Position numbers and translations under genes: made by a program. Positions 1 to 64,000 of a DNA stretch of 64,000 bases are shown piece after piece. Each line of letters begins with the position of its first letter. Positions within the stretch are counted from its first letter, which is position 1. Location: the NCBI GenBank assembly GCA_938743325.2, contig OW568887.1:434001-498000 (forward strand), in the 5' to 3' direction. Origin of the DNA: Pycnococcus provasolii. Lineage: Eukaryota > Chlorophyta > Pseudoscourfieldiophyceae > Pseudoscourfieldiales > Pycnococcaceae. Below the pieces are notes generated by a model. It was given only the letters and a program-made list of their open reading frames with translations. It searched no databases and was not told where the DNA came from.

Positions 1-1076
1 GTCGTCTCTGGTCGTCTCTGGTCGGACTCCTGAGTCGGACAGCATGAATTCTGGAGTTGTGGTGAGGCTGTTGGGTGAGAGAAGGATCAGCACCTTTGGG
101 CTTGGCATCCTGTGGATGGAAGGTGGAGCGATCGTGCGCGCTGCGTTCATGCCATCCGGAACGAAGGGTTCGCGAAGCTTGCAAGGAGATGACTCCCACA
201 TGCTCTTTTGGTGCGAGCGCAACGGACGAGGGACGAGGAACGCGCACGAGACGACGAGCGAGATCGAAATAAAGAATTTCACGAAAATTCGCGAATATTC
301 TTGAGCCAAAAATAAATGTTTTATGTTCGCGCAGAACAGCATTTCCTTCAAAGCTCCGCCGAGTGACACCAATACTTGGTCAAATGACCTGATACGGGAA
401 TATATTTATGTAGTAGGTACGGTACGGCACCACTCCGTTTGTCTTGGACTCTTGGGCGTGATGATTGACCGGATCCTGGGAAAGATCCGTCTAGACGTTC
501 TCCCCCTCTCTTTGACCGGATTCGTTTGGTTTGGATCCACCAACAGGAGCTGGGATCCCTTTGGAGACTTGGCAAGCGCAAGAGGAAGAAGATGGTGACC
601 AAAGCAACAGGATGGAGCAACGCCAACAGGAGATGGAGCAAACACAAGTCTGGCTGGTTTGAACAGAGATCTGACGCGCTCAAAGAGATTGTGACACTGT
701 TCTCAAAAGGAGGGCCACAGGAACAGGACACAGGGGGGACCACAGGGCCCAGGGGCAGGGGGCAGACGCGGACGAGACGCGTTTTGGTTTTGGTTTCCCC
801 CCCCCGGTCCCGAATATTCTATCTGTCCGTTTCTGGTTCCCTCTGTTGCCTTTCATTTCCGCCTTACATATTTCCTTTCCGACTCGTCGCTCTCATCTTC
901 ATCTCGTTGCTCGTCTTCAACAACCTCTTCATTGTGTTGTGTGTCTTATAAGTCTTCTTCTTGACTCACACTCTCTCCGTTCATCATTCTCATCCCGGAA
1001 GGAACGTTCTCACTTCCCTCTTAAGACCTCCATCCCTGGTTTTTGATTTCAAATAATAACAAATATAGATTGAAAT
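1..1076. other. Left-edge intergenic region
   Basis: No convincing gene. It opens with a 10-bp direct duplication (gtcgtctctg twice). Around 540-720 a purine-rich stretch gives peptides rich in Gln, Glu and Lys in more than one frame, with early stops and no start context; it could be an old gene or element fragment but has no recognisable motif. Pyrimidine-rich sequence at about 780-1050 precedes the first gene and probably holds its promoter and 5' leader. Confidence 0.5.
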
Positions 1077-2255
1077 ATGGCACGCTCGAAGAAGGGGAGC
1101 AGCCATTCTGCGAGATCTTTGGTGAAACCTGCCGTGCCTACTTCGAAACGTGACTTCTCCTCCATCATGTTCGCCAACTCCGTGGACCCCTCGAGCGGTA
1201 TGCCGCTCGTGTCGTCGTTGGAGGAGTCGAAAAACGCCATCAAAAGGGCGCTCGTGGAACCTGTGGCGATCGCTGTGCCACTGACGACGGAGGGAGGAGA
1301 TGACGCGACGGCTGACGACACGAAGCCACAACAACAAACGGTCGTCAAGTTGCAGAACCGCGACGTCTCCAAGCTACTCGCACCCGCATTCCTCAAACTC
1401 GCCAACCACAATATCGACGCAGACATCTCGTTCCGAGCGGGCGCGTTACAGCCGCAGGAACGAGCGTGGGCGTTCGCGCTCGTCAAACGACACTCGCAGC
1501 GGCTCTTCGAGCAGAGCGGGTTCGGATGGGACGACCAGGAACAGCTCGCGGCACTCTGCGCGCCCGAGGCGAGGCACCTCGTCGTGTACGGGCGCGTCAA
1601 GGATGACGAGCAGACGGACCCGAACGCAGAAGACGTCAGACGACCTCTCGCGTTCGCGTCGTTCCGGTTCACGCTCGAGGGGGAGATCCTGCGTGTCGTC
1701 GCCGGGTCGCCCACGCTGTTCATCACCGACATACACGTCGACGCGAGCGCGCGACGCCGTGGCATCGGCAGGCGCCTCGTCGCGTGCATGGAGACGATGG
1801 CGCACGCTGTGGGCATGAGCTGCGTGCACGTTGCACACCTGCGTCACGACGCGCTCGCCGCGTCGTTCGCCGCCTCCACGCTCAAGGGGTACACGCCCGC
1901 ACGCTTCGACATGCTTGGAGCGGAGGCGGAGAAGCGTGCCGCGCAGAACACGGAGGCGTGCGTGCTCGCCAAGGCGCTGACGTCGAAAAGCTCGCTCGAG
2001 CAGCCCAAGACGGCGGCGTGGCTCGCCGCGCCACCTGCGCCGATGGTGGAGAGCGGTTGGGAAGCAGTCCCGCTCGAGATGGACGAGCCGCAGAGTGGTG
2101 ACGGCGACGACGAAATCGACGAGCTCTTCAACGAGCTGATCGATTCCTTCCGCGAGAGACAGGGCCGCGATCCGACGGACGACGAGGTGGCTATGTGGCG
2201 CAAGCAGCTGCAAGAGCACCTTGAGGATGGACATGGATTCGTGCCTGTGCTATGA
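1077..2255 (+). CDS. NAA40: NAA40-like (NatD) N-alpha-acetyltransferase, GNAT fold
   Basis: A 392-aa single-exon protein. NatD acetylates the N-terminal Ser of histones H4 and H2A. The family's N-terminal helix segment is present around residues 125-165 (WAFALVKRHSQRLFEQ followed by GFGWDDQEQ), matching the NAA40 pattern of a W-x-x-x-L helix then a YEQ-x-x-WGW-like turn. The GNAT core follows: a beta strand FRFTLEG, then LFITDIHV and the acetyl-CoA loop RRRGIGRRLV (Q/R-x-x-G-x-G/A) near residues 225-235, then the alpha4 segment with a YTPARFD strand. A C-terminal acidic tail of about 110 residues (including DELFNELIDSFRERQGRDP) extends beyond the usual NAA40 length of about 240. The basic, Ser-rich N-terminus may be a nuclear signal. 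Start at the first ATG of the frame. A generic GNAT is the alternative. Confidence 0.8.
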   Translation: MARSKKGSSHSARSLVKPAVPTSKRDFSSIMFANSVDPSSGMPLVSSLEESKNAIKRALVEPVAIAVPLTTEGGDDATADDTKPQQQTVVKLQNRDVSKLLAPAFLKLANHNIDADISFRAGALQPQERAWAFALVKRHSQRLFEQSGFGWDDQEQLAALCAPEARHLVVYGRVKDDEQTDPNAEDVRRPLAFASFRFTLEGEILRVVAGSPTLFITDIHVDASARRRGIGRRLVACMETMAHAVGMSCVHVAHLRHDALAASFAASTLKGYTPARFDMLGAEAEKRAAQNTEACVLAKALTSKSSLEQPKTAAWLAAPPAPMVESGWEAVPLEMDEPQSGDGDDEIDELFNELIDSFRERQGRDPTDDEVAMWRKQLQEHLEDGHGFVPVL

Positions 2256-2777
2256 CGCAACATGGACGTTACAGCCTTTTTTGGGAATCGGCGGAATCAC
2301 ATATAATAGCAGCGCCGCGCGTGGCTGAAGCGCGCGCGCGTTCGAAATCTCATGTAAAAAATTGAAAAAATGTTTGGATAGGTCAGATACTGTTCTAGGT
2401 TACCCACCCACTGCACGCGTACCGGGACGGCACGTCTGGACTGGTGGTACCACTTCTGCATGCGTCCCTGCTGTACGCTTCGTGTAGTACTGGATGGCGT
2501 CTGAGCCGTTTGCCTCCTATTGTGAGAAAAAGAAGGAGAGCGCATAGCCCTCACCCGGAGGCGGAGCGACGCCATTGGCGCCATCCCGGGACAGAAGGGC
2601 ATGCTCCATAACGCCAGGCCGGATCCAAACCCCGACCAACCAGAAGAAAAGTTGGGAGTGGGTTTGAATTTGAGTCAATTTTCACATCTATCTGTCGTAT
2701 CTGTCAAATCTCGTTCTTTCCCTGCCGCGCGGCGCTGACAACACCAACAGTAGTAAGTAGTAACACGACGCTGCAGC
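2256..2777. other. Intergenic gap
   Basis: No gene seen. It lies between the NAA40-like gene and the secreted serine hydrolase, both on plus. It contains an alternating GCGCGC-rich stretch near 2310-2345 but no ORF with recognisable content, and should hold the terminator of the first gene and the promoter of the second. Confidence 0.5.
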
Positions 2778-4109
2778 ATGATGACGATGACGATGACGAT
2801 GATGGCAGCTACCTATATGATTGTGCTCACGACTCCTACTACTATAGAAGCCTTTCAGCAGAACCTGCCGAGCCTTCCGAGACTCCCACGACTGCCAGAC
2901 AGCCTCCCACGAATCCCAGACAGCCTCCCGCGGCCACCAACTCAAATGATGCCGCCCTTTCTTCAACGACAACAACAACAACAGGAGGAGGAGCAGGAAC
3001 AACAAAAATCAACTTCATCGACAGCGCCGACGACGAGTCAACAAATGATGGCGGTCGAGTCGTCGAATGATTCAAGTCAACAGCAGTACTTCTACGTGCC
3101 CAGTGCGAGCAGCCTTGAATCCATCACGACAACGCCATCTTCCGCGATAATTCCCTCATCCAGTGGATGGATGCCGGCTTCGTCAAATCGTGATAGTGCA
3201 CTGACTCGAAGCGCAATTGACGCCGCAGCAGACAGCTACCGTGGGACAGGATGCTTGGCCATCGCAAAGGGAGGAAAGCTGCTCGGCAGCTCGGGCGATA
3301 TCGACACAGGAGGACGCTTCACCTGGAGCGTCGCCAAGTCCCTCGTAGGAACTCTCGTCGGTGCACTCGACATGGACGTGCGCCGCCCAGCTTCTGCATA
3401 CGGCTTTCGAGGCCGTCGTGATGATATGAGCGTCGCAAGCTTCATGGCTATGAACACGTCTGGAAGCTTTTCGTACTCGACAGGGATCGTGGGTGATGTG
3501 GCATCCATGGCGCTCGATGCCGCAGGTGTGCGAAAAATCGCTCGTACACGTCCACCGGGAAGCCTGAATCGCGTGCTCACTGAAAATTTATACAATAAGA
3601 TTGGGATGCGGTCGACGCGCGCGATGGACAACGGTGGCTCTGCCATCACAAGCAGCTGCTCTGATCTCCTCCGCCTTGCTCTGCTGTGGACACGCCGAGG
3701 ACAATGGGGTTCGACGACCGTGTTTACGCAAGAGTACGCGCGACTAGCGACAACCTCAGCTCCGAGCAATGCAGGCTACGGTAAGTCTACCACTAACCAC
3801 CAAAACAAACCAAAAAAAAACAATCACTAACAACCCAACACAGGTCTTCTTTTGTACTTAAATTCGGCTGGCGTCGGCGAGCCGTGGTCGCACGCCATTC
3901 AACGAGGCACAGGTCCTCTTCTTCCGAACGCGCCGGCAGACACGGTGCTTGCGCTCGGCATTGGCGGGCAGTACTTCCTGTCTATCCCCAGCCTAGACAT
4001 TGCCATTTCGCGTCTCGCGACGCGCAACTGCGTCGGCTGCCAGGGCTTAGATGCCGCGCGCGCGGCTTGGTCGAGCCTATTGGCCAGCGGCGTACTTGGG
4101 CCGAACTAA
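2778..4109 (+). CDS. Secreted beta-lactamase-family serine hydrolase (class C / 6-aminohexanoate-dimer-hydrolase type), two exons
   Basis: Exons 2778-3780 and 3844-4109 join in frame to give 422 aa. The N-terminus has a Met/Thr-rich signal-like segment ending near residue 25, then a Gln/Pro/Ser-rich linker to about residue 130. The catalytic domain carries the nucleophile motif S-V-A-K (Ser184, Lys187), the strand SVASFMAMNTSG that precedes the active-site Tyr, Y-S-T (Tyr233), and the NylB-like segment LYNKIGMRSTRAMD...SDLLRLALLW. Exon 2 supplies GLLLYLNS and the GIGGQYF motif, corresponding to the KTG/H-x-G strand of the family. The Ser-to-Tyr spacing (49 residues) is shorter than in typical class C or NylB enzymes (about 85-105), so a surface loop region is missing. 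Substrate unknown; secretion is predicted. Converges with the ABC transporter, with a gap of about 100 bp. Confidence 0.78.
3781..3843 (+). other. Intron of the serine hydrolase gene (63 nt)
   Basis: Starts GTAAGT at 3781 and ends in CAG at 3843, with a CACTAAC branch-like motif near its 3' side. Removing it joins codon G(G|GT) in frame and restores the GLLLYLNS...GIGGQY part of the hydrolase fold. The unspliced frame stops within it. Confidence 0.85.
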
Positions 4110-4207
4110 ACAACTGAAAGAAGGAGAAAAGGTAGTCGAAGAAGGAACGAATCTTAGTTGTAAATGAAAGATTCTTTGATGCAGAAATTAGCATTACTTA
4201 ATTGCTA

Positions 4208-6313
4208 CTACTTCGCCACCCCACCCTTCGTGACATGCATAACAAGAACCGCGATGCAGCGAAAGACGAGCACGTATGCCACGAGCACCACTGGACCAAG
4301 CCACTCCATTTTCGCGTCTAGGCTGAGAGATTTCGCCTGCGCATCAGTGATGCGATGCTCGGCGGGAACGTCGGATGCGAGAAAGAACGCGGATGCCAAC
4401 GAGGAGAACGTGTAGAAAAAGGGTGACGCGTACTGAATCCAAAAGACCCAAACTGGCATGATCTCTTCATTCGATGTAAACCCATTGAAAAGGCTTAAGA
4501 TTGTCAACAGAAAGGCTGCGAGTGTGTTTGCACTTTCGTGGTCATTCACACTCGCGCTGACGACTGCTAGCAGCGAGTCAATTGCCAGGAATCCAAGCGC
4601 CTGCACGACCAAGAAGTACACGTAGCGCCTCGCTTCGAATCCGGCAATGAAGTAAGCCAGTATGCTGAAGAGGAAGATTGTCGACAAGCTAGAGAAGAGA
4701 CTGATGATCGCCTTGCTGAGTGAGTATGCCCACGAGCCATAAAGCTTTTCGCCGTGGCACTCCGCAGCATACATCGCCTTTTCAGAAATCACCGTGGGAA
4801 GGTAATTGAATGAAAACAAAGCGCTTGTCAAACTGGCCATGAATAAGAAGCTGCTTTGCGCGAAAACATTGTTTGTGCTCCTGGTTTGAAAGAATGCAAG
4901 GCCAAGCACAACGCCGATGATCGCGGAGGATGCATAATTGACCACGAGAAACTCAGTGTCACGCACAACCTGCCTCCAATCGCGTGATTGAAGAGAACGG
5001 AGCTGGGCAATGAAAGGGGACGATGAACCTGGTGTATGAGGCTGAGCAAAGAATTTCGAGTGTTCAAGCACGATGGAACGTGTGGATCGTCCAGCTGGCA
5101 GGTGCTTGATCTTGCCATTCACATTGGGCGCAATCTGTAACTCGTACGTTCGCAAGAGGGCAGCAGATGGCTCATTCGCTGATGCCAGATCAAGCAATCG
5201 GTCAGGCAGAGCCGCCTCCTCGTCGGGTTTGCGTGGGAAACCAGCCGTGCTGAGATACTCGACCAAGAGCGATGGCTCGCCTTGGTAGACGGCATGTCCG
5301 TTGTAGCTGAAGCATAGGACACTCGAAAACATCCAGAACACCTCAATTCTTGGCTGGTGAATCACAAGAGCAAACGACATCTTGAATGCCGCAGCCATGC
5401 TTCGAAGAGCTCGAAGTGCGAGCAGGGAATCCGTCGCCGACAAACCGCTCGTGATCTCGTCGCCGAAGAGCAAGGAGGGGCCTGTTACGAGACCCTTTGC
5501 AAGAGTCAGGCGTCGTCGTTGTCCTCCGCTTATGCCTCGCTTCTTCTCACCTCCAATCAAGCTGTCACGCACGTGCCACAAACCAAGCACGCGGAGCAGC
5601 ATATCGACGTGGTGCTCGCGTAGCTTTGCAACCCTGCGGATGATAGGATCCTCGTCGTCGTTGTTGTCACCGTCGTTGAGGTACGAGTAGTCTGCCTTGA
5701 GATGGCTAACGAACATGAGCTCCTCGCGCACTGTCAGCGTCGCACAAAGCAAGTCGCCTTGTGAAACATACGACACGAATCGGCTCGTCCAATCGTCCGC
5801 AGGATGGCCATTGTACAGCACGCTTCCACGCCAAGGCGTCGTTTTTCGTCCAGAAAGGATGTCAAGCAGGCTTGATTTCCCGCATCCTGATGGACCCATG
5901 ATGGCAAGTATAGTGCCAGGTGGAACGCTGCCGCTCACCGGGTGCAGGATTGTCTTCCTCTTTGCCATCGTCGTCGTCGATGTGGCGGCGGAAGGTTGCT
6001 TCTGTTGGCGGCATCGGCGAAAACAACAACACGACGGCGTCGAGGTTGTTGTTGTTGTGGGCTTGATCGGAAGGTCGAATGCAACGTCTGCGAACGACAG
6101 GTGAATTTCCATCGCCTTTTCAAACTCCTCGCTTGGTGCCGTCTCCCTTTGCCGCTCCTCCGGGTAGAAGAGACGCATGGCGTCGTGCGCGGAGGCAAGC
6201 GTCGGCACAACATTAGAAGAATCTTCAACTTCTTCATCTTGGTTTCCTTCGACTACTAGCAAGTCGTCGTCGTTGACGTTGACTTCGACAGGAGACGACA
6301 TGGAAAGGGACAT
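4208..6313 (-). CDS. ABCG (White/WBC-type) half-transporter
   Basis: A 701-aa single-exon protein in the NBD-then-TMD order typical of the ABCG subfamily. Walker A is GPSGCGKSS and the signature is ISGGQRRR. The Walker B/D-loop reads LLFGDEITSGLS, where most ABCGs have D-E-P-T-S-G-L-D; the Pro and the D-loop Asp are replaced. The membrane domain has about six hydrophobic spans, from SSAIIGVVLGLAFF through VVLVAYVLVFRCIAVLVM, with the NPADF-loop region replaced by a short Pro-containing loop. The start was chosen at ATG 6313 (MSLSMSSPVEV); the longer frame opens only with TTG. An acidic stretch and a Thr/Cys-rich linker precede the NBD. Half-transporters dimerise to export lipids, sterols or pigments; the substrate cannot be told from sequence. 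Divergent from the next gene, with 122 bp between the start codons. Confidence 0.9.
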   Translation of the reverse strand: MSLSMSSPVEVNVNDDDLLVVEGNQDEEVEDSSNVVPTLASAHDAMRLFYPEERQRETAPSEEFEKAMEIHLSFADVAFDLPIKPTTTTTSTPSCCCFRRCRQQKQPSAATSTTTMAKRKTILHPVSGSVPPGTILAIMGPSGCGKSSLLDILSGRKTTPWRGSVLYNGHPADDWTSRFVSYVSQGDLLCATLTVREELMFVSHLKADYSYLNDGDNNDDEDPIIRRVAKLREHHVDMLLRVLGLWHVRDSLIGGEKKRGISGGQRRRLTLAKGLVTGPSLLFGDEITSGLSATDSLLALRALRSMAAAFKMSFALVIHQPRIEVFWMFSSVLCFSYNGHAVYQGEPSLLVEYLSTAGFPRKPDEEAALPDRLLDLASANEPSAALLRTYELQIAPNVNGKIKHLPAGRSTRSIVLEHSKFFAQPHTPGSSSPFIAQLRSLQSRDWRQVVRDTEFLVVNYASSAIIGVVLGLAFFQTRSTNNVFAQSSFLFMASLTSALFSFNYLPTVISEKAMYAAECHGEKLYGSWAYSLSKAIISLFSSLSTIFLFSILAYFIAGFEARRYVYFLVVQALGFLAIDSLLAVVSASVNDHESANTLAAFLLTILSLFNGFTSNEEIMPVWVFWIQYASPFFYTFSSLASAFFLASDVPAEHRITDAQAKSLSLDAKMEWLGPVVLVAYVLVFRCIAVLVMHVTKGGVAK

Positions 6314-6435
6314 TATTGTGAACAAAATGACGGGGTTTTCATCACACCCCTTTTTGCTTCGAAAACCCCGAATCGCCGGGCTGTCCAATCAGCATCACCT
6401 CCCGGCGCTCGCTCACTCGGAACTGAAAAACGATC

Positions 6436-7806
6436 ATGGCGGATAATGATCATCCTCCTCGAAGTAGTAACAACCATGGCTCGCTGTGCCTGTCTCTGAC
6501 GCTCTCCCAACCTGCGTGTCTGGCGGCGGCTGGATGCGGTGCCAAGTGCGTGGCGGCGGCGATGGCGACGTGCCGCGAGGCGCGTGACGCGGCGCGAGGC
6601 GCGCACGAGGTGCAAAAGCGTGTGATTGAAGTACGCGTGCACAACCATGGGACGATACAATCGTTACAGGATCCGAGCTTACCACATTTGGGACCATCTA
6701 ACGGCATATTTGTCGGCGGGCGGGATCCGACGAAAGAATTGGAGGAGGCGTGCGAGATGGTGGCGCTCATGTCAGTGGATGCGAAGAAGGGACGCGTGCT
6801 CTTCACCGTAACGCTCGGATGCCACAATGCGTGTCCCGAGTGCTTTTGTACGGAAAGTGATAGCTTCGCCGTGCGCGCTCTCGTTTGGCACCTCGGCACG
6901 TGGTCGTGGGTTCCCGTGCTGACAGTCTACAACCTCGTCACCACGACGAGACGCGTTGATGAGGTTATCGCCGTCGCGTCCACAAGTGTCGAACGTGAGC
7001 TGAACGATGCGCTCGATCTCGATGATGGACAGCTCGGGTTCGTGGTGCGCACGCTCATTGAAAAATCAAATGTGCGCCACTACGGAGGTAAGAATCCGTG
7101 GTCGTACATGAAAGCAGTGCATGCATGGAACAAGTACCGCACGCACATACTGCCAGATCGCTGGACGTTCCGCGAGACTGCCGGTGGTCTCGATTTCCCA
7201 CCACCACCACCTCCTCAAGAGTGGTCAGGCATATACCCAAAACGACCACGTTCGCTGGACGGCGACGCACTTGACGACGACATGGCGCGTTGCTTTCCCC
7301 GCGGATGGACTTGTGCTGCGCCTGACGACGACTTGCCCGAGATCTGCAAGAAGATCGTCACGTACATCGACATGCCCCCGCCGTTTAGTATTCCAACGAG
7401 CTTTTGCCACTCGCTCGTAAGTGGCAACACTTGGCCCCCCTTGGGCGCCCGTTATAACATGGAGCTCCACTGGACGTGTCCACGCTTCATGGTGCTTGGA
7501 GTGGAGCGCCTCTTCATCGGTTACGGACCGTTGGCAGACGCCAACAGCAACGGAGAGCCTGACGCACGCATATTCGCAACAGCGAACTTCGATGAGCTCA
7601 TTGCCGGATGGAACCGAGAGCCACCGGCTGAGTTTGAAACCTTCGAGTTGCTCGAGGCGTGGCGTGATGACATCATCGAGACTCGCACAGTTAACGCATG
7701 GGCGATGGTATCTCGCCTGGAAGCTCATCGAGGTCATAATACGGACGAGGACGACGACTTTTCAGAAGACTTTTCAGAAGACGAGGATGTTTGGGTATCT
7801 GTGTAA
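6436..7806 (+). CDS. Hypothetical protein, 456 aa
   Basis: I do not recognise a family. The frame is long and open and begins at an ATG just after a divergent promoter region. Visible features are an Ala/Cys-rich N-terminal segment (residues 20-60), a Cys cluster C-x3-C-x2-C-x-C (CHNACPECFC) near residue 130, a run of seven prolines near residue 255, and an acidic C-terminus with two FSEDF-like repeats. No signal peptide or obvious membrane span. Codon use and GC resemble its neighbours. Convergent with the next minus-strand gene, 145 bp away. Confidence 0.6.
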   Translation: MADNDHPPRSSNNHGSLCLSLTLSQPACLAAAGCGAKCVAAAMATCREARDAARGAHEVQKRVIEVRVHNHGTIQSLQDPSLPHLGPSNGIFVGGRDPTKELEEACEMVALMSVDAKKGRVLFTVTLGCHNACPECFCTESDSFAVRALVWHLGTWSWVPVLTVYNLVTTTRRVDEVIAVASTSVERELNDALDLDDGQLGFVVRTLIEKSNVRHYGGKNPWSYMKAVHAWNKYRTHILPDRWTFRETAGGLDFPPPPPPQEWSGIYPKRPRSLDGDALDDDMARCFPRGWTCAAPDDDLPEICKKIVTYIDMPPPFSIPTSFCHSLVSGNTWPPLGARYNMELHWTCPRFMVLGVERLFIGYGPLADANSNGEPDARIFATANFDELIAGWNREPPAEFETFELLEAWRDDIIETRTVNAWAMVSRLEAHRGHNTDEDDDFSEDFSEDEDVWVSV

Positions 7807-7951
7807 CTAACTGTGTGTAACTTTCCAGACAAACACACAACAAATTAATATGTACAGTGCGTGTTGACGATAATGACAAAGCCGGCAGTCCATCGGCACT
7901 GAGCGCCACCGTGAAGGGTCTCTAAAGAACATGTTTTTGATTACCTCGAGT

Positions 7952-8866
7952 TCATTTCCACCAACACGTGTCTGAGTGACCGTCATCGGAGACGCACAAC
8001 GAAACATCTTCGTCATCTTCACCTGTGCCCCATGAAAGTAGTCCAAGCGACCGAAACCAGTCGAGCTCCGTTCTCGCCTCGTGGATTGCAAGCCGCATTG
8101 TCTTGATCGCACTTTGCATGCGACTCCAGAAATCGCGATGTTCTCCCTTCAAGATTGCGTTGTCATCCCTCTCTTGATCCCTCTCCTTGCGCAGCTCGTC
8201 CCTCTCCTTTCGCAACTGTTCCACCTCTCGCATCCGTTCACTCAGCAGAGCAAGAACGTCAGTGAAATCTTTCTCGAGCCGATTTCTTGCTTGCTCAGCA
8301 ACCTCCAAGCGCGCTCGCGTATTGCCGTCGTCGTCGTGGTCGTCGTCGTCGTCCAGTGTACTTTCGTCCTCCTCCACGAAAAGGCGTCGCTGTGGCGAAA
8401 CGTAGAACGCCGATGGTGATGGCACACCTGCCGCCTTTCGTCTTCGAGCCGTGTCGTTGTTGCTGCCGTCGTCGTCGTCTCTTATTACCTTGCCGTACAG
8501 CCTCATCTCGCGGGAGATGCGATTTTTCTCCTTCTGCTTTGTTGTTGGATGTGATGATGCGACGGGAGTCGGAGCCATTTTGTTGTTGTTCAAAGGATTC
8601 CGGCGTTGCACATCGGCATTCTCCTCATCATTCGCCGTCGCCGCGATCAGCGGGTGTACGGCTGACCGCGACAAGAACGACGCGAGCGCGACTGGTGATG
8701 TGAGTCCAATTCGTGACGACGGCGACGTGTACGAGGTCGAGCCTGAGTGGCTGTTCTTGTTGTTGTTTTGATTCGAAGAAGGCGGCGTCGCGAGCGGCGT
8801 GCGCGTCGTCTGACTCCTTGGCGGCGCCGCCGCCTGGTGAGGAAGCGACGACGACGACGACGACAT
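7952..8866 (-). CDS. Hypothetical coiled-coil protein, 304 aa
   Basis: The start is the ATG at 8866; the frame's first codon upstream is GTG. The N-terminal half is low complexity (Ser, Asn, Thr, Pro). A basic segment KQKEKNRISREMRLYGKVIRDDDD is followed by a short acidic run near residue 170. Residues about 185-250 form a strongly charged coiled coil (RMREVEQLRKERDELRKERDQ). The C-terminus contains HEARTELDWFRSLGLLSWG and an acidic tail. Function unknown; the layout suits a scaffold or cytoskeletal protein. Confidence 0.55.
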   Translation of the reverse strand: MSSSSSSLPHQAAAPPRSQTTRTPLATPPSSNQNNNKNSHSGSTSYTSPSSRIGLTSPVALASFLSRSAVHPLIAATANDEENADVQRRNPLNNNKMAPTPVASSHPTTKQKEKNRISREMRLYGKVIRDDDDGSNNDTARRRKAAGVPSPSAFYVSPQRRLFVEEDESTLDDDDDHDDDGNTRARLEVAEQARNRLEKDFTDVLALLSERMREVEQLRKERDELRKERDQERDDNAILKGEHRDFWSRMQSAIKTMRLAIHEARTELDWFRSLGLLSWGTGEDDEDVSLCVSDDGHSDTCWWK

Positions 8867-9491
8867 CACTCACTCACTACTACTGCTGATAGTCTGATCA
8901 ATACTTAGTTAAAGGACTAAGGTTAGTTACTCCCCCAGTCCCCCCCCCTCCCCCTCCCCCGCCTTGTCCCGCCCGACTCCCGAGGAGGACCGAACTGAGG
9001 TGGTGAGGGAGTGGGGCAGAAAAAAACCGGCGAGTGGATGATCGAATAATCGGTCGGTGGAAATGATGGCGCGAATCTTGTGGAGAATTGGACTAGAAAA
9101 TCGGCCTGCCGGGGATTCATAATAGAACCATTTCCCTGGTCGAGGGAGGGGGGTCAGAACTCTGGGATCCCGGTCGCGCAAGCAACAAACAATCCATCAT
9201 GGCTCGGGCGACTTCGAAGCGGAGTCGGACGCATTCGGCCTGCTCGACCCCCGCACGCCCGCGGTCGTGAGCATGGCGGCCGCCGCGTGGCACGCGGCGG
9301 CATGCGCGGCGGGCGCCGAGGCGGAAGCGCGCGAGCGACTGCCTCCCGTGTCACGTGTGCACATCATCCCATATATCAGCGACGAATTCGGCAACGACGA
9401 ATTCTGCCTTGTTTGTCCCCCGTCTTCTTGCTCGACCTCCTCTGCCGTTTCCGAAACTTGAGGACTTTCGTCGTGCCTGCGCCTCGCCGTC

Positions 9492-9509
9492 AGGGTTAGG
9501 GTTAGGGTT
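9492..9509. repeat. Interstitial telomere-like repeat (AGGGTT)3
   Basis: Three direct AGGGTT units. The same motif recurs at about 20.65, 45.2 and 63.19 kb in this window. Confidence 0.8.
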
Positions 9510-9705
9510 CGAAACCCTTCCGCCGATTGTGCATGCGGGGAGGAAGAACAAGAAGGAGAAGGTACTGAGCGCGATCCGAGACTCCGACCGGATCAGGGGG
9601 AAGTAAATCAAGATGCACCAAGTACTCGCGTGGTGTACGCTTTCCTTGGCGGGCTGACCGGAAAAGCTCCGTTGCCACCGGCAGGCAGTTGAGACGACAA
9701 ACGGT

Positions 9706-10029
9706 TTGCTGAAAATAAAGAGTGCGGTTGTGTACCAAGCAAGGACACAAAGCACAGAAGGCACGGGGAAACAGAATTGGCGGAATAGCGAAACACGTAC
9801 CTTTATCGAAGCGTTGACTGAGCAGTTCAGTCACGTTCGAGCGGAGTTCGCAAGATTTTCCGCCGAGGAGGCGGAGCATAGTGCTGCTGCTGCCGAAAAC
9901 CCTAGCGGTAACGATGAGGATGGAGCTACCGGTACCGACGTGCAAGAGCTGCGAGACTTCTACAAAGAAGTAGCGAGCTCACTCGACGCTGCTGACGGCG
10001 ACGCTGCTGACGGCGACACACCGTCGTAA
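9706..10029 (+). CDS. Possible small acidic protein or terminal exon (uncertain)
   Basis: An open frame of 107 codons. From about residue 25 it reads like coding sequence: an amphipathic helix FIEALTEQFSHVRAEFARFSAEEAE, then an acidic Asp/Ala-rich tail with a DAADGDAADGD duplication. The first in-frame codon is not a convincing ATG context and I cannot place upstream exons confidently. It may instead be a fossil fragment. No family recognised. Confidence 0.25.
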   Translation: MLKIKSAVVYQARTQSTEGTGKQNWRNSETRTFIEALTEQFSHVRAEFARFSAEEAEHSAAAAENPSGNDEDGATGTDVQELRDFYKEVASSLDAADGDAADGDTPS

Positions 10030-10187
10030 CGGCGTGACGGCAGACATACCGAAATTACGCCGAATGACGAATGCCGAATGAGGGCCGAATGGGGGCCGAA
10101 TGGGGGACTTTGTAACCCGAATCGATTCGTTGAAAACCGAACGGTCCATCCTAGCCAAGTTGTAACAAGAACCGCGTCTCCGGTACA

Positions 10188-10210
10188 GGTAGGAAGGCCT
10201 ACTTCCTACC
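10188..10210. repeat. Perfect hairpin, 9-bp stem
   Basis: GGTAGGAAG (10188-10196), a 5-nt loop GCCTA, then CTTCCTACC (10202-10210). It lies about 290 bp before the start codon of the EDR1-like kinase and is followed by a C/T-rich stretch. Confidence 0.8.
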
Positions 10211-10498
10211 CCCTTCCCTTCCTTCCCCCTTGGGCCTCCCCCCGAGCACGTGCACGTTCTCATTGTATTTCTCTTCGCCGCATCCCGGGGCCCTTCATTC
10301 TCACGTCCGCTTTTGATACGCGAGCAGCCTTGTTGTGCTTGTCTGGGCGTATTACCTTAGGTGCGAGCCTCTCAGTTAACGGCTTAAGCATCCTTGTTGT
10401 GCTTGTCTTGCTGAGCCTCCTTAATTAGTATATTCTTGACACACTCACTCACTAGTGCAGTCTGTTTCTTGTCGTCTGAGCTCATACATACCTGCCTG

Positions 10499-13495
10499 AT
10501 GAGTCCTCTGTTCCGGGGATGGCACCGTCGTTCGTCGTCAAGTGAGCGCAATGGTCAGGATGCGGGTGAGGAGAATAGTCGGGATGCGGGTGCCGCTGGT
10601 GGTGGTGTACCTGCTAGTGGTGGTGAGGCTCAGCATCACCAATCTCTGCATCAAGGCGCGTCGTCTTTGGGACTGGGACTCACGCACGCCCCTGTCGTGT
10701 CGTCGCCGTCACAGCCGCCTTTGTCGCCACCTGACTATGGATACACGGAAATTGGGGGCGCAGGCACAGCCGCGACAACAGTGCACAACCACCACCACCA
10801 CGCCGCCGCCGCCGCCGACCCGGAAACCACGGGATCGTGGCTCAGCCCACAGCACGTTAGCACGGCACACGCTATGCAGCCGCCGCCGCCGTATCACGCG
10901 CACATGATGCCGCACCAAGTCGGCGCACACCCCACGCCCGGGTACTACGCACAAGGGACGCCGCAGCCCAGAGAGACGTCGTCTCTCGCCGCGTCGGACC
11001 TGTGGGCGGCACAGCAGGCGGAAGAAGACGACGTCAGGCTGGCCATCGCACTGTCGACTTCAGAAGAGGAGGCAAGACGAGGGTCGCACGGGAGCGCAAC
11101 CACCAACCACGCAGCAACCAACCAGCAGTCGGAAAGCGAAATGATAGCGCTCGCGAAAAGCGCAAGCCTTGCCGAATACTACCTGCACGGAAACCAGCGA
11201 CCAGTCACGCCAGGACCTCAAGGCTCCTCCTCCTCCGCCACCAACACCACGAGTAGTGGAATAGGCTCGCAGGTGATGTTCGCCATGGGAGGGGTGGGCG
11301 CGCACGCACCCACACCCGTCGTCGCGGAGGCGGCGCGCACGCTCAGCGTCAGCTTCTGGGACACGTGCAGCCTCGACTACCACGACTCTATCGTCGACGG
11401 CTTCTACTGCATCTACCAGGACAGCGTCGCCGCAAACCTCTCCGAGAGCTCGAGGCTGCCATCCCGCGAGGCGTCGTTCCAGCCCGGGTGCCTCGAGACG
11501 AGGACGTGCGACAGCCTCGTCGTCGACACGGCGTCAGACAGCGAGCTCAAGGCTCTTCTCGAGGAGGCGCTCGTGAGAAGCCGCAAGGTGTTCAAGCACG
11601 AGCCTGCGACGAGCTTCGCGGTGAACATTGCGCACCTCGTCGCAGACTTTTTCGGGGGCGCCGTCTCAGACGCCGCGGCGGAGGAGGAACTCGTCGAGCT
11701 GTACGGCGCGGTGGCGGTGGCGCGGAGGGAAGATGCGGGCGTCGCGTCGGGCATGCCCACGCCGCTGTGCCTAACAAAGGGATGCGGGCTGCGAAGGCAT
11801 CGTGCGCTGCTCTTCAAGAGCCTGTGCGACGCGGCGCGCGTCGACAAGCTGCGCGCGCTGCACGAGGCGGCGCAGTCGTCGCGTGGAAGTGCTGGCTCGG
11901 ACACCCGCGGGCACGGATCCATGTCGGGCAACGCCGGTGGTCGCGAGGTGCTCGAAGTGGCGCTCGTCTCAAGCAAGCAGTACTGCCGCAGCGACATGGA
12001 CGCCATGTGCGCGGTGCGCGTGGTGGACGGCCTCACGGGCATGGAGGTGACAACGGAGAAGACGGACGAAGAGTACGCGCTCGTTGACCTGATGTTCGAC
12101 GTTGGAGCGCTCATACCGTCAACCGACGTGACGACGCGCCGTCGCGCGGGACTCGTCGCGCCCTCTGCGAGCGAGGTGGGCGACGACACGTCGTCGACGA
12201 CGCCGTCGGGCGTGACCACCCCCAACGGCAAGAATGTGCAAGATGCAAGCCCGATGGGTGCCGGGACGCCTGGGACTGATGCCAGCTACGGGGCGCCGCT
12301 CTCGAGCCGCTGGCGCATCGACAGCGGGGAAATTGAACTGCAGGAGCGCATTGGCATGGGAAGCTTCGGCGAGGTATCGCGAGGCCTGTGGTGCGGCACT
12401 GAGGTGGCTGTGAAGCGGCTGCTCGAGCAGGGGAACATGGGAGAGGGTGTGCGCGAATTTGAGCACGAAGCGAGCCTGATGGCGGGCCTGCGCCACCCCA
12501 ACGTGTGCCTCTTCCTCGGCGCGGTGATTTCGGCTGGCGAGTTTAGCATCGTCACGGAATTTCTCAGCCGAGGGAGCCTGTATCGGTTGCTGCACCGTGC
12601 ATCCGCCACCGCGCCGCCCATCGACCTTAGACGGCGTATGCGAATGGCAGCGGATGTCTGCCGCGGCATGCGCTATCTGCACGGCCTCACCCCGCCGCTC
12701 GTTCACCGAGACCTCAAGAGCCCAAATCTTCTTGTTGATCGCGCGTGGTGCGTGAAGGTGAGCGACTTTGGCCTGTCGCGCCTCAAGGCGCGCACGTACC
12801 TCACGTCAAAGACGTGTGCTGGCACACCAGAGTGGATGGCGCCGGAGGTGCTCCGAGACGAGCCGACGGACGAGAAGGTGGACGTCTTCTCGTACGGTGT
12901 CGTGGTCTGGGAACTGTTGACGCTGCAAGAGCCTTGGAAGAAGGAGGGTCTAAATCAGGCGCAGGTGGTTGGCGCGGTTGGTTTCCAAGGGCGCCGCCTC
13001 AGCCTCGACCACCCTATTCTCGAGCCGCAGGAAAGCGAATTGATTGAGAGCTGCTGGGGGACGAGCTCGGTGTCACGCCCGACGTTTGCAGAAATTGCGC
13101 ACACGCTTAAATCTCTGCTTCGAGACGTCGACCTGCGTGTTGCCGCGGGGACTGACAACAGCGCTCGCGTGCTTGCCGAGAGGCGGCGGCTTGAGCAGCA
13201 GCAGCAGCAGCAGCAGCAGGAGGCGGGGGCGGCTGTGCCCCTACCGCCCGTCAACGTCGTCGCTGCTGCGCCCGTACCTCCAGTCAGAGCCGCTCCTGCT
13301 GACCCTCTTGCTGAGGTTGCCGCGGAAGCCTTCGCGGAGGCGGCGTCGCCGAAGGCGGACAACACGTCGCCTGCTGATGCTTCAGGTGTCGGTTTGAGCA
13401 CACCGAGCGCAAGCGCGACAGCATCAGCATCAGCAGTAGCCCCAACAGCTCCCGCAACCACAGTTCCGAAGTCTCAACTTCTCGTGCCTGACTGA
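10499..13495 (+). CDS. EDR1/CTR1-type Raf-like MAPKKK
   Basis: A 998-aa single-exon protein; the start is the ATG at 10499 (MSPLFRGWHRR). Order: a low-complexity Ser/Gly/His N-terminus; an acidic UIM-like motif EEDDVRLAIALSTSEEEA near residue 175; an EDR1 regulatory domain at about residues 270-540 (SFWDTCSLDYHDSIVDGFY, LCLTKGCGLRRHRALLFKSLCD, then a DLMFDVGALIPS strand); and a TKL-class kinase domain at about 600-870. Kinase motifs are all intact: GMGSFGEV, AVKRL, VHRDLKSPN, DFGLSR, GTPEWMAPE and DVFSYGVVVWE. After it come a Gln run and an Ala/Pro-rich tail. In plants these kinases act in ethylene, stress or ABA signalling; the ligand pathway here is unknown. The stop codon lies in a CTGA tandem repeat. 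Confidence 0.92.
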   Translation: MSPLFRGWHRRSSSSERNGQDAGEENSRDAGAAGGGVPASGGEAQHHQSLHQGASSLGLGLTHAPVVSSPSQPPLSPPDYGYTEIGGAGTAATTVHNHHHHAAAAADPETTGSWLSPQHVSTAHAMQPPPPYHAHMMPHQVGAHPTPGYYAQGTPQPRETSSLAASDLWAAQQAEEDDVRLAIALSTSEEEARRGSHGSATTNHAATNQQSESEMIALAKSASLAEYYLHGNQRPVTPGPQGSSSSATNTTSSGIGSQVMFAMGGVGAHAPTPVVAEAARTLSVSFWDTCSLDYHDSIVDGFYCIYQDSVAANLSESSRLPSREASFQPGCLETRTCDSLVVDTASDSELKALLEEALVRSRKVFKHEPATSFAVNIAHLVADFFGGAVSDAAAEEELVELYGAVAVARREDAGVASGMPTPLCLTKGCGLRRHRALLFKSLCDAARVDKLRALHEAAQSSRGSAGSDTRGHGSMSGNAGGREVLEVALVSSKQYCRSDMDAMCAVRVVDGLTGMEVTTEKTDEEYALVDLMFDVGALIPSTDVTTRRRAGLVAPSASEVGDDTSSTTPSGVTTPNGKNVQDASPMGAGTPGTDASYGAPLSSRWRIDSGEIELQERIGMGSFGEVSRGLWCGTEVAVKRLLEQGNMGEGVREFEHEASLMAGLRHPNVCLFLGAVISAGEFSIVTEFLSRGSLYRLLHRASATAPPIDLRRRMRMAADVCRGMRYLHGLTPPLVHRDLKSPNLLVDRAWCVKVSDFGLSRLKARTYLTSKTCAGTPEWMAPEVLRDEPTDEKVDVFSYGVVVWELLTLQEPWKKEGLNQAQVVGAVGFQGRRLSLDHPILEPQESELIESCWGTSSVSRPTFAEIAHTLKSLLRDVDLRVAAGTDNSARVLAERRRLEQQQQQQQQEAGAAVPLPPVNVVAAAPVPPVRAAPADPLAEVAAEAFAEAASPKADNTSPADASGVGLSTPSASATASASAVAPTAPATTVPKSQLLVPD

Positions 13496-13513
13496 CTGAC
13501 TGACTGACTGACT
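13488..13513 (+). repeat. (CTGA)n tandem repeat spanning the kinase stop codon
   Basis: About six CTGA units. Because the unit is 4 nt, TGA appears in all three frames within 12 nt, so the repeat acts as stops in every frame right at the end of the kinase CDS. Confidence 0.85.
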
Positions 13514-13806
13514 TCCCACCTCTCTCTACGAAGAAAACCAAGGTCCTCAGGGCCTTACCTTAAGTCTTGTAAATTTCTCTCCCTAATAATGGATGAAGAA
13601 CCTCACTCCATCCCCTGAACTGCTGAACGCCTGCCTGACGCCTGAGAAATTGAACGGAGCTGTCCCTGTGGTTTTTTTTCGGCGTTCGTTTCCTTCAGGG
13701 GTTCGTTTCCTTCCCCCGTCCCCTAAGTGCCCTAACCCCGATCTCATCGTCGCGCCGCCGCCACCCGGTCCCTGGTTTTCCCCCAGAGGACGCGTTTCCC
13801 CACACC
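13496..13806. other. Intergenic gap between kinase and Ssf1
   Basis: About 310 bp with no gene. It holds the end of the CTGA repeat and C/T-rich sequence leading into the Ssf1 start. Confidence 0.6.
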
Positions 13807-15009
13807 ATGGCGCGCACCCGTCGTCGCAAGAAGCGCACGCATTTGAGTGATGGCGATGGCGGTCGCTCTACGTCGTCGAAAAACTTGTCCTCTACCTCTG
13901 CCTCTGCCTCCTCTCGTGAGAGGAAGGTTCCCACTTCGCTCGTCGCTCTCCGAGGTCCTCTCGCGCACTCCCTCCTGCCTGAACTGTCGGAGGACCTGAA
14001 GAAGATGCTCTTACCGCACACGCTTTCTAATCTGCGCACGCGTCGGTCGAATACCCTCAAAGATTTCGTGCAGGTTACTGGGCCGCTGGGAGTCTCGCAC
14101 ATGGTCTTATTGTCAGCGACGTCAGCCGCGTCGTACATGCGAATCGTGCGCACGCCGCACGGACCGACGGTGACGTTCAAGATTGAGTCGTACGCACTCA
14201 CGCGTGATGTCGTATCGGTTCAGCGCCGTCCGCGCGCACCCTCGCACGCATTCACGCACCCGCCGCTCGTCGTGCTGCACGGCTTCAAGACGAAACCCGA
14301 AGACGAAGATGGAGAGGCGGTCAGCCTTGCGAGCGTCACGTTACAAAACATGTTCCCCGCCATCGACGTGCGAAGCGCGAGACTGCACGAGTGTAGGCGC
14401 GTTCTGTGCTGCTCGTATGACAGGGAAACGAAACGCATTCAGCTGCGACACTACGCCATCACGTGCAAACCCGTCGGCGCGTCCAAAGCCATCTCCAACT
14501 TTTTAGGCAAGGATGCCGGCGGCGCCGGAGACGGGAAGCTTCCCGACCTCAGCAAGTACGGCGACGTCAGCGAGGCTGTTGCGGGCGTGTTTGGCGGGTA
14601 CGGCAGCGAGAGTGAGGCTGACGAGGATGCGCGCGTCATTCTCCCGCAGGACTACCCGGACGACGCGACGTCGTCCGCGCGTCGTATGGCGGGCAAGGCT
14701 GGGTACAACCGCCGCGGCGAGCAGAGCGCTGTCAAGGTGCACGAGCTTGGCCCGCGCCTGGAGATGAGCATTATGAAGGTGGAGGAGGGTGTATGCAGCG
14801 GCACGGTGCTTTTCCACCAGTACATCAGCAAGACGGAGGAGGAGGCTCAGGAGCTCGAGGAGCGCAAGATGGCGGCGTCGGAGCTCAAGGCGCAGCGCAA
14901 AGCAGAGCAGGAGGCGAACGTCGCCGCGAAACAGGCTGCGCGCGACGCGAAGAAGCGCGAGAAGGCTGCACGAAGAAGCGGCGGCAGCGGCGGCGGCGGA
15001 GGAGGCTGA
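13807..15009 (+). CDS. PPAN: Ssf1/Peter Pan ribosome-biogenesis factor (Brix domain)
   Basis: A 400-aa nucleolar protein of the 60S pre-ribosome, needed for 27S pre-rRNA processing together with Rpf2/Rrs1-type factors. The N-terminus is basic (MARTRRRKKRTH). The Brix domain spans about residues 40-245. It includes LLPHTLSNLRTRRSNTLKDF and the family signature GPLGVSHM followed by YMRIVRTPHGPTVTFKI. The segment LVVLHGF then LQNMFPAIDV is typical of Ssf1. The end of the domain is MSIMKVEEGVCSGTVLFHQYI, and the C-terminal tail is a charged Glu/Lys/Arg helix with a poly-Gly end. Length and order fit the family. Confidence 0.92.
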   Translation: MARTRRRKKRTHLSDGDGGRSTSSKNLSSTSASASSRERKVPTSLVALRGPLAHSLLPELSEDLKKMLLPHTLSNLRTRRSNTLKDFVQVTGPLGVSHMVLLSATSAASYMRIVRTPHGPTVTFKIESYALTRDVVSVQRRPRAPSHAFTHPPLVVLHGFKTKPEDEDGEAVSLASVTLQNMFPAIDVRSARLHECRRVLCCSYDRETKRIQLRHYAITCKPVGASKAISNFLGKDAGGAGDGKLPDLSKYGDVSEAVAGVFGGYGSESEADEDARVILPQDYPDDATSSARRMAGKAGYNRRGEQSAVKVHELGPRLEMSIMKVEEGVCSGTVLFHQYISKTEEEAQELEERKMAASELKAQRKAEQEANVAAKQAARDAKKREKAARRSGGSGGGGGG

Positions 15010-15014
15010 TCATT

Positions 15015-15060
15015 AAGATTGCTCATTCAGTAATGGAATGTACTTTGCTTTGTCCAGCGG
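15015..15060 (+). promoter_or_regulatory. Dispersed 3'-flank element, copy 1
   Basis: It begins AAGATTGCTCATTCAG and includes TACTTTGCTTTGTCCA. A close relative lies at 26359-26405 just after the RPL8 stop codon, and a weaker one at 47928-47979 after the permease. Position a few bases after stop codons suggests a 3'-UTR or polyadenylation element, or a repeat that prefers gene ends. Confidence 0.5.
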
Positions 15061-15477
15061 TCGTCCATTCACACCATTCAGCCCATTCCATGGCGCCACT
15101 CAGCAGCGCGTTTTTGTACATGGCGCTGGTGATTTTGAAGGGAAGGTACTACCTTGATCGCGTCGGTTACATAAAAGTCTTTTAAAAAGACAACATGTAC
15201 ATACCGGGCCCATATAAGGCCATTTTGTTGTGAAAGTATTATGATGGTTTTCACCATCCTCTACCCACCTTTTGATTGTTAACACATGCCGCTTTTCAAA
15301 CAAAAAAAAAAAGAAAAAAATTATTATTCCCAAAAACCACCAAACATCTCCGCGCGCGTCACACACTGCAACAGATGGTGAGGCGCCCGCTCAGCGCTTC
15401 ACCATCTTCATGAATCTCCACCACCTCACGTAGATGCGGGAGATGAAGATTGAAGAATGAACAAACAGAGCTGAGCG

Positions 15478-15627
15478 TAAGGGAGGGGGGGCGAAGCAGG
15501 CCCACCTGGTCGAGTGTGGGGGGACGGGGAGGACGGGGACAGGGGGGGGGGGGGGGGCGTGGAGGACGGGGAGGGGGGGGGGGACTGGGAGGACGGGGAG
15601 GACGGGGACGGGGGGGGGATTGGAGAA
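15478..15627 (+). repeat. G-rich tract with quadruplex potential
   Basis: Many runs of four or more G, including a 16-G homopolymer at 15542-15557, separated by short ACGG or TGG pieces. It lies about 150 bp before the flavoprotein start codon. Potential to form G-quadruplex is inferred from the runs only. Confidence 0.7.
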
Positions 15628-15777
15628 GTGAGAGAAATGCGCCTTGCAAGTTAAGTGGCATCGCCGAGCTGAATTCACGTGAATTCGCGGGTCACTCTCC
15701 TCTCCAAACACAACAAACCCCGGGTGTTGTCAGGCCGCGTCTCTGGAGGGAAAGATTCTGGATCAAAGAACAACTTC

Positions 15778-17625
15778 ATGTCCTTGACGCTCCGCATGGT
15801 GCGTTGGATGCTCGTTGTGGCCATTACCGTTTATCTGTGCCTTGTGCTCGTTGTGGGGGCCATGGCTGAGGTCGCCGTCGCGTCGAGCTCTCTTGGAGGC
15901 GCGGTGGCCTCAAGGGACCCAGTGCCCAGGGAAACCTCGGCCGAACCGCCCGCGCTCGCGGCCGCGCTCAAGGCGGCGTCCAAAGCGGCGTTCGCCGTCT
16001 CCACAGGGAAACCAGCAGCTCGTACCGGAGCCGGGACAGGCACGGCAAGAGGAGAAGGAGCCGAAATGAAACCAAACGCGGAAGACGAGTGGTGGCACGC
16101 CAACGCAGCGCGCACAGTCAAACTCGGCGCGATCAACGGAACGACGCCGACGACGGAACAGGCGCTGCTAACAACAATAAGCTCGTCGAGGTTCGTGCGC
16201 GCCGTGGGAGCGCGGAGGGCAGCCTCGACCGCTGCCGTTGGCGAAGGAGCGACGCTCGTGGGAATGGGTCGCATGGCCGCCGTCGTGGACCTCGACGAAA
16301 TGGGCGGTGCGGGTGGCGAACACGCGCGATCCGTCACCGTCCAAGCTGGCATGGTGTACCGCAAGCTGGCAGAACGTCTGCGCCGCAACGGGTGGGCACT
16401 CACTTCCACGCCAGCGGACGGATCAGCGACAATCGGAGGTGCAGTGGCGGTGGCTGAGACCGGCGCACTGCACGCGGTGGCGAGCGCGCGTATCGTCCGC
16501 GCGAACGGCGAGTCGCACGTCGTCGCAAGCCCGTCGTGGCGCGGACACGGCGCCACCACCGACGACCCCAGCCGTAATGAAGCGTGGAACCCGTTCTACG
16601 GCAGCGTCGCGGCGCTCGGCGCGAGCGGCGTGATCCTCGAGGTGACGTTGAGCGTCGAGCCAACGTACGAGGTGATGAGGTGCAGGAAGGCTGTGAGCCA
16701 ACCGGACCAGTGGAGCAAGCTCCCGCTGGCGGATTCCGTCGCTCGCGTCGTGCACGAGCGTCACGGCACACGGTCGTTGGTTGCGCTCGAGCGCGTTTCG
16801 AGTCGCGGTCGTGAGTCTTTGTGGAGACTCGTGCACGATACCCGCACTCGGCTCGACCTGAATGCATCGGCAGCATGCGTCGACGGAGCAGCGCCCGAAA
16901 CGCTCACGTGGGATGCCGACGCGTGGACTCGCGCGGGTGTGACACGCGGCGACGAGGCGGCGGGTGGAGACGACGACGCATCACCTCCCCACGTCTCTTC
17001 CGAATACTTCGTCGATGTGCAGGCGTGCGGCGCCACGCTCGACGCCGTTGGCACGGCTGTGAGCTCGTCCGCGAATGCCGCCGCTGTGGTGCGGGTGGAG
17101 CTGCGCCGTGTTGCCCCCGATCGACACTGGCTTAGCCCTTGCCGCATGTCGCAGTCGCCTGAGGGATGCTGCGCGACCCGCCTCGTGTACTCCGCGGGTG
17201 CTGGACCCGCGGCGATGAACGCGGTGGCAAGCACCGTCGAGGTGGCAATCGCGCGGGCAGGCATCAGCGCGCGGCCAGGGTGGGGCTCGCTTACCATGTT
17301 CGCGCCAGCTGAGCTCGTCCGTGCGTTCGGCGCGAATCACGCGCACCACTTTGCAACGCTGGCTTCCGAGCACGACCCCGAGGCGAAGTTCCGCGCGTCG
17401 CGCAGCTTGGCGCGCGTTGTCTACGATGCGACAGGCACGGACCGCCAATCTGTGGATCCCACGAACTTCGACGGAGCGCGCGAGTCGCTGAGCAAGCAAG
17501 CTCTGCTCGAGCAGCGCCGCGAACTTGCCTTGGCGGCGAGGGATCGCGCGGTCGAGTCGTCGATGCAAGCATTGCGCGACGCGGAGGCTGCGCGACAGAA
17601 CACTCAGATACACGATGAGTTGTAG
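15778..17625 (+). CDS. Aldonolactone-oxidase-like FAD flavoprotein (VAO/PCMH family), membrane anchored
   Basis: 615 aa from ATG 15778. Residues 6-28 form one hydrophobic span (WMLVVAITVYLCLVLVV), a signal anchor or signal peptide. The FAD_binding_4 domain follows: ALLTTISSSRFVRAVG, LVGMGRMAAVVDLDE, TVQAGMVYRKLAERLRRNGWAL, and the pyrophosphate-binding ATIGGAVA. The C-terminal part resembles gulono/arabinono-lactone oxidases, ending ASEHDPEAKF. Two key sites differ from active family members. The G-S-G-H-S motif that holds covalent FAD reads GARRA (no His), and the catalytic H-W-x-K reads GWGS. It may bind FAD non-covalently or act on another substrate. Convergent with the GT90 gene, 82 bp away. 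Confidence 0.75.
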   Translation: MSLTLRMVRWMLVVAITVYLCLVLVVGAMAEVAVASSSLGGAVASRDPVPRETSAEPPALAAALKAASKAAFAVSTGKPAARTGAGTGTARGEGAEMKPNAEDEWWHANAARTVKLGAINGTTPTTEQALLTTISSSRFVRAVGARRAASTAAVGEGATLVGMGRMAAVVDLDEMGGAGGEHARSVTVQAGMVYRKLAERLRRNGWALTSTPADGSATIGGAVAVAETGALHAVASARIVRANGESHVVASPSWRGHGATTDDPSRNEAWNPFYGSVAALGASGVILEVTLSVEPTYEVMRCRKAVSQPDQWSKLPLADSVARVVHERHGTRSLVALERVSSRGRESLWRLVHDTRTRLDLNASAACVDGAAPETLTWDADAWTRAGVTRGDEAAGGDDDASPPHVSSEYFVDVQACGATLDAVGTAVSSSANAAAVVRVELRRVAPDRHWLSPCRMSQSPEGCCATRLVYSAGAGPAAMNAVASTVEVAIARAGISARPGWGSLTMFAPAELVRAFGANHAHHFATLASEHDPEAKFRASRSLARVVYDATGTDRQSVDPTNFDGARESLSKQALLEQRRELALAARDRAVESSMQALRDAEAARQNTQIHDEL

Positions 17626-17707
17626 CAAGAATACCATGATTTTCTTTTTCTTTTTTCTCTCTTTGAATGATAACTTAAGAAATTACACGAGGAACGCGAG
17701 GCACACC

Positions 17708-19132
17708 CTACGCCTTTCTGCGCACGTTGCGCTTCACGACGCTCCATGAGAGCGCCTTGCCCAGCTTGAACTGGCCAGCCTTGTTATGCCGCTCGTAGCC
17801 CTTGTGGCTCGTGTACTTGACGAAGCTGCTCGACCCTTTCTGCACAAGCTCCATGTCGAAGCGCTGGTGCTTGTGCCACTCCTTGAGGTACTCCACCATG
17901 TACTTTTGGAATTCGCCGTACGCAAGAGCTTTGGTGGCCCACACCAGGTTTCGAGCCGCCATCTTCTCCGCCTCCTTGGGATGATCTTCCGCCCAGCTCA
18001 CCGCGGCACTTACGTTGCCGCACATCTGCTGCTTGTTGGGCGTGTGCATCACCTTCATGAAAGCGCCGAGGTCGTAGAACGGCCGGCTGTAGACGGTCCT
18101 CCACACGGTGGAGGACATAAGCAGCAGCGCGCCGGTGGGAATCATGGGCATGAGACCTCCGGAGAAGGTTTTACCGTCCATGTACATGACGTAGCGGTGC
18201 TGCGCGCGTCCAACCGCGGACGTGGGCTTGCCAACGTGCAGTTTGTGCTCGACCGTCTGCGCGTCGATGAACTTGCGCTGCGGGCACGCGATGAGCGTGC
18301 GCCTGACTGGGCTGGTCTTGGCGGACCCTCGCCAGAATGCCTTTCGGCTCCTCCTAGCTTCGAACGGCGCGCCGTGCGCGGCGTTGGTGATCGTTTGAAA
18401 GAGCTTCGTCCACGGCGGGTCGGCGAATCCTCCCGACTTCGCCGAGGCACCTGGAACGTCCTCGCCCCATACGGTCCACAGCGGCCACGGTATGTCGTAC
18501 GATCCATCGCCGTGCTGCGCGGGACTGAAGATGGGCGGCGGCGCCTTTTCCAAGTCGCCAGGGACGTAGTCGCCCACCTTGTCGTACTCGCGCTTGAGCG
18601 CTGGGTTTTTTGGCACCTTTTTCTTCTTGGGCATCTGCGGGTCGTCCTGCGAGTTCATGACGATGTCGACGTTTGGGATGTCCTTGCCGAGCGGGCTTTC
18701 GAGCAGTTCTAGCAGGCCCCAGAGCCAGTACCAGATTCGGCTCGGTCCACGGTTTGTGTAGTGCACGAACTTGTCGAGTCTGTCTTTGCTGTAAAGTTTC
18801 CCGTCGAGTATTTGGAATCTGTACGTGCGCATGCCAATGGAAGCGGCTTTGGCGATATGTTTGAGCGTGAAGCCGGTATCTGCCCAGTGTTTGAAGTCTT
18901 GTTGTTTGTAGTCGTGAATGGTAGGCCATCGAGGTTCCCCATTAGATATCTTCGGATGACCTTCGGAGCCTGTCGCGATCGCCGAATACGCCCACGACGA
19001 GTGCGCTGAGCTCTCTTCGGAAACGGCCTGTGCACCACCAGCAGGTACTAGTACGAAAACTGCCAGCAAAACGAGCAAGGTGCTACTGCGAGATGGAAAT
19101 GACTGAAAAGAGAGAATAATCCTGTTCGCCAT
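17708..19132 (-). CDS. GT90/CAP10-like glycosyltransferase, secretory
   Basis: 474 aa from ATG 19132 (MANRIILSFQSF); the longer frame starts only with GTG. A signal peptide or anchor lies at residues 10-36 (TLLVLLAVFVLVPAGGAQA). Family marks are DIVMNSQDDPQ, the FWRGSAKTSPVRR motif of CAP10/POGLUT proteins, and HRYVMYMDGKTFSGGLMPMIPTGALLL, which corresponds to the conserved sugar-nucleotide segment before the membrane-proximal helices. A Lys-rich insert KKKKVPKNPALKREYDK is unusual. The family includes O-glucosyl and xylosyl transferases of the ER/Golgi; donor and acceptor cannot be told. No ER-retention KDEL is seen; the C-terminus is basic (KRNVRRKA). Confidence 0.75.
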   Translation of the reverse strand: MANRIILSFQSFPSRSSTLLVLLAVFVLVPAGGAQAVSEESSAHSSWAYSAIATGSEGHPKISNGEPRWPTIHDYKQQDFKHWADTGFTLKHIAKAASIGMRTYRFQILDGKLYSKDRLDKFVHYTNRGPSRIWYWLWGLLELLESPLGKDIPNVDIVMNSQDDPQMPKKKKVPKNPALKREYDKVGDYVPGDLEKAPPPIFSPAQHGDGSYDIPWPLWTVWGEDVPGASAKSGGFADPPWTKLFQTITNAAHGAPFEARRSRKAFWRGSAKTSPVRRTLIACPQRKFIDAQTVEHKLHVGKPTSAVGRAQHRYVMYMDGKTFSGGLMPMIPTGALLLMSSTVWRTVYSRPFYDLGAFMKVMHTPNKQQMCGNVSAAVSWAEDHPKEAEKMAARNLVWATKALAYGEFQKYMVEYLKEWHKHQRFDMELVQKGSSSFVKYTSHKGYERHNKAGQFKLGKALSWSVVKRNVRRKA

Positions 19133-19744
19133 GGCCACGCGAGCGAGGCACTTTGAACGCTGTGCTGTGCTGTCAGCCACGGCACCCAGATATAGAATTT
19201 AGATCTCTCTCCACGTTTGCGACTACCCTTAATCGAAACTACGATAATAAAATGGCGTCGCGACTCGCGGGAGGATGATGGAGTGGTGGAGAAGATGTTG
19301 TGCATACAAGCAAAGCAGTTTGAGACAGACAGACAGCACACGAACTTTATTACATACCACCTTCTCCTACGGTGAACTTGGTTGGCGTTGGCGCGTATCG
19401 GCGCATGCATCTCGAGACTCGACGTACTGCTTCGTGCTCTCGACGACTCTCTCGACGATGATAAATGTTCAGCAGATCATCCGCGGTGACGTTCGTTCCT
19501 CCTCGGTGCTTTCATCGCGCGCGTTTTCGTCTTCGTCTTCGTCTTCCTCTTCGTCTTCTCGTCGCCTTTTATCTCGACATACCACTAGGATGGTAAATTG
19601 GTAAGCGTATGCGGTAACTTATGCGTCCTGCATGCAGCCTGCTTTGCTTTACCTTTACTTGCCCTGAAGTTGTCGTTGTCCATTTTCGTCCCTTCTTGTT
19701 GAAACCTCCTTCGCTTCACTCTTCAAAGGCAGTCCACGGGCCCC
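19133..19744. other. Divergent promoter region with possible upstream exon
   Basis: Lies between the GT90-like gene (minus) and the small coiled-coil gene (plus). It holds a (TCTTCG)n-like repeat at about 19527-19560. An open frame from ATG 19458 encodes a Ser/Arg-rich leader (MINVQQIIRGDVRSSS...RRLLSRH) ending at GTAAGC (19601). If the segment 19601-19728 is spliced out, this leader joins the next ATG frame without a stop. Confidence 0.5.
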
Positions 19745-20372
19745 ATGGCGGACGCCTCAAGCGAAGTACGTGTTTGCTTGCTTTTTGTGTACATTAGTGC
19801 GGTGTCATGTCGTTGGTGTGCTGGCTTGGCTTGGCTTGATTTGTGCGTCCCGTGCGGTTGTTTGCAGGCGGGGCGTGTGCGTGCGCGTGTCTCGAATGCC
19901 GTACTTCTCACAAAAGCGACGGCGAGTGTCATGGAGGGGGTCGTTCACGCGGCAAGGGGAAGCTGTCTGGTCCTTGCTTTGTTGTTTTCAACGTGCGTGC
20001 GCGCGTAAGACCCTGTACTCACAACAACAAAAACCTTCCCGCTGGTTCCCTATCGTATCGTTTCACGTGTCGCAGGATGTGATGGCCGAAGCGGAGAAGT
20101 TTGACTTGCAGCTGGAGACGAAGCAGCTCGCGGAGCTGCAGGAGAGCCGCAACGAGCTTCTTTCGCGCGTGCAGTCTTTGAAGAAGGACCTTCAGGACTG
20201 GCGGCACAAGCTCGACAGCCAGGTATCGACGTACCGGAGCGAGTTGGGCGAGCTTCGCGGCACTTTGAATAGCGAGGTTGAGCAGTTACGGACGGAGTTC
20301 CAGGACTTGCGTGCAACGTTGAAGCAGCAGTTAGACGCCACCGCGAGCTTGGCTGCGGCGGACGAGAACTGA
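19745..20372 (+). CDS. Small coiled-coil protein, at least two exons
   Basis: Exon 19745-19765 (MADASSE) and exon 20076-20372 join in phase 0 to give 105 aa. The product is almost entirely a charged coiled coil with heptads: KFDLQLETKQLAELQESRNELL, then SLKKDLQDWRHKLDSQVSTYRSELGELRGTL. An upstream exon (19458-19600, intron 19601-19728) is compatible in frame and would add a Ser/Arg-rich, organelle-type leader of about 50 residues. I do not recognise the family. The 19745 start is the minimal model; a reading through the intron without splicing gives no sensible protein. Confidence 0.6.
19766..20075 (+). other. Intron of the small coiled-coil gene (310 nt)
   Basis: GTACGT donor directly after codon 7, and acceptor TCGCAG just before GATGTGATG. 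The flanking exons are both phase 0. GT-rich content fits an intron and not coding sequence. Confidence 0.7.
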
Positions 20373-20827
20373 GAACTACCTGAGGCATAAAACAAAACAA
20401 AAAAGAAAGAAGTAAAAACACAGGTTGAAAACTCTTTTGAAACCTACATACTTATGTACTTATATAAGCACGCTATATAAGCGGGTCCCCCACCATGCAT
20501 GGCCATGGTTAATTGGTACTCCAAGGGGCGGCCATGGCGGGTCCCCTTGGCCCCTGGGAGGCCGCGGGAACTTGGCCAAACCACTCCACTCTTGAAACTC
20601 AAAAAGCAGGTGGTTGGTTAGTCCTATTAACCGGGGGAACTTCACAGGTCGGGTTTGGGGTTAGGGTTTGGGGTTAGGGTTTGGGGTTAGGGTTTTAGGT
20701 TAGGGTTAGGGTTAGGGTTATTGGGTTCCCACTCCTCTGTTCCAGTGCACTCCTCCGGAGCTCCGGAGCCCTTCTGTATCCCCTACCAACCTATGTCCTC
20801 GAGGGTCGTCGTTTCATTATTCTTGTC
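20373..20827. other. Intergenic gap with hairpin and telomere-like tract
   Basis: No gene. It contains an inverted repeat at 20521-20550 (CCAAGGGG ... CCCCTTGG) around an internal GGCCATGGC palindrome, then the telomere-like tract at 20651-20720, then the promoter of the Rab escort protein. Confidence 0.6.
20651..20720 (+). repeat. Interstitial telomere-like tract (TTAGGG with TTTGGGG variants)
   Basis: Alternating GGGTTT and GGGGTTA units grade into perfect TTAGGG repeats at the right end. It lies about 100 bp before the Rab escort protein gene. Confidence 0.85.
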
Positions 20828-22810
20828 ATGATGGCGGAATCGTCGGCGTCCTGCTCCGCCTCCTCCGCGATGGACGACGATGGCCTCGGTATGATATCTC
20901 CCACACGGTTTGACGTCGTCATACTGGGTACCTCAACTCCCATGAGCCTACTAGCGGCTTCCCTATCTGCTTCGTCGTTTGGGGGGTTAGGTGGTGGTCA
21001 TGGTGGTCATTTCTCAGTTCTGCAGCTTGATTCGGCGTCATTTTACGGTGGCTTTGATGCATCTCGATCCATCAAGGAGTGGTGCTCCTCTCCTAAGATG
21101 TTACGTGATGGTGGAAGTGCGGGTGGGGGTGATATGGGTGAACTAGGGCTTGTTCACCTTCAGGTGGAGAAACCTGGTTGTAAGGCGGTTTTGCAGGAAT
21201 CAGAGGCGACTCATCACACCCCTGGGGAGCCGCCTTCTGGTGCGTGCGTTTCTGAGGAGGAGGAGGAGGAAGAAAAGTGGTCGCGCATCCTTGTTGACGC
21301 CGGCGCGCCGAGAAACGCGCACGCCGCGGGTGCCATGGTGCGTGCACTCGCGAGAAGCCAGGCGGGCAGACATACCGAATTCCAGCTGAACGACGCCGTG
21401 CTATGCCTCGGCGAAGATGGGAAGTTTGTCAAGGTGCCTTTCAGCCGCGCGGACGTCTTCACGAGCGCCGCGATGCCCGCCGCTGATAAGCGCGCGCTGA
21501 TGCGTGCCCTTGCGCCGCTCGCGCGAGGAAGCCGTGGCGCGCTGGGCGGCGAGGATGGCGCAGGGCCGCAGTGCCAGCCAGCGGCACCGACGCAGGCACC
21601 TGATGCTTCCGTCCGCGGCGACGACAGCAGCTCCTCACCCGTCAGCGCCGCAGCCTTCCGTGAACACGCTGAGCGTGCGTACGGCATGCGACGCACGCTT
21701 GCCGACGCGCTGACGTACGCCGTGGCATTGGCACCGCACGCGGGCGTGCCTCCACCGAATGCGCCAGACTGCCACAGCCTCGCGCGTCGCTTCCTGCACT
21801 CGTCTGGTGCCTTTGGACAAGGAACGAGTCCGCTTCTGGTTCCACTGTACGGCTCCGCGGAGGTGGCGATGGCGCTGTGCCGCATGGCGGCTGTGAAGGG
21901 CGCGATTCAAGTGCTGCGTCGCGGCGTGTCTCAAGTCGACGACGGTGGAATCACAACCACCACGGGCCAGCGCATCGAGTGTAGGTCGGTGATACTGCCT
22001 GCAAGCAAGCTTTCGGAGCTCGTGACGTCGGCAGCCGATTGCGTGGCTTGCACGCACGTCGCGAGGTCCGCGCATCTGCTCGATGCGCCTCTTTCGTTTG
22101 AGGGGTCGGCTGGAGTTTCCGGCAATCGCATTCTTGCGGTGTACCCACCTTCGGAAGCTTTCACGGATGCGCCGTTGTTCCTCGAGCAGAGGCAGCACAG
22201 AGAGCGTGGCTGCTTGTACTGGACGGTGTACATGAGCACAGTTCTGCCTTCTCCACTCGATGCATCTGCGCGCGACGCGTCGTTCGACGCGATGCGACGC
22301 GCGCTTCGCGTGGCTTCTGGAGGCGCGCTGTTCCCTGCGGATGGCGACAGTGCACGACACAGGAGCGTGGACGACGACTCTGCTGCACCGCGCAGGCTTT
22401 GGAGTGCGTGGTACGTGCAAGAATCGTACACCGCGTCGTCGTCGACGACTGACTTTCTCCCATCGAATGTCACCGTGGTGGACGACGTCAACGCGTCGCC
22501 CCACTTCGAGGATGCGTGCACGAGCGCGTCTGTGGCTTTGCTTCGCGTTCTGGAGACGCTTGGTGGTAGCGTTGATACTTCGGAGACTGCTGTTGACGAA
22601 GACGGCGACGTCTCCGCCGAGCAGACAGCTGCGCGTTTGTTTCGCGCGGTTGCGGACCCTGACGTGGACACGTTGAGCGATCCTGTGGATAGCGCTGCTG
22701 AGAAGTCTGATGCTGCCGATGGCAAAAGGGCGTACGAGCTTGCTGACTACGACGACTTTGGCGACATCGACTTGTTGGAGGCGGCGGACGCGCTGCTTGC
22801 AGATTCTTAA
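20828..22810 (+). CDS. REP1: Rab escort protein (REP), GDI superfamily
   Basis: A 660-aa accessory subunit of Rab geranylgeranyltransferase; it presents newly made Rab GTPases for prenylation and delivers them to membranes. It starts with a FAD-like dinucleotide fold, FDVVILGTSTPMSLLAASL, then the REP/GDI signature equivalent LQLDSASFYGGFDAS. Further conserved blocks are VDAGAPRNAHAAGAMVRAL (lipid-site region), FVKVPFSRADVF, the Rab-binding helix FREHAERAYGMRRTLADALTYAVAL, and PLYGSAEVAMALCRMAAVKGAIQVL, the strongest family marker. Length and Rab-binding insert fit REP better than the shorter GDI (about 450 aa). The C-terminus is acidic with DFGDIDLLEAADALL. Confidence 0.88.
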   Translation: MMAESSASCSASSAMDDDGLGMISPTRFDVVILGTSTPMSLLAASLSASSFGGLGGGHGGHFSVLQLDSASFYGGFDASRSIKEWCSSPKMLRDGGSAGGGDMGELGLVHLQVEKPGCKAVLQESEATHHTPGEPPSGACVSEEEEEEEKWSRILVDAGAPRNAHAAGAMVRALARSQAGRHTEFQLNDAVLCLGEDGKFVKVPFSRADVFTSAAMPAADKRALMRALAPLARGSRGALGGEDGAGPQCQPAAPTQAPDASVRGDDSSSSPVSAAAFREHAERAYGMRRTLADALTYAVALAPHAGVPPPNAPDCHSLARRFLHSSGAFGQGTSPLLVPLYGSAEVAMALCRMAAVKGAIQVLRRGVSQVDDGGITTTTGQRIECRSVILPASKLSELVTSAADCVACTHVARSAHLLDAPLSFEGSAGVSGNRILAVYPPSEAFTDAPLFLEQRQHRERGCLYWTVYMSTVLPSPLDASARDASFDAMRRALRVASGGALFPADGDSARHRSVDDDSAAPRRLWSAWYVQESYTASSSTTDFLPSNVTVVDDVNASPHFEDACTSASVALLRVLETLGGSVDTSETAVDEDGDVSAEQTAARLFRAVADPDVDTLSDPVDSAAEKSDAADGKRAYELADYDDFGDIDLLEAADALLADS

Positions 22811-23177
22811 AAAGTATAGTAAAGTACTGTAATGCAATGTTGTATGTCCTGTACATGTCCTGTACAGTATGTATGTTTATTGTTTTGTATGGTATGGTGG
22901 TTGCTATATAGGCCTCCTGGAATCAGACATGATGCTGCCCCTTTCCCCTAAGGCCTAAGGTAATCCCCGAACGATACGATGATTTGCTTGTGCCCATGTT
23001 GTGGGAACCCAATTCCAATCCCTAACCCCTATTCCTATTGTCCCCTCTGGCTGTCTGGCCCTACAACCTACGATAAAAATAGAGGGACCCCGTCATCTTA
23101 TCCAGTGTACTCGCCTGGTTTCTCCGTGGCGGCGGCGGCTTCATTTTCATTGTTGTGTCCACGGATCCTGTTCCTCG
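22811..23177. other. Intergenic gap before SUFC
   Basis: No gene. A TGTACATGTCCTGTAC-type palindromic stretch lies near 22850-22866, with C-rich and CCTAACCCC pieces near 23020. The frame of SUFC is open upstream from 23001 but lacks plastid-leader character there. Confidence 0.55.
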
Positions 23178-24188
23178 ATGCCCGCGCTCGCTTTTCATCC
23201 CGCTCCTGCCGTTCGGGTTCCCCCCGTTCGGGCAGGCATGATTGTTCGTCCTGCTTCGTCGTCGTCGTCATGGTCTCGTGTTCATTCGTCATCACAGGTT
23301 GTTTCTCGGGGAGTTTCTTGTTTCGCGGCGGCTTCAGGGGCGGTGTCGTCGTCCTCCCCGGCGTCCTCATCGTCATCGGCGTCCCCAGGTGCCAGCACAT
23401 CAGGGGACGTGATCCTGGAGGTGAGTGACCTGCACGCGCGTCTCGTGACAGAACAAGGGAATGGACGTGAGATTCTGAAAGGGGTCAACTTGACGGTGAA
23501 AAGAGGGGAAGTGCACGCCATCATGGGAAAGAACGGGTGCGGCAAGTCGACGCTCTCGAAGGTGCTCGTCGGACACCCCGACTACGAAGTCACGTCAGGC
23601 TCCGTAACCTTCAAGGGGGAACCTCTGCTCGACTTGGAGCCTGAAGAACGGTCGCATGCGGGCCTATTCCTGTCGTTCCAGTCACCCGTCGAGGTGCCCG
23701 GCGTATCCAACACGGACTTCCTGCGCATGGCGTACAACGCGAAACTACAGGCTTCTGGAGGGGAGGAGCTTGACCCGCTCGAGTTCTACGGGTTTCTCAT
23801 GCCTAAACTCGAGCAACTGAAAATGGACCCGTCGTTCCTGCAGCGAAATGTCAACGAAGGGTTCAGCGGAGGCGAAAAGAAACGAAACGAAATCCTGCAG
23901 CTCGCCGTTCTGTCTCCTGACTTGGGCATCTTGGACGAAATCGACAGCGGCTTGGACGTCGACGCGCTCCGAGACGTCGCCGCCGCAATCAACGGATACA
24001 TCGCCGCGGCGGAGAAGGACGAAAGCACAAACACGCCCGCGATGCTGATGATCACGCACTACCGCCGACTGCTGGAATACATCCAGCCGAACGTGGTGCA
24101 CATCATGCTCGACGGGAAGATTGTCGACTCTGGCGGCAGCGACATGGCGCTGACTCTCGAAGAAAAGGGATACGACAACTGGATGTAA
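23178..24188 (+). CDS. SUFC: SufC, plastid Fe-S assembly ATPase
   Basis: 336 aa. It is the ABC-type ATPase of the SufBC2D scaffold that builds Fe-S clusters in plastids. The start at ATG 23178 gives a leader of about 70 residues rich in Ala, Ser, Arg and Val (MPALAFHPAPAVRVPP...) typical of a chloroplast transit peptide. Mature part: ILEVSDLHARL, Walker A MGKNGCGKST (Lys123), the SufC-specific LFLSFQSPVEVPGVSN, signature FSGGEKKRNE, Walker B LGILDEIDSGLD, and the H-loop MLMITHYRRLL. All are intact. Convergent with PSMA5. Confidence 0.96.
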   Translation: MPALAFHPAPAVRVPPVRAGMIVRPASSSSSWSRVHSSSQVVSRGVSCFAAASGAVSSSSPASSSSSASPGASTSGDVILEVSDLHARLVTEQGNGREILKGVNLTVKRGEVHAIMGKNGCGKSTLSKVLVGHPDYEVTSGSVTFKGEPLLDLEPEERSHAGLFLSFQSPVEVPGVSNTDFLRMAYNAKLQASGGEELDPLEFYGFLMPKLEQLKMDPSFLQRNVNEGFSGGEKKRNEILQLAVLSPDLGILDEIDSGLDVDALRDVAAAINGYIAAAEKDESTNTPAMLMITHYRRLLEYIQPNVVHIMLDGKIVDSGGSDMALTLEEKGYDNWM

Positions 24189-24338
24189 AACCTTTCGTCG
24201 GCCTTTCCCTTTTCGCGTTTTTGTCTCTTCTCCCTGTTGTGTTGTGTGTGTTCACGTACGTACGTAGACAACGATTGTCAAAGAGAGTGAGGATATTACA
24301 CGACATGATATCAGCTTTTTTCGTCAACCCCACAACTT

Positions 24339-25091
24339 CTACAGCCGCGCAAGCACCGCCTCCACCTGCTCAACCGTGTACAGCTTGTACTTTGGTGCCA
24401 CGCACGCGATTTCCACGTTCGTCGACGTGACCTTCTCCTCCATCACAGCCTTGAGCGTGCTGAGTGCAAGCGTCTCCGCCTCGACTAGCGTCATGTCGCT
24501 CTTGAAATTTTCCTGCAGCTGCGTCTGCGCGCTGTCCGCCCCGCTTCCGATCGCCTTGGCGTCGTACTTGACGAACGTGCCGCTCGGGTCGGTGTGATAG
24601 AGCGCCGGTTTTGTTTTTTCCTCGCCGTCTTCCGCGGGGTCCCACCCTGCTAGAAGCAGTGCGACACCGAACGGCCTGCTCATACCCCCGGCGTCGTCGT
24701 CGTCGTCGTCGCCGGTTTCACCAAATCGCAATGCCATGTCGCAGATGGACTGCGTGACGCTGAGTACAGGAATGCTTTCGTTGTATGTGAATCCGTGGTT
24801 TTGGCACTCGACGCGTGCGTGTTCGACGAGGGTTCGCGCGTCCGCGGTGAGTCCTGACATGGCAGCGCCAATGTGCGAGTCGATTTCCATGATTTTCTCC
24901 ACGGACGACGCGACCATGAGCGGCGAGGTGATTCTCTTCTCGACGGCAAGCACGACGCCTTCTGGCGTGCATATTCCAACGGCGGTGGATCCGAGTTTGA
25001 TCGCCTCCATGGCGTACTCCACCTGGAACAGCCGACCTTCGGGACTGAAGGTGTTAACACCTCGGTCGTACTCGTTGCGCGTCTGGAACAT
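24339..25091 (-). CDS. PSMA5: 20S proteasome subunit alpha type-5
   Basis: A 250-aa subunit of the outer alpha-ring of the 20S proteasome. The start at ATG 25091 gives the family N-terminus [20 protein letters not shown], followed by [19 protein letters not shown] and the KRITSPL segment. The alpha-5 type is supported by [17 protein letters not shown] and [19 protein letters not shown] short acidic insert ([10 protein letters not shown]) near residue 140 is not usual. The family is usually about 241 aa. Divergent from RPL8, with a shared 452-bp upstream region. Confidence 0.96.
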
Positions 25092-25543
25092 AGCGTGTGT
25101 TGTCAAAAGGATGGAAGGAAGCAAGGAAGGAAGGAGAAGGACACAAGCCCACACTTGTCAGTGAGTAAAATGACAAAGTGATACGTATGGTGTGGTGTGC
25201 CGGGTGACAGACCGCCGCGCCAAACCTCAAACCTCAAACGGGTCCCCCCCCCCCCAAATGCAAATGCCCAAAGACGAAAACCTAAAATCGAAGACCCGGA
25301 ATCCTAACCCCGAACTAAACCATCTGAATGAGTTTCCAGGAATTGAATTCGGGGTTAGACATATCCACGGGTACTTTTAAACAGGTATCCCGGGTGGAAG
25401 GGTTCAGGAAGCGCCGCCGTCGTCTCTCTCTCCCCCCTCCCCCCGTTCCGGCTGGCTCCCGGCCTGTTGCTTCCGACTCCGCCATTGTCGTGCGTGTCGG
25501 CGCCGCTTTACGAGGTACCTGTCACTAAGCTAAGCTAAGGAAC
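25092..25543. promoter_or_regulatory. Divergent promoter region of PSMA5 and RPL8
   Basis: A 452-bp gap between two strongly expressed housekeeping classes, so probably a bidirectional promoter. It holds a 12-C run at about 25244-25255 and an 11-bp inverted repeat: CTAACCCCGAA at 25304-25314 and TTCGGGGTTAG at 25348-25358. No TATA box is evident. Confidence 0.5.
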
Positions 25544-26320
25544 ATGGGCAAGCAGATCCGCGGTCAGCGTAAGGGTGCGGGGTCCATCTTCCGCAGTCAC
25601 ACGCACTTCCGCAAAGGCGCGGCGTCGTTCCGCTCTTTGGATTATGCCGAACGCCACGGATTCATCCGAGGGGTGGTGACCGAAATCATCCACGACCCAG
25701 GACGCGGCGCGCCGCTTGCCAAGGTGGTCTTCCGCAACACCCTGAGGTACAAGCAGGACAAGGAGCTCTACATCGCCGCCGAAGGCGTCTACACCGGACA
25801 GTTCATCTACGCCGGAAAGAAGGCGACGCTTAACATCGGAAACGTGCTCCCCGTCGGAAGCATGCCCGAGGGTGTCGTCTGCTGCAACGTCGAGGGAAAA
25901 ATGGGTGATCGCGGATCGTTCGCGCGCGCCTCCGGAGACTTCTGCATCGTCGTCGCGCACAACCCCGACGCCGGAGTCACGCGCATCAAGTTGCCGTCAG
26001 GCTCAAGGAAGGTGATCCCCTCGACGTGCCGTGGTATGGTGGGACAGGTGGCGGGTGGAGGACGCACGGAGAAGCCCATGCTCAAGGCGGGCGTGTCGTA
26101 CCACAAGTACCGCGTCAAGCGTAACTGCTGGCCGCGTGTGCGTGGTGTGGCGATGAACCCCGTCGAGCACCCCCACGGTGGCGGTAACCACCAGCACATT
26201 GGACACCCGTCCACGGTGAAGCGTCTCTCGAGCCCTGGACAGAAGGTTGGCTTGATCGCTGCGCGTCGCACGGGCCGCAAGCTTGGCGGCGTTGGCGGCA
26301 AGGACGACAAGGAGCAGTAA
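25544..26320 (+). CDS. RPL8: Cytosolic ribosomal protein uL2 (L8)
   Basis: A 258-aa uL2 protein of the 60S subunit near the peptidyl-transferase centre. The N-terminus [16 protein letters not shown] is canonical for eukaryotic L8. Conserved segments include [19 protein letters not shown] and [13 protein letters not shown]. The universal uL2 block is [20 protein letters not shown], containing the conserved His. Length matches the family (about 255-260). Intronless here, unlike many plant RPL8 genes. Confidence 0.98.
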
Positions 26321-26358
26321 AAAAGCAAAGTCGGTATGTTGGTGGTTGGTGTTTTCCT

Positions 26359-26405
26359 AAGATCACTCATCCAGTAACTGAACGTACTTTACTTTGTCCA
26401 ACGAA
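26359..26405 (+). promoter_or_regulatory. Dispersed 3'-flank element, copy 2
   Basis: It begins AAGATCACTCATCCAGTAA and includes TACTTTACTTTGTCCAACG. It matches copy 1 after the Ssf1 gene over about 40 bp and lies 38 bp after the RPL8 stop codon. Confidence 0.5.
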
Positions 26406-27098
26406 ACCACTTCACATTCTGGCGGCAGTATACGACCAGGCGGCTTTTCGCCAGCGTCCGGCGCGCGGAGGCGCACGGTCCTCGCCTCCTGGGACGCGCT
26501 TGGGTGTGCACCCGCACTCACCTCCCCGAGTCCGGCCCCCGCGTCGCGTCGCGTTGTTGCGTTATTTTCTATGCCGAGGACAGTCTATGTCCGGCCGTCT
26601 GTACTCTGTAAGGCGCTCTCGAAGCTGCACATATTTTTCGTACGCGCGAACGAGTCTCCTTCGCCGGCCTCTTCTCCACTTAAGGTTCGTTCGTTCGTTC
26701 GTTCGTTTGTTCGTGTACAGTAAAGTTCTTTCTCTCTCTCTCCCCGAACGTCGACCAAAATTCAGGTGTGAGGTGCAACCCCGAGTAGGAAGTGGAGAGA
26801 TCTTCGCGAACCCAACTAGCCTTAACCCCGATCAACTAAGGTTACAGTACTTCCTACCCCCCGACCTACATAAGAACTACCCGTACATACCGTGAGGAAC
26901 CTCAAAGAGTTTCCAAAATTTTTAGGGGGCCGTTGATCTGAGCTGAGTGAAGGGCCACACACGCCCACGCCCACGCCCAATCCCACTGGCAACTGGTCAC
27001 GATACCTGGTTCCAACCCTGCAAGCTCCCCACATAAAGTTATGCCTCGGCCTGCTATTAGACAAGTTTGCTGCACAGGTCTCCTTCCTGACCAGCGTG

Positions 27099-27152
27099 CA
27101 CTCAAGGCCCACTCAAGGCCCACTCAAGGCCCACTCAAGGCCCACTCAAGGC
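27099..27152 (+). repeat. Minisatellite, five copies of an 11-bp unit
   Basis: Five head-to-tail CACTCAAGGCC units; the last lacks the final base. A related GCAAGGCCCACTCC follows directly. No CRISPR-like spacers. Confidence 0.9.
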
Positions 27153-27310
27153 TGCAAGGCCCACTCCAACAGTCGGAAGGAGGGTCGGCGAGGGAGAGCA
27201 ACGTCCCACTCCACTAGTCCAACACAACCAGTCGGCACACACACGCTCAAACTTCCCAGGGCGCCGGAGGGGGGAGGGGGGATCCTCCTCGCCATGGAAT
27301 TCGCGGGCCC

Positions 27311-27332
27311 GGGGGGGGGGGGGGGGGGGGGG
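27311..27332 (+). repeat. Poly-G run (22 G)
   Basis: An uninterrupted 22-G homopolymer just after GGGCCC, about 100 bp before the start codon of the LRR/poly-proline gene. Confidence 0.85.
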
Positions 27333-27428
27333 ATGATTTGAGGTCAACCCCCCGGCAGCGCGGTTTTTTTTCCCTCTCGAGTTGCCTTCTTCCCCTCTCG
27401 AGGCTCGCCTCATTTCATTTCAAGAGAG

Positions 27429-28116
27429 ATGCCCGTGCCGGGTGCCCGCGGTCGCCTCCATGTCCACGCGCATGGATGTGGATGTCCTCATGTCTGGCTC
27501 TTTCTCTTTCTTTCTCTCGGTTTTCTCTGTGGGCTAGGAGGTGTGGTGAGGGTGGTGGTGGCACAGTCTCTGCCAGGCTCTGATAGGCTTGACTCTCTGC
27601 GTTTGTTAGCCCTACAAAACCCAGTATTGTTGTCGTCGTGGCTTGAAAATGGTGCCTTTGACGATATCAATAACGGTACCGCCGTTTCTGCAGGACCGTT
27701 TCTTGCAGGACACCCGTGTCTTGACCCAGTCAACCGGCCGTGGACCGGTATCTCGTGCCAAAACTCAGATGTCACCGCAATCAACCTCGCGTCACTCCAG
27801 CTCGTCGGAAGCATACCGGACGACCTGCCAAGCGCTGCGCCGAAGCTCGTGTCGCTCATACTCTCAAACAACAACCTCACCGGATACGTGCCCGACAACC
27901 TCAACCAGCTGCCTAACCTCAGATACGTCTACCTCGACAGAAATAAACTCGAAGGACCGCTGTCTGAAACTTTCCTCGAGCAAGTCGCGCCGAAACTAGA
28001 CGCGTTCGCCATATGGGGAAACGAACGCGTGTGTGGGGCCAACTTCAACGTCTCCTACTTCAAGAAGCTGACGTCTCTGTCCACGTCAAACACAGAACTG
28101 GGACAGCCGTGCCCGT

Positions 28117-28147
<31 letters not shown>

Positions 28148-29844
28148 GCCGCCGCGGCCACCGCCACCACCGCCGCCGTCGCCGCCGCCGCTGCCGTCGC
28201 CACCACCGCCACTTCCCCCCGCGCTGCCGTCGCCGCCGCCGCCGCCGTTTTATTCGGACGCGCGCCTCAGGAATGTCACGCTCGCCGTGCTAGCGAACGA
28301 CCTCGAGCCGCCATACACGACGCGGTACTACGAGTGCGTGCTCGATCGGCCGATTGACAACAGCCCGCTCCAGAACGACACGGCGTACGAGTGCGTCGTT
28401 CCATTCGAGGTGGAACAGCTGCAGGCGGATATCGTCGCGGTAAGGCCGTGGGCGAACATCGTCGTGGACGTCGATCACGGCGAGCCCACGCTGCCTCCAC
28501 CGCCTTCACCTCCACCACCACCCTCACCGCCGCCGTCGCCACCGCCACCTCCACCATCGCCACCGCCTCCTCCACCTCCACCCACACCTCCGCCACCGCC
28601 TCTGCCACCGCCTCTGCCACCTTCACCACCACCTCCGCCGCCGTCTCCCCCACCGCCTCCTCCACCTCCACCCTCACCTCCGCCGCCTCCGCCGTATCCA
28701 CCGCCGCCACCACCACCTCCACCGCCATCGCCTCGGCCACCCCCCTCTCCGACGCCACCACCACCGACGCCTCCGCCACCGGCGCCGCCTCCACCGCCTT
28801 CCCCACCGCCGTCTCCTCCTCCTTCTCCTCCGCCGCCGTCACCGCCGCCGCCCTCGCCCGAGCCACCGCCGTCTCCACCACCTCCCAGTCCGCCGCCACC
28901 TCCGGCACCTCCCTTTCCTCCTCCACCGCCGTTGCCGCCGCCGTCTCCGCCGCCGCCTCCACCGCCGTCTCCACCGCCGCCTCCTTTCCCACCACCATTA
29001 CCGCCCAGCCCACCGCCAATTCCGCTGATTGTCCAGGCGGCGTCTCCCCCGCCCCTGCCGCCCCCGCCGTCACCGGTGTCGAATGGTACGAATGCCACGA
29101 CGGAAGTTGTAGCTGCACCACCTGCCGGAGACGACGGAAACGCCACCGTGCAGTCGGTAACGACGACCACCACCGCCACCGCGACGACGGTTCCGGAAGC
29201 ATCAGCAACGACGACGCAAGCTCCAGCACGACGACGACATCTCACGTTCCACAACTCCAGCTCGCCGTCGGGTGAGATAAAGCGCAACATCAACGGCCTT
29301 GTCGTGGGCAGGACGCATGTCACGATCACGATCACGTCGGAGGACAAGACTGTCGCGCGAAAGTACGAGGTGTCAATCGTCCGCACAGCCAGGCCGTGCG
29401 ACACGCAGCTCAGTGTCCTGAAAATGCAAGCGGCGATCGAAGACAATGGCATATACTGGTTCACCAACATAGCGCCGGTGTACAGCATCGTCCCTAGATT
29501 CGATGCGCCCGTATACGACGGATACACCACGAATGTTCCGTACTACGTAGGGCGAGTTGACGTATTTGCGTCCACCGTTCGTCGGAATGGTGACGTTGCG
29601 GTCACCGTGGGCGTGCTTCCCCCTGGTGCGGATCCCGGCAACACGAGCGTGCCGCTGCTCAATGCCACCACAACGGACAAGAGCACGACGGACCCAGTTT
29701 TTCGCAGCGTCCCTCTCTTTCACGGCGAGACGTTCCTCGTGGCGCGCACGCACGCGCAGGACAACTTCACCATCGTGCAGTACACGGTGAAGGTAAATCG
29801 CATGCTGCCCCCACCGCCGCCGAGTCCGCCGCCGCCGAGTCCTC

Positions 29845-29875
<31 letters not shown>

Positions 29876-31292
29876 TCCTCCACCACCCGCATTCACCACC
29901 ATGGTGGTGAAAGGACCTCCGCGCGCGCACAACACGACCGAGAGCTTCTTTGAATTCTACACGCCGCTCTGCGAGGAATGGACGTGCAGGCACGAGTGCA
30001 AGGTGGACGTCGCGTTGTGGAAAAACTGTTCTGAGGTTGGCGGCGCCACCGAATCGATGTCTCTGTCGCTGAATCCGGGGAACCACACGCTGCTTGTGCG
30101 GGCGCGAGGACACCCCTCCGAGACTACGATTTCACCAGCGGTGACAGAGTACCGCTGGTTGATTGACGTGTCCAACCCCGCGGTGAGCATTCGCCAGACG
30201 ATGCCCTACGAGGGTGGCCTGACGTACTCCAATGCGCGAGGATCTCGGCCGTTCACCGAGGTGAGGTTAGTGCTCGAATTCTCGCAGCCCGTCGTCGGCA
30301 TGAACGTGAGTCGCGTCACGATTACAGGTGGCGAGATGCTTACGTACTCCGAGGTGGCCAAGGGAACCATGTTCAACATCGGTGTCTCCCCTGGCGCGAA
30401 CAGCCGCGGGGAACTCATCTGCACGACGTCGTTGAATTTGATTGGCGTCGCGGATGCGTCTGGCAACGCGCCTGTGCTAGGCGAACAAAGGTGGACGTTC
30501 AACTCTACAACGTATCCGATCACCGCATTCAACGAGTACATGCCAGCGAAGACGGCGGTGAGCGGTGTTTCGCTGTCTCTTGCTCGTGATCTCATAAGTC
30601 CTCGCGTGGCACTGGCGCGCGTTCCGCAGGCGTACTACGGCATTGCGTACGCGCCGAATCCCGTCTACTTCGAGCTTGCCTTCTCGGAGACGATCAGGGC
30701 GGTTGTCAAGAAGCAGGTGCAGGTGAGCGGTGGCGAGCTTCAAAGTGTGAGGATGCCCAACACGACGCACGTGACACTGGTCGTGAATCCCACGATCCCA
30801 AAAGGTGCGGGTGCAAGGTCGCAATGCAACACGGACATTGCGCGAAGAGCGGTATCCTTTATGGATCCAGGATTCAACACCGACGTGGAGGGTACGATAT
30901 CACGCGACTTTGGCGATACACCTAACCTGCGCCCTCGGTTCGTGGACATCATTCCTTCGAATGGCAATCTTCCTTGCGTGTCGATCGTCGTGACGAATGT
31001 TCGCGACGCCGCAGGCAATGCCCTCGTGCCGCCGGAGGTGGGCATGCTTGTGAGGTACGATCCGGAGGTGAAAGAAAAACGTGAGCTGAAGATCTGGCAC
31101 ATCGTGTTGATCGTCCTGGCATCCGCGGCGGGTGCCATGGCATGTTTCCTTGCAGTGCTTGCGAGACGACGATCGACTAGTTTAAGAAGCTGGGAGCTCG
31201 CCATTGCACCTCCTGTGAAGGTGTTTGCGTTGGATCCGGCGGATTTGAAGGAAAGAGAGACGCGCGAAATTATTTTGAAGGCAGAAGTGTAA
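27429..31292 (+). CDS. Chimeric LRR / poly-proline (HRGP-type) / beta-sandwich membrane protein
   Basis: A 1287-aa single-exon protein. A signal-like hydrophobic segment lies at residues 23-45 (WLFLFLSLGFLCGLGG). Next is an LRR ectodomain (about 50-220) with a plant-LRR N-cap PWTGISC and repeats of L-x-x-L-x-L-x-x-N-x-L-x-G type (LVSLILSNNNLTGYVPDNL). The first poly-Pro block is 28110-28250. A short globular spacer follows, then a long (S)PPPP block at 28490-29030. Then come a cadherin-like beta-sandwich domain (TSEDKTVARKYEVSIVRTA) and a third SPPPP block (29809-29888). The C-terminal part has Ig-like/Big-type domains (YEGGLTYSN...FTEVRLVLEFSQPV). One membrane span near the C-terminus (IWHIVLIVLASAAGAMACFL) leaves a tail of about 50 residues in the cytosol. 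SPPPP blocks are usually hydroxyproline-glycosylated in green algal walls (pherophorin/extensin-like). Likely a wall-plasma membrane linker or surface receptor. Confidence 0.8.
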
Positions 31293-31515
31293 ATCTGAGA
31301 AAAACATTCATTCGTTCATTCATTCGTTCATTGAGTTAAACTTTGTGACAAACCAAGAAAAAAGCAAAAAAAACAAAAAAAAACTCCTGCAACAACAAAA
31401 CGTGAGTGGGTCAGTCACCGTAGCGTGTGAAGAAAAAACTGTGGCGGCGACACATGTGCGTACGGCGGACAGTACCCGTTCTTATTGAGTTCTTAGATGA
31501 TGGCTGAGTCACTCA
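31293..31515. other. 3' flank shared with the silk-like array
   Basis: Contains a (CATTCGTT)n-like repeat, then a degenerate copy of the array spacer (AGTTAAACTTTGTGACAA, A-rich, CTGCAACAAC). It marks the left end of the tandem array just after the wall glycoprotein stop codon. Confidence 0.7.
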
Positions 31516-32208
31516 TCAGGGAGCGACCGCAGCGGGAGCCTCAGCCAGCTCAGCCTCCGGCGCGAGACTGCGGAAACCGTACGGTCCACCAAATCCACCG
31601 CCGCCGCCGCCCGCAGCAGCTGCGGCGGCAGCAGCGGCAGCAGCACCTCCGCCACCGCCGCCCCAGCCGCCGTATGGTCCACCAAATCCACCGCCGCCGC
31701 CGCCGGCAGCAGCTGCGGCGGCAGCAGCGGCAGCACCTCCGCCACCGCCATAGCCGCCGTATGGGTACATCGGGGGGTACCCGTACGGCATCGGCGGGTA
31801 GAATGGCGGGCGCCATCCTCCTCCTCCTCCGCCGCCACCAGCAGCAGAAGCACTAGCAGAAGCGGAGGCAGCTCCACCACCACCACCTCCTCCTCCTCCG
31901 TAAGGGTATGGGTACGGCATTGGGTATGGCGGGTAAGGGTATGGCGGGCGCCATCCTCCTCCACCGCCTCCTCCTCCTCCGGCAGCTGCGGCGGCGGCGG
32001 CAGCCGCGGCTCCTCCTCCACCACCGCCTCCTCCATAGCCAAACCTCAAGGTGACGTTATTATCATCACCTTGTCCATCATCCATGGTTTGGATGTTCAC
32101 AGGAGGGACAGGAGGCGTTTCTTCCTGCGCATGCGTGACCGCCACCATGGAACTGCAAGCCACCAAGAAGGCGACGAAGAGAGCGGCGCGCGTAGTCATT
32201 GACATCAT
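31516..32208 (-). CDS. Silk-like secreted poly-Ala/poly-Gly protein, copy 1 (type A)
   Basis: 230 aa. The signal peptide is MMSMTTRAALFVAFLVACSS with cleavage probable after THA, giving mature QEETPPVPPV. Gly8 is followed by Ala10, Gly9, then the W-R-P-P-Y-P block (PYPYPPYPMPYPYPYGG), then an alternating Ala/Ser block (AASASASASAA), Gly8, WRPPFYPPMPYGYPPM, a second Ala10 and an Ala11 each flanked by Gly runs, ending FGGPYGFRSLAPEAELAEAP. Poly-Ala beside Gly-rich and Pro/Tyr blocks is the layout of silk fibroins and spidroins and some wall Gly-rich proteins. Ala codons are mixed (GCA, GCC, GCT, GCG), so this is not simple triplet slippage. A short acidic segment with DDNNVTLRFG replaces the linker of other copies. 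Likely an extracellular fibre or wall protein; no homology to animal silks is claimed. Confidence 0.8.
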   Translation of the reverse strand: MMSMTTRAALFVAFLVACSSMVAVTHAQEETPPVPPVNIQTMDDGQGDDNNVTLRFGYGGGGGGGGAAAAAAAAAAGGGGGGGGGWRPPYPYPPYPMPYPYPYGGGGGGGGGAASASASASAAGGGGGGGGWRPPFYPPMPYGYPPMYPYGGYGGGGGAAAAAAAAAAGGGGGGFGGPYGGWGGGGGGAAAAAAAAAAAGGGGGGFGGPYGFRSLAPEAELAEAPAAVAP

Positions 32209-32414
32209 CAGGTATTATCGTAGTAGTGCTACTTTCTTTTCACAAATCACACACAAGCGAAGAATGAAAGGGGCTGTGAAGGTGACAGCGGCGGGGCCGG
32301 AGTTCACAGGACCGGAATCCTAGGACGTGTTTTTAGGGAAGATAGGAGGGAGGGAAGTGGGAATTCGAGGGGCAGGTGGGAGGGAGGGAAGCCGCGTGTG
32401 AAGAAATCGTGATG

Positions 32415-32753
32415 TCATGTTCCTGAAAACTGGTTACAACCGACCGAATATTGTGAAAGATTGCCCAAATCTTGATTTTTTTCCTCAGAAAATGTAATCT
32501 TGAATCCTGAAATCTTGATTGCGCAAGATTCAGGTGGCGCGAGCGCGCCACCCTCGTTGTCGTAAAAGAGCACGTCAGTCGCGCGCACCTCCACCGAGTC
32601 CGTCGCGTACACCGCACCGCCGTGCCCGCCGGCGCGGTTGCCGCGAAACTTGCAGTCCGTCATGACGACGACGACGCTGCCGCCCAGCGCGAGCGCGCCA
32701 CCCTTGCGTAGATGAGGGAAGTTGGAATGGGAGGGGCAGGAGGAGGCATTCAA
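32415..32753 (-). pseudogene. ATG-less right-handed beta-helix (Pmp-type) fragment, spacer 1
   Basis: 112 open codons beginning with TTG; the first in-frame ATG is inside the domain. It shows Pmp-type repeats: GGALALGG, F-x-x-N in DCKFRGNRAGGHGGAVYA, and FYDNEGGALAPP. These G-G-A-[ILV] and F-x-x-N repeats build chlamydial Pmp and algal PbH1 beta-helices, but here only about three rungs remain. It has no signal peptide, no start and no domain end, so it is most likely a captured gene piece copied with each silk-like unit. Confidence 0.6.
32506..32552. repeat. Double hairpin in spacer 1
   Basis: Hairpin 1 (32506-32534): CCTGAAATCTTG pairs with CAAGATTCAGG with one bulged A. Hairpin 2 (32533-32552): GGTGGCGCG and CGCGCCACC form a perfect 9-bp stem around AG. 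They overlap by two bases inside the beta-helix fragment. Confidence 0.9.
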
Positions 32754-32887
32754 TTCATTCAGTTAAACTTTGTGACAACCAAAACAAAAAAGCTGCTGCA
32801 ACAACGAAACGTGGGTCACATGTATGTATGTGGCACGGCGTGCAGTACCCGTTCTTCTTGAGTTCTTGTTGTTGGCTGAGTCACTCA

Positions 32888-33628
32888 TCAGGGAGCGACC
32901 GCAGCCAGCTCAGCCTCAGCCAGCTGGAGCTGGAGCTGGAGCTGGAGCCAGCCTGGAGCCTCAGCCAGCTCAGCCTCCGGCGCGAGACTGCGGAAACCGT
33001 ACGGTCCACCAAATCCACCGCCGCCGCCGCCCCAGCCGCCGTATGGTGGGTACATCGGGGGGTACATCATAGGGTACCCGTACGGGCGGTACGGCATCGG
33101 CGGGTAGAATGGCGGGCGCCATCCTCCTCCTCCTCCTCCTCCGCCACCAGCAGCAGCTGCGGCGGCAGCAGCGGCAGCTCCACCACCACCACCTCCTCCT
33201 CCGCCACCAGCAGCAGCTGCGGCGGCAGCAGCGGCAGCTCCACCACCACCACCTCCTCCTCCTCCGTAAGGGTATGGTCCAGGGTACGGCATTGGGTATG
33301 GCGGGTAAGGGTATGGCGGGCGCCATCCTCCTCCCCATCCTCCTCCTCCTCCTCCGGCAGCTGCGGCGGCAGCAGCAGCCGCGGCTCCACCGCCTCCAAA
33401 GTTCCTCACTTCCTCACCATCACCTCCAGAGACTTTCGTCGCGGACGCGCCAGCCATTCCGGGTCCCGTCATGGTCGTCGCCGTTCCTCCTTGTCCATCA
33501 TCCATGGTTTGGATGTTCACAGGAGGGACAGGAGGCGTTTCTTCCTGCGCATGCGTGACCGCCACCATGGAACTGCAAGCCACCAAGAAGGCGACGAAGA
33601 GAGCGGCGCGCGTAGTCATTGACATCAT
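32888..33628 (-). CDS. Silk-like secreted poly-Ala/poly-Gly protein, copy 2 (type B)
   Basis: 246 aa. Signal peptide as in copy 1, then the full linker PPVPPVNIQTMDDGQGGTAT...GASATKVSGGDGEEVRNF. Three Ala10 blocks follow, each followed by a Gly-rich run. The PYPYPPYPMPYPGPYPYGG block separates the first and second, and WRPPFYPPMPYRPYGYPMM follows the third. The C-terminus differs from all other copies: a tandem CTGGAG-type expansion (about 32918-32955 on plus) turns the usual AEAP end into LQLQLQLQLAEAELAAVAP. This shows coding-end expansion by slippage or unequal exchange without loss of frame. Confidence 0.8.
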   Translation of the reverse strand: MMSMTTRAALFVAFLVACSSMVAVTHAQEETPPVPPVNIQTMDDGQGGTATTMTGPGMAGASATKVSGGDGEEVRNFGGGGAAAAAAAAAAGGGGGGWGGGWRPPYPYPPYPMPYPGPYPYGGGGGGGGGAAAAAAAAAAGGGGGGGGGGAAAAAAAAAAGGGGGGGGGWRPPFYPPMPYRPYGYPMMYPPMYPPYGGWGGGGGGFGGPYGFRSLAPEAELAEAPGWLQLQLQLQLAEAELAAVAP

Positions 33629-33833
33629 CAGGTATTATCGTAGTAGTGCTACTTTCTTTCACAAATCACACACAAGCGAAGAATGAAAGGGGCTGTGAAG
33701 GTGACAGCGGCGGGGCCGGAGTTCACAGGACCGGAATCCTAGGACGTGTTTTTAGGGAAGATAGGAGGGAGGGAAGTGGGAATTCGAGGGGCAGGTGGGA
33801 GGGAGGGAAGCCGCGTGTGAAGAAACCGTGATG

Positions 33834-34172
33834 TCATGTTCCTGAAAACTGGTTACAACCGACCGAATATTGTGAAAGATTGCCCAAATCTTGATTTTTT
33901 TCCTCAGAAAATGTAATCTTGAATCCTGAAATCTTGATTGCGCAAGATTCAGGTGGCGCGAGCGCGCCACCCTCGTTGTCGTAAAAGAGCACGTCAGTCG
34001 CGCGCACCTCCACCGAGTCCGTCGCGTACACCGCACCGCCATGCCCGCCGGCGCGGTTGCCGCGAAACTTGCAGTCCGTCATGACGACGACGACGCTGCC
34101 GCCCAGCGCGAGCGCGCCACCCTTGCGTAGATGAGGGAAGTTGGAATGGGAGGGGCAGGAGGAGGCATTCAA
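33834..34172 (-). pseudogene. ATG-less beta-helix (Pmp-type) fragment, spacer 2
   Basis: Same 112-codon TTG-opened frame as spacer 1, with only scattered base changes. It lies between silk-like copies 2 and 3. Confidence 0.6.
33925..33971. repeat. Double hairpin in spacer 2
   Basis: Same two overlapping hairpins as spacer 1, with the bulged A in the first stem. Confidence 0.9.
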
Positions 34173-34306
34173 TTCATTCAGTTAAACTTTGTGACAACCA
34201 AAACAAAAAAGCTGCTGCAACAACGAAACGTGGGTCACATGTATGTATGTGGCACGGCGGACAGTACCCGTTCTTCTTGAGTTCTTGTTGTTGGCTGAGT
34301 CACTCA

Positions 34307-35095
34307 TCAGGGAGCAACCGCAGCGGGAGCCTCAGCCAGCTCAGCCTCCGGCGCGAGACTGCGGAAACCGTACGGTCCACCAAATCCACCGCCGCCGCCG
34401 CCCGCAGCAGCTGCGGCGGCAGCAGCGGCAGCAGCACCTCCGCCACCGCCGCCCCAGCCGCCGTATGGTCCACCAAATCCACCGCCGCCGCCGCCGGCAG
34501 CAGCTGCGGCGGCAGCAGCGGCAGCTCCTCCGCCACCGCCATAGCCGCCGTATGGGTACATCGGGGGGTACCCGTACGGCATCGGCGGTTGGAGGTACGG
34601 TCGCATTCCCCATCCTCCTCCTCCGCCGCCACCAGCAGCAGAAGCACTAGCAGAAGCGGCGGCAGCTCCACCACCACCACCTCCTCCTCCTCCGTAAGGG
34701 TATGGGTACGGCATTGGGTATGGCGGGTAAGGGTATGGCGGGCGCCATCCTCCTCCCCATCCTCCTCCTCCTCCTCCGGCAGCTGCGGCGGCAGCAGCAG
34801 CCGCGGCTCCTCCTCCACCACCGCCTCCTCCAAACCTCAAGGTGTTATCATCACCTCCAGAGACTTTCGTCGCGGACGCGCCAGCCATTCCGGTCATTCC
34901 CGTCGTGACCGGGAATGACCGGGGGGTCATTCCCGTCATGGTCGTCGCCGTTCCTCCTTGTCCATCATCCATGGTTTGGATGTTCACAGGAGGGACAGGA
35001 GGCGTTTCTTCCTGCGCATGCGTGACCGCCACCATGGAACTGCAAGCCACCAAGAAGGCGACGAAGAGAGCGGCGCGCGTAGTCATTGGCATCAT
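34307..35095 (-). CDS. Silk-like secreted poly-Ala/poly-Gly protein, copy 3 (type A)
   Basis: 262 aa, the longest copy. Signal peptide MMPMTTRAALFVAFL. The linker carries an extra TGMTPRSFPVTTGM segment encoded by a perfect 11-bp-stem hairpin at 34892-34920. It contains Ala10, an Ala/Ser block (AAAASASASAA), Ala10 and Ala11, with Gly runs between. A local W-G-M-R-P-Y-L-Q-P-P replaces the W-R-P-P-F-Y-P-P of copy 1. The C-terminus is as in copy 1. Confidence 0.8.
   Translation of the reverse strand: MMPMTTRAALFVAFLVACSSMVAVTHAQEETPPVPPVNIQTMDDGQGGTATTMTGMTPRSFPVTTGMTGMAGASATKVSGGDDNTLRFGGGGGGGGAAAAAAAAAAGGGGGGWGGGWRPPYPYPPYPMPYPYPYGGGGGGGGGAAAASASASAAGGGGGGGWGMRPYLQPPMPYGYPPMYPYGGYGGGGGAAAAAAAAAAGGGGGGFGGPYGGWGGGGGGAAAAAAAAAAAGGGGGGFGGPYGFRSLAPEAELAEAPAAVAP
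34892..34920. repeat. Perfect hairpin inside silk-like copy 3
   Basis: GGTCATTCCCG (34892-34902), 7-nt loop TCGTGAC, CGGGAATGACC (34910-34920). A further direct GGTCATTCCCG follows at about 34925. It adds residues to the linker in frame and is absent from the other copies. Confidence 0.9.
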
Positions 35096-35300
35096 CAGGT
35101 ATTATCGTAGTAGTGCTACTTTTTTTCACAAATCACACACAAGCGAAGAATGAAAGGGGCTGTGAAGGTGACAGCGGCGGGGCCGGAGTTCACAGGACCG
35201 GAATCCTAGGACGTGTTTTTAGGGAAGATAGGAGGGAGGGAAGTGGGAATTCGAGGGGCAGGTGGGAGGGAGGGAAGCCGCGTGTGAAGAAACCGTGATG

Positions 35301-35639
35301 TCATGTTCCTGAAAACTGGTTACAACCGACCGAATATTGTGAAAGATTGCCCAAATCTTGATTTTTTTCCTCAGAAAATGTAATCTTGAATCCTGAAATC
35401 TTGATTGCGCAAGATTCAGGTGGCGCGAGCGCGCCACCCTCGTTGTCGTAAAAGAGCACGTCAGTCGCGCGCACCTCCACCGAGTCCGTCGCGTACACCG
35501 CACCGCCGTGCCCGCCGGCGCGGTTGCCGCGAAACTTGCAGTCCGTCATGACGACGACGACGCTGCCGCCCAGCGCGAGCGCGCCACCCTTGCGTAGATG
35601 AGGGAAGTTGGAATGGGAGGGGCAGGAGGAGGCATTCAA
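35301..35639 (-). pseudogene. ATG-less beta-helix (Pmp-type) fragment, spacer 3
   Basis: Same 112-codon frame as spacers 1 and 2; between copies 3 and 4. Confidence 0.6.
35392..35438. repeat. Double hairpin in spacer 3
   Basis: Same pair of overlapping hairpins, with the bulged A in the first stem. Confidence 0.9.
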
Positions 35640-35773
35640 TTCATTCAGTTAAACTTTGTGACAACCAAAACAAAAAAGCTGCTGCAACAACGAAACGTGG
35701 GTCACATGTATGTATGTGGTACGGCGTGCAGTACCCGTTCTTCTTGAGTTCTTGTTGATGGCTGAGTCACTCA

Positions 35774-36364
35774 TCAGGGAGCGACCGCAGCGGGAGCCTC
35801 AGCCAGCTCAGCCTCCGGCGCGAGACTGCGGAAACCGTACGGTCCACCAAATCCACCGCCGCCGCCGCCCCAGCCGCCGTATGGTGGGTACATCGGGGGG
35901 TACATCATAGGGTACCCGTACGGGCGGTACGGCATCGGCGGGTAGAATGGCGGGCGCCATCCTCCTCCTCCTCCTCCTCCGCCACCAGCAGCAGCTGCGG
36001 CGGCAGCAGCGGCAGCTCCACCACCACCACCTCCTCCTCCGCCACCAGCAGCAGCTGCGGCGGCAGCAGCGGCAGCTCCACCACCACCACCTCCTCCTCC
36101 TCCGTAAGGGTATGGTCCAGGGTACGGCATTGGGTATGGCGGGTAAGGGTATGGCGGGCGCCATCCTCCTCCCCATCCTCCTCCTCCTCCTCCGGCAGCT
36201 GCGGCGGCAGCAGCAGCCGCGGCTCCACCGCCTCCAAAGTTCCTCACTTCCTCACCATCACCTCCAGAGAGCGTTTCTTCCTGCGCATGCGTGACCGCCA
36301 CCATGGAACTGCAAGCCACCAAGAAGGCGACGAAGAGAGCGGCGCGCGTAGTCATTGACATCAT
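35774..36364 (-). CDS. Silk-like secreted poly-Ala/poly-Gly protein, copy 4 (type B, short linker)
   Basis: 196 aa, the shortest copy. The linker is cut in frame: after QEET it jumps straight to LSGGDGEEVRNF, losing the PPVPPVNIQTMDDGQG to GASATKV stretch kept in copies 2 and 5. The three Ala10 blocks and the Pro/Tyr segments are intact. The in-frame loss suggests the linker length is free to vary while the block region is kept. Confidence 0.8.
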   Translation of the reverse strand: MMSMTTRAALFVAFLVACSSMVAVTHAQEETLSGGDGEEVRNFGGGGAAAAAAAAAAGGGGGGWGGGWRPPYPYPPYPMPYPGPYPYGGGGGGGGGAAAAAAAAAAGGGGGGGGGGAAAAAAAAAAGGGGGGGGGWRPPFYPPMPYRPYGYPMMYPPMYPPYGGWGGGGGGFGGPYGFRSLAPEAELAEAPAAVAP

Positions 36365-36487
36365 CAGGTATTATCGTAGTAGTGCTACTTTCTTTCACAA
36401 ATCACACACAAGCGAAGAATGAAAGGGGCTGTGAAGGTGACAGCGGCGGGGCCGGAGTTCACAGGACCGGAATCCTAGGACGTGTTT

Positions 36488-36910
36488 TTAGGGAAGATAG
36501 GAGGGAGGGAAGTGGGAATTCGAGGGGCAGGTGGGAGGGAGGGAAGCCGCGTGTGAAGAAACCGTGATGTCATGTTCCTGAAAACTGGTTACAACCGACC
36601 GAATATTGTGAAAGATTGCCCAAATCTTGATTTTTTTCCTCAGAAAATGTAATCTTGAATCCTGAATCTTGATTGCGCAAGATTCAGGTGGCGCGAGCGC
36701 GCCACCCTCGTTGTCGTAAAAGAGCACGTCAGTCGCGCGCACCTCCACCACCGAGTCCGTCGCGTACACCGCACCGCCATGCCCGCCGGCGCGGTTGCCG
36801 CGAAACTTGCAGTCCGTCATGACGACGACGACGCTGCCGCCCAGCGCGAGCGCGCCACCCTTGCGTAGATGAGGGAAGTTGGAATGGGAGGGGCAGGAGG
36901 AGGCATTCAA
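36488..36910 (-). pseudogene. ATG-less beta-helix (Pmp-type) fragment, spacer 4
   Basis: Same fragment as in spacers 1-3 with two length differences: one extra codon (SVVEVRATD) and a one-base loss after CAIKI that changes the downstream frame. The second change also makes the first hairpin stem perfect. Such drift supports a non-coding fragment. Confidence 0.6.
36661..36706. repeat. Double hairpin in spacer 4, both stems perfect
   Basis: CCTGAATCTTG (36661-36671), loop ATTGCG, CAAGATTCAGG (36678-36688): a perfect 11-bp stem, followed by the perfect 9-bp stem ending at 36706. Confidence 0.9.
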
Positions 36911-37044
36911 TTCATTCAGTTAAACTTTGTGACAACCAAAACAAAAAAGCTGCTGCAACAACGAAACGTGGGTCACATGTATGTATGTGGTATGGCGTGC
37001 AGTACCCGTTCTTCTTGAGTTCTTGTTGATGGCTGAGTCACTCA

Positions 37045-37725
37045 TCAGGGAGCGACCGCAGCGGGAGCCTCAGCCAGCTCAGCCTCCGGCGCGAGACTGC
37101 GGAAACCGTACGGTCCACCAAATCCACCGCCGCCGCCGCCCCAGCCGCCGTATGGTGGGTACATCGGGGGGTACATCATAGGGTACCCGTACGGGCGGTA
37201 CGGCATCGGCGGGTAGAATGGCGGGCGCCATCCTCCTCCTCCTCCTCCTCCGCCACCAGCAGCAGCTGCGGCGGCAGCAGCGGCAGCTCCACCACCACCA
37301 CCTCCTCCTCCGCCACCAGCAGCAGCTGCGGCGGCAGCAGCGGCAGCTCCACCACCACCACCTCCTCCTCCTCCGTAAGGGTACGGCATTGGGTATGGCG
37401 GGTAAGGGTATGGCGGGCGCCATCCTCCTCCCCATCCTCCTCCTCCTCCTCCGGCAGCTGCGGCGGCAGCAGCAGCCGCGGCTCCACCGCCTCCAAAGTT
37501 CCTCACTTCCTCACCATCACCTCCAGAGACTTTCGTCGCGGACGCGCCAGCCATTCCGGGTCCCGTCATGGTCGTCGCCGTTCCTCCTTGTCCATCATCC
37601 ATGGTTTGGATGTTCACAGGAGGGACAGGAGGCGTTTCTTCCTGCGCATGCGTGACCGCCACCATGGAACTGCAAGCCACCAAGAAGGCGACGAAGAGAG
37701 CGGCGCGCGTAGTCATTGACATCAT
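37045..37725 (-). CDS. Silk-like secreted poly-Ala/poly-Gly protein, copy 5 (type B)
   Basis: 226 aa, like copy 2 but without the C-terminal LQLQ expansion and with a slightly shorter Pro/Tyr block (PYPYPPYPMPYPYGG). Signal peptide, full linker and three Ala10 blocks are intact. It is the first gene of the array in the direction of transcription. The upstream flank matches the other units for about 70 bp and then becomes unique, so this is the array's right end. Confidence 0.8.
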   Translation of the reverse strand: MMSMTTRAALFVAFLVACSSMVAVTHAQEETPPVPPVNIQTMDDGQGGTATTMTGPGMAGASATKVSGGDGEEVRNFGGGGAAAAAAAAAAGGGGGGWGGGWRPPYPYPPYPMPYPYGGGGGGGGGAAAAAAAAAAGGGGGGGGGGAAAAAAAAAAGGGGGGGGGWRPPFYPPMPYRPYGYPMMYPPMYPPYGGWGGGGGGFGGPYGFRSLAPEAELAEAPAAVAP

Positions 37726-37989
37726 CAGGTATTATCGTAGTAGTGCTACTTTTTTTTCACAAATCACACACAAGCGAAGAATGAAAGGGGCTGTTGTGCC
37801 TAGAAAAGGGAAGACGGGGCGGGGCCGGAGTTGAGGGCAGGTGGGAGGGAGGGAAGCCAATTTCAGAGTGAAGTTGTGAAATCGGATGGCACGTTTTTGA
37901 GGATACCTCGATCACCCAGACAGACACAGACACAAGCCCCAATCAATTCCACCTGGCAGCTAGCTGGAATCTGCTCATTCATTCTTCAG

Positions 37990-39024
37990 ATGACGACAAG
38001 GATGATGAATGCGTCGAAGAAGAAGAAGACGACAGCTTGCTTTCTTCTGATCGTGCTTACGTTCCTCCTTCTTGTCCCTCCTGCTCGCGGGTCTGCGCAC
38101 GAAGGTAATGGTGGTGGTGTGACTGGTGTCGACGATTATGGAGTTGACTTGTACGACTACTACTCGATGACGGATTTGGATATGGAAGAGGGAGAAACTC
38201 TTCAGCCCTTCACGTCAACGACGACGTCGCCGACGATGAACGACGAGTTCGGTGAGGATGACGTCAACAACAGCAACATCGTCACACAAGAAGAAATAAC
38301 GAGGAATGGCGCCGATTTCTTCGGAGGAGGAGACACAACAATGCCGTCCTATCCTTCGTACCCTGATCCTTACGCCTCGCCATTCTACTACGGTCCCGCT
38401 GCTGGAGGAGCGGTAAGTGGTAATCCTCCTCTCGCTCCTCCTCCTGCAAATGCCGTCGGCGGTCGCGGTCGCCGCGGTCGTAAAAAGCCGCGTGTTCAAA
38501 AGCCGCGTCGTCGAGGACGACGTGGGAAGAGGACGACGACACGACGTGGGCGACGAGGCAGGCGTCCGAGTTATGGTTATGCCATGCCTCCTCCTCCTCC
38601 GCCCTACTACTATGGTGGTGGTTATCTTGCCGCTGGGGGGCAGCACTACTACCACTACCCGCATCCGGCGTATTACTCCTACTACTACCCGCCTGTGGTG
38701 TATCCGACGACGAATTACTACTATCCGCCGTCGTACCCGACGTCGTACTACGATGGTGGTGGTGGTGACAACTACCTTTATCCCGGCGCGGGCGGGCGTA
38801 CGTTTGGAGGGGGCGGCGGCGGTTGCGCGACGATGAATTGCGCGTGCGCGGGACCCATGGAGGTGGACTCGAGCGGGTGCCCCGTCTGCCCTCCTCCTCC
38901 GTGCGCTCCTCTTCCAGGCTTTGGAATCCGCAATGCGTGGTTTGCCCAATTGCCACCCATGCGTGGCTCCGCGGAGGCGCCTGCGCCGGACGACGACGAC
39001 TTCTTAAAGGAAGGAGACGTTTGA
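37990..39024 (+). CDS. Secreted Tyr/Pro/Gly-rich, Arg-rich matrix-like protein
   Basis: 344 aa from ATG 37990 (MTTRMMNASKKKK). Signal peptide near residues 14-38 (FLLIVLTFLLLVPPARGSA). Then an acidic Asp/Tyr-rich region, and a strongly basic block of GRRGRR/RRGRRGKR repeats (residues about 155-195). A Tyr/Pro-rich region (YHYPHPAYYSYYYPPVVYP) with about 30 Tyr follows, then a Cys cluster CATMNCACAGPMEVDSSGCPVC like an antistasin-type motif. Tyr-rich secreted proteins are often cross-linked by peroxidases, and the basic block could bind acidic polysaccharide; both are inference. It lies head-to-head with the silk-like array, 264 bp between start codons, so may share its promoter region. Confidence 0.7.
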   Translation: MTTRMMNASKKKKTTACFLLIVLTFLLLVPPARGSAHEGNGGGVTGVDDYGVDLYDYYSMTDLDMEEGETLQPFTSTTTSPTMNDEFGEDDVNNSNIVTQEEITRNGADFFGGGDTTMPSYPSYPDPYASPFYYGPAAGGAVSGNPPLAPPPANAVGGRGRRGRKKPRVQKPRRRGRRGKRTTTRRGRRGRRPSYGYAMPPPPPPYYYGGGYLAAGGQHYYHYPHPAYYSYYYPPVVYPTTNYYYPPSYPTSYYDGGGGDNYLYPGAGGRTFGGGGGGCATMNCACAGPMEVDSSGCPVCPPPPCAPLPGFGIRNAWFAQLPPMRGSAEAPAPDDDDFLKEGDV

Positions 39025-40141
39025 AAATCATCATCAATCGCACATCATCATGCATGATTGTATGATCATCCCGTTCATCCGTACGTGACTGGCGCGGAGG
39101 CCGGGCGTGAAATACTGAAATCCATTTTTGCAGGCAACGTGAAGTAAATAAAACAAAGTAACAACAAACATCACCAAGCAAGAGATTCTTCCTAAACTCT
39201 AAAGGTACTTACTTACGTTGACCATCACTCAAGTAGTCAAGTGCGTCCACCTTCCATGATGTTCACACTCCACAGTCCACACCAACCAAACGCACGCCAA
39301 AAGTCCAAAACCCGACTACTAAGAGCACCCCTCTTCAGGCCTACCGTACAGGTACCAACCTTACGTGTTGGTATCTCACTCACCACCCATCCACGTCACT
39401 GACGCGGTGACGTGCCCGTCCTTTTCCCGCCACCCAGCCATGTCGAAGGTTATCCAGAAAGAAGCTTCTCTTCTCCTCCTTTGGATAGTTTTATTCTTCG
39501 AGTTGGCGCACGCCACAGAAGTGTACAAATCGTTCCCCTCAAGCAAGGCGTGATCAAGGCCTGCGAAACGAAACGGATATTATTGCATAAAGTTAAGAAC
39601 TAATCTGCTTAAAAAAATCCCAGTTGCCATTGGGTCCCACGAACTTTCATTCCAAGTCGGCTGAATTGCTGAGAGCAACACCAAAAACCCCTTCACCGCA
39701 GTCTCGAGAGACTCGAGGAGGTTGCATGGCAAATGTGTCAATGATGTGATATCAGTGGGATCTTTTTTGAGAACAATAAAAATAAAAAAGTGCATGCATC
39801 CGAAAATGCCCACCAAACGAAAGTTGAACCGGGAAGACGAACAACCTTCCCCCTAGTGGTAGGATATTTCCATGTGTGCCCTTTTTCCTCTACTTTTTCC
39901 CCCACACTTGACAAGCGAACTCCCCCCCCCTTTCAGAAACAACGGCGTATTGTATTGTTTTCACGCCACGAGCTGTGGAAACGAAACTCCCTCCCAGGGA
40001 ACTGTCACGTCAGCACCACCACCTTGCATTTATTTGATATTGATTTGTGTTCTTTTTCATTCTGTGCTGCTCTTATTATCGTAGCTGTTTTAGTTTAGTG
40101 TGTGTTTTCGTGTTTTAGTACACGTGTGTGTGTCTGCTTCT
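39025..40141. other. Intergenic region (1.1 kb)
   Basis: No gene with recognisable content. Short ORFs around 39365-39600 and 39790-40098 lack family features. It contains a C/T-rich stretch at 39870-39935 and a GT-rich stretch just before the next start. Confidence 0.5.
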
Positions 40142-40766
40142 ATGATGGATGCTGAAGTGGTTGCTTCAGGAGTGGTTGCTTCAGGAGTGGTTGCTTCAGG
40201 AATGGTTGCTTCAGATTGTGTCTATGCTGGTGCTACCCATGAAGCTCTTAAGGGTCGGCATGATGTGCTGGAGCGTGTTTGGGCTCAGTCGGCGGCTCAG
40301 GCTGATGAGGAGCGTGGTTGTGATGATGAGCGTGGTTGTGCTGCTGCTGGGTTGACCGTCGTGCCTTCTTTGGTGAGGTGGAATCATTCCTTGGGAGCTG
40401 CTGCAGAGAATCATGGGGTTAGCGGTGTGCGCGTTTTAGGCGACAAACACACGACGATAATACATGTCGAGAAATGTCAGGATGAAGAGGAGGAGCCTCC
40501 TGTGTGCTCCGGACGCACAGCTTCAGCTGCACACACACAGCAGCTCATGCCGCAGCAGATGCTGCAGAATACACGTCATGTTCATCAGCACACCAATCTC
40601 TTGTTGCCAGATGGTCAGCAGCAGAACCGCGTGCCTCTGCAAGTCATACCCCCACACGCACACGCACATGTGACTCCGCCGTGGATGGCGTGGAGTCAAC
40701 ACGAACACGCGCAATTCCTTGACGAGCTCGAGCAGGACTTCGTCAGGAGGCACCTCACTACCAACC

Positions 40767-40810
<44 letters not shown>

Positions 40811-41065
40811 GTCATGATGATGGCGAACAAAAACAACATCGTACCCACCACCACATCAGAAGTGTCAAGTGAACTATACACGGACGACACCATCAACACC
40901 GAGGAGCTCGAACTCGACGACACAGCTCACAGCCAGATATCCGCTCATTGCACGCAGCGCACAAACCACAACAAGTTTCCTGACTTCTCGAACGTCAAGA
41001 ACTGCTCGCTGCGAAACGTATCAACACAGGACAGGTGCTCGGCTTGGATGACAAAGGCTTTTTGA
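40142..41065 (+). CDS. Hypothetical Gln-rich protein, 307 aa
   Basis: ATG at 40142; the frame runs further upstream but has no better start. It begins with four tandem (V)VASG units (15-nt DNA repeat, GGTTGCTTCAGGAGT). The middle has QQLMPQQMLQ and His/Gln-rich sequence. The segment PPWMAWSQHEHAQFLDELEQDF resembles the first helix of a Myb/SHAQKYF-type repeat (W-x3-E-H-x-x-F-L), but no full domain follows. A run of 15 Gln encoded by CAA comes next, then a Thr/Glu-rich tail. It could be a transcription regulator; not certain. Confidence 0.5.
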
Positions 41066-41935
41066 CCGGACGAACATATATTCCTTTCACCATTTTTTTT
41101 GGCAAACGTCTGTAATAAACAACAAGAAAGAAAAGAACAATTTTGTTTTGAACATTTACAGCAGAGCCGTCCTAGAGCCGTCCTGCGTCAGGTAAGTACA
41201 CGTTGTGTGTGTTTGTGTGTGTGTGTGTGTGTTGTGGCAACAAGGTTTTCAAAAAGATGCTTTTGCTTTTGCGGTTTCTACCGCAACGCATGGCTCGCGT
41301 ATGCGGTGCGGGCGACGTCCAAGGTGTGGATGAGGTCGCGCTGTGCGGCGCACACCCTTTCACGGTCGGCAGCAAACGAGGAAGGAGGTGTTGACGAGGA
41401 CGCGATATGGTAGAATGAGGATGGGGATTACTATGTCGTTAGTGTAGATGTCCAGCGACGCCATGTACGCTATCGCGGCTTATGGCGTAGCTAGCGTGCA
41501 GCATAAGCGGCGGGCAGCTAGTGTAAGGATGCGTTCCAAGCACTTGGTATCATGTGTAAACGTGCTGCTGCTGCGCGTGCTGCGCAAGTGTCTTGCGGTA
41601 GGAAAGCAAGGAATGAGGATCTATTCGGGGTTAGATCTGAAATTCCGGTGTGCATCCAGGCCAGGTATTCCCCCCCCTTATCCTTTTCTTTTTCGGTTTC
41701 GTTTTCTCGGACGATTTTTTCATGTGATGTGACGACATACTTAAAAAGTTTACTGTTGTAGTTTATGTGACATAATATGCATGACCCTGGAGGGTGGGTG
41801 TACTCTCTCTCTCTCTCCATGTTCGTGTGTGTATGTGCGTGCACACTTGCAACACTTACTTCCATCTTTCTTTGACTTGACCAGGCACTTCTTTCAGAAC
41901 CTCACTCGTTCATTTGTTGTTAGCCCTTGGAAACG
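41066..41935. other. Intergenic region with possible 5'-UTR intron
   Basis: No ORF of note. A perfect donor CAG|GTAAGT at 41191/41192 and an acceptor GACCAG at 41884 (or TTTCAG at 41897) upstream of the flavoprotein start suggest a 5'-UTR intron of about 0.7 kb. A (GT)n microsatellite lies inside it (about 41203-41230), with CT repeats near 41803-41818. Confidence 0.45.
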
Positions 41936-44041
41936 ATGATGATGATGAGGATGATGAAGCCTTTTCGTTTTCTTCCTGTGGTCTTACTATCATGGTGCCT
42001 TAGTTCTATTCACGTCGTCGTGGTTGCGATGGAGACTTCTTCGTCTTCACCTTCTTACGTGCCTTCTTCTGTCGCGGTGTGGGGATCAGAACCAACACAG
42101 GCGGATCGATGTGGCGACAGTCATCGTAACGATAATACGACGAAAGCGGTGCTGTACGCGATCGACTACGCATGCGGCAACAACTACCTCCCACCACAGG
42201 CGTGGCAGCGAGGTGCGAACGACGCGCCATACGAAGCAGTCTTCGACCTGTCCATCGTGGGTGCGGGTATTGGTGCGGCTGCGCTCGTCGACCGCGCCGT
42301 TGGCGACGGAAGCCGAGACAAGCCGCCGATCGTGCCGAACAACGCTGCGGTCGCGCTGTTTGAGAAGACAAATGAGATCGGAGGGCGTCTGCAGAGCGCG
42401 TTTGGCACCGGCGGACTCGGCATGACGGTGACGCCATTTTCGCCGGAGCTTAGCTGGATCCCGCCGATGGAGTACGGAGGCATGCGCTTAAACCCTTTCG
42501 TGCATAAGCGACTTTTCAATCTCATCAAGAAGCGCGCACTTTACCACGGCGAAGTGTGCACCGCAGACGCAGACAATGCGACCGTGGACTGCGTCAGCTC
42601 GCTCCTACCAATGGAGGTGGGGAATATCAGGTACCGCACTCTCCGACCAGCAAGTGAAGTTGGCGATTGGCTGGAGAGCAGCCGCATCAACACTTCGAGT
42701 GCATTGTACGAGGCGAAGGATTGCATCGACCAGGCTTGCGGAATCAGCAACTATGGCATCGAGGCGATCGCCAACCGCGAAGGCTCGCCCTACGACACGT
42801 GCGTGCAATTGGTCGTCGGGTTGCGCTACTACTACAGCACGGTCAACACCACGGATGTGCCGGACCTTTGGATCGACGCCATGAGCCGCTTGGATGCATC
42901 CAACTGCGGCACCAGCGACGCGGACTTTGCTGCGTTTGATGATAAGGTGGGCATGCCAGGCTGGTGTCGTCTTGTGACAATGTTCCCCGATCCGGCCACC
43001 GCTATCATCAGCTGCTCCGGCTACGATATGGATGTCGAAACCGTGACCTACAAGGGATCATTCCTGATTGACCAGGTGGTGAACGCGAATGACGCGAGCA
43101 AGCTGTTTCTCCTAAAGAATGGCGGAATGCAGCGTCTGGCACAGAGTCTGCTCTTCGAGAATGGGCAAGTGCAGGTGGCACCTCTTGTCTCCAAAGATCT
43201 TGTGGCGATCGAGGTCGAGGGTCGCGACACGACTGCGCTCGCTGCTAATGCTGCGAGGGAAGCTCTAAACGTCATCGCTGGTGGAACCGAAGCCAACAAC
43301 AACGACAACAACGCGTCAACGACGACGGAGGACGACCGCGAATCACCCATGCTTCGCCTAACGTTCGCGGATGGCAGCAGCGTGCTAACCAAACGCGCCT
43401 ACCTAACCATGCTTCCCTCGGACATGACTCAGGTGCGTGGCTTAGAGTCGTGGGTACCCGTGGTACGCGACTCGCTTACGCCAAGCATGGCGGTGAAAGT
43501 GGGGCTCTTTTGGCCAAAAGGCACGGACATCGCAAGCCTGCTCGGGTTGACGCCGTGCGTGCCGGGACCATGCCAGCGCATCATCCTCGACGGGCCAAGC
43601 AGATCCGCGGCGGGCGACCCGTGGATGGTACGGCAGGTGTGGCTTTGGGATGCGAACTCAATCCTGCTTTACCAGTTGGCACCCATGTCAAACATGTCCT
43701 TGCCGGCGCATCAGATTGCCAAATTCGCGAACGAGCGAGGCATGGGCGAGATGGTGCGCATCATCCTGACCCAGCTTCGAGAGGGCACGGGGAAGAACCT
43801 TCCTGATCCGAGCGCGGCGCGCCTCAAGACTTGGGCGGCGGGCAGCCTGCTCATCGACTCACCCCTGGAAGAGCCGCAGTGGGAGCGCGTAAGTGATGCG
43901 ATGCGCCGCCCGCTCGGACGCGGGATCGGGCTGTACTACGGCAACAGCGAGATGTCATCGAATCTAGAGATGCATGGCTGGGTCGAAGGGGCACTGGATG
44001 TGCTAGAGAAGAACGTGGAGGAGATGCAACTTGCGGCGTGA
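41936..44041 (+). CDS. Secreted amine-oxidase-like flavoprotein
   Basis: 701 aa; ATG 41936, as the frame upstream starts only with TTG. A Met-rich start and signal peptide (FLPVVLLSWCLSSIHVVVVA) suggest secretion. The Rossmann FAD motif is DLSIVGAGIGAAALVDRAV, then VALFEKTNEIGGRLQS, the E-x-x-x-x-G-G-R-L loop of flavin amine oxidases and L-amino-acid oxidases. MEYGGMRLNPFVHK matches the substrate-domain G-x-M-R-[FL] of LAAO. The C-terminus RGIGLYYGNSEMSSNLEMHGWVEGALD fits the second FAD motif. A Asn/Thr-rich insert (NNNDNNASTTTEDD) sits near residue 450. Several N-x-S/T sites. Substrate unknown. Confidence 0.75.
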   Translation: MMMMRMMKPFRFLPVVLLSWCLSSIHVVVVAMETSSSSPSYVPSSVAVWGSEPTQADRCGDSHRNDNTTKAVLYAIDYACGNNYLPPQAWQRGANDAPYEAVFDLSIVGAGIGAAALVDRAVGDGSRDKPPIVPNNAAVALFEKTNEIGGRLQSAFGTGGLGMTVTPFSPELSWIPPMEYGGMRLNPFVHKRLFNLIKKRALYHGEVCTADADNATVDCVSSLLPMEVGNIRYRTLRPASEVGDWLESSRINTSSALYEAKDCIDQACGISNYGIEAIANREGSPYDTCVQLVVGLRYYYSTVNTTDVPDLWIDAMSRLDASNCGTSDADFAAFDDKVGMPGWCRLVTMFPDPATAIISCSGYDMDVETVTYKGSFLIDQVVNANDASKLFLLKNGGMQRLAQSLLFENGQVQVAPLVSKDLVAIEVEGRDTTALAANAAREALNVIAGGTEANNNDNNASTTTEDDRESPMLRLTFADGSSVLTKRAYLTMLPSDMTQVRGLESWVPVVRDSLTPSMAVKVGLFWPKGTDIASLLGLTPCVPGPCQRIILDGPSRSAAGDPWMVRQVWLWDANSILLYQLAPMSNMSLPAHQIAKFANERGMGEMVRIILTQLREGTGKNLPDPSAARLKTWAAGSLLIDSPLEEPQWERVSDAMRRPLGRGIGLYYGNSEMSSNLEMHGWVEGALDVLEKNVEEMQLAA

Positions 44042-45200
44042 AGATGTAATATCAAGGTTGGTATTAAGGTTGCACCTAAGTTCTTATTTTGGTTACTTAT
44101 TCCCTTTCTCCCACACCTCACACATTCTCCGCGACTTGGTGTGTCCCACCCGCTCCGTCCTCACCAGCCGCAGTCCTTCGCGTCGCCGCCTTTGCATTCC
44201 CAGTCGTCTGAGACCTTACGCAATGGCAGTGAGAAGAAGTGAGAAGAAGAGGCATTCGAGGGAGTTGGGAGTTCGGGACCCGTTCCTCTGAGACCCGAAA
44301 ACACCAGTCGTCTGAGACCCAGTTGAGACCCCTTCTAATGCTCCCCCCCACCCACCACTCGGCACTCTGCTCCCACCCCTCTGGATTTCCTCCTCTCAGC
44401 AGCAGCAGACCTCATGTCACTTCGCAGGGAGGAAAAGACAACGGGACTTTGCCGGACGCTTGGCTTGGCTTGGAGGAGCACAGTAAAGGTTTAGTGCACA
44501 CCTATCCAGGCCAGGAGGGGGGAAACGAAATCTAGGGTTCGTATTAGGGTTTTAATTAGGTCGGGCGAAGTGGTTGATGCTTGCATGCTCACAGATGATC
44601 TTTCCCCATGTTGTCCATGTCTGCCGAGCTAGGAAAACGACCCTTACTGTGTTAGGAACGTTTTGTAAAATTTTGGTGAGTGGACAACTTGGGGAAAACT
44701 GTGAAAACCGTGAAATTGACACATCATGAACTACATGTGTGTTTTGATGTGTGTGCTTGTCGCTCAACCTACGGGAACCTTTTGATTTGCCTCCATGAAC
44801 AACCGAACTGTGACCATACATAAGACTCAGCAACTTTTCATGTTTCAGTCTCGATGGAGGCGGTACATCAACTTGGCGCGCTCCTTTTGTGGGCAAATGC
44901 ACATGTGCTTGTGTGCCCACCTTGCACCTCACGTGGGTGTCGCGTAGGGGCGCGCGCGGGGCATGGGCGGTGGCATGGTGCGGTACTACTCCTATGCGAC
45001 CGAACGAGCGCAAGATGTTGCGCATGCGCGACTGTACGCGCTGCGCATGCCACATGGCACGTGACCGAGCGCGCTGGGCAGCGCCATCTGAGGGAAATGG
45101 GGGCTGGCAGAGCTCTGGAATCCCTCCGGGGACCCATTTGCCAGGCACCCACATCGGCACGTTTGGTCGGGACGGAGATCATATTTTAGGGTTTCCCTGT

Positions 45201-45240
45201 AACCCTAGATAACCCTAGATAACCCTAGATAGCCCTAGAT
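45201..45240 (+). repeat. AACCCTAGAT tandem repeat (telomere-like)
   Basis: Three perfect AACCCTAGAT units and one AGCCCTAGAT. They lie directly left of the fold-back element. Confidence 0.85.
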
Positions 45241-45281
45241 TTTGATTTCGTTTCCCCCCTCCTATCCAGGCCCCCCAATCC

Positions 45282-45370
45282 ATAAGCCTTGTCGACAGAA
45301 AAATAAGGTCGCGTTGGTTTCGGGTCTATTTTCCGGTTGCATTCCCCACTCAATTCCCCCCGATCCGGCG

Positions 45371-45403
<33 letters not shown>

Positions 45404-46033
45404 ATGCGAAAATCAGAAAACAACGAGGGAAAAAGACCGGCATTCCCCCAAAGCCTGATAATTTTCCCTTCATAACGGCGATCCCCGTTATAAATTAATG
45501 GCGCCGCGGCCGTCAGCGTGCGTGCGTTCTATCAACGCACTCTATGGGCTATTGAAGAGGACACATTGGGCAGCCACCTGCGAGAAACCCCGTCTTTATC
45601 CGACCTGAAACGGACATGTATTCGTTGATCTCCGTATTATGCCGTATAACGGGAAATTTGGTCGGGGGAAAGGGAGTTTTGATCAGATCCCGACCAAATT
45701 TATGGTTATACGGCCATTATGCAAAACGTCGATAACTTCTCCGTTTCAGGTCAAAACAAGAATTGGTTTGTGACTGACAGTAGCTCTATGTGTGCTGTTC
45801 AATAGCCCATAGAGTGCGTTGATAGAACGCACGCACGCTGACGGCCGCGGCGCCATTAATTTATAACGGGGATCGCCGTTATGAAGGGAAAATTATCAGG
45901 CTTTGGGGGAATGCCGGTCTTTTTCCCTCGTTGTTTTCTGATTTTCACATGGGGGGAAGATGAGTGGGGAATGCGATGGGGAAATAGACCCGCGACCTTA
46001 TTTCCAAAATCGGGCTTCGTCGACAAGGCTTAT
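45282..46033. mobile_element. Fold-back (long inverted-repeat) element, about 750 bp
   Basis: The arms are near reverse complements: ATAAGCCTTGTCGAC at the left end and GTCGACAAGGCTTAT at the right, with the long shared block from GAAAATCAGAAAACAACGAGG through GGCGCCGCGGCCGTCAGCG to CTATGGGCTATTGAA. The inner part is less similar but still palindromic, for example GACCTGAAACGGA with TCCGTTTCAGGTC and AAATTTGGTCGGG with CCCGACCAAATTT, down to a short loop near 45675. The left arm carries a 32-C run (45372-45403). No ORF codes for a transposase, so it would be non-autonomous (fold-back or long-TIR MITE). No clear target-site duplication. Confidence 0.75.
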
Positions 46034-46203
46034 CCTCCCCGTCCCCCCCCCCGGAAGAGAAGAAAGGCGCCCTGCCCTTTCCGTCCCATCGCGCCATCAG
46101 AACCGATGGCTTAAGTCAAAATCACCTGCATTGTATTGTATTGTGTGCGTGTGATCAGATCAATCACCACAGAGGTGCTCTGTCATCTGTATCTATCTAC
46201 CTT

Positions 46204-47886
46204 ATGTCTTTATTTTCTGTGCACCGTTACCGTTGTAGCCGTTGTATCCGTCTTTATTGTCTTCCTAATCTTCGTGCTCCTCCTTCCTCTTGTGCCACAC
46301 GGGTCTTTAATTTGAGGAGTCGTCGAAAAGTCGTCAAGATTACGACTTCATCATCATCAGAGATCATAAGAGGAGGAGGAGGAGGAGGACTGTTCAAGTC
46401 TCGATCTCTAAGGTTGTTTTCGAAGAGATCTCTTGGTCAATTCTCAACTCTCAAAGCGTCAAAATCTGACGAATCACCCTCCGCCGCTTCTACAGCTGAC
46501 GACGACATCGAGGCGTTCGCAGCAAAAGCACAAGGGGGACGACTCTGGAGCAACGTCAACGCTGTTAGCATGAAGCACGAACCGGGATCACTCTTTGGTT
46601 CCGCCTGCTTAGTCGCAGGAACCACCGTCGGCGCGGGAATCCTGGCTCTGCCAAACGCAACCGTCGACGCGGGATTCGTGCCGTCAGCTGTCACCATACT
46701 CCTTTGCTGGGCGTTCATGGCGGGTACCGGTCTGCTCGTCGCTGAAGTCAACCTACAGACGAGCTGCGAGCTGGGATCGGGAGGCGTATCCATCATGACG
46801 ATGGCTAAGCGAACTCTCGGAAACACGGGAAGCAACGTGAGCTCTGCGGCGTACATCTTCCTCCACTACTGCCTTCTCGTCGCATACATAAGCAGAGGAG
46901 GTGAGGGAATGGCTGGACTCCTCGGCGCACCAAAAGACTCACTCATGTACACAGTCGGCGGACCGCTCGCATACACCGTCCCGCTGTGCGTGCTGTGCTA
47001 CGCGCCACCCCAGCGCATCCTCGAAGGTGTCAATAGCGCACTCGTCGCGGGTGTTGTCATCAGCTTCGGTTCGATTTTGGCATACAACGTCCCGAACGTT
47101 GACGTTGCTGCCTTGCTGCACGCGCCGGTGCCGCCCGTGCGCGGATCGGAACCTCTCGACGCTGCCATTGGCAGCATTCCAGTGGTTGCGCTGGCTTTTG
47201 TATACCACAACGTCATACCCGTTTGTGTGACAAATCTGGAGGGCGACGTACGTAATATTCGCAAGGCTATTATTTACGGCAGCGGAGCCCCGCTTGCAAT
47301 GTTCTTGCTATGGAATGCAGCAGTGCTTGGACAGGTGCCCGCACTTCAGACGCTAGGCTATCTCGGAGGAGCTGGTGAAGTCACGGACCCCGTCGCGGCA
47401 CTTGAAAGTTACGTCGCCTCCACGGGAACCGGGGTCATTGCTCTTGCGTCGAGCAGCTTCGCTTTCTTCGCGGTGGCGACGTCTTTCATCGGATTTGTGC
47501 TTGGACTCAGCGATTTTTTCACCGACTTTGTCGCTTCTTCGACACTATCCTCGCAGAAGAACGCCAAGGACGGGTCGTCGTCGAGCTCGACAGACCGGCG
47601 CGGTGCACTTCCTATCCTGCTCACAGTTGTCCCTCCATTCATCCTCGCCACGTCAGGTGGGAAAGAGATTTTTTTCTCCGCGCTCGACTACGCGGGGACG
47701 TTCGGCGTCATGGTTCTCTTTGGCGTTCTCCCTCCGATCATGGCGTGGCGTGCGCGGTATGCGGATAACGTTCTGCTCGCGACGCGTCCTCTTTTGCCCG
47801 GAGGTCAGCCCGCTCTCGTTGGCTTGGGTGCATTCGCAGCCTTGGTGATTTTGCGCGATACGTACGTTCGCGTCGCTGGCGGTTGA
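46204..47886 (+). CDS. Plastid tryptophan/tyrosine permease-like amino-acid transporter
   Basis: 560 aa from ATG 46204. A leader of about 110 residues, rich in Arg, Ser and Leu (MSLFSVHRYRCSRCIRLYCLPN...), fits a plastid transit peptide. Then come about eleven membrane spans of the Trp_Tyr_perm family: SACLVAGTTVGAGILALPNATVDAGF is the conserved first span, followed by MAGTGLLVAEVNLQTS and IPVVALAFVYHNVIPVCVTNLEG. Algal and plant members are thought to move aromatic amino acids across plastid membranes. A Ser/Asp-rich loop lies before the last two spans. Confidence 0.85.
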   Translation: MSLFSVHRYRCSRCIRLYCLPNLRAPPSSCATRVFNLRSRRKVVKITTSSSSEIIRGGGGGGLFKSRSLRLFSKRSLGQFSTLKASKSDESPSAASTADDDIEAFAAKAQGGRLWSNVNAVSMKHEPGSLFGSACLVAGTTVGAGILALPNATVDAGFVPSAVTILLCWAFMAGTGLLVAEVNLQTSCELGSGGVSIMTMAKRTLGNTGSNVSSAAYIFLHYCLLVAYISRGGEGMAGLLGAPKDSLMYTVGGPLAYTVPLCVLCYAPPQRILEGVNSALVAGVVISFGSILAYNVPNVDVAALLHAPVPPVRGSEPLDAAIGSIPVVALAFVYHNVIPVCVTNLEGDVRNIRKAIIYGSGAPLAMFLLWNAAVLGQVPALQTLGYLGGAGEVTDPVAALESYVASTGTGVIALASSSFAFFAVATSFIGFVLGLSDFFTDFVASSTLSSQKNAKDGSSSSSTDRRGALPILLTVVPPFILATSGGKEIFFSALDYAGTFGVMVLFGVLPPIMAWRARYADNVLLATRPLLPGGQPALVGLGAFAALVILRDTYVRVAGG

Positions 47887-49218
47887 CGAATCATTCCTTT
47901 TCGTTTTGTTTTTTTAAGCTTTTTAAGAAAGATCGCTCGTTCAGTTGTGTACTATGTAGAGTTCACTTCGTCGAACGGTCGTTCATTTCCACTCACGGTG
48001 ACCTGACCTGTCACCACTCAGGTACCTGAACATTGGTGGCACAGATGAGGTCAGGAACCAGGCTGGATGCATCACGTCGCCTACTACGATAATCCACGTG
48101 TAGATGAACAGTAGTTCAACAGAGTGTCCCAAGATGTGAGGTAGGTATGAGAAGAATCCCAGAACCAGGCGTTAACGACCATGAGCCTAACCAGGCAGCC
48201 AGGAGGGTGGATGCAAGACCACATACAGTTATAACAGTAGAGTAAATCTCTCACTTTGTTGGCGTGAGTTGAAGTTTTAACGCCCGTCAGGCGTGTGTGC
48301 TGGCTGGGGCCAAAAGACAAAAGACAAGACGAGACGCTTGCCTTGCGAGTCTCTTGAATCACATAGACTAGGAATAGCTAAGGTAGGAAACAGGGTACGC
48401 CGTGCACGACACAAGCGAAGGGCCTCAGAGGCTCAGACATCAGTCCGAAACTCGACGAAACACTCGACAAACTCGACAAACCGTTTGCGAAGAACCACCC
48501 ACCAAGGAAGGTGATGAGCCTCGGATGAGCCTGTCATGAGGAGCTCCCCAGGGGGGTGCCCCTTCGACGTTCGGCCGGCAAATGTTTGGTTTGGTTGCAA
48601 CAATGAGGGAGCGAGGTGAGCGAGGTGAATAAATGAGTAGGAAGGCCCACACTGAATGAGTGATGGGCTCTTACTGTAATTAGGGTTGTGGCCTGGCACC
48701 TTGGGACACCTCTCCTGGGCAGGATACCACCTTTCCTCTCATGAAACCCAACCACGAACGGACGGGACGGACTGATTAGCATTTAGCAACTCAATGAGCA
48801 CGTCGGATAATGGATTGATTGATGTCGGTTAAGTTTGGATTCAACGGGAGCTCCAATATTAATCCAGGCCGAGTGAGTTCCACCATGGAGAGGTGTGTTA
48901 AGGGAGTTCTGAACTGTTCAGGTAGGGTAGGGTGACCCTTTAGGCATTAGGGTTTCTTTCCCTAAAGAAGTTTCCCCCCCGGGAGAAATAAGAATTATTT
49001 TCCGAGTCAGCCAATACTGTATCATCCCAAATAAGGTTACCAAATACCACATTGTGTGCGCTTGCGTGCGTTGTGCTGTGCTGTGCGTGCGTTGTGCTGT
49101 GCTGTGCGTGTGCTGTGCTGTGTTGCGTGTGTGTTGTGCGTGTGCGTGTGTGTTGTACGCTTAACGTAAGGCCAGGCCGCTACTTCTTAGATAGATCATT
49201 ACTGCGATTATATTTGGT
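47887..49218. other. Intergenic region (1.3 kb)
   Basis: No gene. It contains a weak copy of the 3'-flank element at 47928-47979, GTAGGGTAGGG near 48922, and a TGCTGTGCG/TGTGCG microsatellite at about 49050-49160 just before the PKG start. Confidence 0.55.
47928..47979 (+). promoter_or_regulatory. Dispersed 3'-flank element, weak copy 3
   Basis: AAGATCGCTCGTTCAG...GTTCACTTCGTCGAACGGTC resembles copies 1 and 2 with more changes. It lies about 40 bp after the permease stop codon. Confidence 0.3.
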
Positions 49219-52014
49219 ATGGGAAACTGCATATCGGGTAACGCCAATGGCAACATTAATGCCGCTGCTAGTTCTGCGAGTTCAGGAGGGGGCAGTTCAG
49301 GTTCATTGCCGGCCGCCACACTGAAGTCGCCGCATAACACGGCCGGCTTGTCCTCCTCAGGAGCGGCCAAGCCGGCCTCGTCTTCAAATGGCGCGCTCGA
49401 GCTGCGAGGGGACCCGCTCGCCGCGGCGCCAACGCGCAACTCCGTCATCAGGGCGCCGGCGCTCAGCCAGGGGGAACTGCGCAAGCTTAAGGCGAAGCGC
49501 CTTGCCGTCGCGGCAGAAGCGCTCGCGGAGGGGACGCAAATCGCAAAGGTGGAAAAAAGTCCCGCGCAGTTCCAGCTCATCGCCAAGGCGGTGAGCGGCA
49601 ACCCGCTCTTCACCAGCCTGCAGAACGAGGCACGCACCGTCATCATCATGTCCATGTTCCCGCAGGAGGTGGGTCCCGGAACGGAAATCATTCAGCAGGG
49701 CGACGCCGAGGCGGAGACGTTCTACGTGCTCGAGTCAGGATCAGCGGACGTGTTCATCAACGGGGAGAAGGTGCACACGTACGGACCGGGAACCTGCTTC
49801 GGCGAGCTCGCGCTGCTGTACAACTCGCCGCGCGTCGCGACGGTGCAGGCAACTGCGCCGTGCAAGATGTGGGTCATGGAGCGCAAGGCGTACTCGGTCG
49901 TGCGAACGAAGATGGCGAAGCAGCTCGACAAGGACCGCCACGAGGCGATTGACGGCTGCCAAATTTTCGCCGCACTATCCGACGACCGCAAGCAGGCGGT
50001 CACCGACGCGCTCGAGCCCGTCACGTTCGAGACTGGCGAGTACGTGTTCCACAAGGGCGACGTGGGCGACCGCTTCTACATCATCCAGTCGGGAGAAGTG
50101 TCCGTCGTCGACGACGGCAAGGAGCTCACAAGGCTCGGCCAAGGCCAGTGGTTCGGAGAGAGGGCGCTCATGGGCGACGACACGCGCGCCGCCTCCGCAT
50201 TCGCGAAGAGCGACGGCGTGCGGCTCTTCTACCTCAATCGGCAGGCGTTCCAGGATCTCATCGGTCCCATCCAGGACGTCTGGCGCTGGGAGAGCCTTCG
50301 CAGCCTGCCGCTGCTCGCGTCCGTGTCCAACGACCAGATCAACGAGCTGCTCAACATGCTCGAGGGCGCGGAGGTTGGGAGGGACAAGTACATCTTCCAG
50401 GCTGGAGAGGAGGGCGACGCGCTGTACGTCGTGGAGTCCGGCGAGCTCGTCGTCGTGGACCCAGACAAGAACATCACGCTGGCGACACTCAAGAAGGGGT
50501 CATGTTTCGGCGAGCTCGCGTTGCTGAAGAACGACGTGCGCTCCGCATCGGTCGTCACCATCTCCGACGTGAAGCTCCTTCGCATCACACGTGCATCGTT
50601 CGAGACGGCTCTCGGCGGCACGCTCGAGGCGCTCACGCACGCGTGGAAGGTGCAGCTCTTGCAGAGCGTGTCGATTCTGCAGAATGTTAATGCGCAGAAG
50701 CTCGATGAGGTTGCTTCGCTGCTCGACTCGAAGAGCTACGGCGCGGGAACGAACATCGTCACCAAGGGTGAGGCGGGCGACACGTTCTACATCGTGCAGA
50801 GCGGAATCCTCTCCGTGCTTGGCGATGACGGCAGCGAGGAGGCGACTCTCACGTCTGGGCAGTTCTTCGGCGAGCTTGCTCTGCTCAACAACGACGTGCG
50901 CAGAAAGACGGTGCAGGCCAAAATGGCTGCGCAGCTGCTCTGCCTGCCGCGCTCGGCGTTCGAGCGCGTCGTCGGCTCCCTGCAGGCAATGCTCGACGAG
51001 CATGCTAAGCTGTACGGCGGCGGCACTGGCCCTGGCAAGCTGGCAATTTCCAGTCCCAAGGATCTGAAGACGCTTGCGGTGCTTGGCATCGGCGCATTTG
51101 GCAAGGTGCTCCTCTGCAAGTCGGGCGCGCCCGGTGCGCCTCCTGTCATGGCGCTCAAGATCTTGAAGAAGGCGCAGATATTGCAGACGGGACTGCAGAA
51201 GCACGTCATGCGCGAGCGCGACGTTATGATGCAGTGCGACACTCCCTTCATGGTGAATCTCCTCCAAACGTTCAAGGACAAGGAACACCTGTACATGCTA
51301 CTTGAGGCGGTTATGGGCGGAGAGCTGTTCACGTACCTCAGTGGAAAGAATGGTGTGCCAGAGAAGCAGAGCCGCTTCTACACGGCTTGCGTCGTGCTTG
51401 CCTTCGAGTACCTGAATACACGCAACTACATCTACCGAGACCTCAAGCCTGAGAACTTGCTCATTGATACCGACGGTTACGTGAAGGTGGCGGACTTTGG
51501 ATTCGCCAAGAAGCTCGATCGTGGAAAGACATACACAATGTGTGGCACTCCGGACTACCTTGCACCGGAGCTCGTGCAGCAGAGTGGTCACGGCAAGGCG
51601 GTGGACTGGTGGGCGCTCGGAGTGCTGATCTTTGAGATGACCGCAGGATTCCCACCGTTCGCTGGATCAGATCAGATTGAGCAAATGTCCGCAATCCTCG
51701 CGGTCAGGTACACCGTCCCGCAGCAGTTCTCTAAGGAAGTTCGCGACATCATCAAGAAGCTGCTTGTCGCGAACGCCGCGAAGCGCCTTGGCACGCTGAA
51801 GGGTGGTCCGAGTGACGTGAAGAAGCATCCGTGGTTCAAGGATCTCGACTGGGAGGCTCTGAAATCGAAGGGTCTGCGAGCTCCTTATGTTCCCAAACTC
51901 AAGTCCATCGAGGACACGAGCTGCTTCGACGATTACGACATCAACGAGGAGCACCCTGGAGAATCATTTAAGCCAGGCCGCAAGCTTAGCAACGGCGTTT
52001 TCGATAGCTTTTAA
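49219..52014 (+). CDS. PKG: cGMP-dependent protein kinase with four cyclic-nucleotide sites
   Basis: 931 aa. The N-terminus MGNCISGN fits N-myristoylation at Gly2 and palmitoylation at Cys4, so membrane association is likely. Four cNMP-binding domains follow (about residues 140-610), each with an intact phosphate-binding cassette: FGELALLYNSPRVAT, FGERALMGDDTRAAS, FGELALLKNDVRSAS and FGELALLNNDVRRKT. Each keeps the phosphate-binding Arg and a following Ser/Thr as in cGMP-selective sites. The AGC kinase domain (about 615-880) has GIGAFGKV, ALKILKK, YRDLKPEN, DFGFAKK, the activation loop MCGTPDYLAPE, then the AGC tail ending SFKPGRKLSNGVFDSF. Four sites in one chain are typical of algal, ciliate and apicomplexan PKGs rather than animal ones, which have two. 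Confidence 0.93.
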   Translation: MGNCISGNANGNINAAASSASSGGGSSGSLPAATLKSPHNTAGLSSSGAAKPASSSNGALELRGDPLAAAPTRNSVIRAPALSQGELRKLKAKRLAVAAEALAEGTQIAKVEKSPAQFQLIAKAVSGNPLFTSLQNEARTVIIMSMFPQEVGPGTEIIQQGDAEAETFYVLESGSADVFINGEKVHTYGPGTCFGELALLYNSPRVATVQATAPCKMWVMERKAYSVVRTKMAKQLDKDRHEAIDGCQIFAALSDDRKQAVTDALEPVTFETGEYVFHKGDVGDRFYIIQSGEVSVVDDGKELTRLGQGQWFGERALMGDDTRAASAFAKSDGVRLFYLNRQAFQDLIGPIQDVWRWESLRSLPLLASVSNDQINELLNMLEGAEVGRDKYIFQAGEEGDALYVVESGELVVVDPDKNITLATLKKGSCFGELALLKNDVRSASVVTISDVKLLRITRASFETALGGTLEALTHAWKVQLLQSVSILQNVNAQKLDEVASLLDSKSYGAGTNIVTKGEAGDTFYIVQSGILSVLGDDGSEEATLTSGQFFGELALLNNDVRRKTVQAKMAAQLLCLPRSAFERVVGSLQAMLDEHAKLYGGGTGPGKLAISSPKDLKTLAVLGIGAFGKVLLCKSGAPGAPPVMALKILKKAQILQTGLQKHVMRERDVMMQCDTPFMVNLLQTFKDKEHLYMLLEAVMGGELFTYLSGKNGVPEKQSRFYTACVVLAFEYLNTRNYIYRDLKPENLLIDTDGYVKVADFGFAKKLDRGKTYTMCGTPDYLAPELVQQSGHGKAVDWWALGVLIFEMTAGFPPFAGSDQIEQMSAILAVRYTVPQQFSKEVRDIIKKLLVANAAKRLGTLKGGPSDVKKHPWFKDLDWEALKSKGLRAPYVPKLKSIEDTSCFDDYDINEEHPGESFKPGRKLSNGVFDSF

Positions 52015-52168
52015 GGGGATTGATGAAGGGCTTAGATGATGATTGGCTGTGTTACGTTGATGGAATTTGAAATTATTTACACCAATTTACAAATCACACA
52101 CGCGCGGCAAGCACAAAGCACACCCTGATACGGTTGTGCTTTAGTGGAGGAAAGGAAAGAGATTGCTG

Positions 52169-55100
52169 TCAAAGAGACATGATGCCATATTTAAGAACAA
52201 CATCAGCGAATGTCGCGGGTGACAGCGAGTTCCCTTCACCGATACCCTGCAGGAACATGTTGATGACACGGCGATCGTCCGCGGTAGGCTCAACCTTACG
52301 CACAAGACTCCTAAATTCGTCAAAATCCAGCTGCCCGTCACCGTCCGAGTCAGCTTCCTTGAACGAAAGCTTTAGACGCTCTTTGAAACGCACCTGCTCC
52401 TCCTCCCAGATTGACAAGAGAAGGCCAAGAGCACGGGTGCGCTGCACGCCGGGAACGACCTTGCCCTTCACGTCGATGAGTCCATCAACCTGATATCTCT
52501 CCAGCGCCTGGAGAAGCTTGTACGAGCTCGACGCTGGAGCTGACGCCAACTGCGTTGCTACAGCCTCCTGCGTGCGGAGAATGTGTACCCACGCGACTTC
52601 CGCCGCCTGCGGAGATGGCTTCGCTTCCGCAACTTGAGGAGTGCACTGCGGTGGGACGGTTGTTCCCGCCATTTTTTCACTGTCAAAGAGCTCTTCGCAA
52701 CGCACCCAGAACGTGAGTATGGACACCGGCAGCGCGTCGTCGCAGCATGCATTGTACAGAAGCCAGCATGCAGCCCCGTCATCATCCTGGAATTGGCCCT
52801 CCGCATCCCGAACCGCGCCAACTTTTGCTGAGCAAAGGGTGTCGGCGCACTTCGACTCCGCGGCGGTCGCGTGGGGTGTTCCCGATGAGCAGGCACGCAG
52901 CAGACCGCTTGTGGAGTCGTACGGCGGCAGCAGAGGCATGCCTGGCTTGCGATCGCTTTCCGCTCGCAGGTAATTCTGGTAGTCACGAAGCAGCATCGCG
53001 AGATGGTCACGTACGAACGATGTGGATCGAAGCTTCGGCGAGTAGTCGGCTCCTATGTTCGGCAAAAGCGCTGCAACGCGCGGCGGTATCGAGTACTGAT
53101 GCATCACGCTTTTTGACATTTGTCCCACCGCACGTGCACGAGGGCTGCCCGTTTCCTTGTTGCCGCCACCACGTTTTCCCTTCGCCGACCCAGCTCCTCC
53201 CTTTCCCTTCTTGCGCGGCATCGAAGCTCCTGCCCATGGTCCACCCCCATCAAGGTTCTCAGCCACGGCAGAGAAGGTAGACTCGCTCATAGTTTGAACT
53301 TCCTTGTGGATGGTGGGCCTTCGACCACTCGACATCATTCTGTGGCTATCCCCGGAATTGGCATTGGCACGCACCATCTTTCCCACCTTGCCATCGGATA
53401 GCTCAAGGATATCAGATCGCAGATCTTGCACGTTTGCCATGATTTCGTCGCGCACGCGGAACATCTCCGAGAAGGCTGAAGTTTGATTGTGCAGAGCTCC
53501 GCGCATCTCAGTCTGCATGATGTTCATTTCCCGCTTGAAGTCCTTCTCATTCCGGCGCATCATGTCGCGCTCGTACGTCATAAGCTGTCCCTCCATGAGC
53601 GCCTTGGCGCGCATCACCTCCGCCTTGATATACCCGCTCGCTCCTCGCTTGATTTGCTCCTTGGCTTCGTCAAGCTCAAGCTTGGTCTGCTCTAGTTCCT
53701 CCTCGAGCTCGCTCGCGCGCGTAGATGCCTCGTGCTCATCTCGCCTCGCATCACCAAGCTCCTTCTCTGCATCTCGGCGAATACGCTCGGAGTGCTCGCG
53801 CATTGCCGAGGCGTCGTCAATGACGTGTGCAAGCCTCGCCACGCATCCTAGTGCCTCGCGTGCAATGGTGGACATTCGCCCCATCACGCGCGTCGTTACC
53901 TGTCCTCGCTCGGCACAGGTCACGCTCACCTGTCGAGATAGCTCGAGTGCACATTGCTCGAGCATTGCCAATTCCTCAAAAACGCCGTCGATGCGAGACT
54001 CGGCACCTTGCCACGCCCCATAGACAGCCTGAAAGCGCTCCGCCGCAGCAGCTTGCATCGCACGAAAACGATCCATCTCGCTCGTGCCCGGCGTTTCCAC
54101 CGGCGAGGCATCTGGCGCATGCGCGTCGCGGCAAGCGCTAGCGGCGTCCCACATGCGCGAGTCAGCAATCTCCCGAGGTGCATTCAGCCTTTCGTTTTGC
54201 TGCTTTAGGCTGTGCAGCAGAGCCACGGCATCGAATCGCGTCGCGGGCGTGCGGTCTTCCACTTCTTCTGTTGTTGGCCGCATCTGCTTCGACGGCGAGA
54301 ATACGCGTTTATTTGCCTTTGTCAGCCTTGCCACTGCACCCAGCTCGTTCACGGGTGTCGCGCCGTCGGCGATCGATGAGGCATCACGAGCCACCGAGAG
54401 CACGGCACGCACACGCGCGAGAGCTGCGCGTTCTTCCGCAGTCAGAGGATCGCCGTCATGTGGCATTGGCGGTGGCGGTGCCGTGCTTGGTCGCGGCGGG
54501 TGCTGCTCGTCGAGTGGCGAGCGCCGTGCGCTGTACAGGTTGCGTGCTGCGTTGGCCGCCGTGCCACGAGGCATATTGGCATCCGCGACGGCGGCGGCTG
54601 TGAAGTCGACGACGAATGACTCGAACGGAACGTGTGGTCGTCCCTCCGATGGCAGCGGCACAGTGTCGAAAGTCGTATGTGCGTTGTGGTGTCGCTGTTC
54701 CAATATGCCATGAGGAGGTGGCATGCGCCGCGAAACATTTGTGCTTAAGGTTGCTGTGGTTGGCGTTTGTGCTTGCTTTTGCGGCGACCAGAAAGCGTTG
54801 GCGTCGTCGTCGTCGATGCTGTCTTCGTCGTCGTTTGCGTTGGCGTTTGCGTTGGCGATGACGTCCCTCTTCTCGTACAGTCTTCTTGGGATTCCTTCTC
54901 CTGAGCTGCTTGGCCTTCGTGTGCGCACGCCGTATCCCTGCGCACGTATCTCACGTGGCATGCGCAGGCTGGGCATGTGCTGCTTTTGTTGCGCGTTCGC
55001 CTTTTCCAGACTGGCCGAGGCGTCTTTTGACGTGCGTGCCCACGCCGTTCCTGGTCGCCACGGCATTTTTTGCGACGCTAATCTTTGTTGCTGTGATGTC

Positions 55101-55306
55101 GTCGTCTGTGACTTAACTTGCGTCTGCGTCTGTCCTGTCGGCGGCAGCGCCTTCACCCCCGCCTGTTCGTAGTCGTCGACTCGCGTGGGTATAGCAATGC
55201 GCAGAACGGATCCTTTCATGGGAACGGCGGGAACGTGCGGCTTCCCGTAGGAGCTGCTTTTGGTAGCACTATTGTTGTTGTCGTTGTTCATACTATACCG
55301 TGGCAT
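52169..55306 (-). CDS. Large coiled-coil protein with C-terminal EF-hand
   Basis: 1045 aa from ATG 55306 (MPRYSMNNDNNN); the frame upstream is open but low complexity and out of normal context. Low-complexity N-terminal third. A long coiled coil at about residues 430-620 (including ELEEELEQTKLELDEAKEQIKRG and MTYERDMMRRNEKDFKREM), then a Lys/Gly-rich segment. The C-terminal globular part contains WLLYNACCDDALPVSILTFW and one clear EF-hand loop, DSDGDGQLDFDEF, with a degenerate second. Family not recognised; the layout suits a cytoskeletal or flagellar calcium-sensing protein. Convergent with PKG. Confidence 0.65.
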   Translation of the reverse strand: MPRYSMNNDNNNSATKSSSYGKPHVPAVPMKGSVLRIAIPTRVDDYEQAGVKALPPTGQTQTQVKSQTTTSQQQRLASQKMPWRPGTAWARTSKDASASLEKANAQQKQHMPSLRMPREIRAQGYGVRTRRPSSSGEGIPRRLYEKRDVIANANANANDDEDSIDDDDANAFWSPQKQAQTPTTATLSTNVSRRMPPPHGILEQRHHNAHTTFDTVPLPSEGRPHVPFESFVVDFTAAAVADANMPRGTAANAARNLYSARRSPLDEQHPPRPSTAPPPPMPHDGDPLTAEERAALARVRAVLSVARDASSIADGATPVNELGAVARLTKANKRVFSPSKQMRPTTEEVEDRTPATRFDAVALLHSLKQQNERLNAPREIADSRMWDAASACRDAHAPDASPVETPGTSEMDRFRAMQAAAAERFQAVYGAWQGAESRIDGVFEELAMLEQCALELSRQVSVTCAERGQVTTRVMGRMSTIAREALGCVARLAHVIDDASAMREHSERIRRDAEKELGDARRDEHEASTRASELEEELEQTKLELDEAKEQIKRGASGYIKAEVMRAKALMEGQLMTYERDMMRRNEKDFKREMNIMQTEMRGALHNQTSAFSEMFRVRDEIMANVQDLRSDILELSDGKVGKMVRANANSGDSHRMMSSGRRPTIHKEVQTMSESTFSAVAENLDGGGPWAGASMPRKKGKGGAGSAKGKRGGGNKETGSPRARAVGQMSKSVMHQYSIPPRVAALLPNIGADYSPKLRSTSFVRDHLAMLLRDYQNYLRAESDRKPGMPLLPPYDSTSGLLRACSSGTPHATAAESKCADTLCSAKVGAVRDAEGQFQDDDGAACWLLYNACCDDALPVSILTFWVRCEELFDSEKMAGTTVPPQCTPQVAEAKPSPQAAEVAWVHILRTQEAVATQLASAPASSSYKLLQALERYQVDGLIDVKGKVVPGVQRTRALGLLLSIWEEEQVRFKERLKLSFKEADSDGDGQLDFDEFRSLVRKVEPTADDRRVINMFLQGIGEGNSLSPATFADVVLKYGIMSL

Positions 55307-56191
55307 TCTATTATTATGATTCAGTGCACTGACGTACACGAGCAAAGAGCTGAAAAGAGCGAGAGACAAACGAGACCTTAAGTGGTGGTGACACTCGGTG
55401 GTGACGCTGACACTGATGCTGACGCTGATGCGATGCGATGCGATGCGATGCGATGGCGAGAATGATGAAGACTGGCGTTGACGTGACCTGTCCAGTTGTC
55501 TGTCACCTTTTGTCGCGTTCGTTGTCGCGCAGTCCGAACTCCGAAGTCGTTTCCAATCATAAAACAACCTACAGCAAGGTGATCATTGATGCGGTGCCTG
55601 TCGTCCATCGCGCCGATCACCGGCGCCGATCACCGCGGAATGGAACTGGAACTGGAACCTGATGTAATGGCCTTGCCGATCTTCTTCTCGGTCTTCTCGA
55701 TCGCTCGCCTTGACGTCTGCACCAACATTCTTTGACTCTTGTTGACACTGCTTTGCGTCGTTGATTTGGTGGTAAACCTGTATGAGCCACCGCTTCACAG
55801 TGTTTTCGCTAACGCCATAGGCGTGCGCCATGGGCCATGGACGCGTTCGACACCCCAAGCCTCACCATCTCCTCAAGGTCGTCCAGTCGCGCGGCGGGAT
55901 AGCAAGGGTCATGACGGTGACGGGTGACTTATAACGAAGGGAAAGTGTTCAGTTTGTTTTGCTGTACACAAATAAATGTGAAATTGTGAAATGTGAATGG
56001 ACGACGAAGAAGTAAACTTTTATCACATGTATCACTGAATGAGCAACCTTAGGTCTTCGTCTTCATCGTCGTCGCCACTGCTTGCATACTCGTCCGCACG
56101 CACCGAGGTTATTTTTTTATGGTCATCATTATTATTATTCGCCGTGGGGCCGTGGGGGCTGCTGATGCAACGCCAAAAGAAAAAAGGACGT
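55307..56191. other. Intergenic region (0.9 kb)
   Basis: Contains a (GATGC)n-like stretch at about 55415-55455 upstream of the coiled-coil gene, a GATCACCGGCGCC direct repeat at 55615-55640, and a short HTH-like fragment on minus at 55583-55858. Otherwise no gene seen. Confidence 0.55.
55583..55858 (-). mobile_element. Possible transposon fragment with HTH motif
   Basis: An open frame of 91 codons includes MAHAYGVSENTVKRWLIQVY, a typical helix-turn-helix of integrase or transposase N-terminal domains. The rest shows no catalytic domain and the piece is short and broken. It could be a remnant of an integrase-type element or of a regulator. Too little remains to name the family. Confidence 0.35.
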
Positions 56192-57217
56192 CTAAATTTT
56201 GAACACCTCGTGCGCCGTTCCAGTGAGCACACGGCACACCTGTTCTGTCGTGTACCCAGCCTCTATCATAGAGGCATTTAACGACTCCAAATTGCGCCTC
56301 GTGTTGTTCTGCCCAGGCATTCCGTGATTTGCGTCGCCGCCGAACATCGTCTTAGACACGACGGAGCGATCAAGAATCTGCTTCACGACCGCATCTCCGC
56401 CAAAGTACTTCAGCGTGCCATTGACGTGCGATGCGAATATTGCGGAAAGCTCAAGGTACACGTTAGGATACTTCTCAGCCATCGATATCGCGTTTGACGT
56501 GAACGCCGTTCGTGGCGTGCGAGGGATGACGAAAGAAGTGTCAGCAAGCGCAAAATCAAAACCCGCGTGTACGAGAACCCACGTGACGTTTGCGAATGTT
56601 TGCACGAGCGGCTCCAGATACAGTGGGTCGATGTATCGTGCCGTGCAGCAAACGTTGGAAAAGGCTAGCCGCCCTTCGGGGCAAAATGGCGTCGATCCCA
56701 CGTGTATGAACATCACAGGCGCCGACGAGGAGGCTGCCACACGTGCGATTTGAAGCATGGCGTCGTCGTCGAGTGCGAAGCATGTGTGCGGCGGTGCAAG
56801 TTTCACCCCCACAATGCCAGATTGTTCGAGATATTTAGAGAGCTGAGCTAGCTGCATCTCTCCGTTGTCGTCCCAGTCGGATGTGTTGAGGCTTGCGAAG
56901 CCATAGAGCCGTCCTTTGCTGCGATTGGCAATCTGCAATACAGCCTCATTTTCGTCGCCGTATTGACGTGGATTAGATGGACCGTACACGGCAAGCACGA
57001 TTCCGGTGAAGATGTGCGCGTCATCCAATTCACTCAAGTACTCATCTGGTTCAATAGGATTCTCGTAGCGCGTATTGATGTGCAGGTGCGGTTCAACGAT
57101 GGTTTGCGTGCACCCGTGCGGAATCATCATGCTCAGATTAGTTTCTGCTGCTTGTGCGGTGGAGATCGACGAGCTCAGGATCATCAAGGCAGGAAGACGC
57201 CATTGTTGGAGGGTCAT
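56192..57217 (-). CDS. Secreted amidohydrolase (Amidohydro_2 / ACMSD-like TIM barrel)
   Basis: 341 aa from ATG 57217 (MTLQQWRLPALM), which gives a signal peptide cleaved near TAQA-AE. The fold is supported by the first-strand metal motif H-L-H (VEPHLHIN), the internal VMFIHVGSTPF and VTWVLVHAGFDFA strands each with a His, PNVYLELSAIF, and SKTMFGGDANHGMPGQN with the metal/catalytic Asp of the last strand. Several N-glycosylation sites fit secretion. Members are hydrolases or decarboxylases of small ring or carboxyl compounds; the substrate cannot be told. Confidence 0.8.
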   Translation of the reverse strand: MTLQQWRLPALMILSSSISTAQAAETNLSMMIPHGCTQTIVEPHLHINTRYENPIEPDEYLSELDDAHIFTGIVLAVYGPSNPRQYGDENEAVLQIANRSKGRLYGFASLNTSDWDDNGEMQLAQLSKYLEQSGIVGVKLAPPHTCFALDDDAMLQIARVAASSSAPVMFIHVGSTPFCPEGRLAFSNVCCTARYIDPLYLEPLVQTFANVTWVLVHAGFDFALADTSFVIPRTPRTAFTSNAISMAEKYPNVYLELSAIFASHVNGTLKYFGGDAVVKQILDRSVVSKTMFGGDANHGMPGQNNTRRNLESLNASMIEAGYTTEQVCRVLTGTAHEVFKI

Positions 57218-57645
57218 CCTGAATGGCCTTCCTTCGCGCCCCCCCCCCCCCCCCAAAAAAAAATCCCCCCGCCCCGATTTTCATTGAAGGGGTATCCCCT
57301 GCTTGTCTTGCTGAACCGTTGTTTTCTACAGTACAGTAATAATAGGGGGCCCATCCCTGGCTCAGGCAGGGAACTTCCTTCGACCCGGTCGTCCCTGGCG
57401 ACGAGACTCGGCGAAGGGAATTCACTGATCAAACCCCGAAAACCCCAGAACAGAAAAAAACCTCCCCGGGGAGCCTTTAGCCAAGGGTTTTTCCCTCTAT
57501 GTATATTGTCAACAACGAAACATTTCCTCTTGAAACGGCCCCACGCACGCACCTGCCTCAAGCACCCCTCAGCTCGAATTCAATTCTCCATTCTTCCTCC
57601 GAGATTGCAGAACAACAACAACACTCGTCATTCTGCTGTAATTCA
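57218..57645. other. Divergent promoter region with C16/A9 tract
   Basis: Lies between the amidohydrolase (minus) and the Ala/Glu-repeat gene (plus). A 16-C homopolymer (57239-57254) is followed by nine A. An open frame runs into the next gene from 57499 but its early part is low complexity; the likely start is ATG 57646. Confidence 0.55.
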
Positions 57646-59184
57646 ATGTCTGCGCCAATGGAGAGGAAGGTAGTGGAAGATGAGCTGCACGAAGACTTTC
57701 GCGACGACTTCGCGGTGGATGCTGCAAAGGCAGCGGCGGATATAGATACGAACGGCGGTGGCGGTGCACAGCAGCAGCAAATACAACAGCCAATCAAGCC
57801 CTCAAACATCCCGATCTTTCAACCTGTTCTGCCGCATACCACGGCGTGGACGCGTGCGGGACAGCCCGACGAAATGAAAGTGCCGCACGCAGTTGGCGGA
57901 GTTGACGAGTGCACGCTACCTGGTCACGCGCTCGAACAGCTGAAGCCACATGAGGCGAAGGCGGAAGAGGAGGTGGCTGCCGAAGCGAAGAAGGCGGAGG
58001 AAGCCGAGGCGGCGCGTATCGCGGCGGAACAGGCGGCGGCTGCCGAGGCGGAGCGTATCGCGGCGGAACAGGCGGCGGCTGCTGAGGCTGAGCGTATCGC
58101 GGCGGAACAGGCGGCGGCTGCTGAGGCGGCGCGTATCGAGGCTGAGCGTATCGCGGCGGAACAGGCGGCGGCTGCCGAGGCGGAGCGTATCGCGGCGGAA
58201 CAGGCGGCGGCTGCCGAGGCGACGCGTATCGAGACTGAGCGTATCGCGGCGGAACAGGCGGCGGCTGCCGAGGCGGAGCGTATCGCGGCGGAACAGGCGG
58301 CGGCTGCCGAAGCGGAGCGTATCGCGGCGGAACAGGCGGCGGCTGCCGAAGCGGCGCGTATCGCGGCGGAACAGGCGGCGGCTGCCGAGGCGGAGCGTAT
58401 CGCGGCGGAACAGGCGGCGGCTGCTGAGGCGGAGCGTATCGCGGCGGAACAGGCGGCGGCTGCCGAGGCGGCGCGTATCGAGGCTGAGCGTATCGCGGCG
58501 GAACAAGCGGCGGCTGCCGAGGCGGAGCGTATCGCGGCGGAACAGGCGGCGGCTGCCGAGGCGGCGCGTATCGAGGCTGAGCGTATCGCGGCGGAACAGG
58601 CGGCGGCTGCCGAGGCGGAGCGTATCGCGGCGGAACAGGCGGCGGCTGCCGAGGCGGCGCGTATCGAGGCTGAGCGTATCGCGGCGGAACAGGCGGCGGC
58701 TGCCGAGGCGGAGCGTATCGCGGCGAAACAGGCGGCGGCTGCCGAGGCTGAGCGTATCGCGGCGGAGCAGGCGGCGGCTGCTGAGGCGGCGCGTATCGAG
58801 GCTGAGCGTATCGCGGCGGAACAGGCGGCGGCTGCCGAGGCGGCGCGTATCGCGGCGGAACAGGCGGCGGCTGCCGAAGCGAAGAAGAAGGCGGAGGACG
58901 ATAAAAAAGCCGACGCGGCAGTAGTTGTCACGCCAGCAGCCGCAGGTACTACTGAAGAGCCGGTGGAAGAAGAGGAGCTGCCAGTCGCCGGCGATTGGCC
59001 GTCTTCTCCAAAGACAGCTCCGGCTGCAGCTGCAGCCGCAGCTGCACTAATGGTTGATGACGCCAAGGAACAAAAGAAGAAGGCGGATCGGGGATCGACT
59101 GGCACACGCCAGAAGCGTAAGCGTGAGCCATCTGATCCTGAAACGATGCGCGTAACGCGATCACGCGCACGCAAAAGTACGTGA
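57646..59184 (+). CDS. Ala/Glu-repeat helical protein with basic C-terminus
   Basis: 512 aa from ATG 57646 ([14 protein letters not shown]). Residues about 124-413 are 20 copies of a 13-residue unit [13 protein letters not shown], with six interspersed RIEAE/RIETE pentads. This amounts to a single long charged helix or coiled coil, TolA-like in composition but not evidently related. The N-terminus is acidic; the linker has poly-Gln and [13 protein letters not shown]. The C-terminus ends [10 protein letters not shown]...[11 protein letters not shown], a probable bipartite nuclear signal. It could be a nuclear structural or chromatin-associated protein; no family assigned. Confidence 0.65.
58015..58884 (+). 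repeat. Coding minisatellite, 39-bp unit (20 copies plus six 15-bp inserts)
   Basis: 290 codons exactly: 20 x 13 + 6 x 5. Units are nearly identical at DNA level (for example GCGGCGGAACAGGCGGCGGCTGCCGAGGCGGAGCGTATC with few changes), so the array was recently expanded or homogenised. Confidence 0.9.
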
Positions 59185-59575
59185 TCGTGACGTGGTGATT
59201 GGATGCTTTTACTGTTTTTTGGAATATAGAGTGAGTACTACTGTTAGTGAGGAAGAGCTTAATGCTGTTAGTAATGCATGTAATAACCCATGCATGGGCG
59301 GGCTGAAAAAACAAGTCAAAGAGACAAAGAAGATCATATCAATATCATCAAGTGGTCAAAACTTTCAACATCATATTACTACTACTCTTCATTATCACAA
59401 GCATCCTGACCAAAACACAGCCAACATAACCCACACCGCCAACAACAACAACAACAGCAGCAACAACAACATACAGTACGTTAATGAATTACCACAGTCG
59501 TCGTAGTAGTGACGACGACCAGTTATGAATATTTAGTAGCACTGCTGCTGCTGCTCTTGCTGCCCCCGTGCATGC
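59185..59575. other. Intergenic gap (convergent)
   Basis: About 390 bp; contains AACAAC repeats near 59440-59470 and GTCGTCGTAGTAG. Nothing else seen. Confidence 0.55.
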
Positions 59576-59833
59576 TCACGCGTGAACGACATCCAAGCTC
59601 ACGTTCACCTTCTGTCCATCTGGACTGATGGCAAGACTTCGCTTTTTGAGCACCTCCTTCAGGTGCTCAATGGTCTCCTCCACCTTCAACAGCACCTTTG
59701 GATTAGCAGTCTTCGTCGCTGCGAGCCCTCCTAGTTCCGCGCGTTGTGCGCGCAGAGCCACCAGACGTGTTTGCAAGTCGTGCTCCTCCTTGGTCAGCCG
59801 TTTAATTTCCTGGCGCGCGAAGAATGCCTTCAT
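59576..59833 (-). CDS. Small coiled-coil protein, 85 aa
   Basis: MKAFFARQEIKRLTKEEHDL, then a heptad-rich helix to about residue 70 with VLLKVEETIEHLKEVLKKR, ending SLDVVHA. It begins at a proper ATG and codon use is normal. Its size and two helices separated by a GGLAATKTANPK turn are compatible with a prefoldin-like or small scaffold protein, but I do not recognise it. Confidence 0.45.
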   Translation of the reverse strand: MKAFFARQEIKRLTKEEHDLQTRLVALRAQRAELGGLAATKTANPKVLLKVEETIEHLKEVLKKRSLAISPDGQKVNVSLDVVHA

Positions 59834-60414
59834 GTTGTTGTTGACGTTGTTGTTGACGAATGCCGACGTAAAGACACGGGACGAAGAAAATCAAATTCAC
59901 GAATGCCAACCCTACCCAAGGAAAACCGATTTCGGGTTTTCAACTGGTTTTTTTTATCCCCCTCCCCCTTGCCCTCCCCAGGAAATCCCGGGTTTTCCAG
60001 ATCCGATGGGATGGATTCTGGGGTTGGTTGCGCCGCGCCCGCCGTGGGAAAAAACTTCTTGGAAAAACAAGGAAGTTGCGTCAACCAGTGGGGAAAAACG
60101 TCTTGAAGAAAAGAGGAAGTTGACGCGACAACGTCAGATAGGCGGCTTGGCTTTGGCGCCCAGACAACGTTTTCTTTTTAACGTCTTGAAAAAGAGGAGG
60201 TCGTGACGACAGGGCGTCGTTCATTCTTTGTTTTTTTGCAGAGTGGTGGTCGTAGTGGTGACGCCCATAATAGTCGTCGACGACAGGATTGAGGGTCCAT
60301 TTCTTATCTTCTCTTTTTTGGCAGATTTTTTGTTGTTGGTGACGCCTTCGTCGAGTGACTGCTGTTGTTGTGGTGGAGCATCATACTACTACTACTAGCA
60401 GCACTCCCGTGACC
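59834..60414. other. Divergent intergenic region
   Basis: Holds imperfect direct repeats of AAACTTCTTGGAAAAACAAGGAAGTTG type (60050-60075, 60090-60120) and AACGTCTTGAAAAAG (60180). Upstream frame of the next gene starts with GTG only. No gene seen. Confidence 0.5.
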
Positions 60415-61764
60415 ATGACCACCACCAATGACCACGCCGATCCCAGGGTCAGGGGGTCAGTCGGCGGCACAACTTACATGATGACCATCATTCCAGTGTG
60501 GGAAGAAGAAGGTGAGGGGCCACTGCAGGAGGTGCATGGAATCTTCGTAAGGGCTGCTCAAACCACGCCGCCGCTGCCTCGAAATCTTGAACGCATCGAA
60601 CAACATCTGGCTGATTCACATCTGTGGACTAGGAGAGATGAGCTGCTGCACATTGCAGATCCTCGTGGTGTGTACTACGAGAGAATGGGGATGCTGCCGT
60701 TGCTGGTACGCAAAACCAACTACATCCTGGATCTCGCACAACAAGAAGGAGGAGACCACCACACAGATAATAACAACAACGGCGATCAAAACGTTCACTA
60801 CGTTCGCGTCGGTTACGTGCCAGTAATCTTGAATGTTAGAGACTATTTCTGCGCTCGCATGACGATTCTGCCTAGGCTTCCGTGGGATGGAGCAGATCAC
60901 AACGCAATTACGTGGTTCGACCGATTGCTGTGTGGCAAGACGCTCGGTGAGAAGCCGCGCCCTGCTCCCCTGCCACCGCATCGTCTCACCAGTCGTTCGG
61001 CGACGCGGCAGGATGGACCCGACTACCCTCTCTTCAAGATCCACGACATGATGCATAGACGCGTTGACGTGGTGGCCCGCGTCACGTGCCCGGAAACAGT
61101 CCATCTGTGCGCTGCCGTGTGCCACGGCGATCTGGACTCTGCACGTAGGATTCTCAGTGACGCGGTGCGCACCGGCGACATGGCGGGACTTACACGAGTG
61201 ATTAACGCATACGGGGCGATGGTCGTGCGTTTATCGTGGGCGCAGGAAGGGGAGGAGCTACGCAATAACGACAGCTGCACTCTCTTTGGCACGCCTATGA
61301 TGTTCGCGCTTCTTTACGAACGCCGGGAAATGCTCTCGGTGCTGTACGCCGCAAATGCCAAGATGCTTCCTGATGTCGTGGAAAGTCGGCTGAGGCGGTC
61401 GTATGTCGTGCCTTTCTTCATGGCCGATGCCGAGTCAGCGACGGATATGCACTTGGTCGGTCACGTCGTCAGGGACCAGTGGGTGCGTGAGACGTGGGAT
61501 CGGTACGAAAGGCACGAGCCACCACCCAGTGTGCCGCTCGAGAATAGCTACCTCGTCGACGTCGAGCACGATCTACGGAACATGCCCGACAACTTTCGCA
61601 AATCCATGAGATCTCTGCTGCTGTCGCTTCATCGGCTGAACATCCACATTCCCGACGGCGTGATGCGGAAGATTCTCGAACACTCGTACGCGGCGCTTGT
61701 CTTTGACATAACTCACCCGCAAGATGTGCAAATGGCTACGTGGCGTCGCGAGTGGACTAGGTAG
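60415..61764 (+). CDS. Hypothetical protein, 449 aa
   Basis: ATG 60415 (MTTTNDHADPRVRG). No signal peptide. A single ankyrin-like segment is possible near residues 225-250 (VHLCAAVCHGDLDSARRIL), with a second weak LFGTPMMFALLYERREMLSVLYAANAK after it. Near the C-terminus, IHIPDGVMRKILEHSY resembles the first helix of an F-box-like motif (LPDDVLxKIL). None is strong enough for assignment. Confidence 0.5.
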   Translation: MTTTNDHADPRVRGSVGGTTYMMTIIPVWEEEGEGPLQEVHGIFVRAAQTTPPLPRNLERIEQHLADSHLWTRRDELLHIADPRGVYYERMGMLPLLVRKTNYILDLAQQEGGDHHTDNNNNGDQNVHYVRVGYVPVILNVRDYFCARMTILPRLPWDGADHNAITWFDRLLCGKTLGEKPRPAPLPPHRLTSRSATRQDGPDYPLFKIHDMMHRRVDVVARVTCPETVHLCAAVCHGDLDSARRILSDAVRTGDMAGLTRVINAYGAMVVRLSWAQEGEELRNNDSCTLFGTPMMFALLYERREMLSVLYAANAKMLPDVVESRLRRSYVVPFFMADAESATDMHLVGHVVRDQWVRETWDRYERHEPPPSVPLENSYLVDVEHDLRNMPDNFRKSMRSLLLSLHRLNIHIPDGVMRKILEHSYAALVFDITHPQDVQMATWRREWTR

Positions 61765-62141
61765 TCCTGACATAATAATAATACTTGTTTTTGAGTTCCT
61801 TCGTGGTCGACGTTTTTCTTCTTAAATTTCGCTTCTGAAATCTGAATAAGCGAATAATAAGAATACGAATGATAGAGATAGACAGACTACGACTTTTTGC
61901 GTGTTTTGTTGCGCTGACTGCGTTTTAATAATAATTGGTTTGTTAGTAACACTGACGCGCCACCGGCGCCGTCCGTCGTACAAATAAGGTTGGAAGAATA
62001 TGACTCAACGATGAATTCGGGGATTGTAAATTGTTTTCGGGGACGGGCTCTATTCGGAATTTCCCCACGTCTCGTCGTGTCGGAAGAGGGAGGCGCCGCA
62101 ACAAATCAGAGACGGCCATCTTGTTGTGGTGCATTATCATC
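61765..62141. other. Intergenic gap
   Basis: About 380 bp, AT-richer than the flanks at 61770-61940; no gene. Confidence 0.5.
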
Positions 62142-62795
62142 ATGGTGGTGAACGACAATGTCGTGATTAAAATGGTCGTATTGCTGCTCTCCATAATAGG
62201 AGCAATCATGATGCAACACTCGGACAACAATGACGGCGGCGCAGTGGTGGTGGTGATGGCGCACCGGCACCACAAAATATTCTCATCATCAAAACAGCAG
62301 AAGCAAGATGTCGGCATAGGTGCGCCGATAGATCTCGTGCCACCTCCCCCGTCGTTGAACTTATTAGAGATTTGCGAAGGAGGACTCGCATCGACGGGAA
62401 AGTACCCTGGAGCTTACGTCGTTGGGTTTGTTCAGTGCGCCGGATGCCCGCCGCCATACAACTGGTTTCTACGATGCCCGAGAGGAATTGAAGGTGGGCA
62501 ACAGTACGACATGGCAAGTGCGTCAAATGGTGGTGGAGGAGGGCCGTACGTGCCATGGCTAGAGGCGCTGAGCACGCCCGATACTCCTGGTTTCGTTTGG
62601 ACCACTGATTCACGCCGCAATCAGATGAGGGGCACAGCAAGGAATGGCGGCGCGCAAGTAGCTGAGGAGACAGGCGAGTGGAATGCGAACGCTTTTGACT
62701 ACCGCGCATATGCAAACACCTTGTGGCGGCTGTTTGGAATGGTGTGGACAGACGGTGGCGTTCCTGTGCAACTGCGTCGTCGTCGTTATTTGTAA
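62142..62795 (+). CDS. Hypothetical secreted or membrane-anchored protein, 217 aa
   Basis: ATG 62142 (MVVNDNVVIKMVVLLLSIIG). The hydrophobic segment at residues 8-20 could be a short signal anchor. The rest has a Pro-rich PPPPSLNLLEICEGG, a Cys pair in CAGCPPPYNWFLRC, and a C-terminal VQLRRRRYL. No family recognised. The frame upstream is open but begins with TTG. Confidence 0.45.
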   Translation: MVVNDNVVIKMVVLLLSIIGAIMMQHSDNNDGGAVVVVMAHRHHKIFSSSKQQKQDVGIGAPIDLVPPPPSLNLLEICEGGLASTGKYPGAYVVGFVQCAGCPPPYNWFLRCPRGIEGGQQYDMASASNGGGGGPYVPWLEALSTPDTPGFVWTTDSRRNQMRGTARNGGAQVAEETGEWNANAFDYRAYANTLWRLFGMVWTDGGVPVQLRRRRYL

Positions 62796-63185
62796 TCAAT
62801 CGGCAAAACAATATATGAAGGCACACAAAGAACATGTTTGCTCGTAGACTGGATTAGATGGGCCTGGCGTCGGGAGAGCCAAAACCCCCAATCGCCGCCA
62901 GGCGAGTTCGCCGTGACGCCGTCTATGCCCCGCGATCATTCTAAATCCTTCGTCGTGGCGGCACAGACACCACGAGCAGCAACACGCCCGCTTTGCTACA
63001 ACTGCTACATAATTTCTCCCAACATAGCTCGTTGACTACGCTCGCAATGTCGAAACGATACAGCAGAAGACGAGTCGAAACAACGTCGAAGGATAAAAGA
63101 TTAGCGCGGGCCTGCCCGCAGCCGATAATAGTAACGCACGCACTGAATACGCCATGCCACCTACCTGTCGTGTACCCGCCGTGCG

Positions 63186-63207
63186 TAACCCTAACCCTAA
63201 CCCTAAC
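63186..63207. repeat. Interstitial telomere-like tract (TAACCC)3
   Basis: TAACCC repeated three times plus TAAC, perfect, in a gap between genes. Confidence 0.85.
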
Positions 63208-63301
63208 GCAAACCCCAAAATTGGACATTGGACAATGGGGTTTTGAAAAAAACATTGTCTCCAATTGGGTATACAAACCCCCAATCAATAAATCCGTTTC
63301 T

Positions 63302-63444
63302 CTCTCTTTTTTTATGTAACCGAAAGGAAACGTTTGAGGCTCGGAAGCGGTATCCCGCGGTCGGGGATAAATATCCCCAAGCTTTTCCTAAGATTGAATC
63401 TCTCTTTTTTAACCGAAATTGTAATTTGAGGCTCGGAAGCGATA
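63302..63444 (+). repeat. Imperfect direct repeat, about 45-bp units
   Basis: The motif CTCTCTTTTTT...AACCGAAA...TTTGAGGCTCGGAAGCG occurs twice, at about 63302-63352 and 63398-63444. Confidence 0.75.
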
Positions 63445-63698
63445 TATATCCCCCGCCCCGGGTCCGATCAAAGAAAGATCCTGGAAAGGTCCGAGGGGTC
63501 GCGGTGCTACTAGGAAAGGGAAGGAAAGGACGCGTTACCACGGAAAATAGCGGCGTGTAATTATTACAGTGGGTGTTCAGTGGGTGTTCAGTCCACCTCC
63601 TCTGTCTGTCATTGTTTTCAGTCGAGTGGCGGTGGCATTTCTTTCGCGTTCCACAACAGCCTGCCTGTTGTTGGCAGCGGACGCGTGTTTGATCAGCC

Positions 63699-64000
63699 AT
63701 GATCAGCAGCAAACGTCATATCGATGGTGAACAACAACACGAGCAGCAGCAGCAGCAGCAGCAGCATGATCAACAACAACAGCAGCAGCAGCCGCTCTTC
63801 GTGCTTGCCGCTGCCGCCACAACAGCTTCAGACGAACCTCCAACAACAACAACAAACAAAAGGTGGTGGAGGAATTCTCTCTTTTCCAACGCCGGTGTAG
63901 GCTTACTTCTCACTGCAACGTCAACGATCCTCGTCGTGCGAAGTTTACGCCGGAAAATCTTCCATCCTCCTCGTCGTGCTGGCGGCGGCAACTCGTCGTC
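63699..64000 (+). CDS. Partial Gln-rich protein with one hydrophobic span; runs off the window
   Basis: Open from ATG 63699 to the window end with no stop (100 codons). It begins MISSKRHIDGEQQHEQQQ with two Gln runs coded mainly by CAG, then LFVLAAAATTASDEPPTTTT, NKRWWRNSLFSN, and a likely membrane span AGVGLLLTATSTILVVRSL followed by basic RRKIFHPPRR. The pattern suits a type II membrane protein such as a Golgi enzyme or an organelle-targeted protein, but the body lies outside the window. Confidence 0.5.
   Translation, partial: MISSKRHIDGEQQHEQQQQQQQHDQQQQQQQPLFVLAAAATTASDEPPTTTTNKRWWRNSLFSNAGVGLLLTATSTILVVRSLRRKIFHPPRRAGGGNSS

Follow-up and report, generated by a model that had tools for sequence, protein, structure and literature searches.

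The window, a stretch of DNA of 64,000 nucleotides, carries a tandem array of five genes (S1 to S5) whose products are probably small secreted proteins of block-copolymer design, belonging to the cell wall or extracellular matrix and similar to silk and shell-matrix proteins by convergence; the best reading of the family is a lineage-specific extracellular structural protein. The array lies at positions 31516-37725 and comprises five intact head-to-tail ORFs on the minus strand, which encode proteins of 196-262 aa and whose outer ends are the limits of the array. Together with the near-identical spacers, these five open ORFs bear out the multi-copy tandem locus proposed in the sequence-only reading. 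The features of the array, with gene copies of two types (alpha and beta), are the following.

31327-31515, minus strand: left edge of the array, where the 3' flank recurs in diverged form (62 bp at 89% and 87 bp at 69% identity)
31516-32208, minus strand: S1, type alpha, 230 aa, with pure Ala blocks of 10, 10 and 11 residues, one Ala/Ser block and the C-terminus FRSLAPEAELAEAPAAVAP
32209-32887, minus strand: spacer I12, 679 bp, made up of the S1 5' flank, a beta-helix/PMP-repeat-like gene fragment and the S2 3' flank, with 4-5 substitutions relative to each other spacer
32888-33628, minus strand: S2, type beta, 246 aa, with three Ala10 blocks
33629-34306, minus strand: spacer I23, of the same make-up as I12 (5' flank, beta-helix/PMP-repeat-like fragment, 3' flank)
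34307-35095, minus strand: S3, type alpha, 262 aa, the longest copy, with three pure Ala blocks, an Ala/Ser block and a longer N-terminal linker
35096-35773, minus strand: spacer I34, of the same make-up as I12
35774-36364, minus strand: S4, type beta, 196 aa, with an N-terminal linker 102 nt shorter, in frame, than that of S2 and S5
36365-37044, minus strand: spacer I45, of the same make-up as I12
37045-37725, minus strand: S5, type beta, 226 aa, the first copy in order of transcription
37726-37794, minus strand: right edge of the array, formed by 69 bp of proximal 5' flank that the spacers also carry (97%)

All five proteins share a near-identical signal-peptide-like N-terminus, Ala10 or Ala11 blocks set between Gly runs, P/Y/W segments and a common C-terminus. 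The mature proteins contain 29-35% Gly, 20-22% Ala, 12-15% Pro and 6-8% Tyr, with 3-5 YXY motifs per copy. The array has 15 runs of Ala alone, each 10 or 11 residues long, and an Ala/Ser-alternating block is additionally present in S1 and S3. The C-terminal peptide SLAPEAELAEAP is found in all five copies, and the linker peptide PPVPPVNIQTMDDGQ in S1, S2, S3 and S5. The pattern Ala8-Gly5 was matched 16 times in the window, 15 of them in the array, and in none of 100 dinucleotide shuffles; the sixteenth match (13195) is a CAG run within a kinase gene, out of frame. ORFs, composition and pattern counts therefore agree with the original description of five adjacent genes, each with a signal-peptide-like start followed by Ala, Gly and Pro/Tyr blocks.

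According to the portion of McDougall et al. 2016 available (PMC4944945), silk-like proteins are recognized by a signal peptide, the lack of a membrane span and a Gly content of 25% or more over 80 aa. When this rule was applied crudely, with hydropathy only in place of SignalP or TMHMM, exactly S1-S5 passed among the window's 122 ORFs that start with ATG and have a length of 100 aa or more. All five copies have the hydropathy expected of a signal peptide (mean 2.85 over AALFVAFLVAC), with a putative cleavage site at THA|Q as judged by eye; no copy has a membrane-like span after the signal peptide (top 19-aa mean hydropathy 0.93-1.04), and the best 80-aa Gly fraction is 0.44-0.48 in each. The array proteins thus resemble the animal SLSPs, as described in that portion of the survey, in their signal-peptide-like start, absence of a membrane-like span, Gly content far above 25% over 80 aa and repetitive, modular make-up; the survey concerns animals, however, whereas the array belongs to a probable green alga and its material role is putative (PMC4944945). 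In the AF2 model of S3 (mean pLDDT 42.9), residues 4-25 form a helix, which supports the signal-peptide-like start claimed for these genes, and the rest is disordered, a point against the block-copolymer reading. Type I antifreeze proteins contain Ala-rich helices, and an ice-binding or other Ala-helix protein could be proposed on that likeness; this is extremely improbable, as no regular Thr spacing was seen in the blocks by eye, the copies contain long Gly runs, and the modelled helix is limited, at low confidence, to the signal peptide. With an E limit of 10, a search of solved structures gave six matches, the best at 0.016 and none of them convincing.

Several results bear on whether the ORFs are coding. 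None of the five copies contains an internal stop, and the other two sense frames contain 4-8 stops. The whole-codon score was highest in the annotated frame in all five copies (0.18-0.23, with none of the other five frames above 0.08), lies within the 0.15-0.40 spanned by 14 host genes, and still favoured the annotated frame in every copy when the stretch before the first Gly4 was scored alone. All seven indels between close copies are multiples of 3 (12, 48 and 102 nt among S2, S4 and S5; 96, 6, 3 and 3 nt between S1 and S3), compared to one of three in the spacers; this contrast is weak, and some of the in-frame indels sit in repeats of a trinucleotide or hexamer, where lengths divisible by 3 are favoured even when selection is absent. 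The 48-nt insertion near the C-terminus of S2, for example, is in frame and contains an AGCTGG hexamer repeat (LQLQLQLQL). Differences between the alpha and beta types depend on the block alignment chosen, and a frame-blind alignment of the two also placed gaps of 1, 2, 4 and 46 nt, which are multiples of 3 only when summed. With Ala and Gly excluded, synonymous choice in an antisense frame with 3-4 stops outscored the sense frame in all five copies, and another sense frame also outscored the annotated one in S1 and S3.

The mixed Ala codons had been read as a sign of selection on the protein sequence. The mixing itself was confirmed; however, the 15 Ala runs comprise only five different codon strings, and GCC GCC GCA GCT is present in every one of them, so that the runs are copies of one ancestral block and their mixed codons are not independent evidence. 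Selection by mRNA structure was likewise rejected as evidence, since the results were inconsistent and an ordinary gene scored alike: against host-codon recodings, z was 2.4 for S5 and -0.1 for S3 (controls: GT90 2.6, CC57 1.3, SufC 0.2), and against shuffles of its own codons S3 was more folded (z -3.3) but S5 was not (z -0.3).

The spacers are approximately 99% identical, with 3-6 substitutions per ~678 bp, and the alpha and beta genes differ by whole modules, so the array displays gain and loss of blocks; within the beta type, S2, S4 and S5 differ pairwise by two codons only. The spacer identity points to very recent copying or conversion. It follows that the likeness between copies is uninformative on selection, and that five open copies do not amount to five independent tests. 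The same recent copying would suit simple-repeat DNA in a young array, decaying or never expressed and kept open by recency and GC-rich triplets, and so would the single stop in one antisense frame of each copy and the failure of the synonymous-codon test to favour the sense frame. Such an origin is very unlikely, given that the signal-peptide-like start, linker and C-terminus keep one frame across indels of 12-102 nt, that both types, alpha and beta, remain open with many blocks different between them, and that the whole-codon score is as in host genes. In I34, the single spacer copy searched against Pfam, the ORF at 35301-35639 matched PF02415 (Chlam_PMP) slightly under the cut-off.

Spidroins have conserved N- and C-terminal domains and are far longer than the array proteins. 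Pfam searches found no spidroin domain in S1 and S3 (E up to 0.1) or in S2, S4 and S5 (E up to 5); at these limits the sole match was PF07172 in S1, and S2-S5 had none. The proposed comparison with spidroin-type silk consequently holds for the block layout and not for the domains, and spidroin identity is ruled out by the features tested. MaSp and MiSp, in the parts of PMC3522626 and PMC5348893 at hand, have Ala blocks with Gly-rich regions and Ala and Gly codons leaning to A/T at third positions, and are encoded at duplicated loci with similar ends and varying repeats, as is the array; unlike them, the array proteins are short and have their Gly in uninterrupted runs in place of GGX, and the likeness does not imply common descent. 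In the five copies, 58% of Ala and 76% of Gly codons end in A/T, compared to 34% and 47% in the 14 pooled host genes, and the remaining codons are host-like (GC3 0.68-0.76; host 0.72). Genes outside the array show this lean too: in the transporter gene at 46204 the share is 54% for Ala and 71% for Gly, the latter being above that of S1 (67%) and level with that of S3 (71%), and the right neighbour of the array has 64% for Gly.

MSI60, Shelk2-like and precollagen D proteins also combine poly-Ala motifs with repetitive Gly domains, as the consulted part of PMC6542584 describes, and the array resembles the nacre and shell proteins MSI60, Shelk2-like and Hic74 by layout, with proteins of just 196-262 aa and P/Y/W linkers as differences. 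That resemblance is the argument for an organic matrix of mineral, scales or theca, of the nacre poly-Ala/Gly kind, or for a secreted adhesive; no long acidic tract was seen by eye in the copies, and we consider this quite unlikely.

A plant-type glycine-rich wall protein with unusually long Ala runs, in which the Ala blocks are spacers and no silk-like assembly occurs, would be in keeping with the green-lineage setting and with the match of S1 to PF07172 (E = 0.014). Class I and II plant GRPs have a signal peptide, high Gly content and a wall role, according to the available part of PMC5852109, and the array proteins share the first two, the former as a signal-peptide-like start. However, the (GGX)n region of class I is represented by 1-2 GGFGGP tracts per copy and none longer, the Cys-rich C-terminus of class II is replaced by mature sequences with no Cys in any copy, and PF07172 scored 16.4 bits against a cut-off of 30 in S1 and was absent from the other four, and these features rule out a class I or II GRP. 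All 15 pure Ala runs are, moreover, 10-11 residues long, although copying alone could explain this. The glycine-rich wall protein without silk-like assembly is therefore unlikely. Extensins and other Hyp-rich wall proteins have YXY motifs, Pro-rich stretches and Ser-(Pro)n repeats; the first two are common to the array, but Ser-Pro dipeptides number zero in all five mature copies, which rules out extensin identity.

The assignment to an alga was supported as far as the green lineage, by the matches of the neighbouring uL2 and by an EDR1/CTR1-type kinase encoded in the window, and the sequence supports nothing finer. The seven best structure matches of uL2 are ribosome entries that we take to be from land plants, ahead of entries presumably from animals and yeast; 11he ranked above them as an artefact, by way of a duplicated segment of that chain only.

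Among the literature matches listed (titles and abstract beginnings, with subscription journals mostly outside the coverage), no algal protein of Ala blocks and Gly runs was described. The suggestion that no such algal family is on record thus stands for these searches, with the qualification that Gly-rich secreted wall proteins are known in plants (PMC5852109, in part), so that the green lineage is not entirely without this class; the unusual feature relative to them is the Ala10 blocks. In IMG/VR, the alignment of the five copies yielded 47 pattern stretches and the neighbour at 37990-39024 yielded nine, of which none was confirmed in either case. Ala8-Gly5 itself was found in nine stretches of IMG/VR and 48 of prokaryote genomes (57 loci, 58 matches); the sole locus with at least three Ala and three Gly runs in one frame encodes an Arg-rich sequence of 109 aa, unrelated by eye.

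As secreted block copolymers, the array proteins would be exported from the cell by the signal peptide; the Gly runs and PY stretches would stay flexible, the Ala blocks of adjacent chains could stack as beta-sheet or helix bundles and act as physical cross-links, and the tyrosines may permit oxidative cross-linking. Tandem copies would raise dosage, and recombination may keep the ends and flanks alike and leave the block content free to vary. Adhesive, mucilage and ice-binding roles would also be compatible with the sequence. If the extracellular material is real, a probable green alga has evolved the silk block layout, an Ala crystal-former beside a Gly spacer, yet another time, and this offers a candidate protein behind the strength of algal walls; being far shorter than spidroins, the proteins would make a compact natural module with which to probe minimum silk length. 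It is doubtful that a green alga independently evolved true silk, with small secreted Ala10/Gly copolymers, encoded by a recombining multi-copy locus, that assemble extracellularly into fibres reinforced by beta-sheets or into a tough layer of the wall; if so, a load-bearing protein material would exist where walls are thought to be polysaccharide, Hyp-rich glycoprotein or mineral.

Both neighbours of the array speak for the extracellular reading. The right neighbour of the array encodes a Tyr/Pro/Gly-rich protein with a signal-peptide-like start and a Cys pattern that, by eye, we assume to be antistasin-like and that had no Pfam match. The left neighbour encodes an LRR/Pro-rich protein with a signal-peptide-like start and one membrane span.

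The five adjacent genes claimed in the sequence-only reading were confirmed as five tandem open reading frames on the minus strand (31516-37725), none of which has an internal stop. Numbered from the left, they run in the order S5, S4, S3, S2, S1 from 5' to 3' on the minus strand, and are listed here with the two genes that flank them.

S1, 31516-32208, minus strand, 230 aa, no internal stop
S2, 32888-33628, minus strand, 246 aa, no internal stop
S3, 34307-35095, minus strand, 262 aa, no internal stop
S4, 35774-36364, minus strand, 196 aa, no internal stop
S5, 37045-37725, minus strand, 226 aa, no internal stop
Left neighbour, 27429-31292, plus strand, signal-peptide-like start, LRR, long Pro-rich tracts, cadherin-like domain, one C-terminal membrane span
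Right neighbour, 37990-39024, plus strand, divergent from S5, signal-peptide-like start, Tyr/Pro/Gly-rich

All five proteins begin with MM(S/P)MTTRAALFVAFLVACSSMVAVTHAQEET and share FRSLAPEAELAEAP and a terminal AAVAP. The middle part consists of a linker, segments like GWRPPYPYPPYPMPYPYPYG, and Ala10 or Ala11 blocks that have Gly runs of 4-10 on their flanks. In type alpha, comprising S1 and S3, there are an Ala/Ser-alternating block and additional FGGPYGGW modules; type beta (S2, S4 and S5) has three pure Ala10 blocks per copy. Across the window, an Ala8-Gly5 pattern in codon form matched at 16 sites, of which the array accounts for 15; 100 dinucleotide shuffles contained none. Of the 122 ORFs in the window that start with ATG and encode 100 aa or more, six reach 25% Gly per 80 aa, and five of these are the array genes; the sixth (28475-29488) lies antisense to a proline-rich gene, has no signal-peptide-like start and scored a membrane span.

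Several features favour coding. The annotated frame is open in all five copies, and the other sense frames contain 4-8 stops. The whole-codon score is highest in the annotated frame in every copy and lies among the values of 14 host genes; GC3 without Ala and Gly codons is 0.68-0.76 in S1-S5, compared to 0.72 for the same codons in the host genes. Indels between close copies are all multiples of three (7/7), compared to 1/3 in the spacers. Other observations are neutral or speak against coding. Several of these indels lie in short repeats, and a frame-blind alignment of alpha against beta also contains gaps of 1, 2, 4 and 46 nt, which give multiples of three only when summed. A synonymous score without Ala and Gly preferred an antisense frame with 3-4 stops in all five copies and, for S1 and S3, a further sense frame as well; another antisense frame has one stop only. 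S1-S5 are likely coding, mainly because the start, linker and C-terminus keep one frame.

The four internal spacers measure 678-680 bp and differ pairwise by 3-6 substitutions and 0-3 indels. Since these non-coding spacers are about as alike between copies as the signal peptides are, between-copy identity is no evidence of selection. An assembly error could conceivably underlie the array, but distinct insertions set the copies apart, and this speaks against a simple false duplication. The outer edges are further diverged than the internal spacers: the 3' flank of S1 aligns to the internal ones in two pieces (89% and 69% identity), and in the 5' flank of S5 a 69-bp stretch (97% identity) and a small segment farther out are retained. 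A PMP-repeat/beta-helix-like fragment, bounded by GGALALGG and EGGALAPP motifs, is copied across the four spacers (32209-37044); its resemblance to PF02415 (E 0.0014) scores 19.1 bits, below the threshold of 20.6, and comes from one of the four spacer copies (ORF 35301-35639, minus strand). Part of another gene could have been caught where an old duplication joined, unequal exchange or conversion would later have multiplied and evened out the array unit, and the repeat blocks inside the genes would meanwhile have gone on changing by whole modules. Spider MiSp genes are reported to have similar ends and dissimilar repeats (PMC5348893).

Mixed Ala codons had been taken to argue for selection on the protein. 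The mixing is real, but the argument is weak: the 15 pure Ala blocks comprise only five distinct codon strings and all contain GCC GCC GCA GCT, and are thus copies. A or T occupies the third position in 58% of Ala and 76% of Gly codons in the array, compared to 34% and 47% in the pooled host genes. For Ala, this lean is absent from the repeat-rich genes at 57499 (26%) and 27429 (24%); an ordinary transporter gene at 46204 nears it (Ala 54%, Gly 71%), and S1 taken alone (Gly 67%) falls below that transporter. The same lean is reported for spidroins (PMC3522626, PMC5348893). Copying among Ala/Gly blocks leaves few independent codons, and the lean is suggestive only; mRNA folding tests did not bear out weaker mRNA structure as its reason. 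The gene at 57499-59184 (plus strand) encodes a protein of 561 aa, probably a coiled coil, in which repeats of a 13-letter type form a long array at 39/15-nt spacing.

Judged from sequence, S1-S5 are best read as extracellular structural proteins. Under a crude version of the silk-like rule (McDougall et al. 2016), all five have a signal-peptide-like start, no later membrane-like span and at least 25% Gly per 80 aa. For S3, AlphaFold2 with an input of five sequences predicted no fold beyond the signal peptide (mean pLDDT 42.9); such modelled disorder would be expected for extracellular structural proteins and is not diagnostic. Each protein contains 3-5 YXY motifs. In extensins, YXY motifs are oxidatively cross-linked, and the tyrosines here could undergo the same reaction; the Ala blocks may also stack, and fibre formation and high dosage are conceivable. 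In their way of working S1-S5 would resemble silk-like structural proteins as well as the poly-Ala/Gly proteins of shells, and the features tested place them outside the spidroins, class I/II plant GRPs and extensins. No relatives were found in a viral collection, and no pattern match in the viral and prokaryote collections had a similar layout. Judged by the matches of the uL2 protein encoded nearby, the host is probably a member of the green lineage.

Both neighbours fit an extracellular-matrix setting. The left neighbour somewhat resembles plant LRX proteins. The right neighbour has an Arg/Lys-rich middle, a Tyr/Pro/Gly-rich part and six Cys in its C-terminal part; its Gly content (24%) is slightly below the silk-like threshold, a Pfam search up to E 5 gave no match, and this gene and S5 may have a promoter region in common. 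Elsewhere in the window, an inverted repeat at 45385-45969 (240-nt arms, 87% complementary, 105 nt apart) is possibly a small transposon-like element, and 49219-52014 (plus strand) encodes a PKG-like kinase with four cyclic-nucleotide-binding stretches.
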